A DNA stretch of 41,973 nucleotides from a bacterium (GTDB lineage Bacteria > Zixibacteria > MSB-5A5 > WJJR01): the NCBI GenBank assembly GCA_035559435.1, contig DATMBC010000083.1:1-41973 (forward strand), given 5' to 3'. A program made the position numbers and the translations under genes. The stretch's first letter is position 1; every line of letters begins with the position of its first letter. Positions 1 to 41,973 of this stretch are shown in pieces. The notes under the pieces are model-generated. The model ran no database searches. It saw nothing but the letters and a program-made list of their open reading frames with translations, and was not told the DNA's origin.

Positions 1-1
1 G

Positions 2-1099
2 CCGGGGTACCGCAAGCTGATGGAGTGGGCCGATGCCCCGATCATGCCGACCCCGGGCGCGGTGGGCTCGATCATCAAGCGCGTCGCGGAGATGGAAGGC
101 ATCGAGGTGGTCGGCGTCGACATCGGCGGGGCGACCACCGACGTGTTCTCGGTCTTCCAAGGCGTGTTCAACCGCACCGTGTCGGCCAACCTCGGCATGT
201 CGTATTCGATCTCGAATGTGTTCGCCGAGGCTGGGTTGCCGAACGTGATGCGCTGGGTCCCCTTCCACATGGACGAGCGCGATTTGCGCAATCGCGTCAA
301 AAACAAGATGATCCGTCCGACCACCATTCCGCAGACGATGGAGGAGTTGATCTTCGAGCAGGCAATCGCCAAGGAGGCGTTGCGCCTGGCCTTCATCCAG
401 CACAAGTCGTTTGCGACGGTGCTCAAGGGCGTCCAGCAGCAGCGCACGATCGCCGACGCCTTCGAGCAGTCGGCTTCCGGGCAGACGTTGGTCAACATGA
501 TGACGCTGGACATGCTGATCGGGTCGGGCGGAGTGCTCTCGCACGCGCCGCGTCGTCAACAGTCGGCGTTGATGTTGATCGACGCCTTCCTGCCGGAGGG
601 GATCACGCGGCTGGCGGTCGACTCGATCTTCATGATGCCGCAACTGGGGGTGCTGGCCGAAGTGCATCCCAGGGCGGCCACCGAAGTGTTCAACAAGGAC
701 TGCCTGATTCACCTGGGCACCTGCATCGCGCCGGTCGGCGAGGCCAAGGGCGGCAAGGGGCCGGTGATGGATTACCACATCGAGTTTCCCGATGGCCGTG
801 TCGAGAAGGGCACATTGGAATTCGGCACGATGAAACTGTTCAAACTGGGCATGGACGAGAAGACCAGTCTGCCGGCGGTGGCCAAGGCGGTCTTCGAGCC
901 GCAGCGCGCGTTCGATGTGGGCGCGGGCAAGGGCGTGAAAGTGGAGCGTAAGATTTCCGGCGGCGTGGTCGGGATCATCCTCGACGGCCGCGGACGGCCG
1001 TTTGCGGTGCCCACCGATGACGCCACCCGTGTGGCGAAACTGCGCGAGTGGATGCTGGAACTGGACATCTATCCGCGCGCGGCGTTGGAGCGGGCGTAG
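2..1099 (+). CDS. MutL/GlmL-like actin-fold ATPase, 5'-truncated
   Basis: The reading frame is open to the left edge, so the N-terminus lies outside; about 365 residues remain. The first ATG in the window (position 20) is internal. An ASKHA-type phosphate loop, VDIGGATTDVFS, stands near the start of the visible part. Later come IGSGGVLSHAP and LIHLGTCIAPVG, which match the GlmL/MutL family (glutamate-mutase-associated ATPase) as I recall it. Known members are thought to help reactivate or assemble adenosylcobalamin mutases, but no mutase or B12-binding subunit is visible here. The gene lies 35 nt before a barrel-sandwich protein and then three membrane modules in the same direction, so it may instead energise or gate that membrane system. 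The family call is fairly sure; the role is inference. Confidence 0.75.
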   Translation, partial: PGYRKLMEWADAPIMPTPGAVGSIIKRVAEMEGIEVVGVDIGGATTDVFSVFQGVFNRTVSANLGMSYSISNVFAEAGLPNVMRWVPFHMDERDLRNRVKNKMIRPTTIPQTMEELIFEQAIAKEALRLAFIQHKSFATVLKGVQQQRTIADAFEQSASGQTLVNMMTLDMLIGSGGVLSHAPRRQQSALMLIDAFLPEGITRLAVDSIFMMPQLGVLAEVHPRAATEVFNKDCLIHLGTCIAPVGEAKGGKGPVMDYHIEFPDGRVEKGTLEFGTMKLFKLGMDEKTSLPAVAKAVFEPQRAFDVGAGKGVKVERKISGGVVGIILDGRGRPFAVPTDDATRVAKLREWMLELDIYPRAALERA

Positions 1100-1134
1100 G
1101 GATTGGGCCGATCATCTCAGACGGTTAGGATCAC

Positions 1135-2259
1135 ATGGCACACGCATACACCCCGGGATTAAAGGTTACCGACGAGATTCGCGTCGTGAAGGAACGCATC
1201 CTCCCCCTCAAGGGCGAGGTGCTGGTCAAGAAAGGCGACAAGGTCGAGCCCGACACGGTCGTGGCGCAGACCCATCTGCCCGGGCCGGTCGAGCCGGTCA
1301 ACGTCGCCAATTTGCTGGGCGTGCCGCCGGAGGATGTGCCGGAGTGCATGTTGCGCAAGGAAGGCGAGCCGGTCACAGCCGGCGAGGTGATCGCGCGCTC
1401 ATCGTCGTTTTTCGGCCTGTTCAAGTCGGAAGTGAAATCGAAGATCGACGGCACGGTGGAAAGCGTTTCCAGCGTCACCGGACAAGTGCTTCTGCGCGGC
1501 AAGCCGGTCCCGGTCCAGGTAAAGGCCTATCTGAAGGGCGAAGTGATCGACGTCCACCCGGCCGAAGGCGTCACGGTGGCGTGTGTGGGATCGTTTGTGC
1601 AGGGCATCTTCGGAATCGGCGGGGAGACCCACGGCCCGATCAAGATTCTCTCGCCCGATCACACCGCCGTTCTCGATGAGAAGGACATCACGCCGGGGTG
1701 CAAGGGGCAGGTGCTGGTGGGCGGATCGCTGGTGACGGCCGCGGCGCTGAAGAAGGCGATCGCGGTGGGGGCGGTGGGGATCGTGGTCGGCGGCTTCGAC
1801 GACCGCGATTTGCGCGACTTCCTCGGCAAGGACCTCGGCGTCGCGATCACCGGCAGCGAGGATCTGGGCATCACGCTGGTGGTGACCGAGGGCTTCGGCC
1901 GGATTGCGATGGCCGAGAAAACATTCCAACTGCTCAAGCGCCATGCCGGCCAGATGGCGTGCATTAATGGGGCCACGCAGATCCGCGCCGGCGTGATTCG
2001 TCCCGAAGTGGTCATCCCCAAGGCCACCTCTTCGGTCCAGGCAGCCAAGACCGCCGAAATCGCCGGACTGGCCATCGGTTCGCCGGTGCGCGTGATCCGT
2101 CAACCCTACTTTGGCCGTCTGGGCATAGTGACCGACCTGCCGGCGCCGCTTCAGGTGCTGGAGTCGGAGTCGCACGCGCGCGTGTTGGAAGTCGAGTTCG
2201 AAGACAAGACCCGCGCAGTGGTCCCGCGGGCCAATGTGGAGATGATCGAGGAAGTCTGA
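1135..2259 (+). CDS. Barrel-sandwich-hybrid (RnfC-like) domain protein, function unknown
   Basis: The protein has 374 residues, no signal peptide and no membrane span. Residues about 20-45 (KGEVLVKKGDKVEPDTVVA) have the turn pattern of a lipoyl/RnfC-type barrel-sandwich hybrid. A second half-motif (SKIDGTVESVSSVTGQV) lies near 100-118. The middle is glycine- and valine-rich (VGGSLVTAAALKKAIAVGAVGIVVGGF). The C-terminus (EVEFEDKTRAVVPRANVEMIEE) resembles a small SH3/KOW-like barrel. I see no lipoyl or biotin attachment lysine motif. ATG 1135 has TAGGA five bases upstream. The gene follows the MutL-like gene by 35 nt, and the two probably act together. I do not recognise a defined function. Confidence 0.7.
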   Translation: MAHAYTPGLKVTDEIRVVKERILPLKGEVLVKKGDKVEPDTVVAQTHLPGPVEPVNVANLLGVPPEDVPECMLRKEGEPVTAGEVIARSSSFFGLFKSEVKSKIDGTVESVSSVTGQVLLRGKPVPVQVKAYLKGEVIDVHPAEGVTVACVGSFVQGIFGIGGETHGPIKILSPDHTAVLDEKDITPGCKGQVLVGGSLVTAAALKKAIAVGAVGIVVGGFDDRDLRDFLGKDLGVAITGSEDLGITLVVTEGFGRIAMAEKTFQLLKRHAGQMACINGATQIRAGVIRPEVVIPKATSSVQAAKTAEIAGLAIGSPVRVIRQPYFGRLGIVTDLPAPLQVLESESHARVLEVEFEDKTRAVVPRANVEMIEEV

Positions 2260-2272
2260 TCGCGAGAATCGC

Positions 2273-2301
2273 TTGACACCGGATTGACCAGCCGGTTACA
2301 T
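2273..2301 (+). promoter_or_regulatory. Candidate sigma70 promoter before module A
   Basis: A perfect -35 TTGACA (2273-2278) is followed after 17 bp by a weak -10, TTACAT (2296-2301). It lies in the 62-nt gap between the barrel-sandwich gene and module A. This could give the membrane modules their own start in addition to read-through. The weak -10 keeps confidence modest. Confidence 0.35.
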
Positions 2302-2321
2302 AGTCAGGGTCGTGCTCCGTC

Positions 2322-3689
2322 GTGGCGGAGCGGAATCCATTGACATCACAACCCCGCGGCCTCACCAGCATAAGCGGCGATTTGTCGGAACGGGTCAACA
2401 TAGGAAGAAAGCCAACAGGCACCCTCCTCCGGCAGGGACTGTTTGTCCTGTTGATCGTCCTTTTCGTCCACGGCCCGGCCTTTACCCAGTCTCCTCCCAG
2501 CGACAGCATGGCGGCGATCGCGCCGACCGTCGCGGAGCCGCCGGCGCCGCACCCGCCCACCGGTGTGCGCGGGTCGGATGCCCCCAACGATAACGGCGAG
2601 GCGATCATTGTCAGCTGGAACCTCTCGCCGGATGACGGCGCCGGTCTGGACAATGTGGAGTCGTACCTGATTCTGCGCGGGACATCCCCGGACGGGCCCT
2701 TCGACACCGTGGGCGCGGCCGCGGCGGGGCAGACCTCCTTCACCGACGCCACGGTTCACTCCGGCACCATTTATCACTACATCGTCTCGGCGGTGGCGCT
2801 GGCGCCGGTGCCGGGCGGCGAGCCCAAACCGGTGTACATTCAGTCGGAGCCGTCGGCGGCGGTGCAGGGAGTGGCGCAGTGGTTCCATTCGCGCCGTCTC
2901 AATGCGCTGATCGCCGTGATCATCCTTTGCTCGGCCATCCTGTACTTCATCAACGCCGCCCGGTCGGGCAAGTCGGTCTACATTCGCAAGATTGGCGGCC
3001 TCGAAGCGGTTGACGAGGCGGTCGGGCGCGCCACCGAAATGGGCAAGAAGATCTTCTACATTCCCGGCACCCAGGACATGGACGAGGTCCAGACGCTGGC
3101 CGGGATCACCATTCTCGGCCGGGTCGCCAAGGTGGCCGCCGACTACGAGGCCAAGCTGGAAGTGCCGGTGTCGCGGTCGCTGGTCATGGTCACCTGCCGC
3201 GAAGTCGTCAAGGAAGCGTTTCTCAACGCCGGCCGTCCGGATGCCTACCGCGAGGAGAGTGTCTACTACCTCACCGACGACCAATTCGGGTATGCGGCCG
3301 GCATCGACGGCCTGGTGATGCGCGACAAGCCCGCGACGATGTTCTACATGGGCGCTTTCTACGCCGAATCGCTGATTCTGGCGGAAACCGGCAACTCGAT
3401 CGGGGCGATCCAGATCGCCGGGACCGCGATGCCGGCGCAGCTGCCTTTCTTTGTCGCCGCCTGCGACTACACGCTCATCGGCGAGGAACTGTTCGCCGCG
3501 TCGGCGTACCTCTCGAAGGAACCGAAACTGTTGGGCAGTCTGAAGGGGCAGGATGTCGGCAAGGGGATCATCCTGGTGACGATCCTGGTCGGGATCATCC
3601 TGACGTCGATCGGGGCGATCACGCTGAAGACCAGCGACCCCGAGAAACTCGGTCCCTATAACATCGGACAGTATTTCGAGGTCGAGTAG
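2322..3689 (+). CDS. Module A protein 1: FN3-like domain plus DUF6754-like membrane protein
   Basis: 455 residues from GTG 2322. A TTG at 2340 with GGCGGAG nine bases upstream is an equally good start and shortens the long n-region. A signal-peptide core (GLFVLLIVLFVHGPAFTQS) sits at about 39-57. A fibronectin-III-like domain spans about 80-180. A transmembrane segment at 193-212 is followed by positively charged NAARSGK, so the next domain (213-413) should be cytoplasmic. A second span lies at about 415-433. The cytoplasmic domain carries GRATEMG, AGRPDAY, QFGYAA and the block CDYTLIGEELFAASAYLS (381-398), nearly unchanged in the two paralogues. I believe this matches DUF6754 (recalled from memory). 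First of a four-gene module, with protein 2 starting 8 nt downstream. Function unknown. Confidence 0.7.
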   Translation: MAERNPLTSQPRGLTSISGDLSERVNIGRKPTGTLLRQGLFVLLIVLFVHGPAFTQSPPSDSMAAIAPTVAEPPAPHPPTGVRGSDAPNDNGEAIIVSWNLSPDDGAGLDNVESYLILRGTSPDGPFDTVGAAAAGQTSFTDATVHSGTIYHYIVSAVALAPVPGGEPKPVYIQSEPSAAVQGVAQWFHSRRLNALIAVIILCSAILYFINAARSGKSVYIRKIGGLEAVDEAVGRATEMGKKIFYIPGTQDMDEVQTLAGITILGRVAKVAADYEAKLEVPVSRSLVMVTCREVVKEAFLNAGRPDAYREESVYYLTDDQFGYAAGIDGLVMRDKPATMFYMGAFYAESLILAETGNSIGAIQIAGTAMPAQLPFFVAACDYTLIGEELFAASAYLSKEPKLLGSLKGQDVGKGIILVTILVGIILTSIGAITLKTSDPEKLGPYNIGQYFEVE

Positions 3690-3697
3690 GCCGGGCC

Positions 3698-4354
3698 ATG
3701 CGTCGCGAAATCCCCACTTTCATCGCGCTGTTTGTCGGCGTGGTCTGCATCGTGCAGTTCTTCATTCCGCACCGGCCCTTCGGCACGTTGGTCGACACGT
3801 TTTCCGACTGGTTTGGCATCCTGCAGGCCTTTGCGATCTGGCTTGGGGCGCTGAATCTGCTGCGGGTGAGCACGCAACGGACGCTGGCCAAGAAGAGCCA
3901 TGACCGCTGGTACGGCATCGTTGTGATTCTGTCGTTCCTGCTGATTGCGATCATCGGGCTTTTCTTCTCGGGCGGACGCGGGTTCCAGTTGGCGGGGACG
4001 CGTTTCGACTATCTGTACGTCAACGTCTACACGCCGCTGTCCTCGACGATGTTCGCGATCCTGGCATTCTTCGTTGCCTCTGCCTCCTACCGCGCCTTCC
4101 GCGCGCGCAGTTGGGAGGCGACGTTGCTCTTGCTGGCGGCGTTTTTGGTGATGTTGGGTCGGGTGCCGGTTGGCGACACGCTGACCGGTTTCCTGCCGGA
4201 GGGGTATCGTTTGTCGGACGTGGCCAGTTGGATTATGACCTATCCGCAGGTGGCGGGCCAGCGCGCGATCATGATCGGCATCGCGCTCGGCGTGGCCTCG
4301 GCCTCGCTACGGCTCATTCTGGGACTGGAGCGCTCGTACCTGGGCGGCGAATAG
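3698..4354 (+). CDS. Module A protein 2: polytopic membrane protein
   Basis: 218 residues with about six predicted membrane segments (6-23, 36-55, 72-90, 110-129, 140-155, 186-208). Shared with paralogues at 7185-7973 and 11110-11733 are an early FIPHRPFG-type motif, FFVASASYRAFRAR after the fourth span, and the C-terminal AGQRAIMIGIALGV...LGLERSYLG. No catalytic motif is evident. It starts 8 nt after protein 1 and ends 12 nt before protein 3, so co-translation and membership in one membrane complex are likely. Family not recognised; function unknown. Confidence 0.65.
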   Translation: MRREIPTFIALFVGVVCIVQFFIPHRPFGTLVDTFSDWFGILQAFAIWLGALNLLRVSTQRTLAKKSHDRWYGIVVILSFLLIAIIGLFFSGGRGFQLAGTRFDYLYVNVYTPLSSTMFAILAFFVASASYRAFRARSWEATLLLLAAFLVMLGRVPVGDTLTGFLPEGYRLSDVASWIMTYPQVAGQRAIMIGIALGVASASLRLILGLERSYLGGE

Positions 4355-4366
4355 CCGGACTTCGAC

Positions 4367-5239
4367 ATGTCAGCCACCGAGCCCACCATGACGCGCGCGC
4401 CCTTCCTGGAGCGGATGATGCGGATCGACCGCCGCGTCATCTTCATCCTCATCGGCGTGGCGCTGATCTTCCCATTGTTTTTCGATATTACGCAGAAATT
4501 GCCGGTGTCGCGCGAGGTGCAGATGGCCGCCGATGCGTTGGAGGCGGTCCCCGACGGCGCGTTGGTGCTCTATTCCATGGACTACGATCCGCCGTCGGCG
4601 CCGGAGTTGCAGCCGATGGCGGTCACGGCGTTGAAGGTCGGGCTGCGCAAGAAGTGGCGGATGGTGATCATCGGCCTGTGGCCGCAGGGCCCGCAGCAGG
4701 CCAATCTGGCGCTGCGTTCCGCGCTGGCCGACGAGGAGTTCAAAGACGTCCGACTGACCGAGGGCGTTGACTATGTCAACCTCGGGTTCCAGTCCGGCAA
4801 CGAAGCGGTGATCCAGAAGATGGGATCGGATATTCCGTCGACTTTCCCGCGCGATTACCGCGGCATCCCGGTCGGGGAGATCCCGATCATGCGCGGCATC
4901 AAGAATCTCGGCAACTTCGATTTTGTCGTGAATGTGTCGTCGGGCTATCCCGGCACGCGTGAATGGGTGCAATTCGGGGTGGACCGCTTCGGGGTGCGGA
5001 TGATTTCGGCCAGCACCGCGGTGCAGACCACCGAGATGTTTCCGTATGTCGGGCGTCAGTTGGCCGGGCTGGTTGGCGGGATGCGCGGCGCGGCCGAATT
5101 CGAGCAGATCACCAGCACCCCGGGCCGCGCGCTGAAGTTCATGGTGGGGCAGTCGGTGGCGCATGTGGTGGTCATCCTCTTCATTGTGATTGGCAACGTC
5201 GCCTACTTCGCCACGCGGAAGAGCCGGAGGGACAAGTAG
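4367..5239 (+). CDS. Module A protein 3: bitopic protein with extracytoplasmic domain
   Basis: 290 residues. An N-terminal basic stretch (MMRIDRRV) precedes a span at about 24-39. A soluble domain of about 220 residues follows, then a span near 262-281 and a basic tail TRKSRRDK. By the positive-inside rule both ends are cytoplasmic and the domain lies outside the inner membrane. Conserved with the paralogues are MDYDPPSAPELQPM, YVNLGFQSGNEAVI, PRDYRGIPVGEIPIM and LVGGMRGAAEFE. The alternating hydrophobic strands suggest an alpha/beta fold, but I see no active-site signature. An internal ATG at 4388 is a possible alternative start. Function unknown. Confidence 0.65.
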   Translation: MSATEPTMTRAPFLERMMRIDRRVIFILIGVALIFPLFFDITQKLPVSREVQMAADALEAVPDGALVLYSMDYDPPSAPELQPMAVTALKVGLRKKWRMVIIGLWPQGPQQANLALRSALADEEFKDVRLTEGVDYVNLGFQSGNEAVIQKMGSDIPSTFPRDYRGIPVGEIPIMRGIKNLGNFDFVVNVSSGYPGTREWVQFGVDRFGVRMISASTAVQTTEMFPYVGRQLAGLVGGMRGAAEFEQITSTPGRALKFMVGQSVAHVVVILFIVIGNVAYFATRKSRRDK

Positions 5240-5244
5240 CGCCT

Positions 5245-5898
5245 ATGTGGATGGATCATCCCGGCTGGGTCCTGTTTGGCACGTGGGTCGGCGCGCTGCT
5301 CACGCTCGGCATCATGTCGTTCCTGTACAAGGACAACCCGGTCTACAAGTTCTGCGAGGCGCTCTTTGTCGGGATCTCCGCCGGGTACTGGTTTGTCAGC
5401 TATTTCTGGTCGAACCTCCTGCCGAAGTTGGGCGACCCGCTTATGCAGGGCGACCTTCTGGTCCTGATCCCCGGGGTGCTGGGCATCATGATGCTCCTGC
5501 GCCTGGTGCCCAGCATCGGCTGGATTTCGCGCTGGCCGCTGGCGTTTGTGGTGGGCTTCACCGCCGGGTTGCGCCTGATCACCTACCTGCAATCGAACGC
5601 GATGACGCAGCTGCAGAACTCAGTGCAGCCGGTGATCAGTTACAGCGCGACCGGCGCCTTCCAATTCTGGCCCTCGTTCAACATGCTGTTGGTCACCTTG
5701 GGGACCTTTGCCGGACTGCTTTACTTCTTCTTCTCCAAGGAGCACAAGGGCGCCTTTGGCACCATCTCCCGGATCGGGACCTGGTTTCTGATGGTGACTT
5801 TCGGGGCGGCGTTCGGATATACTGTGATGGGACGCATGTCGCTGCTGATCGGACGGATTGACTTTCTGCTGGCCGACTGGCTGCATCTGATCAATTGA
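5245..5898 (+). CDS. Module A protein 4: polytopic membrane protein
   Basis: 217 residues from ATG 5245, five bases after the preceding stop, with GGAGGG upstream inside the previous gene. About five or six membrane segments. Motifs shared with module B and C partners are SFLYKDNPVYKF, GISAGYW, WISRWPLAFVVGFTAG, YFFFSKEHKGAFG and FGYTVMGRMSLLIGR. The loop FSKEHKG is the best conserved piece of the family and probably lies at a membrane boundary. It closes module A. Family unknown; the motifs do not match a transporter class that I recognise. Confidence 0.65.
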   Translation: MWMDHPGWVLFGTWVGALLTLGIMSFLYKDNPVYKFCEALFVGISAGYWFVSYFWSNLLPKLGDPLMQGDLLVLIPGVLGIMMLLRLVPSIGWISRWPLAFVVGFTAGLRLITYLQSNAMTQLQNSVQPVISYSATGAFQFWPSFNMLLVTLGTFAGLLYFFFSKEHKGAFGTISRIGTWFLMVTFGAAFGYTVMGRMSLLIGRIDFLLADWLHLIN

Positions 5899-5912
5899 GC
5901 CGGCGCGCCGGC
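5899..5912. repeat. Perfect 14-bp palindrome between modules A and B
   Basis: GCCGGCGCGCCGGC directly follows the TGA of module A protein 4 and lies 20 nt before the module B start. In RNA it can form GCCGG-CGCG-CCGGC. No T-tract follows, so it is not a canonical terminator; a partial transcript boundary or 3'-end protection is possible. Confidence 0.5.
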
Positions 5913-5932
5913 CGCCGGGCCAGACCAACGTC

Positions 5933-7171
5933 ATGAATCGCGCTGACCGTCTCTCATCCCTGCTCGTTGCACTGTCTCCGGCGATTCTGATCCTGGCGCT
6001 CTTCCCTGCCTTTGCGATCCCCCAGACAACCGCAGATACGGCGGCGGCCTTGGTCGGTCCGCCGCAGAATGTCCGTGTGAGCGACACCAAAGGGGACGAA
6101 GGCGGATCGATCACGGTCACTTGGGATTTGTCCCCCGACGATCATGGCGGGGCCGACACCGCGACCGCGATCATCGGCTACGAGATTCTGCGTTCGGAGT
6201 CAGCGGCGGGACCGTTCCAATCGGTCGGGTTTGCGCCGAAGGGCGCGACCCGGTTCGCCGACGCCTCGACCCATGACGGCGTGGGCTACTACTATCAGGT
6301 CGTTGCCAGCACGGCGCAGGGCGGCGCGGCCGCCGCGCCGGTGGGCCCGGTGATGTCCAGCGCGCAGTGGTTTAACACCAACCGGACCAATGTGCTGGTC
6401 ATTGGACTTCTGCTGTCCGGCTCCATCATCTACTACATCGCTTCGGCCCGCCGGGGCAAGAAGCTGTTCATCCGCCGGATTGCGGGACTGGAAGCGGTGC
6501 AGGAGGCAATCGGCCGTGCCACCGAAATGGGACGTCCGATTCTGTACATCCCCGGCATTCAGGACATGGACGATGTGCAGACGGTGGCCGGGGTGACGAT
6601 TCTCGGCTATGTCGCGCGCACGATCGCCGAATACGACACCAAGATCGAAGTGCCGACCTCGCGGTCGATTGTGATGTCCACGGCGCGCGAGACGATCAAG
6701 TCGGCCTATATCGCGGCGGGACGTCCCGATGCCTACTCCGACGACGCGGTCCATTATGTGACCGACGAGCAGTTCGGGTATGTGGCGGCGGTCGACGGCA
6801 TCATGGTGCGCGACAAACCCGCCACCTGCTTCTATATGGGCGCGTTCTTCGCCGAGTCGCTGATCATGGCCGAGACGGGCAACTCGATCGGCGCGATCCA
6901 GATCGCCGGGACCGCCATGCCGGCGCAATTGCCGTTTTTTGTCGCCGCTTGCGACTACACCCTCATTGGGGAGGAGCTCTTCGCCGCCTCCGCCTATCTC
7001 TCCAACGAGCCGAAGCAGTTGGGCTCGCTGAAGGGGCAGGATGTGGGCAAAAGCATCGCCATGCTGGCGATCGCCTCCGGCGTGATCCTGTTGACCCTGC
7101 ATCAGGTGACACGGGTCGAGTGGTTCCTGAGGGCGGGCAACTGGGTGAAAGACCTGTTTTTGTTGAACTGA
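5933..7171 (+). CDS. Module B protein 1: FN3-like domain plus DUF6754-like membrane protein
   Basis: 412 residues. A signal peptide occupies about 1-31 (LLVALSPAILILALFPAFAIPQ). An FN3-like domain spans about 43-143, followed by a span at 152-170, basic SARRGKK, a cytoplasmic domain about 175-370 and a last span about 372-389. It is closer to module A protein 1 than to module C: the stretch from FYMGAFFAESL through CDYTLIGEELFAASAYLS (340-357) to LGSLKGQDVGK is almost the same in A and B, also at DNA level. There is no obvious Shine-Dalgarno at ATG 5933, so translational coupling is possible. Function unknown. Confidence 0.7.
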   Translation: MNRADRLSSLLVALSPAILILALFPAFAIPQTTADTAAALVGPPQNVRVSDTKGDEGGSITVTWDLSPDDHGGADTATAIIGYEILRSESAAGPFQSVGFAPKGATRFADASTHDGVGYYYQVVASTAQGGAAAAPVGPVMSSAQWFNTNRTNVLVIGLLLSGSIIYYIASARRGKKLFIRRIAGLEAVQEAIGRATEMGRPILYIPGIQDMDDVQTVAGVTILGYVARTIAEYDTKIEVPTSRSIVMSTARETIKSAYIAAGRPDAYSDDAVHYVTDEQFGYVAAVDGIMVRDKPATCFYMGAFFAESLIMAETGNSIGAIQIAGTAMPAQLPFFVAACDYTLIGEELFAASAYLSNEPKQLGSLKGQDVGKSIAMLAIASGVILLTLHQVTRVEWFLRAGNWVKDLFLLN

Positions 7172-7184
7172 GGACCGGGATTCG

Positions 7185-7973
7185 ATGCGTCGTCAAGTTC
7201 CGCTGATCATCACTCTCATCGTGGGCGCGGTGCTCATCATTGCCGCGTTCATTCCGCATCATCCCTTCGGCCGGCTAGGCGAGAACTTCTCGCTGTATTT
7301 CGACATCATCGCGGTGTTCGCGTTTCTGTTGGGCGGCGGCAACCTGGTCCGCATTCACGGCGCGCGGTTTCTGCGCGGGGTGCGCACCTCGGTGCAGGAA
7401 GCGAAGAAGGGCGGCGGGTTCTGGCCGCTTAAGTTCCTGGTCGAGTTTCCCTTCTTCGCCTTCGGCGGCCTGGAAGACAAGCGCGGGCGCGACTGGTTCT
7501 TCTCCCTGATCACGCTGGCGGGGTTCTTCGCGATGCTCTACGCCGGCCTGTTCAAGATCGGCAATCCGGACGGGTGGCAGGGGAACGTGACCCAGCCCGG
7601 CGGGTTGTTCCAGGAATTCTACCAGTCGATGTTCAATCCGTTGCAGGCGACAATGTACGCGCTGTTGGCGTTCTTTGTCGCCTCGGCCTCATACCGGGCG
7701 TTTCGCGCCAAGACGCTGGAAGCGACGATCCTGCTGGCGACGGCGTTTATCATACTGCTGGGACGGACGCCGGCGGGGACCTACGCCACCGACTGGCTGC
7801 CCTCGTGGCTGGACTTCTTCCACATTCCCAATCTCGCCAACTGGATCATGGCGGTGCCGAACCTGGCCGGCCAGCGGGCGATCATGATCGGCATTTCGCT
7901 GGGGGTCATCGCGATGTCGCTGCGCGTCATCCTCGGCGTCGAACGGACCTATCTCGGAGCGGACGAGAAGTAA
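7185..7973 (+). CDS. Module B protein 2: polytopic membrane protein with insertion
   Basis: 262 residues, about 44-55 longer than the A and C paralogues. The extra length is mostly one insert after the second span (around GVRTSVQEAKKGGGFWPLKF through DKRGRDWFF), probably a cytoplasmic or peripheral loop. The rest aligns with paralogues: FIPHHPFG near the start, FFVASASYRAFRAK in the middle and AGQRAIMIGISLGV...LGVERTYLG at the end. It lies 13 nt after protein 1 and 3 nt before protein 3. Function unknown. Confidence 0.65.
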   Translation: MRRQVPLIITLIVGAVLIIAAFIPHHPFGRLGENFSLYFDIIAVFAFLLGGGNLVRIHGARFLRGVRTSVQEAKKGGGFWPLKFLVEFPFFAFGGLEDKRGRDWFFSLITLAGFFAMLYAGLFKIGNPDGWQGNVTQPGGLFQEFYQSMFNPLQATMYALLAFFVASASYRAFRAKTLEATILLATAFIILLGRTPAGTYATDWLPSWLDFFHIPNLANWIMAVPNLAGQRAIMIGISLGVIAMSLRVILGVERTYLGADEK

Positions 7974-7976
7974 GCC

Positions 7977-8864
7977 ATGGCCAACGGCGAGCGTCCCACG
8001 TTCCTGGAACGGGTGCAGGCGATTGACCGCCGCATCATCTTTCTGTTCGTCGCGCTGGCGGTCTCGCTGCCGCTTGTGTTCCATGTCATCTTCCCGGAGA
8101 AGATCTCGCCGATTGTGTCCTCGATGTTCGACCGCATCGAGAGCCTGCCCGAGGGATCGCGGGTTTTGATCTCGTTTGACTATTCGCCGTCGACGGTGCC
8201 GGAAGTCCAGCCGATGGTCGACGCGGTGGTCCGTCATTGCGCCGCGCGCAAGCAGAAGTTGTACCTGATGGCGTTGTGGGCGACCGGGCAGAACATCACC
8301 GATGAGACCATCCACCGCGTGATCGAGAAGGAATTTCCCGAATACCGCTACGGCGAGGACTACCTCAATCTCGGCTACAAGTCGGGCAACCAGGGACTGA
8401 TCAACGTCATCCTCACCGACATGAAGAAGATGTACACCACCGACGTGCACGGGACGGCGATCGACTCGATTCCGATGATGGCGCAGATCCGCAACCTGCG
8501 CAATTTCGACATCATCTTCACCTTCGGCGGCGGATTCCCCGGCACCAAGGAGTGGGTGCTCTTTGCCGGCGACCCGGGGAAGATCCCGGTGGCCAGCGGC
8601 GTGACCGCGGTCCAGGCGCCGCTTCTGTACCCGTACTATCCAAGCCAGTTGCTGGGTTTGATGGGGGGCATCAAGGGGGCGGCGGAATACGAATACGAAC
8701 TGATCCGCCGGTATCCGCGGTTTGCGAATGTCGCGCATCCGGGGATCGACATGATGGGGCCGCAGGCGGTCGCCCATCTGGTGATCATGCTGTTTATCGT
8801 GATCGGCAACATCGCCTACTTCGCCGGCCGTCGCCGTGAGGCCAAACGACAGGGGACGCCGTAG
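7977..8864 (+). CDS. Module B protein 3: bitopic protein with extracytoplasmic domain
   Basis: 295 residues. FLERVQAIDRRIIF leads into the first span; the last span (VAHLVIMLFIVIGNIAYFAG) ends in basic RRREAKRQ, giving a predicted N-in/C-in topology with the central domain outside. Conserved pieces include FDYSPSTVPEVQPM, YLNLGYKSGNQGLI, IDSIPMMAQIRNLRNFD, GFPGTKEWV and LMGGIKGAAEYEYE. The stop codon TAG (8862-8864) shares its last base with the GTG start of protein 4, so the two are translationally coupled. Function unknown. Confidence 0.65.
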   Translation: MANGERPTFLERVQAIDRRIIFLFVALAVSLPLVFHVIFPEKISPIVSSMFDRIESLPEGSRVLISFDYSPSTVPEVQPMVDAVVRHCAARKQKLYLMALWATGQNITDETIHRVIEKEFPEYRYGEDYLNLGYKSGNQGLINVILTDMKKMYTTDVHGTAIDSIPMMAQIRNLRNFDIIFTFGGGFPGTKEWVLFAGDPGKIPVASGVTAVQAPLLYPYYPSQLLGLMGGIKGAAEYEYELIRRYPRFANVAHPGIDMMGPQAVAHLVIMLFIVIGNIAYFAGRRREAKRQGTP

Positions 8865-9607
8865 TGGAACGCCGCCCGATCTGGTATCTGGTCGGCCTGA
8901 TTGCCGTGATCCTGGCCTTTGCAGTCTCCACCACCCTGCGCGGCTTCTATATCACGCTGGGCTCGTTCCTGACGCTGTCGATCCTCAGTTTCCTCTATAA
9001 GGACAACATTTTCTACAAGGCCGCCGAGCATCTGTTCGTCGGCGTGTCGGCCGGGTACTGGATGGTGATGGGATTCTGGTCGGTGTTGATTCCCAACCTG
9101 ATCGGCAAGCTCCACCCCCCGCTGGTGCGTCCGTTTGTCCCGGCCATCGCCGACCAGCCGCCGTCGTACTGGTATTTCATCCCGGCGGTGCTGGGGCTGA
9201 TGCTCCTGTGGCGACTGTCGCCGAAGTGGCCGTGGATTTCGCGCTGGGCGCTGGCGTTCATCGTCGGGACCACCGCCGGCCTGAATTTCATCCGCTACAT
9301 GGCCTCCGACCTGCTTGGCCAGATCAACTCCACGATGGTGCCCCTGGTGGTCATCGAGGGGGGCGCGCTTGACACGCTGACCTCGATGTCGAACATCGTG
9401 ATCTTCCTCGGGGTCTTCTGCGGGCTGATCTACTTCTTCTTCTCCAAGGAGCACAAGGGCGCCTTCGGGGTCGGTTCACGGATCGGCATCTGGATCCTGA
9501 TGGTGACCTTCGGCGCCGGGTTCGGCTACACCGTCATGGCGCGCATTTCGCTCCTGGTGGGCCGCTTCCAATTCCTGCTGGGCGACTGGCTGGGGATTCT
9601 CAGCTAA
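8864..9607 (+). CDS. Module B protein 4: polytopic membrane protein
   Basis: 247 residues from GTG 8864, overlapping the previous stop by one base. It is longer than its A and C paralogues because of an extra N-terminal span (IWYLVGLIAVILAFAVSTTL) and a loop around 85-105. Shared motifs are FLYKDNIFYK, VGVSAGYW, WISRWALAFIVGTTAGL, YFFFSKEHKGAFG and FGYTVMARISLLVGR. It closes module B, and a 113-nt gap with no clear terminator separates it from module C. Function unknown. Confidence 0.65.
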   Translation: MERRPIWYLVGLIAVILAFAVSTTLRGFYITLGSFLTLSILSFLYKDNIFYKAAEHLFVGVSAGYWMVMGFWSVLIPNLIGKLHPPLVRPFVPAIADQPPSYWYFIPAVLGLMLLWRLSPKWPWISRWALAFIVGTTAGLNFIRYMASDLLGQINSTMVPLVVIEGGALDTLTSMSNIVIFLGVFCGLIYFFFSKEHKGAFGVGSRIGIWILMVTFGAGFGYTVMARISLLVGRFQFLLGDWLGILS

Positions 9608-9720
9608 TAAGCGGATCGATCGCCCCGTCTCCGAGCCGCGAATTTAGAGGCGGCAACGCGGTTAGTCGTTGCATCGGCCGACGGCACGGTTTAAGTTGGC
9701 TTTTGTTGGACCCTGCGACC

Positions 9721-11088
9721 ATGCCGCACACGCCCACCCCTCCATACACTTCGCCGGCGCGACTCCTTGCCTTGGGCATGGTGGTTCTGGCCATGCTGTG
9801 GGCCACTCTGACGTTGGCGCAGACGCCGGGCGACACAGCCGCGACGGTAGCGGTCGAGACGGCGCCGGCGCCTCAGCCGCCGCTTCCGGCCACCGGCATC
9901 CGCGCCTATGACGCGCCCAACGACGGCGGCCACGCCATCACGGTTGAGTGGACGGCCTCGGGCGATGACGGTCAGGGCCGCAACAATGTGGTCATGTATC
10001 GGGTCCTGCGAACGCCGGCCCTGCGCGGCCCGATCAGCCCCGATTCGGTGCCGCCGGGCGATCCCTCCTATCGATTGTTTGACAGCCGGGCGTATGGAAC
10101 CGCGGCCTGGCGCTTCATCGAGAACCAATGGGACACGCTGGCGGATGTCCCGATGGGCAGCACCCGCTACGAAAACCGCGGCGGGAAACAGCGCGCCTCG
10201 AACGACTTCCTCCCCGATCACATCGAATTTCGCTACAAGGTCCTGACGATCAACGACGCCGGCGGAATCGCCGAATCCGAAGTGTCGGCGCCGGCATCGG
10301 CGTCCGGGCAGTATCTGCACACCGGCAAGCTGCTCCACATCGGCATTCCGGTGGTCATCTTTTTGGCGCTGGTCCTGTATTTCATCAACGCGGCCAAAAG
10401 CGGCAGGGAATTGTATATCCGACCGCTGGCGGGCATCAACGCGGTCGATGAGGCCATCGGACGCGCCACCGAGATGAATCGGCCGATCCTGTATGTCCTG
10501 GGGCTGGGCGCGGCCGATGAGATCGCCACGATCGCCTCGCTGACGATCCTCTCGCGCGTGACCAAAAAGGTCGCCGAGCACCGGACCGAACTGCTGGTCC
10601 CCTGCTATGACGCGGTGGTGATGTCGATCGCGCAGGAGACGGTCAAGCAGGCCTACCTCGACGCGGGCCGTCCCGACGAGTACAAGGACGACATCGTTTA
10701 TTTCGTGACGCAGGAGCAATTCGCTTACGTGGCGGCGGTCAACGGCACGATGTTGCGGCGGCAGACGGCGACCAACTTCTACCTTGGCGTCTTCTTTGCC
10801 GAGTCGCTGATTCTGGCCGAGACCGGTTCGATCGCCGGGTCGATCCAGATTTCCGGGACCGACCGGACCACGCAGATTCCGTTTTTTGTGGTGGCCTGCG
10901 ACTACACGCTCATCGGCGAGGAACTCTTCGCCGCCTCGGCGTACCTGAGCCGCGAGCCGAAATTGCTGGGCACGTTGAAGGCCCAGGACTACGCCAAGGC
11001 GATCTTCCTCGGCGTGTTGATCGCCGGATGCGTCGGCGCCGCCCTGCAATGGCAGTGGATTGCGCGGACGTTTCACCTGAGTTTTTAG
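9721..11088 (+). CDS. Module C protein 1: FN3-like domain plus DUF6754-like membrane protein
   Basis: 455 residues from ATG 9721; an in-frame TTG at 9703 would add six residues. A signal peptide lies at about 13-34 (LLALGMVVLAMLWATLTLAQ). The FN3-like domain, about 56-195, holds an insertion of roughly 40 residues (about 108-148) absent from A and B. A span at 204-222 is followed by basic AAKSGRE and the cytoplasmic domain. CDYTLIGEELFAASAYLS (from residue 393) is unchanged although the flanks have diverged (TGSIAGSIQISGTDRTTQI instead of the A/B version). This is the most divergent of the three copies. Function unknown. Confidence 0.7.
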   Translation: MPHTPTPPYTSPARLLALGMVVLAMLWATLTLAQTPGDTAATVAVETAPAPQPPLPATGIRAYDAPNDGGHAITVEWTASGDDGQGRNNVVMYRVLRTPALRGPISPDSVPPGDPSYRLFDSRAYGTAAWRFIENQWDTLADVPMGSTRYENRGGKQRASNDFLPDHIEFRYKVLTINDAGGIAESEVSAPASASGQYLHTGKLLHIGIPVVIFLALVLYFINAAKSGRELYIRPLAGINAVDEAIGRATEMNRPILYVLGLGAADEIATIASLTILSRVTKKVAEHRTELLVPCYDAVVMSIAQETVKQAYLDAGRPDEYKDDIVYFVTQEQFAYVAAVNGTMLRRQTATNFYLGVFFAESLILAETGSIAGSIQISGTDRTTQIPFFVVACDYTLIGEELFAASAYLSREPKLLGTLKAQDYAKAIFLGVLIAGCVGAALQWQWIARTFHLSF

Positions 11089-11109
11089 ACCCGACGAGCG
11101 AACCAGACC

Positions 11110-11733
11110 ATGAAGCGCCAACTGCCACTTGCCATCATCTTTCTGTGCGGCGCCTTCACGCTGTTCCAATACTTCATTCCGCACGAGCAATCGGAGTATC
11201 TCTACGAGTTTGTCGCGCTCGACTGGCCGCCGATCATCGGCGTGTTCGCGCTGATGCTGGGCATCTTCTCGCTGATTCGGGTGTCGTGGGGGAAGATCCG
11301 GCGCAAATCCGAGAACTGGCCGTATGCGATTGTGACGCTGATCGGGCTGGCGGGGATGATCGCGACCGGGCTTCCCGGCATCGGCGACCACAACGCCCCG
11401 GCGGTGCGCTGGCAGTTCAATTATATCGTCTATCCGGTGTCGGCGACGATGTTCTCGATTCTGTCGTTTTTCATCGCCTCGGCCGCTTACCGCGCTTTCC
11501 GCGCGCGGTCGTTCTTGGCCACCGTGCTCCTGGTCTCGGCGGTGATCGTGATGATCCGATTCTTCCCGCTGGGGCCGCTGACCGACCCGGTGGGCACCAC
11601 CGCCGACTGGGTGTTGAATGTGCCGAATCTGGCGGCCAAACGCGCGATCGTGATCGGCGTCGGGCTGGGCATTGTCGCCACGGCGCTCAAGATTGTGCTG
11701 GGCATCGAACGGTCCTACATGGGCCGGGATTGA
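11110..11733 (+). CDS. Module C protein 2: polytopic membrane protein
   Basis: 207 residues with about six membrane segments, and the shortest of the three paralogues. It has YFIPHEQSEYLYEF near the start, FFIASAAYRAFRARSFLATVLL in the middle, and AAKRAIVIGVGLGI...LGIERSYMG at the end, matching modules A and B position for position. It starts 21 nt after protein 1 and ends 13 nt before protein 3. Function unknown. Confidence 0.65.
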   Translation: MKRQLPLAIIFLCGAFTLFQYFIPHEQSEYLYEFVALDWPPIIGVFALMLGIFSLIRVSWGKIRRKSENWPYAIVTLIGLAGMIATGLPGIGDHNAPAVRWQFNYIVYPVSATMFSILSFFIASAAYRAFRARSFLATVLLVSAVIVMIRFFPLGPLTDPVGTTADWVLNVPNLAAKRAIVIGVGLGIVATALKIVLGIERSYMGRD

Positions 11734-11746
11734 CGGGGACCGGGCA

Positions 11747-12595
11747 ATGAACTTCTTCGAGAAAATGTTCGCCATCGACCGGCGTTGGGTCTACCTCACG
11801 CTGTTTGTGGCGGTCGTTGTCTCGCTGCTTTTGGATTTCTCCATCCCCGTGCCGATTTCGAAGGAAGCGCGTAACATCTACAACTACATCGAGGGTCTCA
11901 ACGCGGGCGACGCCATCCATCTGGCGCTGGACTATGACCCGTCGGTCTCGGCGGAGCTGGATCCGATGACGCTGTCAGTCCTGAAGCAGTGCTTCACCAA
12001 GGACATCAAGGTCATCATCACCGCGCTGCACCAATTCGGGCCGGCGCTGGCCGCCGAGCGCATCGACACGGCGGTGGCGCGTCACGCGGCGCTCACCGGC
12101 GAGAAGAAGATCAACGGCGTCGACTTTGTCTACCTCGGCTACAAGCCCTACCCGGTGCTGATCATCCTCGGCATGGGGCAGAATTACCGGATTCCCTTCC
12201 CGCGCGACTACTACGGCGTGTCGTTGGATTCGCTGCCGATGATGGCCAACATCCGCAACTACAGCGACGTGAAGGCCGTGATCAACATCTCCGGAACCTC
12301 GGCCACCGACTGGTGGATCTCCTACGGCAACGGGCGTTACGGGGTGCCGCTGGCCATCGGCGTGACCGGCGTCATGGCCACCGAGTACTATCCCTACCTG
12401 CAGACCGACCAGATCTTCGGGCTGCTGGGCGGGCTGAAGGGCGCGGCGGAGTACGAGATGCTGGTCAACACTCCGGGCCCGGCGGTCGAGGGGATGAAGG
12501 TGCAGATCGTGGCGCACGCCATCATCATTCTGTTCATCGTGATTGGGAATGTCGGATTCTTCGCGATGCGTCGCTCGGAGAAGCGGAAGGCATAG
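11747..12595 (+). CDS. Module C protein 3: bitopic protein with extracytoplasmic domain
   Basis: 282 residues from ATG 11747 (MNFFEKMFAIDRRW), which aligns with the FLERM.IDRR start of the paralogues; the open frame further upstream lies inside protein 2 and is rejected. The first span is about 17-34 and the last is IVAHAIIILFIVIGNVGFFAM before a basic tail RRSEKRKA. Conserved pieces are LDYDPSVSAELDPM, FVYLGYKPYPVLI, PRDYYGVSLDSLPMMANIRN and LLGGLKGAAEYE. The SGN of A and B is replaced by PYP in the YLGYK motif, so those residues are not essential in every copy. Function unknown. Confidence 0.65.
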   Translation: MNFFEKMFAIDRRWVYLTLFVAVVVSLLLDFSIPVPISKEARNIYNYIEGLNAGDAIHLALDYDPSVSAELDPMTLSVLKQCFTKDIKVIITALHQFGPALAAERIDTAVARHAALTGEKKINGVDFVYLGYKPYPVLIILGMGQNYRIPFPRDYYGVSLDSLPMMANIRNYSDVKAVINISGTSATDWWISYGNGRYGVPLAIGVTGVMATEYYPYLQTDQIFGLLGGLKGAAEYEMLVNTPGPAVEGMKVQIVAHAIIILFIVIGNVGFFAMRRSEKRKA

Positions 12596-12615
12596 GAGCG
12601 GAAACCGGGCACCTT

Positions 12616-13257
12616 ATGGATTGGTCAACGACGATTGGAATCTGGGTTGCGGCGTTTCTGACGCTGGCGATCTTCTCATTCTTGTACAAGGACAACCCCT
12701 TCTACAAGTTCGCCGAGCACCTGATGGTCGGCGTATCGGCGGGGTACTGGGTTCTGATCCTGTTCTACACCGCGTTCATGCCCAAGGTGGTGCAGAACCT
12801 GCAGGCGGGGAACTGGTGGTACCTGATTCCGACGTTGCTGGGCCTGCTGATGTGGACCCGCCTGTTTAAGGGCTGGTCGTGGGTGTCGCGCTACCCGCTG
12901 GCGATCTATATCGGCGTGACCTCGGGAGTGGCGATCACGCTGGAGATGAAGGCCAAGGTGATCGAGCAGTTGTATGGCTCGATCGACCTGGTGACGCAGA
13001 TGAACAGCGCCAACGCCAGCACCGCCCTGACCGTCAACAACCTGATCATCCTGATCGGCGTCATCACCGCGCTCATCTACTTCTTCTTCTCCAAGGAACA
13101 CAAGGGCGCGACCGGCTTTCTGGCGCAGATCGGCATCGCCACGCTGATGATCGGGTTCGGCGCCTCCTTCGGCTTTACCGTGATGGCGCGCATTTCGCTT
13201 CTCATCCAACGCCTGCAATTCCTGATGTTCGATTGGATCAATCTGCCGCGCGGATAG
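12616..13257 (+). CDS. Module C protein 4: polytopic membrane protein
   Basis: 213 residues from ATG 12616, 20 nt after protein 3. Family motifs are present: SFLYKDNPFYKF, VGVSAGYW, WVSRYPLAIYIGVTSG, YFFFSKEHKGATG and FGFTVMARISLLIQR. It is similar in length to the module A copy and lacks the extra N-terminal span of module B. A DUF2238-like gene follows 17 nt downstream. Function unknown. Confidence 0.65.
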   Translation: MDWSTTIGIWVAAFLTLAIFSFLYKDNPFYKFAEHLMVGVSAGYWVLILFYTAFMPKVVQNLQAGNWWYLIPTLLGLLMWTRLFKGWSWVSRYPLAIYIGVTSGVAITLEMKAKVIEQLYGSIDLVTQMNSANASTALTVNNLIILIGVITALIYFFFSKEHKGATGFLAQIGIATLMIGFGASFGFTVMARISLLIQRLQFLMFDWINLPRG

Positions 13258-13274
13258 CGGCGGCTACGCACTGT

Positions 13275-13994
13275 ATGGACATGACGTCTCCCCCGCGCCG
13301 GGTGGTCCCGGCGGCGTGCCTCGCTGTCTATGCGGCGGTGTGGGTCTGGATGGCGATTGACCCGGTCTATCCCGCCGACTGGCTTTTGGAGAACGTGCTC
13401 GCGCTCCTGGCGGTGGGGTTCTTTGTCTTCACTTACAAGCGCTTTCCGCTGTCGAACCTGTCATATATCCCGCTCACGCTGTTTATGATCCTGCATGCGG
13501 TCGGGGCGCATTACACGTACGCCGAAACGCCGATCGGCGACTGGCTGGCCCCGATCTTCGGCTGGCAGCGCAACAACTTCGACCGGGTGGTGCACTTCCT
13601 GTTCGGCTTGCTCCTGGCCTATCCGATGCGCGAGTTGTATTACCGAATCATCGGCGCGCGGGGAATCTGGGGCATTGTGCTTCCTGTCGACGTCATGATC
13701 TCGCTGTCGGGGATCTATGAGCTGGTCGAGTGGGGCGCGACGGTGGTGGTGGCCCCGGAGGCGGGGGTGGCGTTTCTGGGCGCGCAAGGCGATCCCTGGG
13801 ACGCGCAGAAGGACATGGCGCTGGCGTCGCTGGGCGCCTGTATCACCATGGCGACCACCTTTGCCGTCATCCTGAAGAGCGATCCCAACTTCTGGAGCGA
13901 ATGTAAGGAGTCGCTGCGGATCAAGCGACGCCAGCCCCTCGGCGAGCGCAAGTTGGCCGAGTACCGGGCGCAGCGCGCCGACAACGACGATTAG
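13275..13994 (+). CDS. DUF2238/YjdF-family membrane protein
   Basis: 239 residues from ATG 13275. The signature region ILHAVGAHYTYAETPIGDW, then RNNFDRVVHFLFGLLLAYPMRE, then YELVEWG is characteristic of the DUF2238/YjdF family as I recall it. There are about five or six membrane segments. Family members are inner-membrane proteins without an established activity; the conserved His, Asp and Glu in membrane-proximal positions hint at a metal- or proton-related role, which is speculation. The 17-nt gap to module C places it as the last gene of the long operon, converging on the minus-strand gene at 14011. Confidence 0.8.
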   Translation: MDMTSPPRRVVPAACLAVYAAVWVWMAIDPVYPADWLLENVLALLAVGFFVFTYKRFPLSNLSYIPLTLFMILHAVGAHYTYAETPIGDWLAPIFGWQRNNFDRVVHFLFGLLLAYPMRELYYRIIGARGIWGIVLPVDVMISLSGIYELVEWGATVVVAPEAGVAFLGAQGDPWDAQKDMALASLGACITMATTFAVILKSDPNFWSECKESLRIKRRQPLGERKLAEYRAQRADNDD

Positions 13995-14010
13995 CCGAGC
14001 AAACTCTTCC

Positions 14011-14979
14011 TTACAGATTCCGCGTCAGCCAGCGCATGATGTTGCGCGCAAACTGGCGATTGTCGTAGCCGGGCAGATTCATCCCGAAGGGCACACGATT
14101 GTGCACCTGCGCGGTGAGCATCGCCGCCTCACCCAGAACGACCATCCGCCCCATGCCGACAGTCATGGCAAGCCCCTGCGCCACTCCCGCCGACGTCGAG
14201 TCGAATTGGCCATCGCGGTCCGATGGGATGTATTCGATTGCCGATTCCGGCAGCCGCAGCAGAACGGCGGCATCATCCGGACCCTCCAACGACTGACCGG
14301 TGAAAGTCGCGACACGTGAAATCACGGAGTGCGGGCTGTCGCCGGACAGAATCGGATGCGCGCCGAGTCGGCCGTTGGCGCTTGAAAACTCCAGCGGGTC
14401 GGACAATTCACCAGGCACTTCCACGAACCCTTTGTACATCGTGACGCCGAACACCTCCGCCAGGTCCGCGGCGGCGGCGCCAAACGGCGCGTGATCAGCG
14501 ATCAGCAGAATCGAGCCGCCGCCCGCGACCCATTCGTAGATATGGCAGATTTCATCGCGTGTAAATGCGGAGCGTGCGCGGTCTTCTGATGAACCCTCTC
14601 CAAAAGGCAGGTTGATTCCGAACAGTTGGGGTTTGGCGGCCCCGGAGGCGTTGACGATCACCAGCACATCGACGCCGTCCAGATTCTCCGGGGTGAACGC
14701 GTCGTTCCCCGAGCGCACATCGTAGCCATCGGCGCGCAACAACCGCGCGAATGGGAAGTAGCGTCCCGTCCAGTCCGCGGCGGAGGCGTTGTGATGCGCC
14801 GCATCGACGACCACCACCGGATGCGAGTCCTTGTATGTGGGCTCATCGATTGCGGGCGACCAGCCGTAGTCGGCCCGCTGCGACCATAAGAAGGCTGCGA
14901 TCGCAAAAGACGCAATCGGGGTCAGTATCAGCAGCGCGCCAATCGTCAACGCAAGTCGCTTCAGGGCCCGTCTTGACAT
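14011..14979 (-). CDS. Membrane-anchored DUF4350-like (GATase-fold) protein
   Basis: 322 residues with an N-terminal signal anchor (about 8-32) after basic MSRRALKR. The soluble part reads VVVVDAAHHNAS, FARLLRADGYDV, LDGVDVLVIVNAS, EWVAGGGSILLIADHAPFG and VVLGEAAMLTAQV. This is the strand-and-turn order of the ThuA/DUF4350 class of glutamine-amidotransferase-like folds, which often lack catalytic residues. The translation start is strong: AGGAGG lies five bases before the ATG. A 7-bp hairpin (14992-15010) ends next to that Shine-Dalgarno. Role not known; sugar or surface-polymer sensing is only a guess. Confidence 0.6.
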   Translation of the reverse strand: MSRRALKRLALTIGALLILTPIASFAIAAFLWSQRADYGWSPAIDEPTYKDSHPVVVVDAAHHNASAADWTGRYFPFARLLRADGYDVRSGNDAFTPENLDGVDVLVIVNASGAAKPQLFGINLPFGEGSSEDRARSAFTRDEICHIYEWVAGGGSILLIADHAPFGAAAADLAEVFGVTMYKGFVEVPGELSDPLEFSSANGRLGAHPILSGDSPHSVISRVATFTGQSLEGPDDAAVLLRLPESAIEYIPSDRDGQFDSTSAGVAQGLAMTVGMGRMVVLGEAAMLTAQVHNRVPFGMNLPGYDNRQFARNIMRWLTRNL

Positions 14980-14991
14980 GTCCGCCTCCTG

Positions 14992-15010
14992 AACGCCGAT
15001 GTGCGGCGTT
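14992..15010 (-). promoter_or_regulatory. Hairpin directly upstream of a ribosome binding site
   Basis: Perfect 7-bp inverted repeat AACGCCG / CGGCGTT with a 5-nt loop. It is transcribed ahead of the gene ending at 14979, and its base lies one nucleotide from the AGGAGG. No T-tract follows, so a translational or mRNA-stability role is more likely than termination. Confidence 0.4.
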
Positions 15011-15156
15011 TCAGTGTATAGAACGCGCCACTACGAAACGGGTGAACAGCGACCGGGTTGAAGCCAGTCTGGTATGGAGCAGTTTCCGGAGAGTCATCAG
15101 CAGCGGCTGACATGGCACAGCTGATGTATCGGAGTGGATCGACGTGTCGGCGTGGC

Positions 15157-15888
15157 TCAGCGGACTTCGCGACGAGAGAAGAAAGCGGCGATCTTTTTTG
15201 CGCGCTTCGGGCCGATGCCGTCAACTTTGGTCAGGTCCTGGGCGTTGGCGGCAAACACGCCGCGCAGGGAGCCAAAGCGCTTCAACATGGCGCGGGCAGT
15301 GACCGGCCCGATCTCGGGAATCATACGGACAATTTGCTCAGCGGCGCTGCTGACGTCGGAGGCCCCTGCGCCGCTGCCGTTGCCATTGCCATTGCCGTTA
15401 TCACTCTCATCGTGCTCGGCCGAATCCTGCGCGGGGACAGTAAGAACCGACGGCGCCGCAGGCACCGTATCGAGCGTCACACCCATGCCGTTTTGCAGTT
15501 GATTGACCATGGCATAGATGAGATCGGCCGAGTCCTTGGGGTCGCTGGCGAAGAGGACAGGCACACGGTTGTGAACCGCGACAAAGGCGAGCGCGCCGCG
15601 GAGAGCGGCGGTGGAGACGGTGCGTTCGCCGTTTTCGACACCCTCCACGATCAGGACGGGTTCGCTGACGGCGCGCTTCAATTCAGTGATGCGGCGAAAG
15701 ATGGTCTTGTCGGCGATCCACCGGGTGAATTCGGCGCGAGAGAGATGCTGGATGACGCAGGCGCCGCTGACGGCGTAGGTCCCCGCCGGCAGATTGGCGG
15801 GCGTGACCTGAACGCCGCGCTCGCTGAGTTGCTGCGCCACCGGCGATGCGGCCGAGAGGGTCTCGGCCATTATGGAGAGCTGTCTCAC
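15157..15888 (-). CDS. ERCC4-domain plus helix-hairpin-helix protein with degenerate nuclease site
   Basis: 243 residues from GTG 15888 (GAGG six bases upstream). Residues about 1-135 follow the ERCC4 (XPF/MUS81/Hef) nuclease pattern: VQVTPANLPAGTYAVSGACVI, then LSRAEFTRWI, then EPVLIVEGV. The catalytic GDxnERKxxxD signature is missing: G36-T37 replaces GD, Q47-H48-L49 replaces ERK, E53 replaces the last Asp, and the early V-D-x-R-E reads IMAET. A low-complexity linker (DNGNGNGNGSGAG) leads to a tandem HhH domain (about 183-238; IPEIGPVTARAML, VDGIGPKRAKKI). It is probably a DNA-structure-binding protein without cleavage activity; family call firm, inactivity inferred. Confidence 0.8.
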   Translation of the reverse strand: MRQLSIMAETLSAASPVAQQLSERGVQVTPANLPAGTYAVSGACVIQHLSRAEFTRWIADKTIFRRITELKRAVSEPVLIVEGVENGERTVSTAALRGALAFVAVHNRVPVLFASDPKDSADLIYAMVNQLQNGMGVTLDTVPAAPSVLTVPAQDSAEHDESDNGNGNGNGSGAGASDVSSAAEQIVRMIPEIGPVTARAMLKRFGSLRGVFAANAQDLTKVDGIGPKRAKKIAAFFSRREVR

Positions 15889-16209
15889 GACATACCTCGA
15901 ACTCTGGCGGATGTGCCCGGAAGACCGTTGAGGAACGGCCTACCTTTACAACGCACGGGACCGCCCAGGGGTTTCCGCTCGTCTTGGCTTTTTTGCTCTC
16001 TGCCCGAGCGGCGCCGACCATCGACGCGCCGCGCGGGAGAAAAATCGGGTCACTCAAGCGGTTTGCGCAGGCACCCCCCGGAGCCGGCGCGGCATGTACC
16101 TACACCAAAGACAGCGTTCAATGCGCGTACCGTCGATCCTCTTCCTCGTGTTGCATGCGCAATATAATGAATGCGGCGCGAAAATCAAGGGGCATTCTGC
16201 CGATCCGCG
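15889..16209. other. Intergenic region, 321 bp
   Basis: No protein gene or recognisable RNA gene is supported here. It holds a good minus-strand promoter-like element at 16161-16188 and a 7-bp inverted repeat (CCGCTCG 15975-15981 / CGAGCGG 16005-16011, 23-nt loop) without a T-tract. If the promoter is real, the ERCC4-like gene has a leader of about 265 nt or shares the space with an unannotated small RNA. Confidence 0.5.
16161..16188 (-). promoter_or_regulatory. Candidate sigma70 promoter for the ERCC4-like gene
   Basis: On the minus strand TTGATT (16183-16188) and TATATT (16161-16166) are separated by 16 bp; matches to consensus are 4/6 and 5/6. The area is AT-rich against a GC-rich background. 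The plus strand also contains TATAAT at 16163-16168 but lacks a -35 and a downstream gene. Confidence 0.4.
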
Positions 16210-17559
16210 TCACGTCTTGCGTTCCTTTTTCCGGGCGGCCGGGAAGAGCACATTGTTGAGAATCAGCCGGTAGCCGCCCGAGTTCTTGTGCAGCGCCAGC
16301 TCGGTCGGCGGGTCATAAATCAGGTGTTGATAGTCTTCCGGATCATGTCCACCCAGAAAGGTAAAGGTTCCCTTGTCGAGGTTGCCGTGCAGGTAGCGGA
16401 TCTCGTTTTGTCCTTCCGCTTCGCCCAACAGAGTGACATACTTTTTCACCAGACTCTTTCGGAAGGCGGTCGTTTGTCCCATGAATCCACTGACGGCATC
16501 CTGGTGGCATTGCACCAGCATCGTCGGCACGGGGTCGAGCTTGGCGGAGAACTCAAACAGGGTGAAGATGTCCCCCTCCGGGCCCAGACGCGAGGCGATC
16601 CGGTCGGGGGAGGTGTCGATGTCGGAGTGCGAGTACTCGAAGGCATCAAGCGACACGGTGAAGTCGGTGAACGCCATGCAGCGTGAATAGTCCAGCCGCT
16701 GCTGACAGTCGGGATCCGGCGGGTCGCCGTCGAATTGCTCCGGCACGATGTCGGTTTCGGCGGCCGCCAGGGCGATGTCGAGGGTCTCCGGCGCCGAGCA
16801 CATGGCAAAGAGAAATCCGCCGCGGGAGACATAGTCCTTGATGGCCAGCGCCACCGCCTTCTTGCAGTCGGAGACCCGGCGGAACCCCAGCCGCTGGGCG
16901 GTCTCTTCGCATAGCTGGACGTCCTGACGGTACCACAGTTCGTTGCGATAGGAGCCAAAGAACTTGCCATACTGGCCCGTGAAGTCCTCGTGGTGCAGAT
17001 GCAGCCAGTCGTAGTGGTCCAGATCGCCGCGCAAGACCTCTTCATCCCAGAGCTTGTCGTAGTCGATCTGGGCGTAGTTGAGCACGAGCGTCACCGCATC
17101 ATCCCAGGGATCGTTGGTAGGCGGGACATAGATGGCGATCCGCGGCGCCTTCTCGAGGATGACCGATTCCATGTTCTCCTGCTCGATGGTGGCGCGGATG
17201 TCGGCTTCCTGGCCGGCATCGATCAGTTGGTAGGTCACGCCGCGCACGTCGCAGGTGTCGAGGATTTCACGGTAGACATTGGCCAGAAACGAGCCGCCGC
17301 GGTAGTTGAGCAGCCACTCGACCTTGATCCCGCGGGTCAGGCAATGGAAGGCCACACCGTAGGCCTTGAGGTGGTTGGCCTGGCTGTTGTCCATCGGGAT
17401 CAACAGCATCTGCGCCGACGCCGACGAGGCGGCGCCCAGCCCGGCAAGGAGCAGGAATAAGACTGGCAGGATCCACCGCACGGGGTGGACTGATCGGCGA
17501 TGGGCCCGTCGCATCCGGTCTACAGCGCGATTGTCACGCGTCAGTGGTCTTATACGCAT
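16210..17559 (-). CDS. Secreted protein of the family labelled asparagine synthetase B in FCB bacteria
   Basis: 449 residues from ATG 17559; ATG 17514 would give a more usual signal-peptide n-region. The signal core is WILPVLFLLLAGLGAASSASAQ. The mature start MLLIPMDNSQANHLKAYG, followed by VEWLLNYRGGSFL, matches an FCB family that databases commonly name asparagine synthetase B (recalled, not searched). I see neither the N-terminal cysteine of a class-II amidotransferase nor an ATP-pyrophosphatase loop, so asparagine synthesis is unlikely. Other features are IYVPPTNDPWDDAVTLVLNYA, YVSRGGFLFAMCSAPETL, TMLVQCHQDAVSGFMGQTT and FTFLGGHDPEDY. It lies 45 nt downstream of the DUF5683-like gene, probably in one transcript. 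Function unknown. Confidence 0.65.
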   Translation of the reverse strand: MRIRPLTRDNRAVDRMRRAHRRSVHPVRWILPVLFLLLAGLGAASSASAQMLLIPMDNSQANHLKAYGVAFHCLTRGIKVEWLLNYRGGSFLANVYREILDTCDVRGVTYQLIDAGQEADIRATIEQENMESVILEKAPRIAIYVPPTNDPWDDAVTLVLNYAQIDYDKLWDEEVLRGDLDHYDWLHLHHEDFTGQYGKFFGSYRNELWYRQDVQLCEETAQRLGFRRVSDCKKAVALAIKDYVSRGGFLFAMCSAPETLDIALAAAETDIVPEQFDGDPPDPDCQQRLDYSRCMAFTDFTVSLDAFEYSHSDIDTSPDRIASRLGPEGDIFTLFEFSAKLDPVPTMLVQCHQDAVSGFMGQTTAFRKSLVKKYVTLLGEAEGQNEIRYLHGNLDKGTFTFLGGHDPEDYQHLIYDPPTELALHKNSGGYRLILNNVLFPAARKKERKT

Positions 17560-17604
17560 AGGTTCGGCAAAAGATGGGCTCGGCTGAGAGGAAACTTTCA
17601 GTCA

Positions 17605-18207
17605 TTAAAAAGTGACCGTCAACGCCAGCCGCCAGCCATCGTTGGACTGTCGGTCGCCCCAGAAGTCATCCCCGGCGTCCCGTGTCTCTTCCAGGGTGAG
17701 CAGGTACCGGTCGGCATAAGCATCAAACATCGAAACGAAGACGGTGATCCCGGTCAGCCAGTAAAAATAGTTGCGGCGGTCGCTGGCGTGAGTGAAATCG
17801 GCCAGGTTGTCGGCATCGCGGGCGCGTTGGCGCCAGATCAGGGCCTTAGTGATCCAATAGCTTTCGATGGCAAAGTAGACCGCCGCCTTCTGCTTTTTGC
17901 CGTTGGACCACTGCCCCCAGCCGGGAAAGGCGACCGAGCGGAGCAATGCGCCGGTCGGCGAGGCAAAGAATCCCTGACGCTTGAGACGGCGACGGACCGC
18001 CGTGACGGTGGCGGTGTCAACGGCCTGATCACCGCCCAGCCGGAACTGCTCGCCGCCCGGATCGACGGGGCGGTGCAGGGTATCAACGACTGGCGGCGGC
18101 GAATCGCTGACCGGAGCGATGGCCTCCTGTGCCAGACCTTCCACTGGCAGCATGGCCAGGGTCATCCCAAGGGCACACCCAATGCAAATCCGTCGCGCCG
18201 TTGGCAT
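17605..18207 (-). CDS. DUF5683-like membrane protein
   Basis: 200 residues from ATG 18207, chosen because CGGAGA lies nine bases upstream and a signal peptide follows at once (RRICIGCALGMTLAMLPVEGLAQ). The motif LLRSVAFPGWGQWSNGKKQKAAVYFAIES is the DUF5683 signature as I recall it (a PGWGQ turn between membrane segments). Further on, YFYWLTGITVFVSMFDAYADRYL forms another membrane segment. It pairs with the downstream secreted protein at 16210-17559, suggesting a shared envelope task. Divergent from the sirtuin gene; the 101-nt gap must hold both promoters. Confidence 0.65.
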   Translation of the reverse strand: MPTARRICIGCALGMTLAMLPVEGLAQEAIAPVSDSPPPVVDTLHRPVDPGGEQFRLGGDQAVDTATVTAVRRRLKRQGFFASPTGALLRSVAFPGWGQWSNGKKQKAAVYFAIESYWITKALIWRQRARDADNLADFTHASDRRNYFYWLTGITVFVSMFDAYADRYLLTLEETRDAGDDFWGDRQSNDGWRLALTVTF

Positions 18208-18272
18208 AGGGGCAATCTCCGAGTTAACGGGCCAACTGTCCACGGGATAGTGAGTCTGGCCCCGGCTTAGCA

Positions 18273-18302
18273 TTGTACCCGGTCGGGAGGGCGGCGTATA
18301 TT
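18273..18302 (+). promoter_or_regulatory. Candidate promoter giving a near-leaderless sirtuin mRNA
   Basis: TATATT (18297-18302, 5/6) is preceded by TTGTAC (18273-18278, 3/6) at 18 bp. The ATG at 18309 is seven bases downstream of the -10, where transcription would begin. The only GGAGG is about 17 nt from the ATG, too far to act as a Shine-Dalgarno. Confidence 0.35.
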
Positions 18303-18308
18303 GGCCTG

Positions 18309-19079
18309 ATGTCAGGAATTACTCCCAGTCCGGAATTGGTGGACCGCTTGCGCCGGGCGCGATTGGTCACGGTCGTGACCGGCGCCGGAGCATCGGCCGA
18401 AAGCGGCATCCCGACGTTTCGCGGTCCCGGAGGCCTGTGGCGGGAGTTTCGAGCCGAGGATCTGGCCACCGCCGAAGCATTCGAGCGCAACCCCAAGCTG
18501 GTGTGGGAGTGGTATATGTGGCGGCGCGAGATTGTCGATCGGGCCTCTCCCAATCCTGGCCATTACGCGTTGGCGGCACTGGAGGCGGCCAGCGACGATT
18601 TCACCGTGGTGACCCAGAATGTCGATGGTCTGCACGCCCGGGCCGGAACCCAGAACTTAATCGAGATACACGGCAACATCATGCGCAGCCGCTGTCATGC
18701 CTGTGGCGCGCCGGCCGGGAACGCCGGCCTCGACGCCGACGGACAATTGCCGATGTGCGGCTGCGGCGGATTGGTGCGTCCGGCGGTGGTCTGGTTTGGG
18801 GAACTTCTTCCACCAGGGGCACTACAACGGGCAGGGCAGACGGCGAGACGCGCGGAAATCTTTTTGTCCGTGGGCACCTCATCCGCCGTCTTCCCGGCTG
18901 CCGGACTGGCCGATATCGCACAACAGGCAGGAGCGTATCTGGTGGAGATCAATCCGGAAGCCACGGAGCGGTCCGACGGATTCGACGAAGTCCTCCGCGG
19001 CCCTTCGGGAGTAATCCTGCCCTTGATCTGCCGGGCGTTGGGCCTGAACATTGCACCCCCGTGCCCGGTTACGCATTGA
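18309..19079 (+). CDS. cobB: NAD-dependent protein deacylase, sirtuin class III (CobB-like)
   Basis: 256 residues from ATG 18309. NAD-binding motif GAGASAESGIPTFRG (25-39), QNVDGLH (103-109), catalytic His121 in EIHG, and zinc cysteines C129, C132, C150 and C152. Y69 and R72 in WEWYMWRRE match the Tyr/Arg pair that selects acidic acyl groups in SIRT5 and CobB, so desuccinylase or demalonylase activity is predicted. RPAVVWFGE and GTSSAVFPAAGL complete the Rossmann fold. Its TGA overlaps the ATG of the lipoprotein gene by one base, so the sirtuin is translationally coupled to envelope and pyrimidine genes. An in-frame TTG at 18273 is a less likely start. Confidence 0.9.
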   Translation: MSGITPSPELVDRLRRARLVTVVTGAGASAESGIPTFRGPGGLWREFRAEDLATAEAFERNPKLVWEWYMWRREIVDRASPNPGHYALAALEAASDDFTVVTQNVDGLHARAGTQNLIEIHGNIMRSRCHACGAPAGNAGLDADGQLPMCGCGGLVRPAVVWFGELLPPGALQRAGQTARRAEIFLSVGTSSAVFPAAGLADIAQQAGAYLVEINPEATERSDGFDEVLRGPSGVILPLICRALGLNIAPPCPVTH

Positions 19080-21850
19080 TGACGCCGATGTCCATTGCCG
19101 CCAACCGCCGCTTGATTCTGCGCCTGCTCCTGGTCGTCTGGACAGCGGGCAGCACGCTGGGGCTGTCGGGGTGTGTGTACTGGAACACGATGTACAACGC
19201 CAAGAAGCTGTTCAAGAACGCGGAGAAGCAGAACAACCCCCAATTCGGCGGCACCAAGATGACCGCCAACCGCCGCCTCTACGAAGACGCGATCGCCAAG
19301 GCGGCGAAGGTGGTGCAGAAACATCCGAAGAGCAAGTACCACGACGATGCCCTCTTCCTCATCGGTGTCTCCTACTTCCGCATCGAGAACATTTCCAAGT
19401 CCGAAAGCGCCTTCCGCGAACTGCTGGCGGTGCATCCGAAATCGGAATTTGTCGAGGAGTCGCAGCTGTATCTGGCGCGTTGCCGGATGCAGTTGGGCGA
19501 CGAGCAAGCGGCCTACCGGACCTTCACGGAGCTGGCATCCAACGCCCGCAAGCCGGAGTGGCGCGCCGAGGCCACCTTCCAGCGGGGGATGTACCTGTCG
19601 CAGATCAACTCACATGACTCAGCGGTGGCGGCGTTTCAGTTGATTCTGGATCAGTACCCCCGGTCGGCGCGTGCCAACGAGGCGCGCCTGCTGTCGGCGG
19701 CCGAACTGCGCCGGCTGAAGCGACCGCAGGACGCGATGGCCCTCTATGAGCCACTGACCCGCGACGAGGAGATCGCAGTGCGATACCCGGCCCTGATCGG
19801 CTTTGGCGAGGCGTGCTACGAGGCCGGGTTGGTCGATTCGGGGATCGCGATCTTCTCCGCCATGGCCGAGGATGACGCCTACGCCGACTCGATCGGCACG
19901 ATTCGTCTGCTGCTCGGGGACGGCCTCGAACGGCAGGGCGATCTGGAGGGGGCATGGCGTCAGTACGAGCAGGTGGCGGCGGCGCTGGAACGCACGCGGT
20001 GGTCGGCCGAGGCGTACTTCAACATGGCCGAGATCAAGCAGTACAAGCACAATGATCTGGGGTCCGCCCAGGCCTACTACGACAAGGTCCGCGAAGAGTA
20101 CGCCTCCGGCGACCTGTCGGCGCTGGCGCTGACACGCTCGGCCAACATCACCAAACTGGCGCAATTCCGTAAGTCGCTCGGACGCGGCGAATTGACCAGC
20201 AGCGCATCGCGGGACAGCGCTCAATCCTATGACCCCGAGAATCTACCGCGCCTGGAGCGGCTGTTGAAATCATCGCCGCTGGAGGCGCGTCCCGTCGACT
20301 TTGTCCACTCGCGAGAGCGGCAGAAGTTGATCGACGACTCGCTGGCGGCGTTGGCGTTGTCATCGGCCGACGCCGACTCGGTCTCCGCCTATGGCCCGGC
20401 GACGCCGGACGAATTCAAGAATCCATTGGACGATCCCAACCGGTTCGGTCCGCCGACGCCGCCGGAGTTTGTCGGGTCGGGTGCCGCAGACACCGCCATG
20501 ACGGAAACGGCAAGCCGGGGTGACAGCGCCGGGGCGGTCGCGGCGGCGCCTGAAATCTACGGCCCGGTGGTCGATTCGCTGGAGATGCTGCAAAATCTGC
20601 GCGCCGAGGAATTGCTGGCCGTGGCGGTCTGGGAGGACATCGTGGCGGGCGACTCGCTTTATGGCCCTCCGTCTCCGGCCAAACTGTATGACTTCGGGGT
20701 CGGCGACGTGCTCGGCCCGGCGACACCGACCGACATCCTGATGGGCCGCTTGGCATCGGCGGTCGCAGACAGCAGCGCCATCCGTGACCGGGAATTGCGC
20801 GCGGCGTTGTGCGCCGAGCGCGAAAAGGCCTTCGCCGACATTTCGACGGCGGCGGAAACTCAAATGCAGCTGGCCGAGTTGTATCGGTTCGATCTGGGCT
20901 ACCCCGATTCGGCGCTGGTGGAGTATTCCGGGATCGTGGAACGTTACCCCGGCACACCGTATGGCGCCCAGGCGCTTTTGGCGGCGGCCGATATCTATGA
21001 ATCCGAGTTCGCCGACACCGCGGCCGCACGGGTGCGGCTGCGGCGCATCCTGGCAGAGTATCCATACACCGACTATGCCGGCGACGCCATCGCACGGCTG
21101 GGTTTGAAGGGAACCGACGCCGACACCGCGCATCCGGCCAAGGCCTACAGCGCCGCCGAAGACTTGTATCTGGTCGAGAACCGTCCGGGGGAGGCCATCG
21201 ACGCGTTCCGGGAGTTCGTCAAGAAATACCCATACTCCCGGCTGGTGCCGCGCGCCGAGTATGCGATCGCGGTCCTGACCGACCGGTACTTCCCGCGTGA
21301 AGACTCCTCCGTCATCTGGGCGTATCAGGAGATCGCCTCGACTTACGCGCAGACGGAATTGGCGGTCGCGGCCACGCAGCGGTTGACGCCGACGGTCCCG
21401 CGCCCGCGTCCCCGGTCGGCGCCCGCGCCGAAGCGTGATGAAGCGACCGTACAGAGTGGGGGCACCGCCTCAGCCGCCGACAGTGGCGCAGCGAAGGCCA
21501 CCGAATTGCCACGGGCGCCCCGTCCCAAATTCGCCGGGCAGGTGGAGTTCCCCTCCGCCGATGTCGGCGTCATCACCCGTGAAGTGGTCGTGGTTTATCG
21601 CATCGTGATTGACTATTCGGGGCGGATTTCCGAGTATGAACTGATCCAGAAGTCGCCGTCGGAGGATCTGAACGAGGCGACACGGCGAGCGATCATGCAG
21701 ACCACATTCGACCCCGATTCGATCCCGGTGGAGTCGTTGAACATTCCGTACCGCTACGAGATGCGTATCACACCCCCGGCGCCCGATCCCAACGAGCTCG
21801 ACTGGTACAACCGCACCGGAGGACAGCCGCAGATACCCGGCCAACCGTGA
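19079..21850 (+). CDS. TPR lipoprotein with TonB-like C-terminal domain
   Basis: 923 residues from ATG 19079. A type II signal peptide ends in LGLSGC (lipidated C32). Residues about 60-400 hold TPR-like helical repeats of BamD/YbgF style (HPKSKYHDDALFLIGVSYF and similar), with a second TPR block about 590-760. Between them lies a disordered linker with a recurrent short motif: YGPATP 438, FGPPTP 456, YGPVVD 494, YGPPSP 528, LGPATP 545. A Pro/Ala-rich stretch is followed by a TonB C-terminal-like domain (about 820-905; VVVVYRIVIDYSGRISEYEL, ATRRAIMQTTFDP). Such domains usually span the periplasm from the inner membrane, so lipid anchoring is unusual. Likely an envelope assembly or scaffold protein; exact role unknown. 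Confidence 0.75.
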   Translation: MTPMSIAANRRLILRLLLVVWTAGSTLGLSGCVYWNTMYNAKKLFKNAEKQNNPQFGGTKMTANRRLYEDAIAKAAKVVQKHPKSKYHDDALFLIGVSYFRIENISKSESAFRELLAVHPKSEFVEESQLYLARCRMQLGDEQAAYRTFTELASNARKPEWRAEATFQRGMYLSQINSHDSAVAAFQLILDQYPRSARANEARLLSAAELRRLKRPQDAMALYEPLTRDEEIAVRYPALIGFGEACYEAGLVDSGIAIFSAMAEDDAYADSIGTIRLLLGDGLERQGDLEGAWRQYEQVAAALERTRWSAEAYFNMAEIKQYKHNDLGSAQAYYDKVREEYASGDLSALALTRSANITKLAQFRKSLGRGELTSSASRDSAQSYDPENLPRLERLLKSSPLEARPVDFVHSRERQKLIDDSLAALALSSADADSVSAYGPATPDEFKNPLDDPNRFGPPTPPEFVGSGAADTAMTETASRGDSAGAVAAAPEIYGPVVDSLEMLQNLRAEELLAVAVWEDIVAGDSLYGPPSPAKLYDFGVGDVLGPATPTDILMGRLASAVADSSAIRDRELRAALCAEREKAFADISTAAETQMQLAELYRFDLGYPDSALVEYSGIVERYPGTPYGAQALLAAADIYESEFADTAAARVRLRRILAEYPYTDYAGDAIARLGLKGTDADTAHPAKAYSAAEDLYLVENRPGEAIDAFREFVKKYPYSRLVPRAEYAIAVLTDRYFPREDSSVIWAYQEIASTYAQTELAVAATQRLTPTVPRPRPRSAPAPKRDEATVQSGGTASAADSGAAKATELPRAPRPKFAGQVEFPSADVGVITREVVVVYRIVIDYSGRISEYELIQKSPSEDLNEATRRAIMQTTFDPDSIPVESLNIPYRYEMRITPPAPDPNELDWYNRTGGQPQIPGQP

Positions 21851-22659
21851 AGCACCGACTGACCTCGACGCTTGTCTGGACCCGACGTGTCGGGCCCAAC
21901 ATTTTTCAGCAGCGCTTCCATCAACCAACGATTGCCCGCGCGGCCAAGGCGGGGCAATTTGTCCATATTCTGCCCGCCGATGACCTCCTGTTCCGGCGCG
22001 CCTTTTCGATCTACGCCGCCGATCCGAAGGCGGGCACCTACGATGTCCTGCATCAGGTGCTCGGCGTCGGGACACGCTCGCTGGCCAACGATCCGGTGGG
22101 GTCCGAACTGGACACGCTGGGGCCGTTGGGGAATCGCTTCACGCCACCGCCACCGGGACACACGGCGGTCCTCGTGGGCGGCGGACTGGGTATGGCGCCC
22201 CTGCGCCTGTGGGCGTTGGAGCAACTGCGGCAATCATCACGGCGAAGATCCGCGCCCCTCCCGGTGATGATTCTGGGCGTGCGCACCAAAGCACAGGCGG
22301 TTGCGCCCTATCAATTGGCGCAACATGGCTTGCGACCAGTCTGGGCCAGCGACGACGGAAGCAAGGGATTTCACGGCACGGCGGTCGCGCTGTTCGATCA
22401 CCTCGTGCAGAGCGGAAAACTGAACGGATCCCGTATCGCGGTATACGGCTGCGGACCGGAGCCGATGATGAGCGCGTTGGCGAAGGTGTGTGCCGCACAC
22501 GGGACCTTCTGCGAAGTCTCGCTCGAACGTTCGATGCCGTGCGGGTACGGCGTGTGTATGGGATGTGTGGTGCAGGGTCGGGATCGGTCCGGATACGAGA
22601 CGTTTCTTCGGGTCTGCCGGGATGGGCCGGTCTTCGACGCCTCGACGATTGTCTTCTGA
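21847..22659 (+). CDS. pyrK: Dihydroorotate dehydrogenase electron transfer subunit (PyrK)
   Basis: 270 residues from GTG 21847, overlapping the previous TGA. The FAD-binding half contains RAFSIYAADP and HQVLGVGTRSLANDPVGSELDTLGPLGNRF. The NAD-binding half has VLVGGGLGMAPLRLW and YGCGPEPMMSAL. The C-terminus carries the [2Fe-2S] cysteines in MPCGYGVCMGCVV and FLRVCRDGPVF. It passes electrons from PyrD to NAD+ in the class 1B dihydroorotate dehydrogenase of pyrimidine synthesis. Stop and start with pyrD overlap (TGATG), as expected for subunits of one complex. Confidence 0.93.
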   Translation: MKHRLTSTLVWTRRVGPNIFQQRFHQPTIARAAKAGQFVHILPADDLLFRRAFSIYAADPKAGTYDVLHQVLGVGTRSLANDPVGSELDTLGPLGNRFTPPPPGHTAVLVGGGLGMAPLRLWALEQLRQSSRRRSAPLPVMILGVRTKAQAVAPYQLAQHGLRPVWASDDGSKGFHGTAVALFDHLVQSGKLNGSRIAVYGCGPEPMMSALAKVCAAHGTFCEVSLERSMPCGYGVCMGCVVQGRDRSGYETFLRVCRDGPVFDASTIVF

Positions 22660-23594
22660 TGAAACCGAAAGCGACCAAGGCGCCCGCGGTTGATCTGTCT
22701 GTCGAGATCGCCGGGTTGCGTTTTGCCACGCCGATCTGGACCGCCTCCGGCACCGCCGGCGTGGGCGAAGAGGTGGCGGAGTGGTGCGACACGGCGCGTC
22801 TGGGAGCGATGGTGACCAAGTCGGTGTCGCTGGAGCCGCGGTCGGGACATCCCTATCCCCGCACCTGCGAGACGGCCGGCGGGATGCTTAATGCGATTGG
22901 CCTGCAGAACAAAGGCGTCGAGGATTTCATCCGCGACGAACTGCCGCGGCTGCGCGCGATGGCGACGCGCGTGGTGGTCAACATCGTCGGGCACACGCAG
23001 GAGGATTACGTCGGCATGGCGCGTCGCCTGGCGCGGGAGCGCGGGATCGACATGCTTGAGCTCAATCTCTCCTGCCCGAATGTCGCGCGGGGCATCGACA
23101 ACGGCTCCGATCCGGCCTGGGTCGAGGAGTGCGTGGGCAAAGTGCGCGCCGCCACTCGCGCGCCGCTGGTGGTGAAACTGACGCCGAATACCAACGACAT
23201 CGCATCGCTGGCGCGCGCGGCCGAGCGGGGCGGGGCCGACGCCATCTCGGCCATCAACACGCTGGTCGGCATGTCGGTCAACTACCACACATTCAAGCCG
23301 CGGTTGTCGAATGTCACCGGGGGACTTTCCGGCCCGGCGATCAAGCCCGTGGCGCTGGCCTGTGTCCACAAGATCGTGCGCGCGGTGAAGATTCCGGTCA
23401 TCGGCATCGGCGGGATTGCCTCGGGCACCGACGCCGCCGAATTCCTGATTGTCGGCGCGCGCGCGGTGCAGGTGGGCACCGCCAATTTCCGCATGCCCGA
23501 TGCGCCGATCCGCGTGGCCGACGAGCTGGCCGCCTATCTGGCCGCCAAGGGCATCGGGCGGGCGACCGACCTGATCGGCCGCCTGTCGCTTTGA
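22659..23594 (+). CDS. pyrD: Dihydroorotate dehydrogenase catalytic subunit, class 1B (PyrD)
   Basis: 311 residues from ATG 22659. A TIM barrel with TASGTAGVGEE, GAMVTKSVSLEPRSGHPYPR, GMLNAIGLQNKGVE and LELNLSCPNV. The class 1B catalytic cysteine is C in NLSCPN. KLTPNTNDI, SAINTLVGM, GLSGPAIKPVAL and IGIGGIASGTDAAEFLIVGA are the FMN and phosphate sites. It oxidises dihydroorotate to orotate and hands electrons to PyrK. Length is typical. Confidence 0.95.
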   Translation: MKPKATKAPAVDLSVEIAGLRFATPIWTASGTAGVGEEVAEWCDTARLGAMVTKSVSLEPRSGHPYPRTCETAGGMLNAIGLQNKGVEDFIRDELPRLRAMATRVVVNIVGHTQEDYVGMARRLARERGIDMLELNLSCPNVARGIDNGSDPAWVEECVGKVRAATRAPLVVKLTPNTNDIASLARAAERGGADAISAINTLVGMSVNYHTFKPRLSNVTGGLSGPAIKPVALACVHKIVRAVKIPVIGIGGIASGTDAAEFLIVGARAVQVGTANFRMPDAPIRVADELAAYLAAKGIGRATDLIGRLSL

Positions 23595-23716
23595 CCCGCT
23601 TCGGCTCTGTCTGCTGCTGAAACCTTTCGCAGGCCCCCCCGTAGTAGTCTGGATGTCAGCCCGCGGCGCCACGGCGGCCGTGGTTACACCGGACAAATGC
23701 ACTCGGGGAGTCACCC

Positions 23717-24814
23717 ATGGTCAAGAAGATCGGATTGGGCGTAATCGGAATCGTTGTCGTCGCCGGCCTCCTCTTCATCATTCAGAACCGCTCCGGACAC
23801 ACCGACGCATCCTTCAAACTGGTCAAAGTGGATCGCGGCACGATCATCGACAAGGCGCTGGCCATCGGGCGCATCGAGCCGGACAACGAGATCGCGATCA
23901 AATCAAAGATCTCCGGCTTGGTCAAAAAGCTGCACGTCGAGATCGGCGACTCGGTCGATGTCGGTGACCCGTTGATCGAGGTGGCGCCCGACCCGACGCC
24001 GCTGGAGTATGCCGAGGCCAAGCGCAATGTCGAGCTGGCCGCGGTCGAATACGACAACGCGCTGCGTGAGTACAACCGCGCGCAGGAGATGCTGGCGCAG
24101 AAGCACATCTCCGATCAGGAATATGAAAGGGCGCGTCAACGCCGCGACGAGGCCGATTTGCGCCGCAAGCTGGCCGAGGAGCGGCTCTCCCTCATCGAAT
24201 CGGGCAAGGTCCAGATCGCCGGCAAGGCGGTCGAATCGACGATCCGTTCGCCCGTCGCCGGCACGGTGCTCGCCCGTCATGTCAACCAGGGCGATCCGGT
24301 GGTGCCGTTGACCTCGTTCCAGGAGGGCACCGAACTGCTGACCCTGGCTTCAATGGAACGTCTGCTGTTCAAGGGCACGGTCGATGAGATCGACGTCGGC
24401 AAGCTGTCGATCGGCATGCCGGTGGAGATTAAGATCGGGGCGTTGCCGGAATCAAAGGTCAAAGGCGAGCTCTACAAGATTTCCCCCAAGGCGCGCAAGG
24501 AAGACAACGCCGTCATCTTCGATGTCGAAATCCAGTTGACCGAGGTGGGCGATGGGACGCAACTGCGCGCCGGCTACTCGGCCAACGCCGAGATTGTGAT
24601 CAATCGCAAGGACTCGGTGCTGGTGCTGCCGGAGCGTCTGGTGACCTTTCGCGCCGATTCCGCCTATGTGGAAGTCCCCAGCACCGAGAAGCCCAACGAG
24701 GCCAGGGAGATTCCGATCAAGACCGGATTGTCCGACGGCCTGCAGGTGGAGATTCTGGCGGGGCTGGAACAGGGCGCGGAAGTGATCGAGCGTCCACCCA
24801 AACAGATTCAATAG
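23717..24814 (+). CDS. MacA/HlyD-like periplasmic adaptor of an ABC exporter
   Basis: 365 residues. An N-terminal membrane anchor (GLGVIGIVVVAGLLFII) is followed by a barrel-sandwich half-motif (IKSKISGLVKKLHVEIGDSVDVGDPLIEV). A coiled-coil hairpin follows at about 96-170 (EYNRAQEMLAQKHISDQEYERARQRRDEADL), then the second half-motif (IRSPVAGTVLARHVNQGDPV) and a beta-barrel region. GGGGAG lies about seven bases before ATG 23717. It starts the cluster adaptor, permease, permease, ATPase. It should link the inner-membrane transporter to an outer-membrane TolC-like partner, which is not in the window. Confidence 0.88.
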   Translation: MVKKIGLGVIGIVVVAGLLFIIQNRSGHTDASFKLVKVDRGTIIDKALAIGRIEPDNEIAIKSKISGLVKKLHVEIGDSVDVGDPLIEVAPDPTPLEYAEAKRNVELAAVEYDNALREYNRAQEMLAQKHISDQEYERARQRRDEADLRRKLAEERLSLIESGKVQIAGKAVESTIRSPVAGTVLARHVNQGDPVVPLTSFQEGTELLTLASMERLLFKGTVDEIDVGKLSIGMPVEIKIGALPESKVKGELYKISPKARKEDNAVIFDVEIQLTEVGDGTQLRAGYSANAEIVINRKDSVLVLPERLVTFRADSAYVEVPSTEKPNEAREIPIKTGLSDGLQVEILAGLEQGAEVIERPPKQIQ

Positions 24815-24845
24815 CGCGCGACACCGACCGGCGGCAGAAGACATC

Positions 24846-26078
24846 ATGGCCATCCGCGTATTCCTGACTGCGCTTTTGCGCGACATCCGTTCGCAGAAGA
24901 TGCGCACCGCGCTCACGGTGTTCGGCATCCTCTGGGGGACGGCGTCGGTGGTGCTGTTGCTGGCCTTCGGCCAGGGCATTCACGCGCGCCAGCAGCAGGC
25001 GGTGCGCGGCATGGGCGAATACATCGTGATCATGTGGCCGGGGCGCACCTCAAGGGTGTATCAGGGCCTGCCCAAGAACCGCATCATCCGGCTCCGCGAG
25101 GAGGATGCCGCGCTGCTGAAGGCCAACGTGCCGAATATCGGCGAAGTCTCCCCGGAGTTCGGCCGCGGCGATATCAAGGTCCGGGTCGGGAAGATCGAGA
25201 AGCTGGTGCGCGTGGTCGGGTGCTGGCCCGAGTACGGCGCGATGCGCAACATCATCCCGCAGGCCGGATCCCGCTGGATCAACGACCAGGACTTGCACAA
25301 CAAGCGACGCGTCATCTTCATCGGACCCGAGCTCAAACGCGACCTCTTCGGGGAGGATGAGGCGGTCGGGCGGATCATCCTGGTCAATGGGACGCCCTTC
25401 ACCGTCATCGGCGTCATGATCGAGAAGCAGCAGGACTCGTCGTACCAGGGACGCGATGTCCGGATGGCCTTCATCCCCACCACGACGTTCCGGGCGATGT
25501 ACGGCGTGGAATACGTCAACGACATTGTCTTCCGCGCCGATGATCCGCGCAACACCGAGAAGGTCATCGCCGGCGTGTACCGCGTGCTGGGGTCAAAATA
25601 CAAATTCGATCCCGAGGACCGCGAGGCGCTGGCGATGTGGGACACCACGGAGAACGAGAAGTTCTTCTCGGCCTTCTTCATCGCCTTCCGCACGTTCCTC
25701 GGCGTGATTGGCGCCTTCACGCTGATCGTGGGCGGCATTTCGATTTCGAACATCATGAACGTGGTGGTGGAAGAGCGCGTTAAGGAGATCGGCATCAAGA
25801 TGGCGCTCGGCGCCAAGCCGCGCTTCATCATGGGCCAGTTCGTGTTTGAGACCCTCTTCCTCACCGGGATCGGCGGGCTTCTCGGATTCGCGTTGGCGTC
25901 CGGCGTCGTTGCGCTGGTGCCCAGTTTCCACGTGGAGGACTACATCGGCACCCCGACGATTTCCTTGTCAGTGGGTCTGGTGACGATTCTGGTGCTGGGC
26001 TTCATCGGGCTGGTCGCGGGATTTTTCCCGGCGCGACGGGCGGCGCAATGCAATCCCATTGAGGCGCTGCGGTTGTAG
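24846..26078 (+). CDS. FtsX/MacB-type ABC permease 1
   Basis: 410 residues. The N-terminal span (MRTALTVFGILWGTASVVLLLAFGQG) is followed by a MacB-type periplasmic domain, then three C-terminal spans carrying IGIKMALGAKPRFIMGQFVFETLFLTGIGG and FPARRAAQCNPIEALRL. That is the FtsX arrangement of MacB/LolC/LolE. No ATPase domain is fused; the separate ATPase is at 27353. It is closely related to permease 2 (shared LALAF/GEG, IIRLREED/IRFLPEDLD and ALGAKPR), suggesting a heterodimer born by tandem duplication. Confidence 0.88.
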   Translation: MAIRVFLTALLRDIRSQKMRTALTVFGILWGTASVVLLLAFGQGIHARQQQAVRGMGEYIVIMWPGRTSRVYQGLPKNRIIRLREEDAALLKANVPNIGEVSPEFGRGDIKVRVGKIEKLVRVVGCWPEYGAMRNIIPQAGSRWINDQDLHNKRRVIFIGPELKRDLFGEDEAVGRIILVNGTPFTVIGVMIEKQQDSSYQGRDVRMAFIPTTTFRAMYGVEYVNDIVFRADDPRNTEKVIAGVYRVLGSKYKFDPEDREALAMWDTTENEKFFSAFFIAFRTFLGVIGAFTLIVGGISISNIMNVVVEERVKEIGIKMALGAKPRFIMGQFVFETLFLTGIGGLLGFALASGVVALVPSFHVEDYIGTPTISLSVGLVTILVLGFIGLVAGFFPARRAAQCNPIEALRL

Positions 26079-26091
26079 GCGGGCGGATGGC

Positions 26092-27342
26092 ATGAACCTG
26101 GTGGGCTTCCTCAAGTACTTCTGGGCGGATTTCCGCAAGCAGAAGAAGCGCGCGGCGCTGACGGTGGCGGCGATCGTCTGGGGGACGATGTCGATCCTCC
26201 TGCTGTTGGCCTTTGGCGAGGGGCTGAAGACGCAACTGGACCGCAATCAACGCGGGCTGGGCGAAAATATCATGATTGTCTGGGGCGGACAGTCCTCGGT
26301 GCCCTTCCAGGGGCTGCCGCGGGGACGCCGGATCCGCTTCCTCCCCGAAGACCTCGATCTGATCAAGCAGAGCATCCCCGAAGTCGAGGAGGTCGGCGCC
26401 GAGTACTCTACTTGGGGCATCGACTTGGTCTATGGCCGCAAGGTTGTCTCCGAGCACATCTGCGGGGAGTACCCGTCGTACCAGCGCATCCGCGCCCATT
26501 ACCCGGAAAGCGGCGGCCGCTACATCAATCAGACCGACATGGAGCACAAGCGCCGCGTCATCTTTCTCGGCCACAACCTCGCCAAACGGCTTTTTGACGA
26601 TGAGGATCCGATCGGCAGGCAGATTCAGGTCTCCGGCATGCCGTTTACGGTGATCGGCGTCGGCACGGACAAGCAGCAGATGGGGATGTATGGCGGCCCC
26701 GATGTCGAAAAGGCCTCGATCCCCGCCACCACCTTCCACGCCATCTTCGGCCACAAGTATCTGAGCAACCTGGTGATCATGCCGCGCTCCGATCAGTTGA
26801 ACAAGGTGGTCGAGGGGCGGCTCTATGAAGTGCTGGGCGCCAAGTACAAGTTCGATCCGGCCGACAAGCAGGCGCTGTCGATCTGGGATACGATCGAGGG
26901 GCGTCAGGAAATGATGAAGATGATGATCGGCATGCAGATCTTCATGGGGATCATCGGCGCGATGACGCTTCTGATCGCCGGGGTGGGCGTGGCGAACATC
27001 ATGTATGTGGTGATCAAGGAGCGGACCAAGGAGATCGGGATCAAGATGGCGCTGGGCGCCAAGCCGCGGCTCATCCACAACACCATTCTGCTGGAAGCGC
27101 TCTTGATCTGCTTTGCCGGCGGGGCCATCGGCATCTTCGTCTCCCAGTTGATCTGCGACCTGCTGTCGCTGATCCCGCGTGACACGGAGTCGACCATGTC
27201 GTGGCTGGGGAATCCGACCATCTCGCTGCCGATCGGACTGATCACCGTTTCGATCATCGCAATGATCGGCATCATCTCCGGCTATTTCCCAGCGCGCAAG
27301 GCCGCGGCGCTCAACCCCGCCGAAACACTGCGCTACGAGTGA
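26092..27342 (+). CDS. FtsX/MacB-type ABC permease 2
   Basis: 416 residues from ATG 26092 (MNLVGFLKYFWADFRKQKKR); the longer open frame upstream is a shadow of permease 1. Same fold as its neighbour: span 1 (AALTVAAIVWGTMSILLLLAFGEG), a periplasmic domain with LPRGRRIRFLPEDLDLIKQ and GRYINQTDMEHKRRVIFLGHNLAKRLF, and three C-terminal spans with IKMALGAKPRLIHNTILLEALLICFAGG and YFPARKAAALNPAETLRYE. It lies 13 nt after permease 1 and 10 nt before the ATPase. Confidence 0.88.
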   Translation: MNLVGFLKYFWADFRKQKKRAALTVAAIVWGTMSILLLLAFGEGLKTQLDRNQRGLGENIMIVWGGQSSVPFQGLPRGRRIRFLPEDLDLIKQSIPEVEEVGAEYSTWGIDLVYGRKVVSEHICGEYPSYQRIRAHYPESGGRYINQTDMEHKRRVIFLGHNLAKRLFDDEDPIGRQIQVSGMPFTVIGVGTDKQQMGMYGGPDVEKASIPATTFHAIFGHKYLSNLVIMPRSDQLNKVVEGRLYEVLGAKYKFDPADKQALSIWDTIEGRQEMMKMMIGMQIFMGIIGAMTLLIAGVGVANIMYVVIKERTKEIGIKMALGAKPRLIHNTILLEALLICFAGGAIGIFVSQLICDLLSLIPRDTESTMSWLGNPTISLPIGLITVSIIAMIGIISGYFPARKAAALNPAETLRYE

Positions 27343-27352
27343 GGCAACCGTC

Positions 27353-28054
27353 ATGAACGCAAACGGCAACGGCAACATCATCGAGCTGCATGGCGTCTGG
27401 AAAATCTATGACACCGGCAAGGTGAAGGTGGAGGCGCTGCGCGGGGTCGATCTGAAGGTCCGCAAAGGCGAGTTTCTCACGCTGGTCGGACCGTCGGGCT
27501 CGGGCAAATCGACGATGATGAACATTCTCGGTTGCCTCGATGTGCCCAGCCAGGGCACGTATCTGTTCGGCAACGAGGAAGTCAACCGGCTGTCGGTGAA
27601 TCGTCTGGCGGAAATCCGCAATCAGCACATCGGTTTTGTCTTCCAAAACTTCAACCTGCTCCCCTACCTCACCGCGCTGGAGAATGTCGAGTTGCCGATG
27701 GTCTTCCGCGGGGTGGGAACCTCGGAACGCCGCAAGCGCGCCGCCGAGGTGCTGACCCGTGTCGGCCTGAGCGACCGGCTGCATCACAAGCCGACCGAGC
27801 TGTCCGGCGGGCAGATGCAGCGTGTGGCCATTGCGCGGGCGCTGGTCAATAATCCGTCGCTGCTTTTGGCCGATGAGCCCACCGGCAATCTCGATTCGGC
27901 GTCGGGCCGCGAGATTGTCGACCTGTTCGAGGAGTTGTGGAAGGCCGGGCACACGATCATGATCATCACCCACGATCCGAATCTGCCGATGCGTTCGGAA
28001 CGGATTCTGCATATGCGCGATGGCCTCTTGGGCAACGGCAACGGCGCCCACTAA
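27353..28054 (+). CDS. ABC transporter ATPase, LolD/MacB type
   Basis: 233 residues. Walker A GPSGSGKS (46-53), Q-loop VFQNFNLLPYLTALENVELP, signature LSGGQ (150-154), Walker B LLLADEPTGNLD and switch His in IITHDP. These are features of the LolD/MacB subfamily, which powers mechanotransmission rather than lumenal transport. Both termini carry short Gly-Asn runs (NANGNGN at the start, GNGNGAH at the end). It completes the adaptor-permease-permease-ATPase set for export of a lipid, lipoprotein, peptide or toxic compound; substrate not determinable. Confidence 0.92.
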   Translation: MNANGNGNIIELHGVWKIYDTGKVKVEALRGVDLKVRKGEFLTLVGPSGSGKSTMMNILGCLDVPSQGTYLFGNEEVNRLSVNRLAEIRNQHIGFVFQNFNLLPYLTALENVELPMVFRGVGTSERRKRAAEVLTRVGLSDRLHHKPTELSGGQMQRVAIARALVNNPSLLLADEPTGNLDSASGREIVDLFEELWKAGHTIMIITHDPNLPMRSERILHMRDGLLGNGNGAH

Positions 28055-28104
28055 GCCCCTCTGCCCCATCGCCTTATCCGACCGCCGGAGGATTCCGGTC
28101 TGGC

Positions 28105-28133
28105 TTGATTCCCGCCGCGTTTTCCCACATACT
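28105..28133 (+). promoter_or_regulatory. Candidate sigma70 promoter for the PrpD-like gene
   Basis: TTGATT (28105-28110), 17-bp spacer, CATACT (28128-28133); 4/6 matches in each box. Transcription would begin near 28140, giving a leader of about 35 nt that includes a GGAGC Shine-Dalgarno before ATG 28175. Confidence 0.4.
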
Positions 28134-28174
28134 CGCCGTCCACCTTGTCAGCAGGGAGCGGACGGAGCAACGGT

Positions 28175-29566
28175 ATGGCCGAACAGAAAAAGAGCATCGC
28201 GCGCACATGGGCGGAATTCGCCGCGCAACTGAAGTTCGAACAGATTGACCCGGAATCGGTGGTGCACGCCAAGCGATTCCTGCTGGATTCGTGCGGTTGC
28301 GCCCTCGGCGGCTTCCATCACGAAGACATCGAGATCATGCGCAAGACGCTCGGAGAGTTCGGCGGCAGCCCCGAGGCGACGGTCTGGTCTTCGGGCGAGA
28401 AGACCAACGCCTACTTCGTCACGCTGCTCAATTCGCTGGCCATACGAGTGATGGATTACAACGACATTTACTGGGAGGCCGATCCTTCGCATCCCTCCGA
28501 TTTGATCCCGGCGGCCACCTCGCTGGGCGAACAGTACCGCAGATCGGGGCAGGATGTGATCGCCGGGATTGTCCTGGCCTATGAACTGGAGATGCGCCTG
28601 TGCGAGTTCGGCATCCCCGGCATCCGTGAACGCGGCTGGCATCATGCCTCGCTGACGCAGATTGCCTCGCCGGTGGTGGCCGGGTTCATGATGGGGCTGT
28701 CGGTCGATCAGATCGTCAACGCGATCGGCATCTCAACCTGTCACAACATGACCATGGGGGCGGTGGCGGCCGGCAAGTTGACGATGATGAAGAACACGGT
28801 CGACCCGATGGCGACGGCCTCGGGCGTGTTCGCCGCGCGTCTGGCGCGTCACGGCTACATCGGCACCGAATTGATCATCGAAGGCAAAGAGGGATTCTGC
28901 CAGGTGCTCGGACCGGATTGGGACATGGGACGTTTGACCGACGGCCTCGGCAAAGGCTGGCGCATCGGGCGCTGCGCCTACAAGGCCTTCCCGACCGAGG
29001 CGCTCACGCACTCGCCGATCTCGGCGGCGCTCGATCTGGTCAAGACGCATGACATCAAGCCCGAGCAGGTCGCGCATGTCAAGGTGCGCACCATTGCCCG
29101 CGCCAAAGACATTCTTGCCGATCCAACCAAGTACCATCCTGAGACCAAGGAGACCGCCGACCACTCGCTGCCGTATGTGATCGGCGCCGCGATCATGGAC
29201 CGTATGATCACGCCGCTGCAGTTTACCCACCAGCGCATTCACGATCCGAAGCTTCAGGCGCTGTTGCAGAAGATTGAAGTGGTCGCCGACCCGGGCTACG
29301 AAAAACAGTTCCCGGCCAAGAAACTCTCCGGGGTATCGATCACCACCGCCGATGGCAAGACAGTCGAAAAGGAAGTCGAATTCCCCAAGGGGTACCCGGC
29401 CAACCCGATGACCAACGCCGACCTCGAGGAGAAATTCCGCGCGCTGACCTCCGAGGTGATGGACAAGGCGGCACAGGACCGTGTGATCGAGGCGGTCGGC
29501 AATCTCGACCGGGCGCCGAATCTCGACGCCTTCCTCAAGGCCATGACGGTGAAATCCAACGCGTAG
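28175..29566 (+). CDS. MmgE/PrpD family protein (2-methylcitrate dehydratase-like)
   Basis: 463 residues from ATG 28175 (ACGGAGC about eight bases upstream); an upstream GTG at 28145 is rejected. Family features are HAKRFLLDSCGCALGGF near the start, VMDYNDIYWEADPSHPSDLIPAA with the conserved Asp and His, GISTCHNMTMGAVAAGKLTMMKN, KAFPTEALTHSPISAALDL and ADHSLPYVIGAAIMD. Members dehydrate 2-methylcitrate or act on related tricarboxylates. No methylcitrate synthase or lyase is nearby, so the substrate is open. It is a single-gene unit between its own promoter and a strong terminator. Confidence 0.88.
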   Translation: MAEQKKSIARTWAEFAAQLKFEQIDPESVVHAKRFLLDSCGCALGGFHHEDIEIMRKTLGEFGGSPEATVWSSGEKTNAYFVTLLNSLAIRVMDYNDIYWEADPSHPSDLIPAATSLGEQYRRSGQDVIAGIVLAYELEMRLCEFGIPGIRERGWHHASLTQIASPVVAGFMMGLSVDQIVNAIGISTCHNMTMGAVAAGKLTMMKNTVDPMATASGVFAARLARHGYIGTELIIEGKEGFCQVLGPDWDMGRLTDGLGKGWRIGRCAYKAFPTEALTHSPISAALDLVKTHDIKPEQVAHVKVRTIARAKDILADPTKYHPETKETADHSLPYVIGAAIMDRMITPLQFTHQRIHDPKLQALLQKIEVVADPGYEKQFPAKKLSGVSITTADGKTVEKEVEFPKGYPANPMTNADLEEKFRALTSEVMDKAAQDRVIEAVGNLDRAPNLDAFLKAMTVKSNA

Positions 29567-29600
29567 AAGCGGCTCTTGAGCCGCGAAAGCCCGCAATAGG

Positions 29601-29645
29601 ACGCCGGAGTCGCAGATCAGCGACTCCGGCGTTGTGCGTTTTTGT
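29601..29645 (+). terminator. Rho-independent terminator after the PrpD-like gene
   Basis: A perfect 13-bp stem (29601-29613 with 29620-29632), loop AGATCA, followed by TGTGCGTTTTTGTTGT. A smaller GCGGCTC/GAGCCGC hairpin (29569-29584) lies just upstream. The other strand lacks a T-tract on its distal side, so it works mainly for the plus strand. Confidence 0.85.
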
Positions 29646-29662
29646 TGTATGGCTTCTGCCCA

Positions 29663-30451
29663 TTACGGACAGGGCGCGCAGAACTCGGCGGCGGGATTTG
29701 CCCCGCGGAAGGCGACGTTGACCACGCGGACAACATCGATCACGTTGCTGGCCCCGGAGCAATCGAGGTCGACACGGTCATAGGGGCAGGCGTTGTCGCG
29801 CACCGCCGCGGCGCCGCGAAAGGCGACCGCGACGACGGTGACGACGTCCTGCACGTTGGCGATTATGCCATCGCAGGCGGGGTCGCCGGCGCAGGGGCAG
29901 TCGCAAGGGGGCTGCACAGCGCGCTCGGCGGTGTAGATGAAATCGCCGTTGAGCGTGCCATCGTTGTCGGCGGCGTTGCCGGCGGCATAGATGGTGATCG
30001 CTCCGACCGGCGCGGCCGGGGCGATCCAGCCGAAGTACCAGCCGGGGGCGTTGTCGGCGACGCCCGGATCGGTGCCGGTGGCGGTGTGCTTGATGTACTG
30101 CCGCCCGTTGGCGGCGGTCGACAATTGGGTGCGGGGCGTATCGAGCACGAGGATCGCGCCGACCGCCTGCGCCAGTGAGTCGAGCACGGTCGCCTCAAAT
30201 CCCCAGCGGCTCTGTCCCGACTGGGACAGGCCGACGCCAATTGTCACGGTGTCTCCGGGCGTGTATTGCGCGGGGGCAGTCAGCGTCAGGGCGCCCTCGC
30301 CGACGTCGAGATTGTCGTGGCAGGTGGCGCAGGTGCTCTCGCCGGGGGCGCCGGTGCGGGCATTCGGCGGCCCCCCAGAGGAGGCGACAGCCAATGCGGC
30401 CATGCCGAAGACGGCAAGTACCGCGAAACTGAGTCGACGTTGCGTGGTCAT
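29663..30451 (-). CDS. Secreted choice-of-anchor-V-like protein with dockerin-like repeats
   Basis: 262 residues from ATG 30451, where a signal peptide starts (RRLSFAVLAVFGMAALAVASS); the frame extends 32 codons further without a better start. After cleavage comes GAPGESTCATCHDN, a CxxCH site seen in choice-of-anchor-V proteins. A beta-rich domain follows (YTPGDTVTIGV, RWGFEATVLDS, GWYFGWIAPAAPVGAITIYAAGNAADN). The C-terminus has two calcium-loop-like dockerin repeats: CDGIIANVQDVVTVVAVAFRG and DLDCSGASNVIDVVRVVNVAFRG, joined and closed by cysteines (CDCPC, CAPCP). The repeats probably serve export or surface attachment rather than a cellulosome. A TATATT at 30501-30506 (minus) may be its -10. 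Confidence 0.75.
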   Translation of the reverse strand: MTTQRRLSFAVLAVFGMAALAVASSGGPPNARTGAPGESTCATCHDNLDVGEGALTLTAPAQYTPGDTVTIGVGLSQSGQSRWGFEATVLDSLAQAVGAILVLDTPRTQLSTAANGRQYIKHTATGTDPGVADNAPGWYFGWIAPAAPVGAITIYAAGNAADNDGTLNGDFIYTAERAVQPPCDCPCAGDPACDGIIANVQDVVTVVAVAFRGAAAVRDNACPYDRVDLDCSGASNVIDVVRVVNVAFRGANPAAEFCAPCP

Positions 30452-30592
30452 GAGGTTGTATCCCGTGCCGGACGACGTATGTTCGTCGCCATGCTTGAGG
30501 AATATAACGGATTTACGCGAGATTTCGGACGGAGCAGACGGAAGCACGCCGGCGCCCTGTGCAGAGCTCCGGCGCGCAATTAACCGCAGCAG

Positions 30593-32866
30593 TTATTCCA
30601 CCCAATCCGCGATGAAGATGTTCGTCTCCCCCGGCTTGGACTGGTTGCGGTTGGAGGCGAAGACCAGCCTGGTGCCATCGCGGTTGAACATCGGGAAGCC
30701 ATCAAAGGTGGGCTCGAAGGTGATCTGCTCCAGCCCGGTGCCGTCGATGTTGATCATGAACAGATCGAAGTTGCGCTTCCTGGGATCGTTCATGCACGAT
30801 GAGAATATGAGCCGCTTGCCGTCGGGATGGAAGTACGGGCAGAAGTTGGCCGATCCATTGTTGGTCACCTGCCGTTTGCCGGTGCCGTCGGCGTTCATCA
30901 CCCAGAGTTCGAGCCTGCTGGGACGGATCAGCCCCTGCGCGAGCAGGTTTTTGTAATCGGCGATGTCGGCCGAGTCGGTCGGGTGGCTGCCGCGGTAACA
31001 GATCATCTTGCCGTCGGGTGAGAAGAATGCGCCGCCATCGTAGCCAAGCTCATGGGTCAACTGGACCGGATTGCTCCCATCGGGATTCATCACATACAGA
31101 TCGAGATCGCCGTTGCGCACCGAGGTGAAGAGGATCCTGGTGCCGTCGGGGGAATAGACCGCCTCGGCGTCGTAGCCGGGAGTGTCGGTCAAACGCCTGA
31201 GGTCGGAGCCATCGGGTTTGGCGGAAAAGACATCGTAGCCGGGATAGAGGGCCCAGACATACCCCTGCGACATCGACGGCTTCGGCGGGCAGGAATCGCC
31301 GGCCAGATGGGTGGAGCAGAAGATTATGCGCTCGCCATCGGGCGCGAAGAACGAACAGGTGGTGACACCGGTGCCGGTGGAAACCATGCGCAGATCGGAG
31401 CCATCGATGTTCATCGTATAGATGCGGTCGCAGGGGTAACCATCGCGGGTCGATTGGAAGATCAGTTTCCGGCCATCGGCGGAGAAGTAGGCCTCGGCGT
31501 TCTCGCCGCCGAAACTGAGTTGGCGGATGTTTTTGAAGTGTTTCTCGCCGGGGACAATCAGGGCGGAATCGGTCGTGGCCGCCGGGGCGGCGGCGGCGAC
31601 CGCCTCGCTGCCGGCAAACTGCCAGGACCGGGCGAAAGTGACCCGTTCGGCCAGGGTCGGGTGGTCATACAGCCAGATCTTGATGAAAGTCGACGGATCG
31701 GGGTTGGAGAGATTGGTCGCCGCCAACTTCTCAAAGGCGCCGACCGCCGCCTCGGTATCGGCGGTTTTTTGCAGGCCGAAGACGTCGGCCTGGTGTTCGA
31801 AGTGTCGCCAGATTCCGTTTTGCAACGGCGAAAAAAGAAAACCGATCACCGAAAACGAGAGCGCCAGAAGCGGCATGCTGGCGAAACTGGAGAGCCGTTC
31901 AAATCCAAACCGGTGCCGGTATTTTCGAATCAACGCGTTCATCGCCAGATGCGACAGCCAGGCGGCGATGAAGATGAAGGCGACGGCGATCCCCAGTCCG
32001 ATCCAGATGTGCTGGAGCAAGTAGTGCCCCATCTCGTGGCCGACGACGAAGAGGACTTCCGCGGGCTCCATGGTGGCGATCAGGTTGTCGTAGAGGACGA
32101 TTCGTTTGGTCTTTCCCAGTCCGGTGACGTAGGCGTTCAGCTTCTTGGTGTCCTTCGATGCGTCCATGACAAAGACGCGCGAATCGGGAATGCCCGACTG
32201 CGCGGCCAGATGGAGAATCTGCGCGCGCAGCGGGGTGTCATCCATGGGCTTGGTCTCATAGAAGATCGGCGTGATGACGATCGGCCCGATGATCACGAAG
32301 AAGATGACCAGCGGCACCGAGACCACGCCCAGCCATGCCCACCAGGAGCGCGGATTGCGGCGGATGATCGCGTAGACGATCACCGCCAGCAACGCCAAGA
32401 TCACCAGCGCCACGCCCAGTCCCTTGAGCAGGTCGAATGTCCAGGCGCCAAACGACTGGTTCGAGAGGCCGTATTGGTGCTCGAGGTGGAAACCGGAATA
32501 GTAATCCAGCGGCAACGAGGCGACCTGGACGATGGCAATCAGCGCAACGAGATAGAGGAACAGCGTCAGCAGGCGTCGCTTACCGATCCGTTCGGCCCAC
32601 GCCAGCATCCTGGCGGAAAAGCCGGTGAAGAGCAGGACCAGCCAGATGGCCAGGCCATAGAAGAATTCGACGAAATACAGCAGGTTGGTGGTGTTGGAGT
32701 ACTCGATGGCTTGCGCGCGACGCTCGGGAGTCATCTCCCCCCAGCCGGGTTCGTCGGAGGCGGGCGGCGTTGCGGATTGCGCAAATGCCGCCAGGGGGGA
32801 CATCGCGGCGACAAGCGCCAGCAGGAGCAGCAGAGGCACAAGCAGTCGAGGCACGGTCGGACGCAT
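30593..32866 (-). CDS. Ste24-like M48 metalloprotease fused to a TolB-like beta-propeller
   Basis: 757 residues; GGGAGGG lies about seven bases before ATG 32866. A signal peptide or first span (1-30) is followed by a Ste24/CAAX-protease-1 N-terminal region with spans near 62-82, 99-120, 147-167 and 178-200. The zinc motif HEMGH is at 277-281, with the third ligand in EHQAD (357-361). After about residue 445 come five or six PD40/TolB-like repeats (YSPDGTRILFTSVRNGDLDLYVMNPDGS and similar). Ste24-type enzymes cut membrane proteins or prenylated peptides; a C-terminal propeller is not part of the standard enzyme and may bind substrate or peptidoglycan-linked partners. The reading frame is continuous. 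Confidence 0.85.
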   Translation of the reverse strand: MRPTVPRLLVPLLLLLALVAAMSPLAAFAQSATPPASDEPGWGEMTPERRAQAIEYSNTTNLLYFVEFFYGLAIWLVLLFTGFSARMLAWAERIGKRRLLTLFLYLVALIAIVQVASLPLDYYSGFHLEHQYGLSNQSFGAWTFDLLKGLGVALVILALLAVIVYAIIRRNPRSWWAWLGVVSVPLVIFFVIIGPIVITPIFYETKPMDDTPLRAQILHLAAQSGIPDSRVFVMDASKDTKKLNAYVTGLGKTKRIVLYDNLIATMEPAEVLFVVGHEMGHYLLQHIWIGLGIAVAFIFIAAWLSHLAMNALIRKYRHRFGFERLSSFASMPLLALSFSVIGFLFSPLQNGIWRHFEHQADVFGLQKTADTEAAVGAFEKLAATNLSNPDPSTFIKIWLYDHPTLAERVTFARSWQFAGSEAVAAAAPAATTDSALIVPGEKHFKNIRQLSFGGENAEAYFSADGRKLIFQSTRDGYPCDRIYTMNIDGSDLRMVSTGTGVTTCSFFAPDGERIIFCSTHLAGDSCPPKPSMSQGYVWALYPGYDVFSAKPDGSDLRRLTDTPGYDAEAVYSPDGTRILFTSVRNGDLDLYVMNPDGSNPVQLTHELGYDGGAFFSPDGKMICYRGSHPTDSADIADYKNLLAQGLIRPSRLELWVMNADGTGKRQVTNNGSANFCPYFHPDGKRLIFSSCMNDPRKRNFDLFMINIDGTGLEQITFEPTFDGFPMFNRDGTRLVFASNRNQSKPGETNIFIADWVE

Positions 32867-32972
32867 ACGCTTCCCTCCCAGTGGTCGCGGTCAATTTAGA
32901 CCGGTCGGGAGGCGGTCGCAATCGCAATCGGCCAGGAACAGGCCCGAAGGATGTCAAAGGCGATGCGGCGTC

Positions 32973-33161
32973 TCATGCCGGACCGCCGGGGGCGTTCTCC
33001 GGCGGCTCGGGGATCGCCGATGCGCCTTTCAGCGTATCGTGCAGCAAGGTGATGCGTCCGGACAGGATCGCGTTGACCACCCGCGTGAACTCGTTGACCG
33101 AAAGCGACTGAAGCGACAGCGGATGCCAGATCAGTTTGGGTTGTCGGGCGGACCGTTTCAT
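32973..33161 (-). CDS. Possible small protein, 62 residues
   Basis: ATG 33161 has a strong AGGGAGAGG about five bases upstream; GTG 33167 is in frame but lies within that Shine-Dalgarno region. The product is basic at the start (MKRSARQPKLIWHP), has one amphipathic helix (SVNEFTRVVNAILSG) and a Pro-rich acidic end (IPEPPENAPGGPA). No family recognised. It lies 106 nt upstream of the M48 gene on the same strand. Support is only the ribosome binding site and the position. Confidence 0.4.
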   Translation of the reverse strand: MKRSARQPKLIWHPLSLQSLSVNEFTRVVNAILSGRITLLHDTLKGASAIPEPPENAPGGPA

Positions 33162-33340
33162 GCGCACCTCTCCCTCTGGGCGGGATACCCGGTCAGACGG
33201 CTCTGAACGTTTTCAGACGCTAAAGGTGTCGCAAGGCTGGATAGGCAGTGATCCCCTCGTCCTGCATTCAATACGCGACCAAATTTGTGTTTGTAAGCAA
33301 AAAGGTGGGACGGGAGCGGGCGGGCCATCACTTTTCCGAA

Positions 33341-33369
33341 TTGACTTGGATGGTGCGGACGGGTGAAAT
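33341..33369 (+). promoter_or_regulatory. Candidate sigma70 promoter of hisS-aspS
   Basis: TTGACT (33341-33346, 5/6) and TGAAAT (33364-33369, 4/6) with a 17-bp spacer. Start of transcription is expected near 33376, about ten bases before the leader hairpin. Confidence 0.5.
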
Positions 33370-33386
33370 TGATGGACTGTCGTGGT

Positions 33387-33427
33387 GCCGGGGCGTCGTC
33401 TGGAAGGATACCCCGGCGGCTTTTTTT
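33387..33427 (+). promoter_or_regulatory. Terminator-like hairpin in the hisS leader (possible attenuator)
   Basis: GCCGGGG (33387-33393) pairs perfectly with CCCCGGC (33411-33417), loop 17 nt, followed by GGC and seven T (33421-33427). The hisS ATG is 13 bases further on and has no clear Shine-Dalgarno. Every transcript entering hisS must pass it. A competing antiterminator was not identified by eye. Confidence 0.5.
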
Positions 33428-33439
33428 GGGTTTTCTGCG

Positions 33440-34720
33440 ATGACGAGCAAATCCACCGAGACCGCTGTCCGCCGCCTGGCGGGCATGGCCGATCTGCTTC
33501 CGGAGGAGACGGCGCAGTGGGTGCGCGCCGAGGAGATTGTCCGGACGGTGATGCGCCGCTTCGGCTTCGGCGAGATACGCTGCCCGGTGATGGAACCGAC
33601 CGAACTTTTCGAGCGCGGCACCGGGGAATCGACCGACATCGTGCAGAAGGAGATGTACACCTTCGTCGACCGGGGGGAGCGATCGGTGACGCTGCGCCCG
33701 GAGGGCACTCCGTCGGTGGTGCGCGCCTATCTGGAGGAATCGCTGGGGGTCAAACGGCCCAGTTGGAAGTTCTTCTACATCGGGCCGATGTTCCGGGCGG
33801 AGCGTCCCCAGGCGGGGCGTCTGCGGCAGTTCCACCAGTTCGGCGCCGAATTGATCGGGCCGGCCGGACCGGAGGCCGATGTCGAGACCATCGCGCTGGC
33901 CGACGCGATCCTGCGCGAGTTGGGCGTTCGGGAGTTTGCGCTGGTGATCAATTCGATCGGCGGGCCGCAGGCGCGTGTCGAGTTGAACGCCGCCCTGCGG
34001 GCTTTTCTGACCGATCCCGATGTGTTCGCGGCGATCTGCGCGGACTGCAAGCGGCGCGCCACCACCAATCCCCTGCGCATCTTCGACTGCAAGGTTGAGA
34101 AGTGCCAGGCGATCTACCGGAATGCGCCGTCGATCGATCGTTTCCTGACCGACGATGACCGGCGGCACTTCGAGGCGGTCAAGCACGGGCTCGATCAACT
34201 GGGGCTGCCCTTCCGGATCGACCTGCGGCTGGTGCGCGGGCTGGATTATTACACACGCACGACCTACGAGTTCAAGTCGACGCGGCTGGGGGCGCAGGAT
34301 GCGCTCTGCGGCGGCGGGCGGTACGATGGTCTGGTCGAGATTCTCGGCGGGCCGCCGACGCCGGCGGTCGGATTTGCCGCCGGCTTTGAGCGTGTCTTGG
34401 CGGCGCTGCCGGAAGACGCGCGGTCCACGGCAGCGCGGTTGGACGTGTTTGTCTGCGCGCTGGGCGAGGCGGCCGCGGAGCGGGCCACCGCGGCGGTGGC
34501 GCGTCTGCGCGCGCTCGGACTGGCGGCCGATCGGGATTTCCTCGGACGGGGCCTGAAGGCGCAGATGAAGGAAGCCGACCGTCTGCGCGCCCGCTATGTC
34601 ATTCTCATCGGCGACGATGAGATTTCCAAGGGACGGTATCAGTTGCGCGTCATGGACAAGGCCGAACAAACCGAAATCACCGCGGACCCCGGCGACTGGA
34701 CGGTCGCCCTGTTTGCCTGA
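33440..34720 (+). CDS. hisS: Histidyl-tRNA synthetase
   Basis: 426 residues from ATG 33440 (MTSKSTETAVRRLAGMADLLPEE); the 64 upstream in-frame codons do not look like HisRS and cover the promoter and hairpin. Class II motifs: RTVMRRFGFGEIRCPVMEPTELF (motif 1), MFRAERPQAGRLRQFHQFGAELIG (motif 2), and the histidine-specific LVRGLDYYTRTTYEF plus GGGRYDGL (motif 3 region AAGFERVLAAL). The C-terminal anticodon-binding domain runs from about 335 (DVFVCALGEAA to the end). Typical length. It charges tRNA-His in the cytoplasm, and aspS follows after 16 nt. Confidence 0.95.
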   Translation: MTSKSTETAVRRLAGMADLLPEETAQWVRAEEIVRTVMRRFGFGEIRCPVMEPTELFERGTGESTDIVQKEMYTFVDRGERSVTLRPEGTPSVVRAYLEESLGVKRPSWKFFYIGPMFRAERPQAGRLRQFHQFGAELIGPAGPEADVETIALADAILRELGVREFALVINSIGGPQARVELNAALRAFLTDPDVFAAICADCKRRATTNPLRIFDCKVEKCQAIYRNAPSIDRFLTDDDRRHFEAVKHGLDQLGLPFRIDLRLVRGLDYYTRTTYEFKSTRLGAQDALCGGGRYDGLVEILGGPPTPAVGFAAGFERVLAALPEDARSTAARLDVFVCALGEAAAERATAAVARLRALGLAADRDFLGRGLKAQMKEADRLRARYVILIGDDEISKGRYQLRVMDKAEQTEITADPGDWTVALFA

Positions 34721-34736
34721 GAACGGATACGACACG

Positions 34737-36554
34737 ATGCTGATCATTGAATCGATCAAACGCACCCACACCTGCGGCGAATTGCGCGTCACGCACGCCG
34801 GCCAGACGGTGCGTCTCAACGGCTGGGTGGCGCACTGGCGCGACCTCGGTGGGCTGTTCTTCATCGACCTGCGCGACCGCTACGGGATCACGCAGATTGT
34901 CTTTCACCCCGAATCCCTCGATGCCGAGACGATGCAGACCGCGGCGGCGTTGCGGGCCGAGACGGTAATCGGGATCGAGGGCGCGGTGCAGAAGCGTCCG
35001 GAGGGGACGGTCAACCCGAAGCTGGCCACCGGCGAAATCGAAGTGTCGGTGTCGCGTCTGGTGGTGCTCAACCGATCGAAGACCCCGCCGTTTGAGATCG
35101 AGGAACACACCAACGCCTCGGAAGACCTGCGCCTGAAGTATCGCTACCTCGATTTGCGCCGTCCGCCGCTGCAGCAGAAACTGCGCATCCGCCATCAGGC
35201 GTCGATCGCCGTGCGCAACTACCTCAACAACCAGGGATTCTATGAGATCGAGACGCCGCTTTTGATGCGCTCGACCCCGGAGGGCGCGCGCGACTATGTG
35301 GTGCCGTCGCGGATTCACAAGGGGCGTTTCTATGCCCTGCCGCAGTCGCCGCAATTGATGAAGCAGATCCTGATGATTGCGGGGTTTGATCGCTACTTCC
35401 AGTTGGCGCGCTGTCTGCGAGATGAGGACCTGCGCGCCGACCGCCAGCCGGAACACACCCAGATCGACATGGAAATGACCTTCGTCACTCCGGATGACAT
35501 CTTCGCGGTGGTCGAGGGGATGATGAAGCACCTCTTCAAGGAGGTGCTGGGCGTCAACATCATCGCCCCGTTCCAGCGCCTGACCTACCGCCAGGCGATG
35601 GACACCTACGGGTCGGACAAACCCGACCTGCGCTATGATCTGCCGATCGTGAACATTGCCGAAGCGGTGCGTCAGTGCGGTTTCAAGGTCTTCGAGGACA
35701 CGGTGGCGCGGGGCGGGCGTGTGTCGGCGCTGCGCGCGCCGGGTCTGGCCACGCTGTCGCGCAGCCAGATCGCCGAGCTGGAAAAGATCGCCAAGGATCA
35801 GGGCGCGGCGGGGCTGGCCTATATCCTGTATGCCGAGGATGGCGTCAAATCGCCCATCGCCAAGTTTCTCGCTCCGGAGGCGCTCGACCGGATCACCGGG
35901 GCCTCCGAGGCGCGGGTCGGCGACGCGGTGTTGATCGTGGCCGGCGACACCAAGATCTGCTGGGCGGCCATGGGCAAACTGCGCAGCGAGATCGCCGGGC
36001 GTCTCAACCTTGTCAACACCGGCAAGTTCGCCTTCGCCTGGGTGACCGAGTTTCCGCTGTTTGAGTACAACGCCGACGCCGGACGTTACGACGCGATGCA
36101 CAACATCGTTACCCACCCCTATGACGAGGACCTGCCGAAACTCGAAGCCGGATTCACCACCGCCGCCGCGCCGGGCACGCCGGAGCATCCATGGGAATTC
36201 ATCCGCGCCTATCAATATGACCTGGTGCTCAACGGCACCGAGATCGCCTCGGGCGGAATCCGCAATCACCGGCCGGAAATCCAACGGCGGGTGCTCAATG
36301 CGCTGGGGATCGACGATGAACGGGCCAAGCGGATGTTTGGTTTCCTCCTGGAGGCGCTCGAATACGGCGCGCCGCCCCACGGCGGGATCGCCCCCGGCTT
36401 CGACCGGATCGTGGCGATCATGACCAATTCCGAATCGTTGCGCGACGTCATCGCCTTCCCAAAGACCACTCAGGCGCAGTCGTTGATGGACTCCTGCCCG
36501 TCGGAGATCGAGCAGCATCAGTTGGATGAGTTGGGAATTCAGATCAAGTCGTAG
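34737..36554 (+). CDS. aspS: Aspartyl-tRNA synthetase, bacterial type
   Basis: 605 residues from ATG 34737. An N-terminal OB-fold (LNGWVAHWRDLGGLFFIDLRDRYG) is followed by the class II core with YRYLDLRRPPLQQKLRIRH, TPEGARDYVVPSR, QSPQLMKQILM, FQLARCLRDEDLRADRQPEHTQIDMEM, the GAD insertion about 280-420, and the C-terminal GIAPGFDRIVAIM. RDLGG (Leu rather than His after RD) matches discriminating AspRS as I recall it, suggesting it charges only tRNA-Asp; this is inference. Transcribed with hisS, ended by the terminator at 36583. Confidence 0.95.
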   Translation: MLIIESIKRTHTCGELRVTHAGQTVRLNGWVAHWRDLGGLFFIDLRDRYGITQIVFHPESLDAETMQTAAALRAETVIGIEGAVQKRPEGTVNPKLATGEIEVSVSRLVVLNRSKTPPFEIEEHTNASEDLRLKYRYLDLRRPPLQQKLRIRHQASIAVRNYLNNQGFYEIETPLLMRSTPEGARDYVVPSRIHKGRFYALPQSPQLMKQILMIAGFDRYFQLARCLRDEDLRADRQPEHTQIDMEMTFVTPDDIFAVVEGMMKHLFKEVLGVNIIAPFQRLTYRQAMDTYGSDKPDLRYDLPIVNIAEAVRQCGFKVFEDTVARGGRVSALRAPGLATLSRSQIAELEKIAKDQGAAGLAYILYAEDGVKSPIAKFLAPEALDRITGASEARVGDAVLIVAGDTKICWAAMGKLRSEIAGRLNLVNTGKFAFAWVTEFPLFEYNADAGRYDAMHNIVTHPYDEDLPKLEAGFTTAAAPGTPEHPWEFIRAYQYDLVLNGTEIASGGIRNHRPEIQRRVLNALGIDDERAKRMFGFLLEALEYGAPPHGGIAPGFDRIVAIMTNSESLRDVIAFPKTTQAQSLMDSCPSEIEQHQLDELGIQIKS

Positions 36555-36582
36555 ATACACGCGACAGTGCCCAACGACAAGA

Positions 36583-36616
36583 GGGACGGGTCGATGCCGA
36601 CTCGTCCCTTTTCTTT
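36583..36616 (+). terminator. Rho-independent terminator after aspS, possibly bidirectional
   Basis: An 11-bp stem (36583-36593 with 36598-36608, one G-U pair) with tetraloop ATGC, followed by TTTTCTTTG. On the other strand the stem is followed by TCTTGTCGTTGGG, so it may also stop the convergent response-regulator transcript. Confidence 0.8.
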
Positions 36617-36653
36617 GCCGTGTGGTCCTGATTGTTCAGCCGGGCGGCGAGAC

Positions 36654-37082
36654 TCAGACCACCGGAAGCACAATCTTGCCGGTGGCGGCCATGCGCGATT
36701 GCAGGCGATTGAGGGTCGCCTCGAACAACGACTTCTGCAGCGGCTTTTGGAAGACTCCCTCGATGTGCAGCTCACGCATGGCGGACGGGGAGACATCGTA
36801 CGGCGCGCCGGTCAATAGTACGATGGGTACGAAGGGATGAGTGACGCGGATGAGCGCGGACGATTCGAGGCCATCCATGCGCGGCATGCGGATGTCCATG
36901 ATGACCAAATCGATCTTTCGCTGCTTGAGACAGGAGAGCGCTTCGCGTCCGGAAGCGACCGCCTGCGCACGATGCCCCCAGGTGGTCAAAAGCTGACAAA
37001 CGCCAGCGCGCGCGTCCGGTTCATCATCCACAAACAGAATGTCGGCCGGCTGCGGAGCGAGTTCGGGCGCGCTCTCCATCAT
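36654..37082 (-). CDS. Single-domain response regulator (CheY-like)
   Basis: 142 residues from ATG 37082, with AGGGAGG eight bases upstream; the longer open frame is not needed. Receiver-domain residues are ILFVDDEPD (acidic pocket), IMDIRMPRMDG (phospho-acceptor Asp), LLTGAP (Thr) and FQKPL (Lys). No output domain follows; the tail (SRMAATGKIVLPVV) is short. It presumably relays a signal from a histidine kinase elsewhere by protein contact. Convergent with aspS; no kinase nearby. Confidence 0.9.
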   Translation of the reverse strand: MMESAPELAPQPADILFVDDEPDARAGVCQLLTTWGHRAQAVASGREALSCLKQRKIDLVIMDIRMPRMDGLESSALIRVTHPFVPIVLLTGAPYDVSPSAMRELHIEGVFQKPLQKSLFEATLNRLQSRMAATGKIVLPVV

Positions 37083-37440
37083 AGCGGTATCCTCCCTGAT
37101 TGTTGGTCCCCATTCGGATATCGGCGTGTTGGCGCGAAACGTCGAGCCCTTTGGCGGCATCGGCGGGGCAGCCGCCAACCCCACCAAGACTATCCTATTG
37201 CGTCTAAATAACTTAGATTGGCTTTCCGGATTGCGGCGAAGAATGCCAAAGCGGACGGTTCTGCGGTGCGTATATTTGGTCCATCTTTGGTCGATGTATC
37301 AAAGGCGACCCGTGTGGTCGCTGTTTGGGGCCGATTGGTGTTTGGGCGATGACGAGGCACACTTTGAATCCGCCTTCTGGCGCAGACGGTAGTCCCCAAG
37401 AGGGGGACCGGAGCCGGACGCTGTCCTGCGCGCATCCGCT
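37083..37440. other. Intergenic region, 358 bp
   Basis: Divergent space between the response regulator and phoH. No gene is supported. It is locally AT-richer around 37201-37220 and 37271-37300. It contains TTTGGTC twice, 11 bp apart (37275-37281, 37286-37292), overlapping TATATTTG (37271-37278), which fits the TAnnTTTG -7 element of Bacteroidetes. A 6-bp hairpin GTCCCC/GGGGAC sits at 37392-37408. No convincing -35 was found. Confidence 0.45.
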
Positions 37441-38463
37441 TTGAGTAGACCCTCCCAGCGCATCATCTCGATCGAAGGAACCGATCCGCGGGTTCTCTTT
37501 GGGCGGCACGGCGTGTTTCTGTCGCTGATTGAGGCCCGTTTGGACATCACGTTGACGGCGCGCGGCGACGAGGTGATCGCGGTGGGCCAACCGGAGCGTT
37601 TGGACGCGGCCTCGCGGCTGTTCGTCGACCTGCTATCGCACATTGAGAAGACCGGGGAATTGTCGGAGCGCTACTTGAATTACGCCATCACGGTGGTACA
37701 GGACGGCGGCGAAGGCCCCTCGGCGCAATTGGAAGCGTCGGGCGCGCCGGGGTCGCGTCAGAAGATCACGCCCAAGACACTCGGCCAGAAGGAATATCTC
37801 GAGACGATCGAGAACTACGATATCACGGTTTGCGTCGGCCCTGCCGGCACCGGCAAAACCTACCTGGCGGTCGCCATGGCGGTGGCCGAACTCAAGGCTA
37901 AGCTGGTCAGCCGGATCATCCTGGCGCGGCCGGCGGTCGAGGCGGGCGAATCGCTCGGCTTCCTCCCCGGCGACATCCGCGCCAAGGTCGATCCCTACCT
38001 GCGGCCGGTCTACGATGCGCTCTACGACATGATGCCGATGGACAAGATGCATCGGTTGATGGAGACCGGGACGATCGAGATCGTGCCGCTGGCGTTCATG
38101 CGCGGGCGGACGCTCAACAACGCCTTTGTCATCCTCGATGAGGCGCAGAACACCACCGTCGGGCAGATGAAGATGTTTCTGACCCGTCTGGGCGAGCGCT
38201 CCAAGGCGGTGGTCACCGGCGATCTTACGCAGATCGACCTGGCGCACCCCACCACGTCCGGACTGACGCTGGCCTGCCAGATTCTCAAAGGGATCAAAGG
38301 GATCGGAATGGTGTATCTGACGGAGAAGGATGTGGTGCGTCACCGGCTGGTGAGCGCCATCATCCGGGCGTTTGAGCGCCATGAGGGGCGCGACGAAGGC
38401 GCGCGCCGCAACCATCAACTGCAATCGCCCACGGACGCCTCCGCAAGCGACGGGGAGGCCTGA
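37441..38463 (+). CDS. phoH: PhoH-family ATPase
   Basis: 340 residues from TTG 37441; an in-frame stop at 37390-37392 and no ATG between make TTG the best choice, and the first residues (SQRIISIEGTDPRVLFG) fit the PhoH start. A small KH-like N-terminal region ends near 85. Walker A is GPAGTGKT, followed by LARPAVEAGESLGFLPGD, Walker B FVILDEAQN and VVTGDLTQID. The C-terminal tail (from about 315) is acidic and disordered. PhoH is linked to RNA metabolism together with YbeY, which follows two genes later. Confidence 0.92.
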   Translation: MSRPSQRIISIEGTDPRVLFGRHGVFLSLIEARLDITLTARGDEVIAVGQPERLDAASRLFVDLLSHIEKTGELSERYLNYAITVVQDGGEGPSAQLEASGAPGSRQKITPKTLGQKEYLETIENYDITVCVGPAGTGKTYLAVAMAVAELKAKLVSRIILARPAVEAGESLGFLPGDIRAKVDPYLRPVYDALYDMMPMDKMHRLMETGTIEIVPLAFMRGRTLNNAFVILDEAQNTTVGQMKMFLTRLGERSKAVVTGDLTQIDLAHPTTSGLTLACQILKGIKGIGMVYLTEKDVVRHRLVSAIIRAFERHEGRDEGARRNHQLQSPTDASASDGEA

Positions 38464-38472
38464 CGGCCGGGT

Positions 38473-40782
38473 ATGTTCCACGTCCTGCTCAGAGCCAAGC
38501 GCGCCATCGCCGCGCGGATCCGCACGCGTCTGGAAGACGTGAGCGACACGCGCCGTTACCGGCGCGTGCAGACGGCGACGCACATCGCGCTGGGCCTGCT
38601 GGTCGTGGCCGGCTCGATTGTCTTTTTCCCGCGGCCGGAGTTGTTTGTCCCACCCGATTTCCCCCGCGAAGGAGACATCGCCACCGCCGAGATCATCGCG
38701 CCGTTTGATTTTCCGGTCATGAAGTCGCCGGAGGAGATTCGCGCCGAGGAGGATGAAATCCGGCGTGAGACACCTCCCATCCTGAAGTATGACCGGGTGA
38801 TTGCCGACTCGATTCAGCGCACGCTGGGCCATTTCTTCAACCGCGCCGAGCGGCTGGCGGCCTCACCGATCAGCCCGAATCTGCGCAAGGAGCGGTTGGC
38901 GCAGGAGTTTCCGTGGTGGGACCTGGACACGCTGACCCCGCCGCGTGCGGGCGGCGGCTGGCTGGCCCTGCGTTTCACCGCCGAGGATGCGGTGCGGCGG
39001 CTCTATACCACCGGCATCTTCCCCGACACGCGCTTCCTGCCGACGACGGAAAGCCCGTTTGTCATGGTGGACCGTCCCGGAGTGGGGGAAATGCCGCTCA
39101 AGCGCGATCAGATTCTCGACCGGTCGGCGGCGCGGGCGCGCATCGAAGTCGAACTGGCGGAGATTCCGGGGGTCGACGAGTCCGAACGCCAGCGGCTGGT
39201 GGCGGTGATCAGCGATTTGCTCACGCCCAATCTGGTGTACGATCACGAATCAACCGAGCAACGCCGCCAGGCGCTTCTGGATGAACTCCAGCCGTACAAG
39301 GTGCGCATCTACCGCGGCGAGCGGATCGTGGCGAAGAATGAGCGGGTGACGGCGGCGCACGCCGAGCGATTGGCAGCGCTGGCGCAATTGCGCGCCGAGC
39401 GGCGCGATTCGGACAGCCTGCTCGGATATCTGCTGCCGATCGGCGGACGGGCGCTGTTCGCGCTGTTTTGCGTGGCGGGCATGGCGGCGCACTTCTACTA
39501 TTTCCGCCGCCGCTACCTGCGACGCTCGGCGGTGATCCTCCTCACCGCGCTGCTGTGGCTGTTTACGCTGGCGGCGGCACGCGTGGCGTTGGCCTTTGGC
39601 TGGCCCTTTCTCTACCTCATACCGATCCCGTTTACCGCCATCCTGATCACCGTGCTGGTGGATCTGGGCACGGCGCTGGTGTCAACGGTCTTTCTCTCGT
39701 TCCTGGTCGGCGTGGTGACCGGCTTCAGTTTCCCGGTGACGGTGGTCGGCGTGGCGGTCGGCATGGTGTCGGCCTACAGCGTGCGGACGGTGCGCCGCCG
39801 CTACGACTTCTACCGCCCGGCGCTCTACGGATCGCTGACCTTCCTCCTGGTGATTGTCGTGATTGAGTCGCTGCGTTACACCGAAACCGAGGGCATCCTG
39901 CAGGCGGCCGGGTACGGCATGGTGAATTCGATTGTCGCGGCGATCCTGGCGGTCGGCGTGTTACCGGTGTTCGAATCGCTGTTCGGGTTCACCACCGATC
40001 TGACGCTGTTGGAACTATCCAATCTCAATCATCCGCTGCTGAAGCGTCTGTCGCTGGAGGCGCCGGGGACCTACCATCACTCGATCGTGATCGGCAACCT
40101 CTCCGAGGCGGCTGCCGAGGCAATCGGCGCCAACGCGCTGTTGGCGCGCGTGGGGGCCTACTACCACGACATCGGCAAGATGGAAAAGCCGGAGTACTTT
40201 GTCGAGAACATGCGCCACACCAAAAGCAAGCACGACAAACTCTCGCCATCGATGAGCGCGCTCATCCTCGAACGGCATGTCAAGGGCGGCAAGGAGCTGG
40301 CCCTCGAGCACAATCTGCCCGACGCGGTGATCGATTTCATCGAGCAGCATCATGGCACCACGGTCATGAGCTTCTTCTACCAGAAGGCCCTGAAGCAGTC
40401 GCCGGACGAAGGGGTGGTCGAAGAGGAATACCGCTACCCCGGCCCGAAGCCGCAGACGCGCGAGACCGCGATCCTGATGCTGGCCGATTCGGTCGAAGCG
40501 GTGACGCGCACGCTCGACGACCCCAAGCCGGGGCGGGTGCAGGCGGTGGTCCAGAAAGTGATCGCCGACAAATTCCTCGCCGGCCAATTGGAGGAGTGCA
40601 ATCTCACGTTGCGCGACTTGCATCGGATCGAACAGGCGTTCCTTAAGATCCTGCTGGGAGTGTTCCACCAGCGGATCGACTACCCCTCGGCGGCGGATTC
40701 GCTGGAGGACGAGGCGGACAACAGCGACGTTGCGCCCACGCGCGACGCACTGCAAACCCGGCCGACGGGCCGCCCCTCGTAG
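38473..40782 (+). CDS. pgpH: 7TM-HD phosphodiesterase, PgpH/YqfF type (c-di-AMP hydrolase)
   Basis: 769 residues. First span about 37-52, then an extracytoplasmic 7TMR-HDED domain (about 55-320). Seven closely packed spans follow (about 325-500), then an HD domain with GTYHHSIVIGNLSEAAAEAIG, the metal pair in YYHDIGKM, NMRHTKSKHDKLSP, FIEQHHGTTVMSFF and ILMLADSVEAVTRTLDDP. Proteins with this order degrade cyclic di-AMP in Firmicutes; the same reaction is predicted, though no diadenylate cyclase is seen here. It lies between phoH and ybeY in a common gene order. The acidic tail is poorly conserved. Confidence 0.9.
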   Translation: MFHVLLRAKRAIAARIRTRLEDVSDTRRYRRVQTATHIALGLLVVAGSIVFFPRPELFVPPDFPREGDIATAEIIAPFDFPVMKSPEEIRAEEDEIRRETPPILKYDRVIADSIQRTLGHFFNRAERLAASPISPNLRKERLAQEFPWWDLDTLTPPRAGGGWLALRFTAEDAVRRLYTTGIFPDTRFLPTTESPFVMVDRPGVGEMPLKRDQILDRSAARARIEVELAEIPGVDESERQRLVAVISDLLTPNLVYDHESTEQRRQALLDELQPYKVRIYRGERIVAKNERVTAAHAERLAALAQLRAERRDSDSLLGYLLPIGGRALFALFCVAGMAAHFYYFRRRYLRRSAVILLTALLWLFTLAAARVALAFGWPFLYLIPIPFTAILITVLVDLGTALVSTVFLSFLVGVVTGFSFPVTVVGVAVGMVSAYSVRTVRRRYDFYRPALYGSLTFLLVIVVIESLRYTETEGILQAAGYGMVNSIVAAILAVGVLPVFESLFGFTTDLTLLELSNLNHPLLKRLSLEAPGTYHHSIVIGNLSEAAAEAIGANALLARVGAYYHDIGKMEKPEYFVENMRHTKSKHDKLSPSMSALILERHVKGGKELALEHNLPDAVIDFIEQHHGTTVMSFFYQKALKQSPDEGVVEEEYRYPGPKPQTRETAILMLADSVEAVTRTLDDPKPGRVQAVVQKVIADKFLAGQLEECNLTLRDLHRIEQAFLKILLGVFHQRIDYPSAADSLEDEADNSDVAPTRDALQTRPTGRPS

Positions 40783-40789
40783 AACTGGC

Positions 40790-41323
40790 ATGGCGTCTCC
40801 CTCGGCCAACCCCACCGCCACCCGTCGCGCCCGGAAGACGTCCGGGCGGACCGTTCGTGTGCATCTGGTGCGGGACTTCCACGGGGCGCGTTTGCCGGTG
40901 GCGCGAATGCGCGCGGCGCTGGAGTCCATCATCCGTCGCGAGCATGGCGGGGGCACGGTGCAGGTGATCGTGGTCGATGATACGGTCATGCGCCGGCTTA
41001 ACCGCCGGTTCCGGGGCAGGGACCAGACGACCGACGTGCTCTCCTTCCCGCTCGGCGGCCGGATGCCTGGTATGGACGGTGACCATCTGATCGGTGAGAT
41101 CTACTGCAATTACGCGCACTGCCGGCGCTGGGCCGCGGAGCACGGCGGCACGATCGCCGATGAGGTTCTGCGACTGGCGGTGCACGGCTGCCTGCATCTG
41201 TTCGGCTACGATCACCATACACCGGCGGACAACGCGCGCATGCGCCGAGCCGAAGACCGGTGCCTGCTCGCTGTCGGGCTGATCGGCGCACGGACAGCGG
41301 GAGAGAGTGGGCGCGATGCTTGA
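40790..41323 (+). CDS. ybeY: Endoribonuclease / rRNA maturation factor YbeY
   Basis: 177 residues from ATG 40790, seven bases after the preceding stop. The zinc signature HGCLHLFGYDHH (H-x3-H-x5-H) is preceded by LNRRFRGRDQTTDVLSFPL and IGEIYCN, all typical. It acts in 16S rRNA 3' processing and ribosome quality control. The basic, Ala/Pro-rich first 20 residues are an extension of the usual N-terminus. It overlaps the next gene by 8 nt. Confidence 0.93.
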   Translation: MASPSANPTATRRARKTSGRTVRVHLVRDFHGARLPVARMRAALESIIRREHGGGTVQVIVVDDTVMRRLNRRFRGRDQTTDVLSFPLGGRMPGMDGDHLIGEIYCNYAHCRRWAAEHGGTIADEVLRLAVHGCLHLFGYDHHTPADNARMRRAEDRCLLAVGLIGARTAGESGRDA

Positions 41324-41973
41324 ACTGCTGATCACCCTGGTGGTCTCGCTTCTGCTGCTGGTCATGATCTATCTGACCAACGCCGGCGCGCAGCAATTGT
41401 CGGCGCTGGTGGATCTCGCCACGGAACGTGCCGAGGACGACGATGAGGCATCGGGGCGCTGGGAATTATTGGCGCGTTCGTCGCGCGATGTCCTGCTGGC
41501 GGCAGACCTGCTCAAGTCGCTGGCGTTCGGGATCATGATTGTGCTCGCACTGTGGGCCGTGCCGCGCTTCTGCGCGTCGATGGCCTGGTCGTCGCTGCCC
41601 TGTCTGGTGGTCGCGCTGCCGTTGGTGTGGCTGGTCCATGTCCTGGCCGGCGATGTCCTCCCGCGGCGGGCGGCGCGGGCCGAACCGGCGCCGCGGCTCC
41701 TGTCGATGCGTCTGGCCGCGCTGTCATTGACCTGGCAGATGTTCCGTCCCGTGCTGTCGCTGGCCCACTGGGTTTCGACCCTGCACCGCCCTTCGACACG
41801 TTTGGCCGAGCGCGAGGAGATCGTTGAACGCGCGTTCGATTCGCTGGCCGAATCGGTCGGGATGGATGAACCGGTGATCGAGCCGGATGAGCGCGAGATG
41901 ATCCGCGGCGTGATCGGGCTGGAGGACACCGAGGTGCGGGAGGTGATGGTCCCGCGCATCGACATTGTGGCGG
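41316..41973 (+). CDS. CorC/HlyC-family CNNM-CBS protein, 3'-truncated by window end
   Basis: ATG 41316 overlaps the end of ybeY; the frame stays open to the right edge, about 219 residues visible. An N-terminal span (LLITLVVSLLLLVMIYLTNAG), further spans around 70-110 and a cytoplasmic part with EPDEREMIRGVIGLEDTEVREVMVPR, the standard entry to the CBS pair of CorC/HlyC/YfjD proteins. The transmembrane part is CNNM-like but divergent. Members are tied to magnesium/cobalt export. The position after ybeY matches many bacteria. Confidence 0.82.
   Translation, partial: MLELLITLVVSLLLLVMIYLTNAGAQQLSALVDLATERAEDDDEASGRWELLARSSRDVLLAADLLKSLAFGIMIVLALWAVPRFCASMAWSSLPCLVVALPLVWLVHVLAGDVLPRRAARAEPAPRLLSMRLAALSLTWQMFRPVLSLAHWVSTLHRPSTRLAEREEIVERAFDSLAESVGMDEPVIEPDEREMIRGVIGLEDTEVREVMVPRIDIVA

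Follow-up and report, generated by a model that had tools for sequence, protein, structure and literature searches.

A four-gene unit, p1-p2-p3-p4, is present in three full copies (A, B and C) at positions 2322-13257 of the window, the whole stretch of 41,973 nt analysed here. The copies were shown to be three of five ancient, phylum-wide orthologous versions of the unit, which is in turn part of a larger gene set that is also conserved, (v)-u-mutL-lip-p1-p2-p3-p4. From the genomic evidence we strongly infer that the four proteins make an obligate complex in the inner membrane, and that the copies are parallel, specialised complexes and not parts of one machine. The function, which is inferred, is most likely transport or assembly in the envelope by an ATP-powered complex whose membrane modules are specialised on their periplasmic side. 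All 12 module genes are complete and on the + strand, in line with a preliminary description of this DNA that had three complete copies running in one direction, and its gap figures agree with the measured spacings of -1 to 21 nt within modules, 34 nt from A to B and 113 nt from B to C (counted from the ATG at 9721). The features are as follows.

2..1099, + strand: mutL, C-terminal part; Pfam MutL (PF13941), E=5.9e-51, profile positions 215-450
1135..2259, + strand: lip, 374-aa soluble protein; barrel-sandwich-hybrid N-terminal part, KOW-like C-terminal part
2322..3689, + strand: A1 (p1), signal/anchor, FN3, TM, cytosolic DUF6754 domain, TM; DUF6754 412 bits; clade A
3698..4354, + strand: A2 (p2), 6-TM protein without Pfam family
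4367..5239, + strand: A3 (p3), extracytoplasmic alpha/beta domain flanked by two TM helices
5245..5898, + strand: A4 (p4), polytopic, without Pfam family; ATG start at 5245
5933..7171, + strand: B1 (p1), DUF6754 421 bits; AlphaFold model pLDDT 91.5; clade B
7185..7973, + strand: B2 (p2)
7977..8864, + strand: B3 (p3), AlphaFold model pLDDT 93.4; no PDB fold match below E=1e-3
8864..9607, + strand: B4 (p4)
9721..11088, + strand: C1 (p1), alternative TTG start at 9703; DUF6754 372 bits; clade C
11110..11733, + strand: C2 (p2)
11747..12595, + strand: C3 (p3)
12616..13257, + strand: C4 (p4)

The source genome has two further module copies, one on contig C10 and one at the edge of contig C50, and all five module classes (A-E) are present in it. 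Neither these copies nor the mutL fragment and lip upstream of module A, which are members of the same system, appeared in the preliminary description.

The p1 proteins of A, B and C are all members of DUF6754 (PF20539), with scores far above the curated 27-bit cut-off across their C-terminal 250 aa. AlphaFold models and hydropathy indicated an outside FN3 domain, a TM helix, an alpha/beta domain and a second TM helix in p1, about six TM helices in p2, an extracytoplasmic alpha/beta domain between two TM helices in p3, and about five to six TM helices in p4. This bears out the earlier reading of p1 as FN3-like plus DUF6754-like, with the FN3 domain confirmed by the predicted fold of the B-copy p1, and of p2 and p4 as polytopic and p3 as bitopic with an outside domain. 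Profile searches with all alignment members gave no Pfam family for p2, p3, p4 or u, and searches of p1-p4 against NCBIfam likewise gave only scattered sub-threshold hits. Sequence searches of the PDB found only FN3 for p1 (titin and others) and no convincing match for p3, mutL or lip; Foldseek against the PDB found no match below E=1e-3 for the p3 model. The best 50 Foldseek matches of the p1 model were mostly FN3 domains, and the DUF6754 domain was thus not compared separately. Comparisons by hhalign showed no homology between p1 and p3, p2 and p4, p1 and lip, or p3 and lip. Two invariant polar residues of p3, H267 and N278, lie in predicted membrane helices and are conserved in 97% or more of the modules across all classes.

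Upstream of module A, mutL encodes an ASKHA-type ATPase that belongs to the MutL family (PF13941) and is about 610 aa long; the gene is cut by the contig start, and its N-terminal part was found at the end of contig C24 (58890-59597). Full-length relatives of 604-632 aa match MutL profile positions 1-450 at about 430 bits, so that family membership is met by the relatives over the full profile and by the window over positions 215-450, with the remainder on C24. The neighbouring lip is 48-81% identical across phyla, and its N-terminal part is biotinyl/lipoyl/RnfC_N-like, many members showing weak matches to Biotin_lipoyl and RnfC_N. The mutL-lip pair adjoins p1 in many phyla and is fused in Fidelibacterota. 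The module makes up the membrane half of a larger system that has a single MutL-family ATPase; gene order, the mutL-lip fusion and co-occurrence are the only grounds for inferring that MutL and lip touch p1-p4. Each genome has essentially one copy of MutL and one of lip but 2-6 modules, and on copy number alone one MutL/lip pair appears to serve all modules.

Paralogy at all four positions, previously judged from shared motifs, was confirmed by profiles built from the three window copies, which recovered 76 p1, 74 p2, 72 p3 and 70 p4 homologues in 41 loci (E<1e-6). The preliminary description had proposed that the four proteins form an obligate unit, to be checked by a survey of gene order and copy number and to be refuted if homologues proved mostly lone and scattered. 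The survey supported the unit, and the homologues did not prove to be mostly lone and scattered. Among p1 genes having room, 174 of 187 have p2-p3-p4 directly downstream, which places the module order far beyond chance. Copy numbers of p1 and p3 are equal in 16 of 17 genomes (5:5, 2:2, 6:6, 7:7, 1:1 and others), and the sole mismatch is explained by a contig edge. In four Planctomycetia p1 lies apart from p3 but near lip, and each of these genomes still has exactly one of each. Fusions of p3 to p4 occur at two loci. Order, 1:1 copy number, co-duplication and fusion together underlie the inference of physical association.

In trees of p1, p2, p3 and p4, each alone and concatenated, the copies A, B and C always group in the same three clades, which extend across the phylum Zixibacteriota. 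Classes A-D comprise the same clades across the four single-protein trees (Jaccard 1.00; 0.96 for C in p3), and concatenated-tree support is 99 for A and 100 for each of B, C, D and E. This congruence implies that modules were duplicated as whole units and that their parts were never mixed. The two additional classes, D and E, are located away from A-B-C, and near-complete genomes usually have A-B-C or A-C adjoining mutL/lip with D and E elsewhere. The cytosolic domain of p1 retains 57-71% identity between classes; the outside domain of p3, the most class-divergent part, falls from 53-58% identity within a class to 32-38% between classes. These ancient classes support the earlier proposal that the copies are specialised, and the five co-duplicated classes constitute a natural experiment in how a membrane complex diversifies without mixing its parts. 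No consistent neighbour, substrate or outer-membrane partner was found. D modules adjoin ptsI/HPr/PGI genes and C modules lie near a PPDK-like gene in some genomes, both judged incidental; a DUF2238 neighbour-gene profile drifted into shadow ORFs and was left out.

DUF6754 was present in 132 of 132 Zixibacteriota genomes searched. The gene set occurs as a single set in Planctomycetota, Fidelibacterota, Gemmatimonadota and others: in Planctomycetia in 38 of 199 genomes, always one and with a Gimesia-labelled MAG among the carriers; in Fidelibacterota in 91 of 149, nearly always one and including assemblies of 0.8-1.0 Mb; and in a Gemmatimonadota-labelled group in 12 of 16. None of the 14 model genomes that served as controls had it. 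About eight genes, most encoding proteins without a named family, are thus conserved from Planctomycetota to Fidelibacterota, and this reach, with the universal presence in Zixibacteriota, implies a basic envelope function.

On balance we favour, as a whole, an explanation in which specialised parallel p1-p4 complexes are served by a shared ATP-powered soluble engine for transport or envelope assembly. Its complex-and-paralogue part we regard as highly probable. The assignment to transport or assembly is tentative, since no component has a characterised homologue showing transport. In the proposed mechanism, cytosolic MutL would bind and hydrolyse ATP in the ASKHA manner and would act via the barrel-sandwich lip, with the small protein u, on p1 at its highly conserved alpha/beta domain in the cytosol. 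From there the change would cross a membrane core that bears polar residues and consists of p2, p4 and both helices of p3, and would finally reach the p3 domain in the periplasm and the FN3 domain of p1, two parts that would receive or deliver an envelope component. One soluble engine would be common to several membrane modules of differing specificity. It is a serious possibility, though one that stops short of probable, that this constitutes an undescribed class of ATP-driven inner-membrane machine, with a MutL-type ASKHA ATPase acting via a barrel-sandwich adaptor, which is core to Zixibacteriota, where five parallel modules of differing specificity share one engine, and is spread over many diderm phyla.

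Two other functions are unlikely but deserve consideration. The set could be a redox or ion-pumping complex of the membrane that bears a remote likeness to Rnf/Nqr and in which lip is the barrel-sandwich subunit. The RnfC_N matches of lip (best 1.2e-6 in one member, most below cut-off), its weak Biotin_lipoyl and NQRA_N matches, the small size and polytopic nature of p2 and p4, and conserved charged residues in or near membrane segments would fit this. However, p2 and p4 members match neither RnfA/D/E or NqrB/D/E membrane subunits nor any other Pfam family, the near-invariant residues include no conserved cysteine cluster, and an ASKHA ATPase is foreign to Rnf/Nqr. To a similar degree we doubt a sensory or regulatory complex in which FN3 and the p3 domain sense the envelope state and MutL, u and v relay it. 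Two extracytoplasmic domains with a conserved cytosolic domain, and several parallel copies differing most in the p3 outside domain, would suit a sensor, but the gene set holds no kinase, GGDEF, HTH or other output domain, and two polytopic subunits rich in invariant residues would be unusual.

Less plausible still is that the A, B and C subunits build one pseudo-symmetric hetero-oligomeric machine, an option raised in the preliminary description and suggested by the single gene run with short gaps and by the near-constant co-occurrence of A and C in the order A-(B)-C. Against this, several near-complete genomes (G001, G004, G016, G024, G028, G030, G060, G130) retain A and C but have lost B, which means that the three copies do not make up a single obligate machine; many phyla manage with one module, and G023 carries A without C. 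The case against a two-module A+C complex is less firm. We consider it very improbable that mutL is simply a GlmL glutamate-mutase reactivase lying near membrane genes incidentally. Its Pfam family is MutL and its best named match is NCBIfam GlmL, but all NCBIfam cut-offs were missed (222-234 bits against 475 for the GlmL equivalog; elsewhere, for example, 178 against 204), 36 of the 38 relatives' genomes lack GlmE, the source genome among them, and the recurrent placement of mutL-lip beside p1 in many phyla is not accounted for. Recent local amplification or an assembly artefact, which three consecutive copies might suggest, is already refuted by the phylum-wide clade of each copy; the wide divergence of the window copies (for example, 32-34% identity among their p3 domains) and the occurrence of the same arrangement in the single-contig genomes G113 and G052 also speak against it.

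Literature searches were consistent with the earlier statement that no system of such layout has been described, and a search on the DUF6754 and MutL/GlmL families found no relevant paper. The main text of an essential-gene study of Planctopirus limnophila (PMC10632474) does not mention such genes. As Planctomycetia include genetically tractable species (PMC4910669), the single-copy version found in that class makes the function directly testable.

Among known families, DUF6754, of which p1 is a clear member, is a bare name without function. What is known of MutL/GlmL relatives is that they reactivate enzymes, not that they drive transport. The upstream mutL shares the full MutL domain with the methylaspartate-mutase accessory ATPase GlmL (PF13941, NF040745), but is about 150 aa longer, scores under the GlmL cut-offs, and is linked to membrane genes in genomes that mostly lack the mutase subunit. 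With Rnf/Nqr (RnfC_N, NQRA_N) the N-terminal part of lip shows similarity by weak profile matches, whereas the gene set holds nothing else that can be recognised as an Rnf/Nqr subunit. ECF transporters combine ABC ATPases with a common T subunit. The group II systems offer an analogy of layout only, one common energising part with several membrane modules; in contrast, the conserved set here contains no P-loop ATPase, of ABC type or otherwise, its ATPase being of the MutL family, and all four membrane proteins duplicate together. The complex and the history of its proteins are well supported, with the function inferred.

The preliminary description proposed that window 2322-13257 holds three tandem, paralogous four-gene modules (A, B and C, each with genes p1 to p4 in order). 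Gene calls confirmed its coordinates and gaps: the twelve genes all lie on the plus strand, neighbours within a module are -1 to 21 nt apart, and the modules are spaced by 34 nt (A to B) and 113 nt (B to C). DUF6754 (PF20539) matched p1 of all three modules strongly; Pfam and NCBIfam profile searches assigned no family to p2, p3 or p4. Profiles of the three window copies also found the p1 to p4 families elsewhere in near-equal counts (76, 74, 72 and 70 homologues, respectively, in 41 loci), which upheld paralogy of the four positions across the copies.

Genomic context also supported the proposal that p1 to p4 act as one unit. Counting only p1 genes with room downstream, p2-p3-p4 followed directly in 174 of 187, and the remaining 13 included a masked stretch, split loci and two p3-p4 fusions:

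L147:9813-11603 and L094:13628-15343: p3-p4 fusions, each in one open frame (one Planctomycetia, one Zixibacteriota locus)

Numbers of p1 and p3 were equal in 16 of 17 genomes; the exception was the window's own genome (5 against 4), because its fifth p1 is truncated at the end of contig C50. This parity held even without linkage: four Planctomycetia (L144, L145, L146, L148) carry p1 beside the barrel-sandwich protein gene lip and p3 elsewhere in the chromosome, with exactly one of each per genome.

The AlphaFold model of B1 (p1 of module B; mean pLDDT 91.5) comprised a signal/anchor helix, FN3, a membrane helix, DUF6754 and a C-terminal membrane helix. Foldseek matched it to titin and neogenin FN3, bearing out the FN3 domain first read from sequence. 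DUF6754 was modelled as a six-stranded alternating alpha/beta domain, inferred to be cytosolic from positive residues after the second helix. B3 (pLDDT 93.4) was modelled as a membrane helix, an alpha/beta domain that charges place outside the cytoplasm, and a second membrane helix; comparison of its fold with PDB structures gave nothing below E=1e-3. The p2 and p4 proteins are small and polytopic. One p2 of 591 aa (L058:13178) has an FG-GAP/VCBS-like repeat run within a loop.

Module A is preceded by the 3' part of mutL, a gene for a MutL-family ASKHA-type ATPase, and by lip. The 374-aa lip product combines an N-terminal part of barrel-sandwich type with a C-terminal part that is KOW-like. 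Only the contig break interrupts mutL, whose first part ends contig C24, so the C24 end adjoins the window start in the genome. Other phyla carry the genes in the order mutL-lip-p1-p2-p3-p4, often with two more ahead of them, coding for the small protein u and for v, a small membrane protein that is PH-domain-like; neither was found beside mutL in this genome. At L224 (G113:C1:1645616-1647296), two adjacent p1 genes stand ahead of one p2-p3-p4. The features of this gene set and its surroundings are:

window 2-703 and C24:58890-59597 (L230): mutL, split by the contig break
L101:1155-4175; L114:4915-7914; L116; L140:4111-7179: fused mutL-lip, ~1000 aa, in four Fidelibacterota loci (Fidelibacterota-type)
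window 15160-15888, minus strand: ERCC4 nuclease and helix-hairpin-helix protein (XPF-like), beside the module and conserved in family- and order-level relatives
window 16210-17559, minus strand: 449-aa protein without a Pfam match, adjoining C modules in relatives L017, L019 and L022

Genomes G019, G032 and G036 have an extra copy of fused mutL-lip length as well as the separate genes. At L036, L041, L042 and L049, p4 of class D, a further module class, is followed by a sugar nucleotidyltransferase-like gene, MetK and an adenosylhomocysteinase-like gene.

In the p1 tree, A, B and C formed three supported clades (27, 36 and 26 rows), which the p2, p3 and p4 trees reproduced save for one misplaced row in one tree; a concatenated tree gave support of 99-100 for A, B, C, D and a fifth class, E. 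Judged from these phylogenies, the module copies are ancient and their parts never mix between copies. Class B also groups with the modules present as single copies in Planctomycetota, in Acidobacteriota and in some other groups, and several Fidelibacterota modules branch near A+B. We surveyed module complements in 19 other well-assembled genomes, this genome and three more. The usual complement was A-B-C or A-C adjoining mutL/lip, with D and E at other sites; this genome has A-B-C, E on contig C10 and D at the edge of C50. Across 124 modules of all classes, the residues retained in 97% or more include H267 and N278 in the second p3 helix and, in p1, R181, R195, T197, E198, R293, E308, E314, T327, Q332, D341, E347, E348, D370 and K373. 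Given this retention in every class, no class looks degenerate. Between classes, the cytosolic DUF6754 domain shares 57-71% identity; the p3 outside domain shares 53-58% within classes and only 32-38% between them. This pattern fits a common cytosolic interface with a specialised periplasmic face.

Nearly all relatives' genomes have a single lip, extra hits being fused mutL-lip copies or gene fragments, and MutL likewise occurs once, against 2-6 modules. On these copy numbers we read the system as one engine (MutL and lip) with several membrane parts (the modules). Most likely, though not shown, lip would transmit the action of the MutL ATP cycle to the p1 cytosolic domain, and the change would travel through the membrane core formed by p2, p4 and p3 to reach the periplasmic domains; these domains would then move or assemble an envelope component. 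The weak similarity of lip to RnfC_N would instead favour a redox or ion pump, and a sensory complex is a further rival. A third rival, also offered in the preliminary description, is a single pseudo-symmetric machine of A, B and C. However, B is absent from eight genomes (G001, G004, G016, G024, G028, G030, G060 and G130), so the three are no obligate trio. Reading mutL as a glutamate-mutase accessory fails, with scores below every curated cut-off and GlmE missing from 36 of 38 relatives.

DUF6754 occurred in 132/132 genomes of the window's phylum, Zixibacteriota (1-6 matches each), 38/199 Planctomycetia (always one copy), 91/149 Fidelibacterota (nearly always single, 0.8-1.0 Mb assemblies included) and 12/16 of a Gemmatimonadota-labelled group. 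It was also found in records named Acidobacteriota, Myxococcota, Calditrichota, Cloacimonadota, Fermentibacterota, Latescibacterota, Eisenbacteria and WOR-3 (up to seven copies), MAG names possibly being wrong in places, and in 0/14 well-known control genomes. Among the papers searched, none named DUF6754 or its Pfam number, and GlmL/MutL turned up nothing relevant. We could assign this system to no known kind; the DUF6754 fold, not compared on its own, might yet tie it to one.
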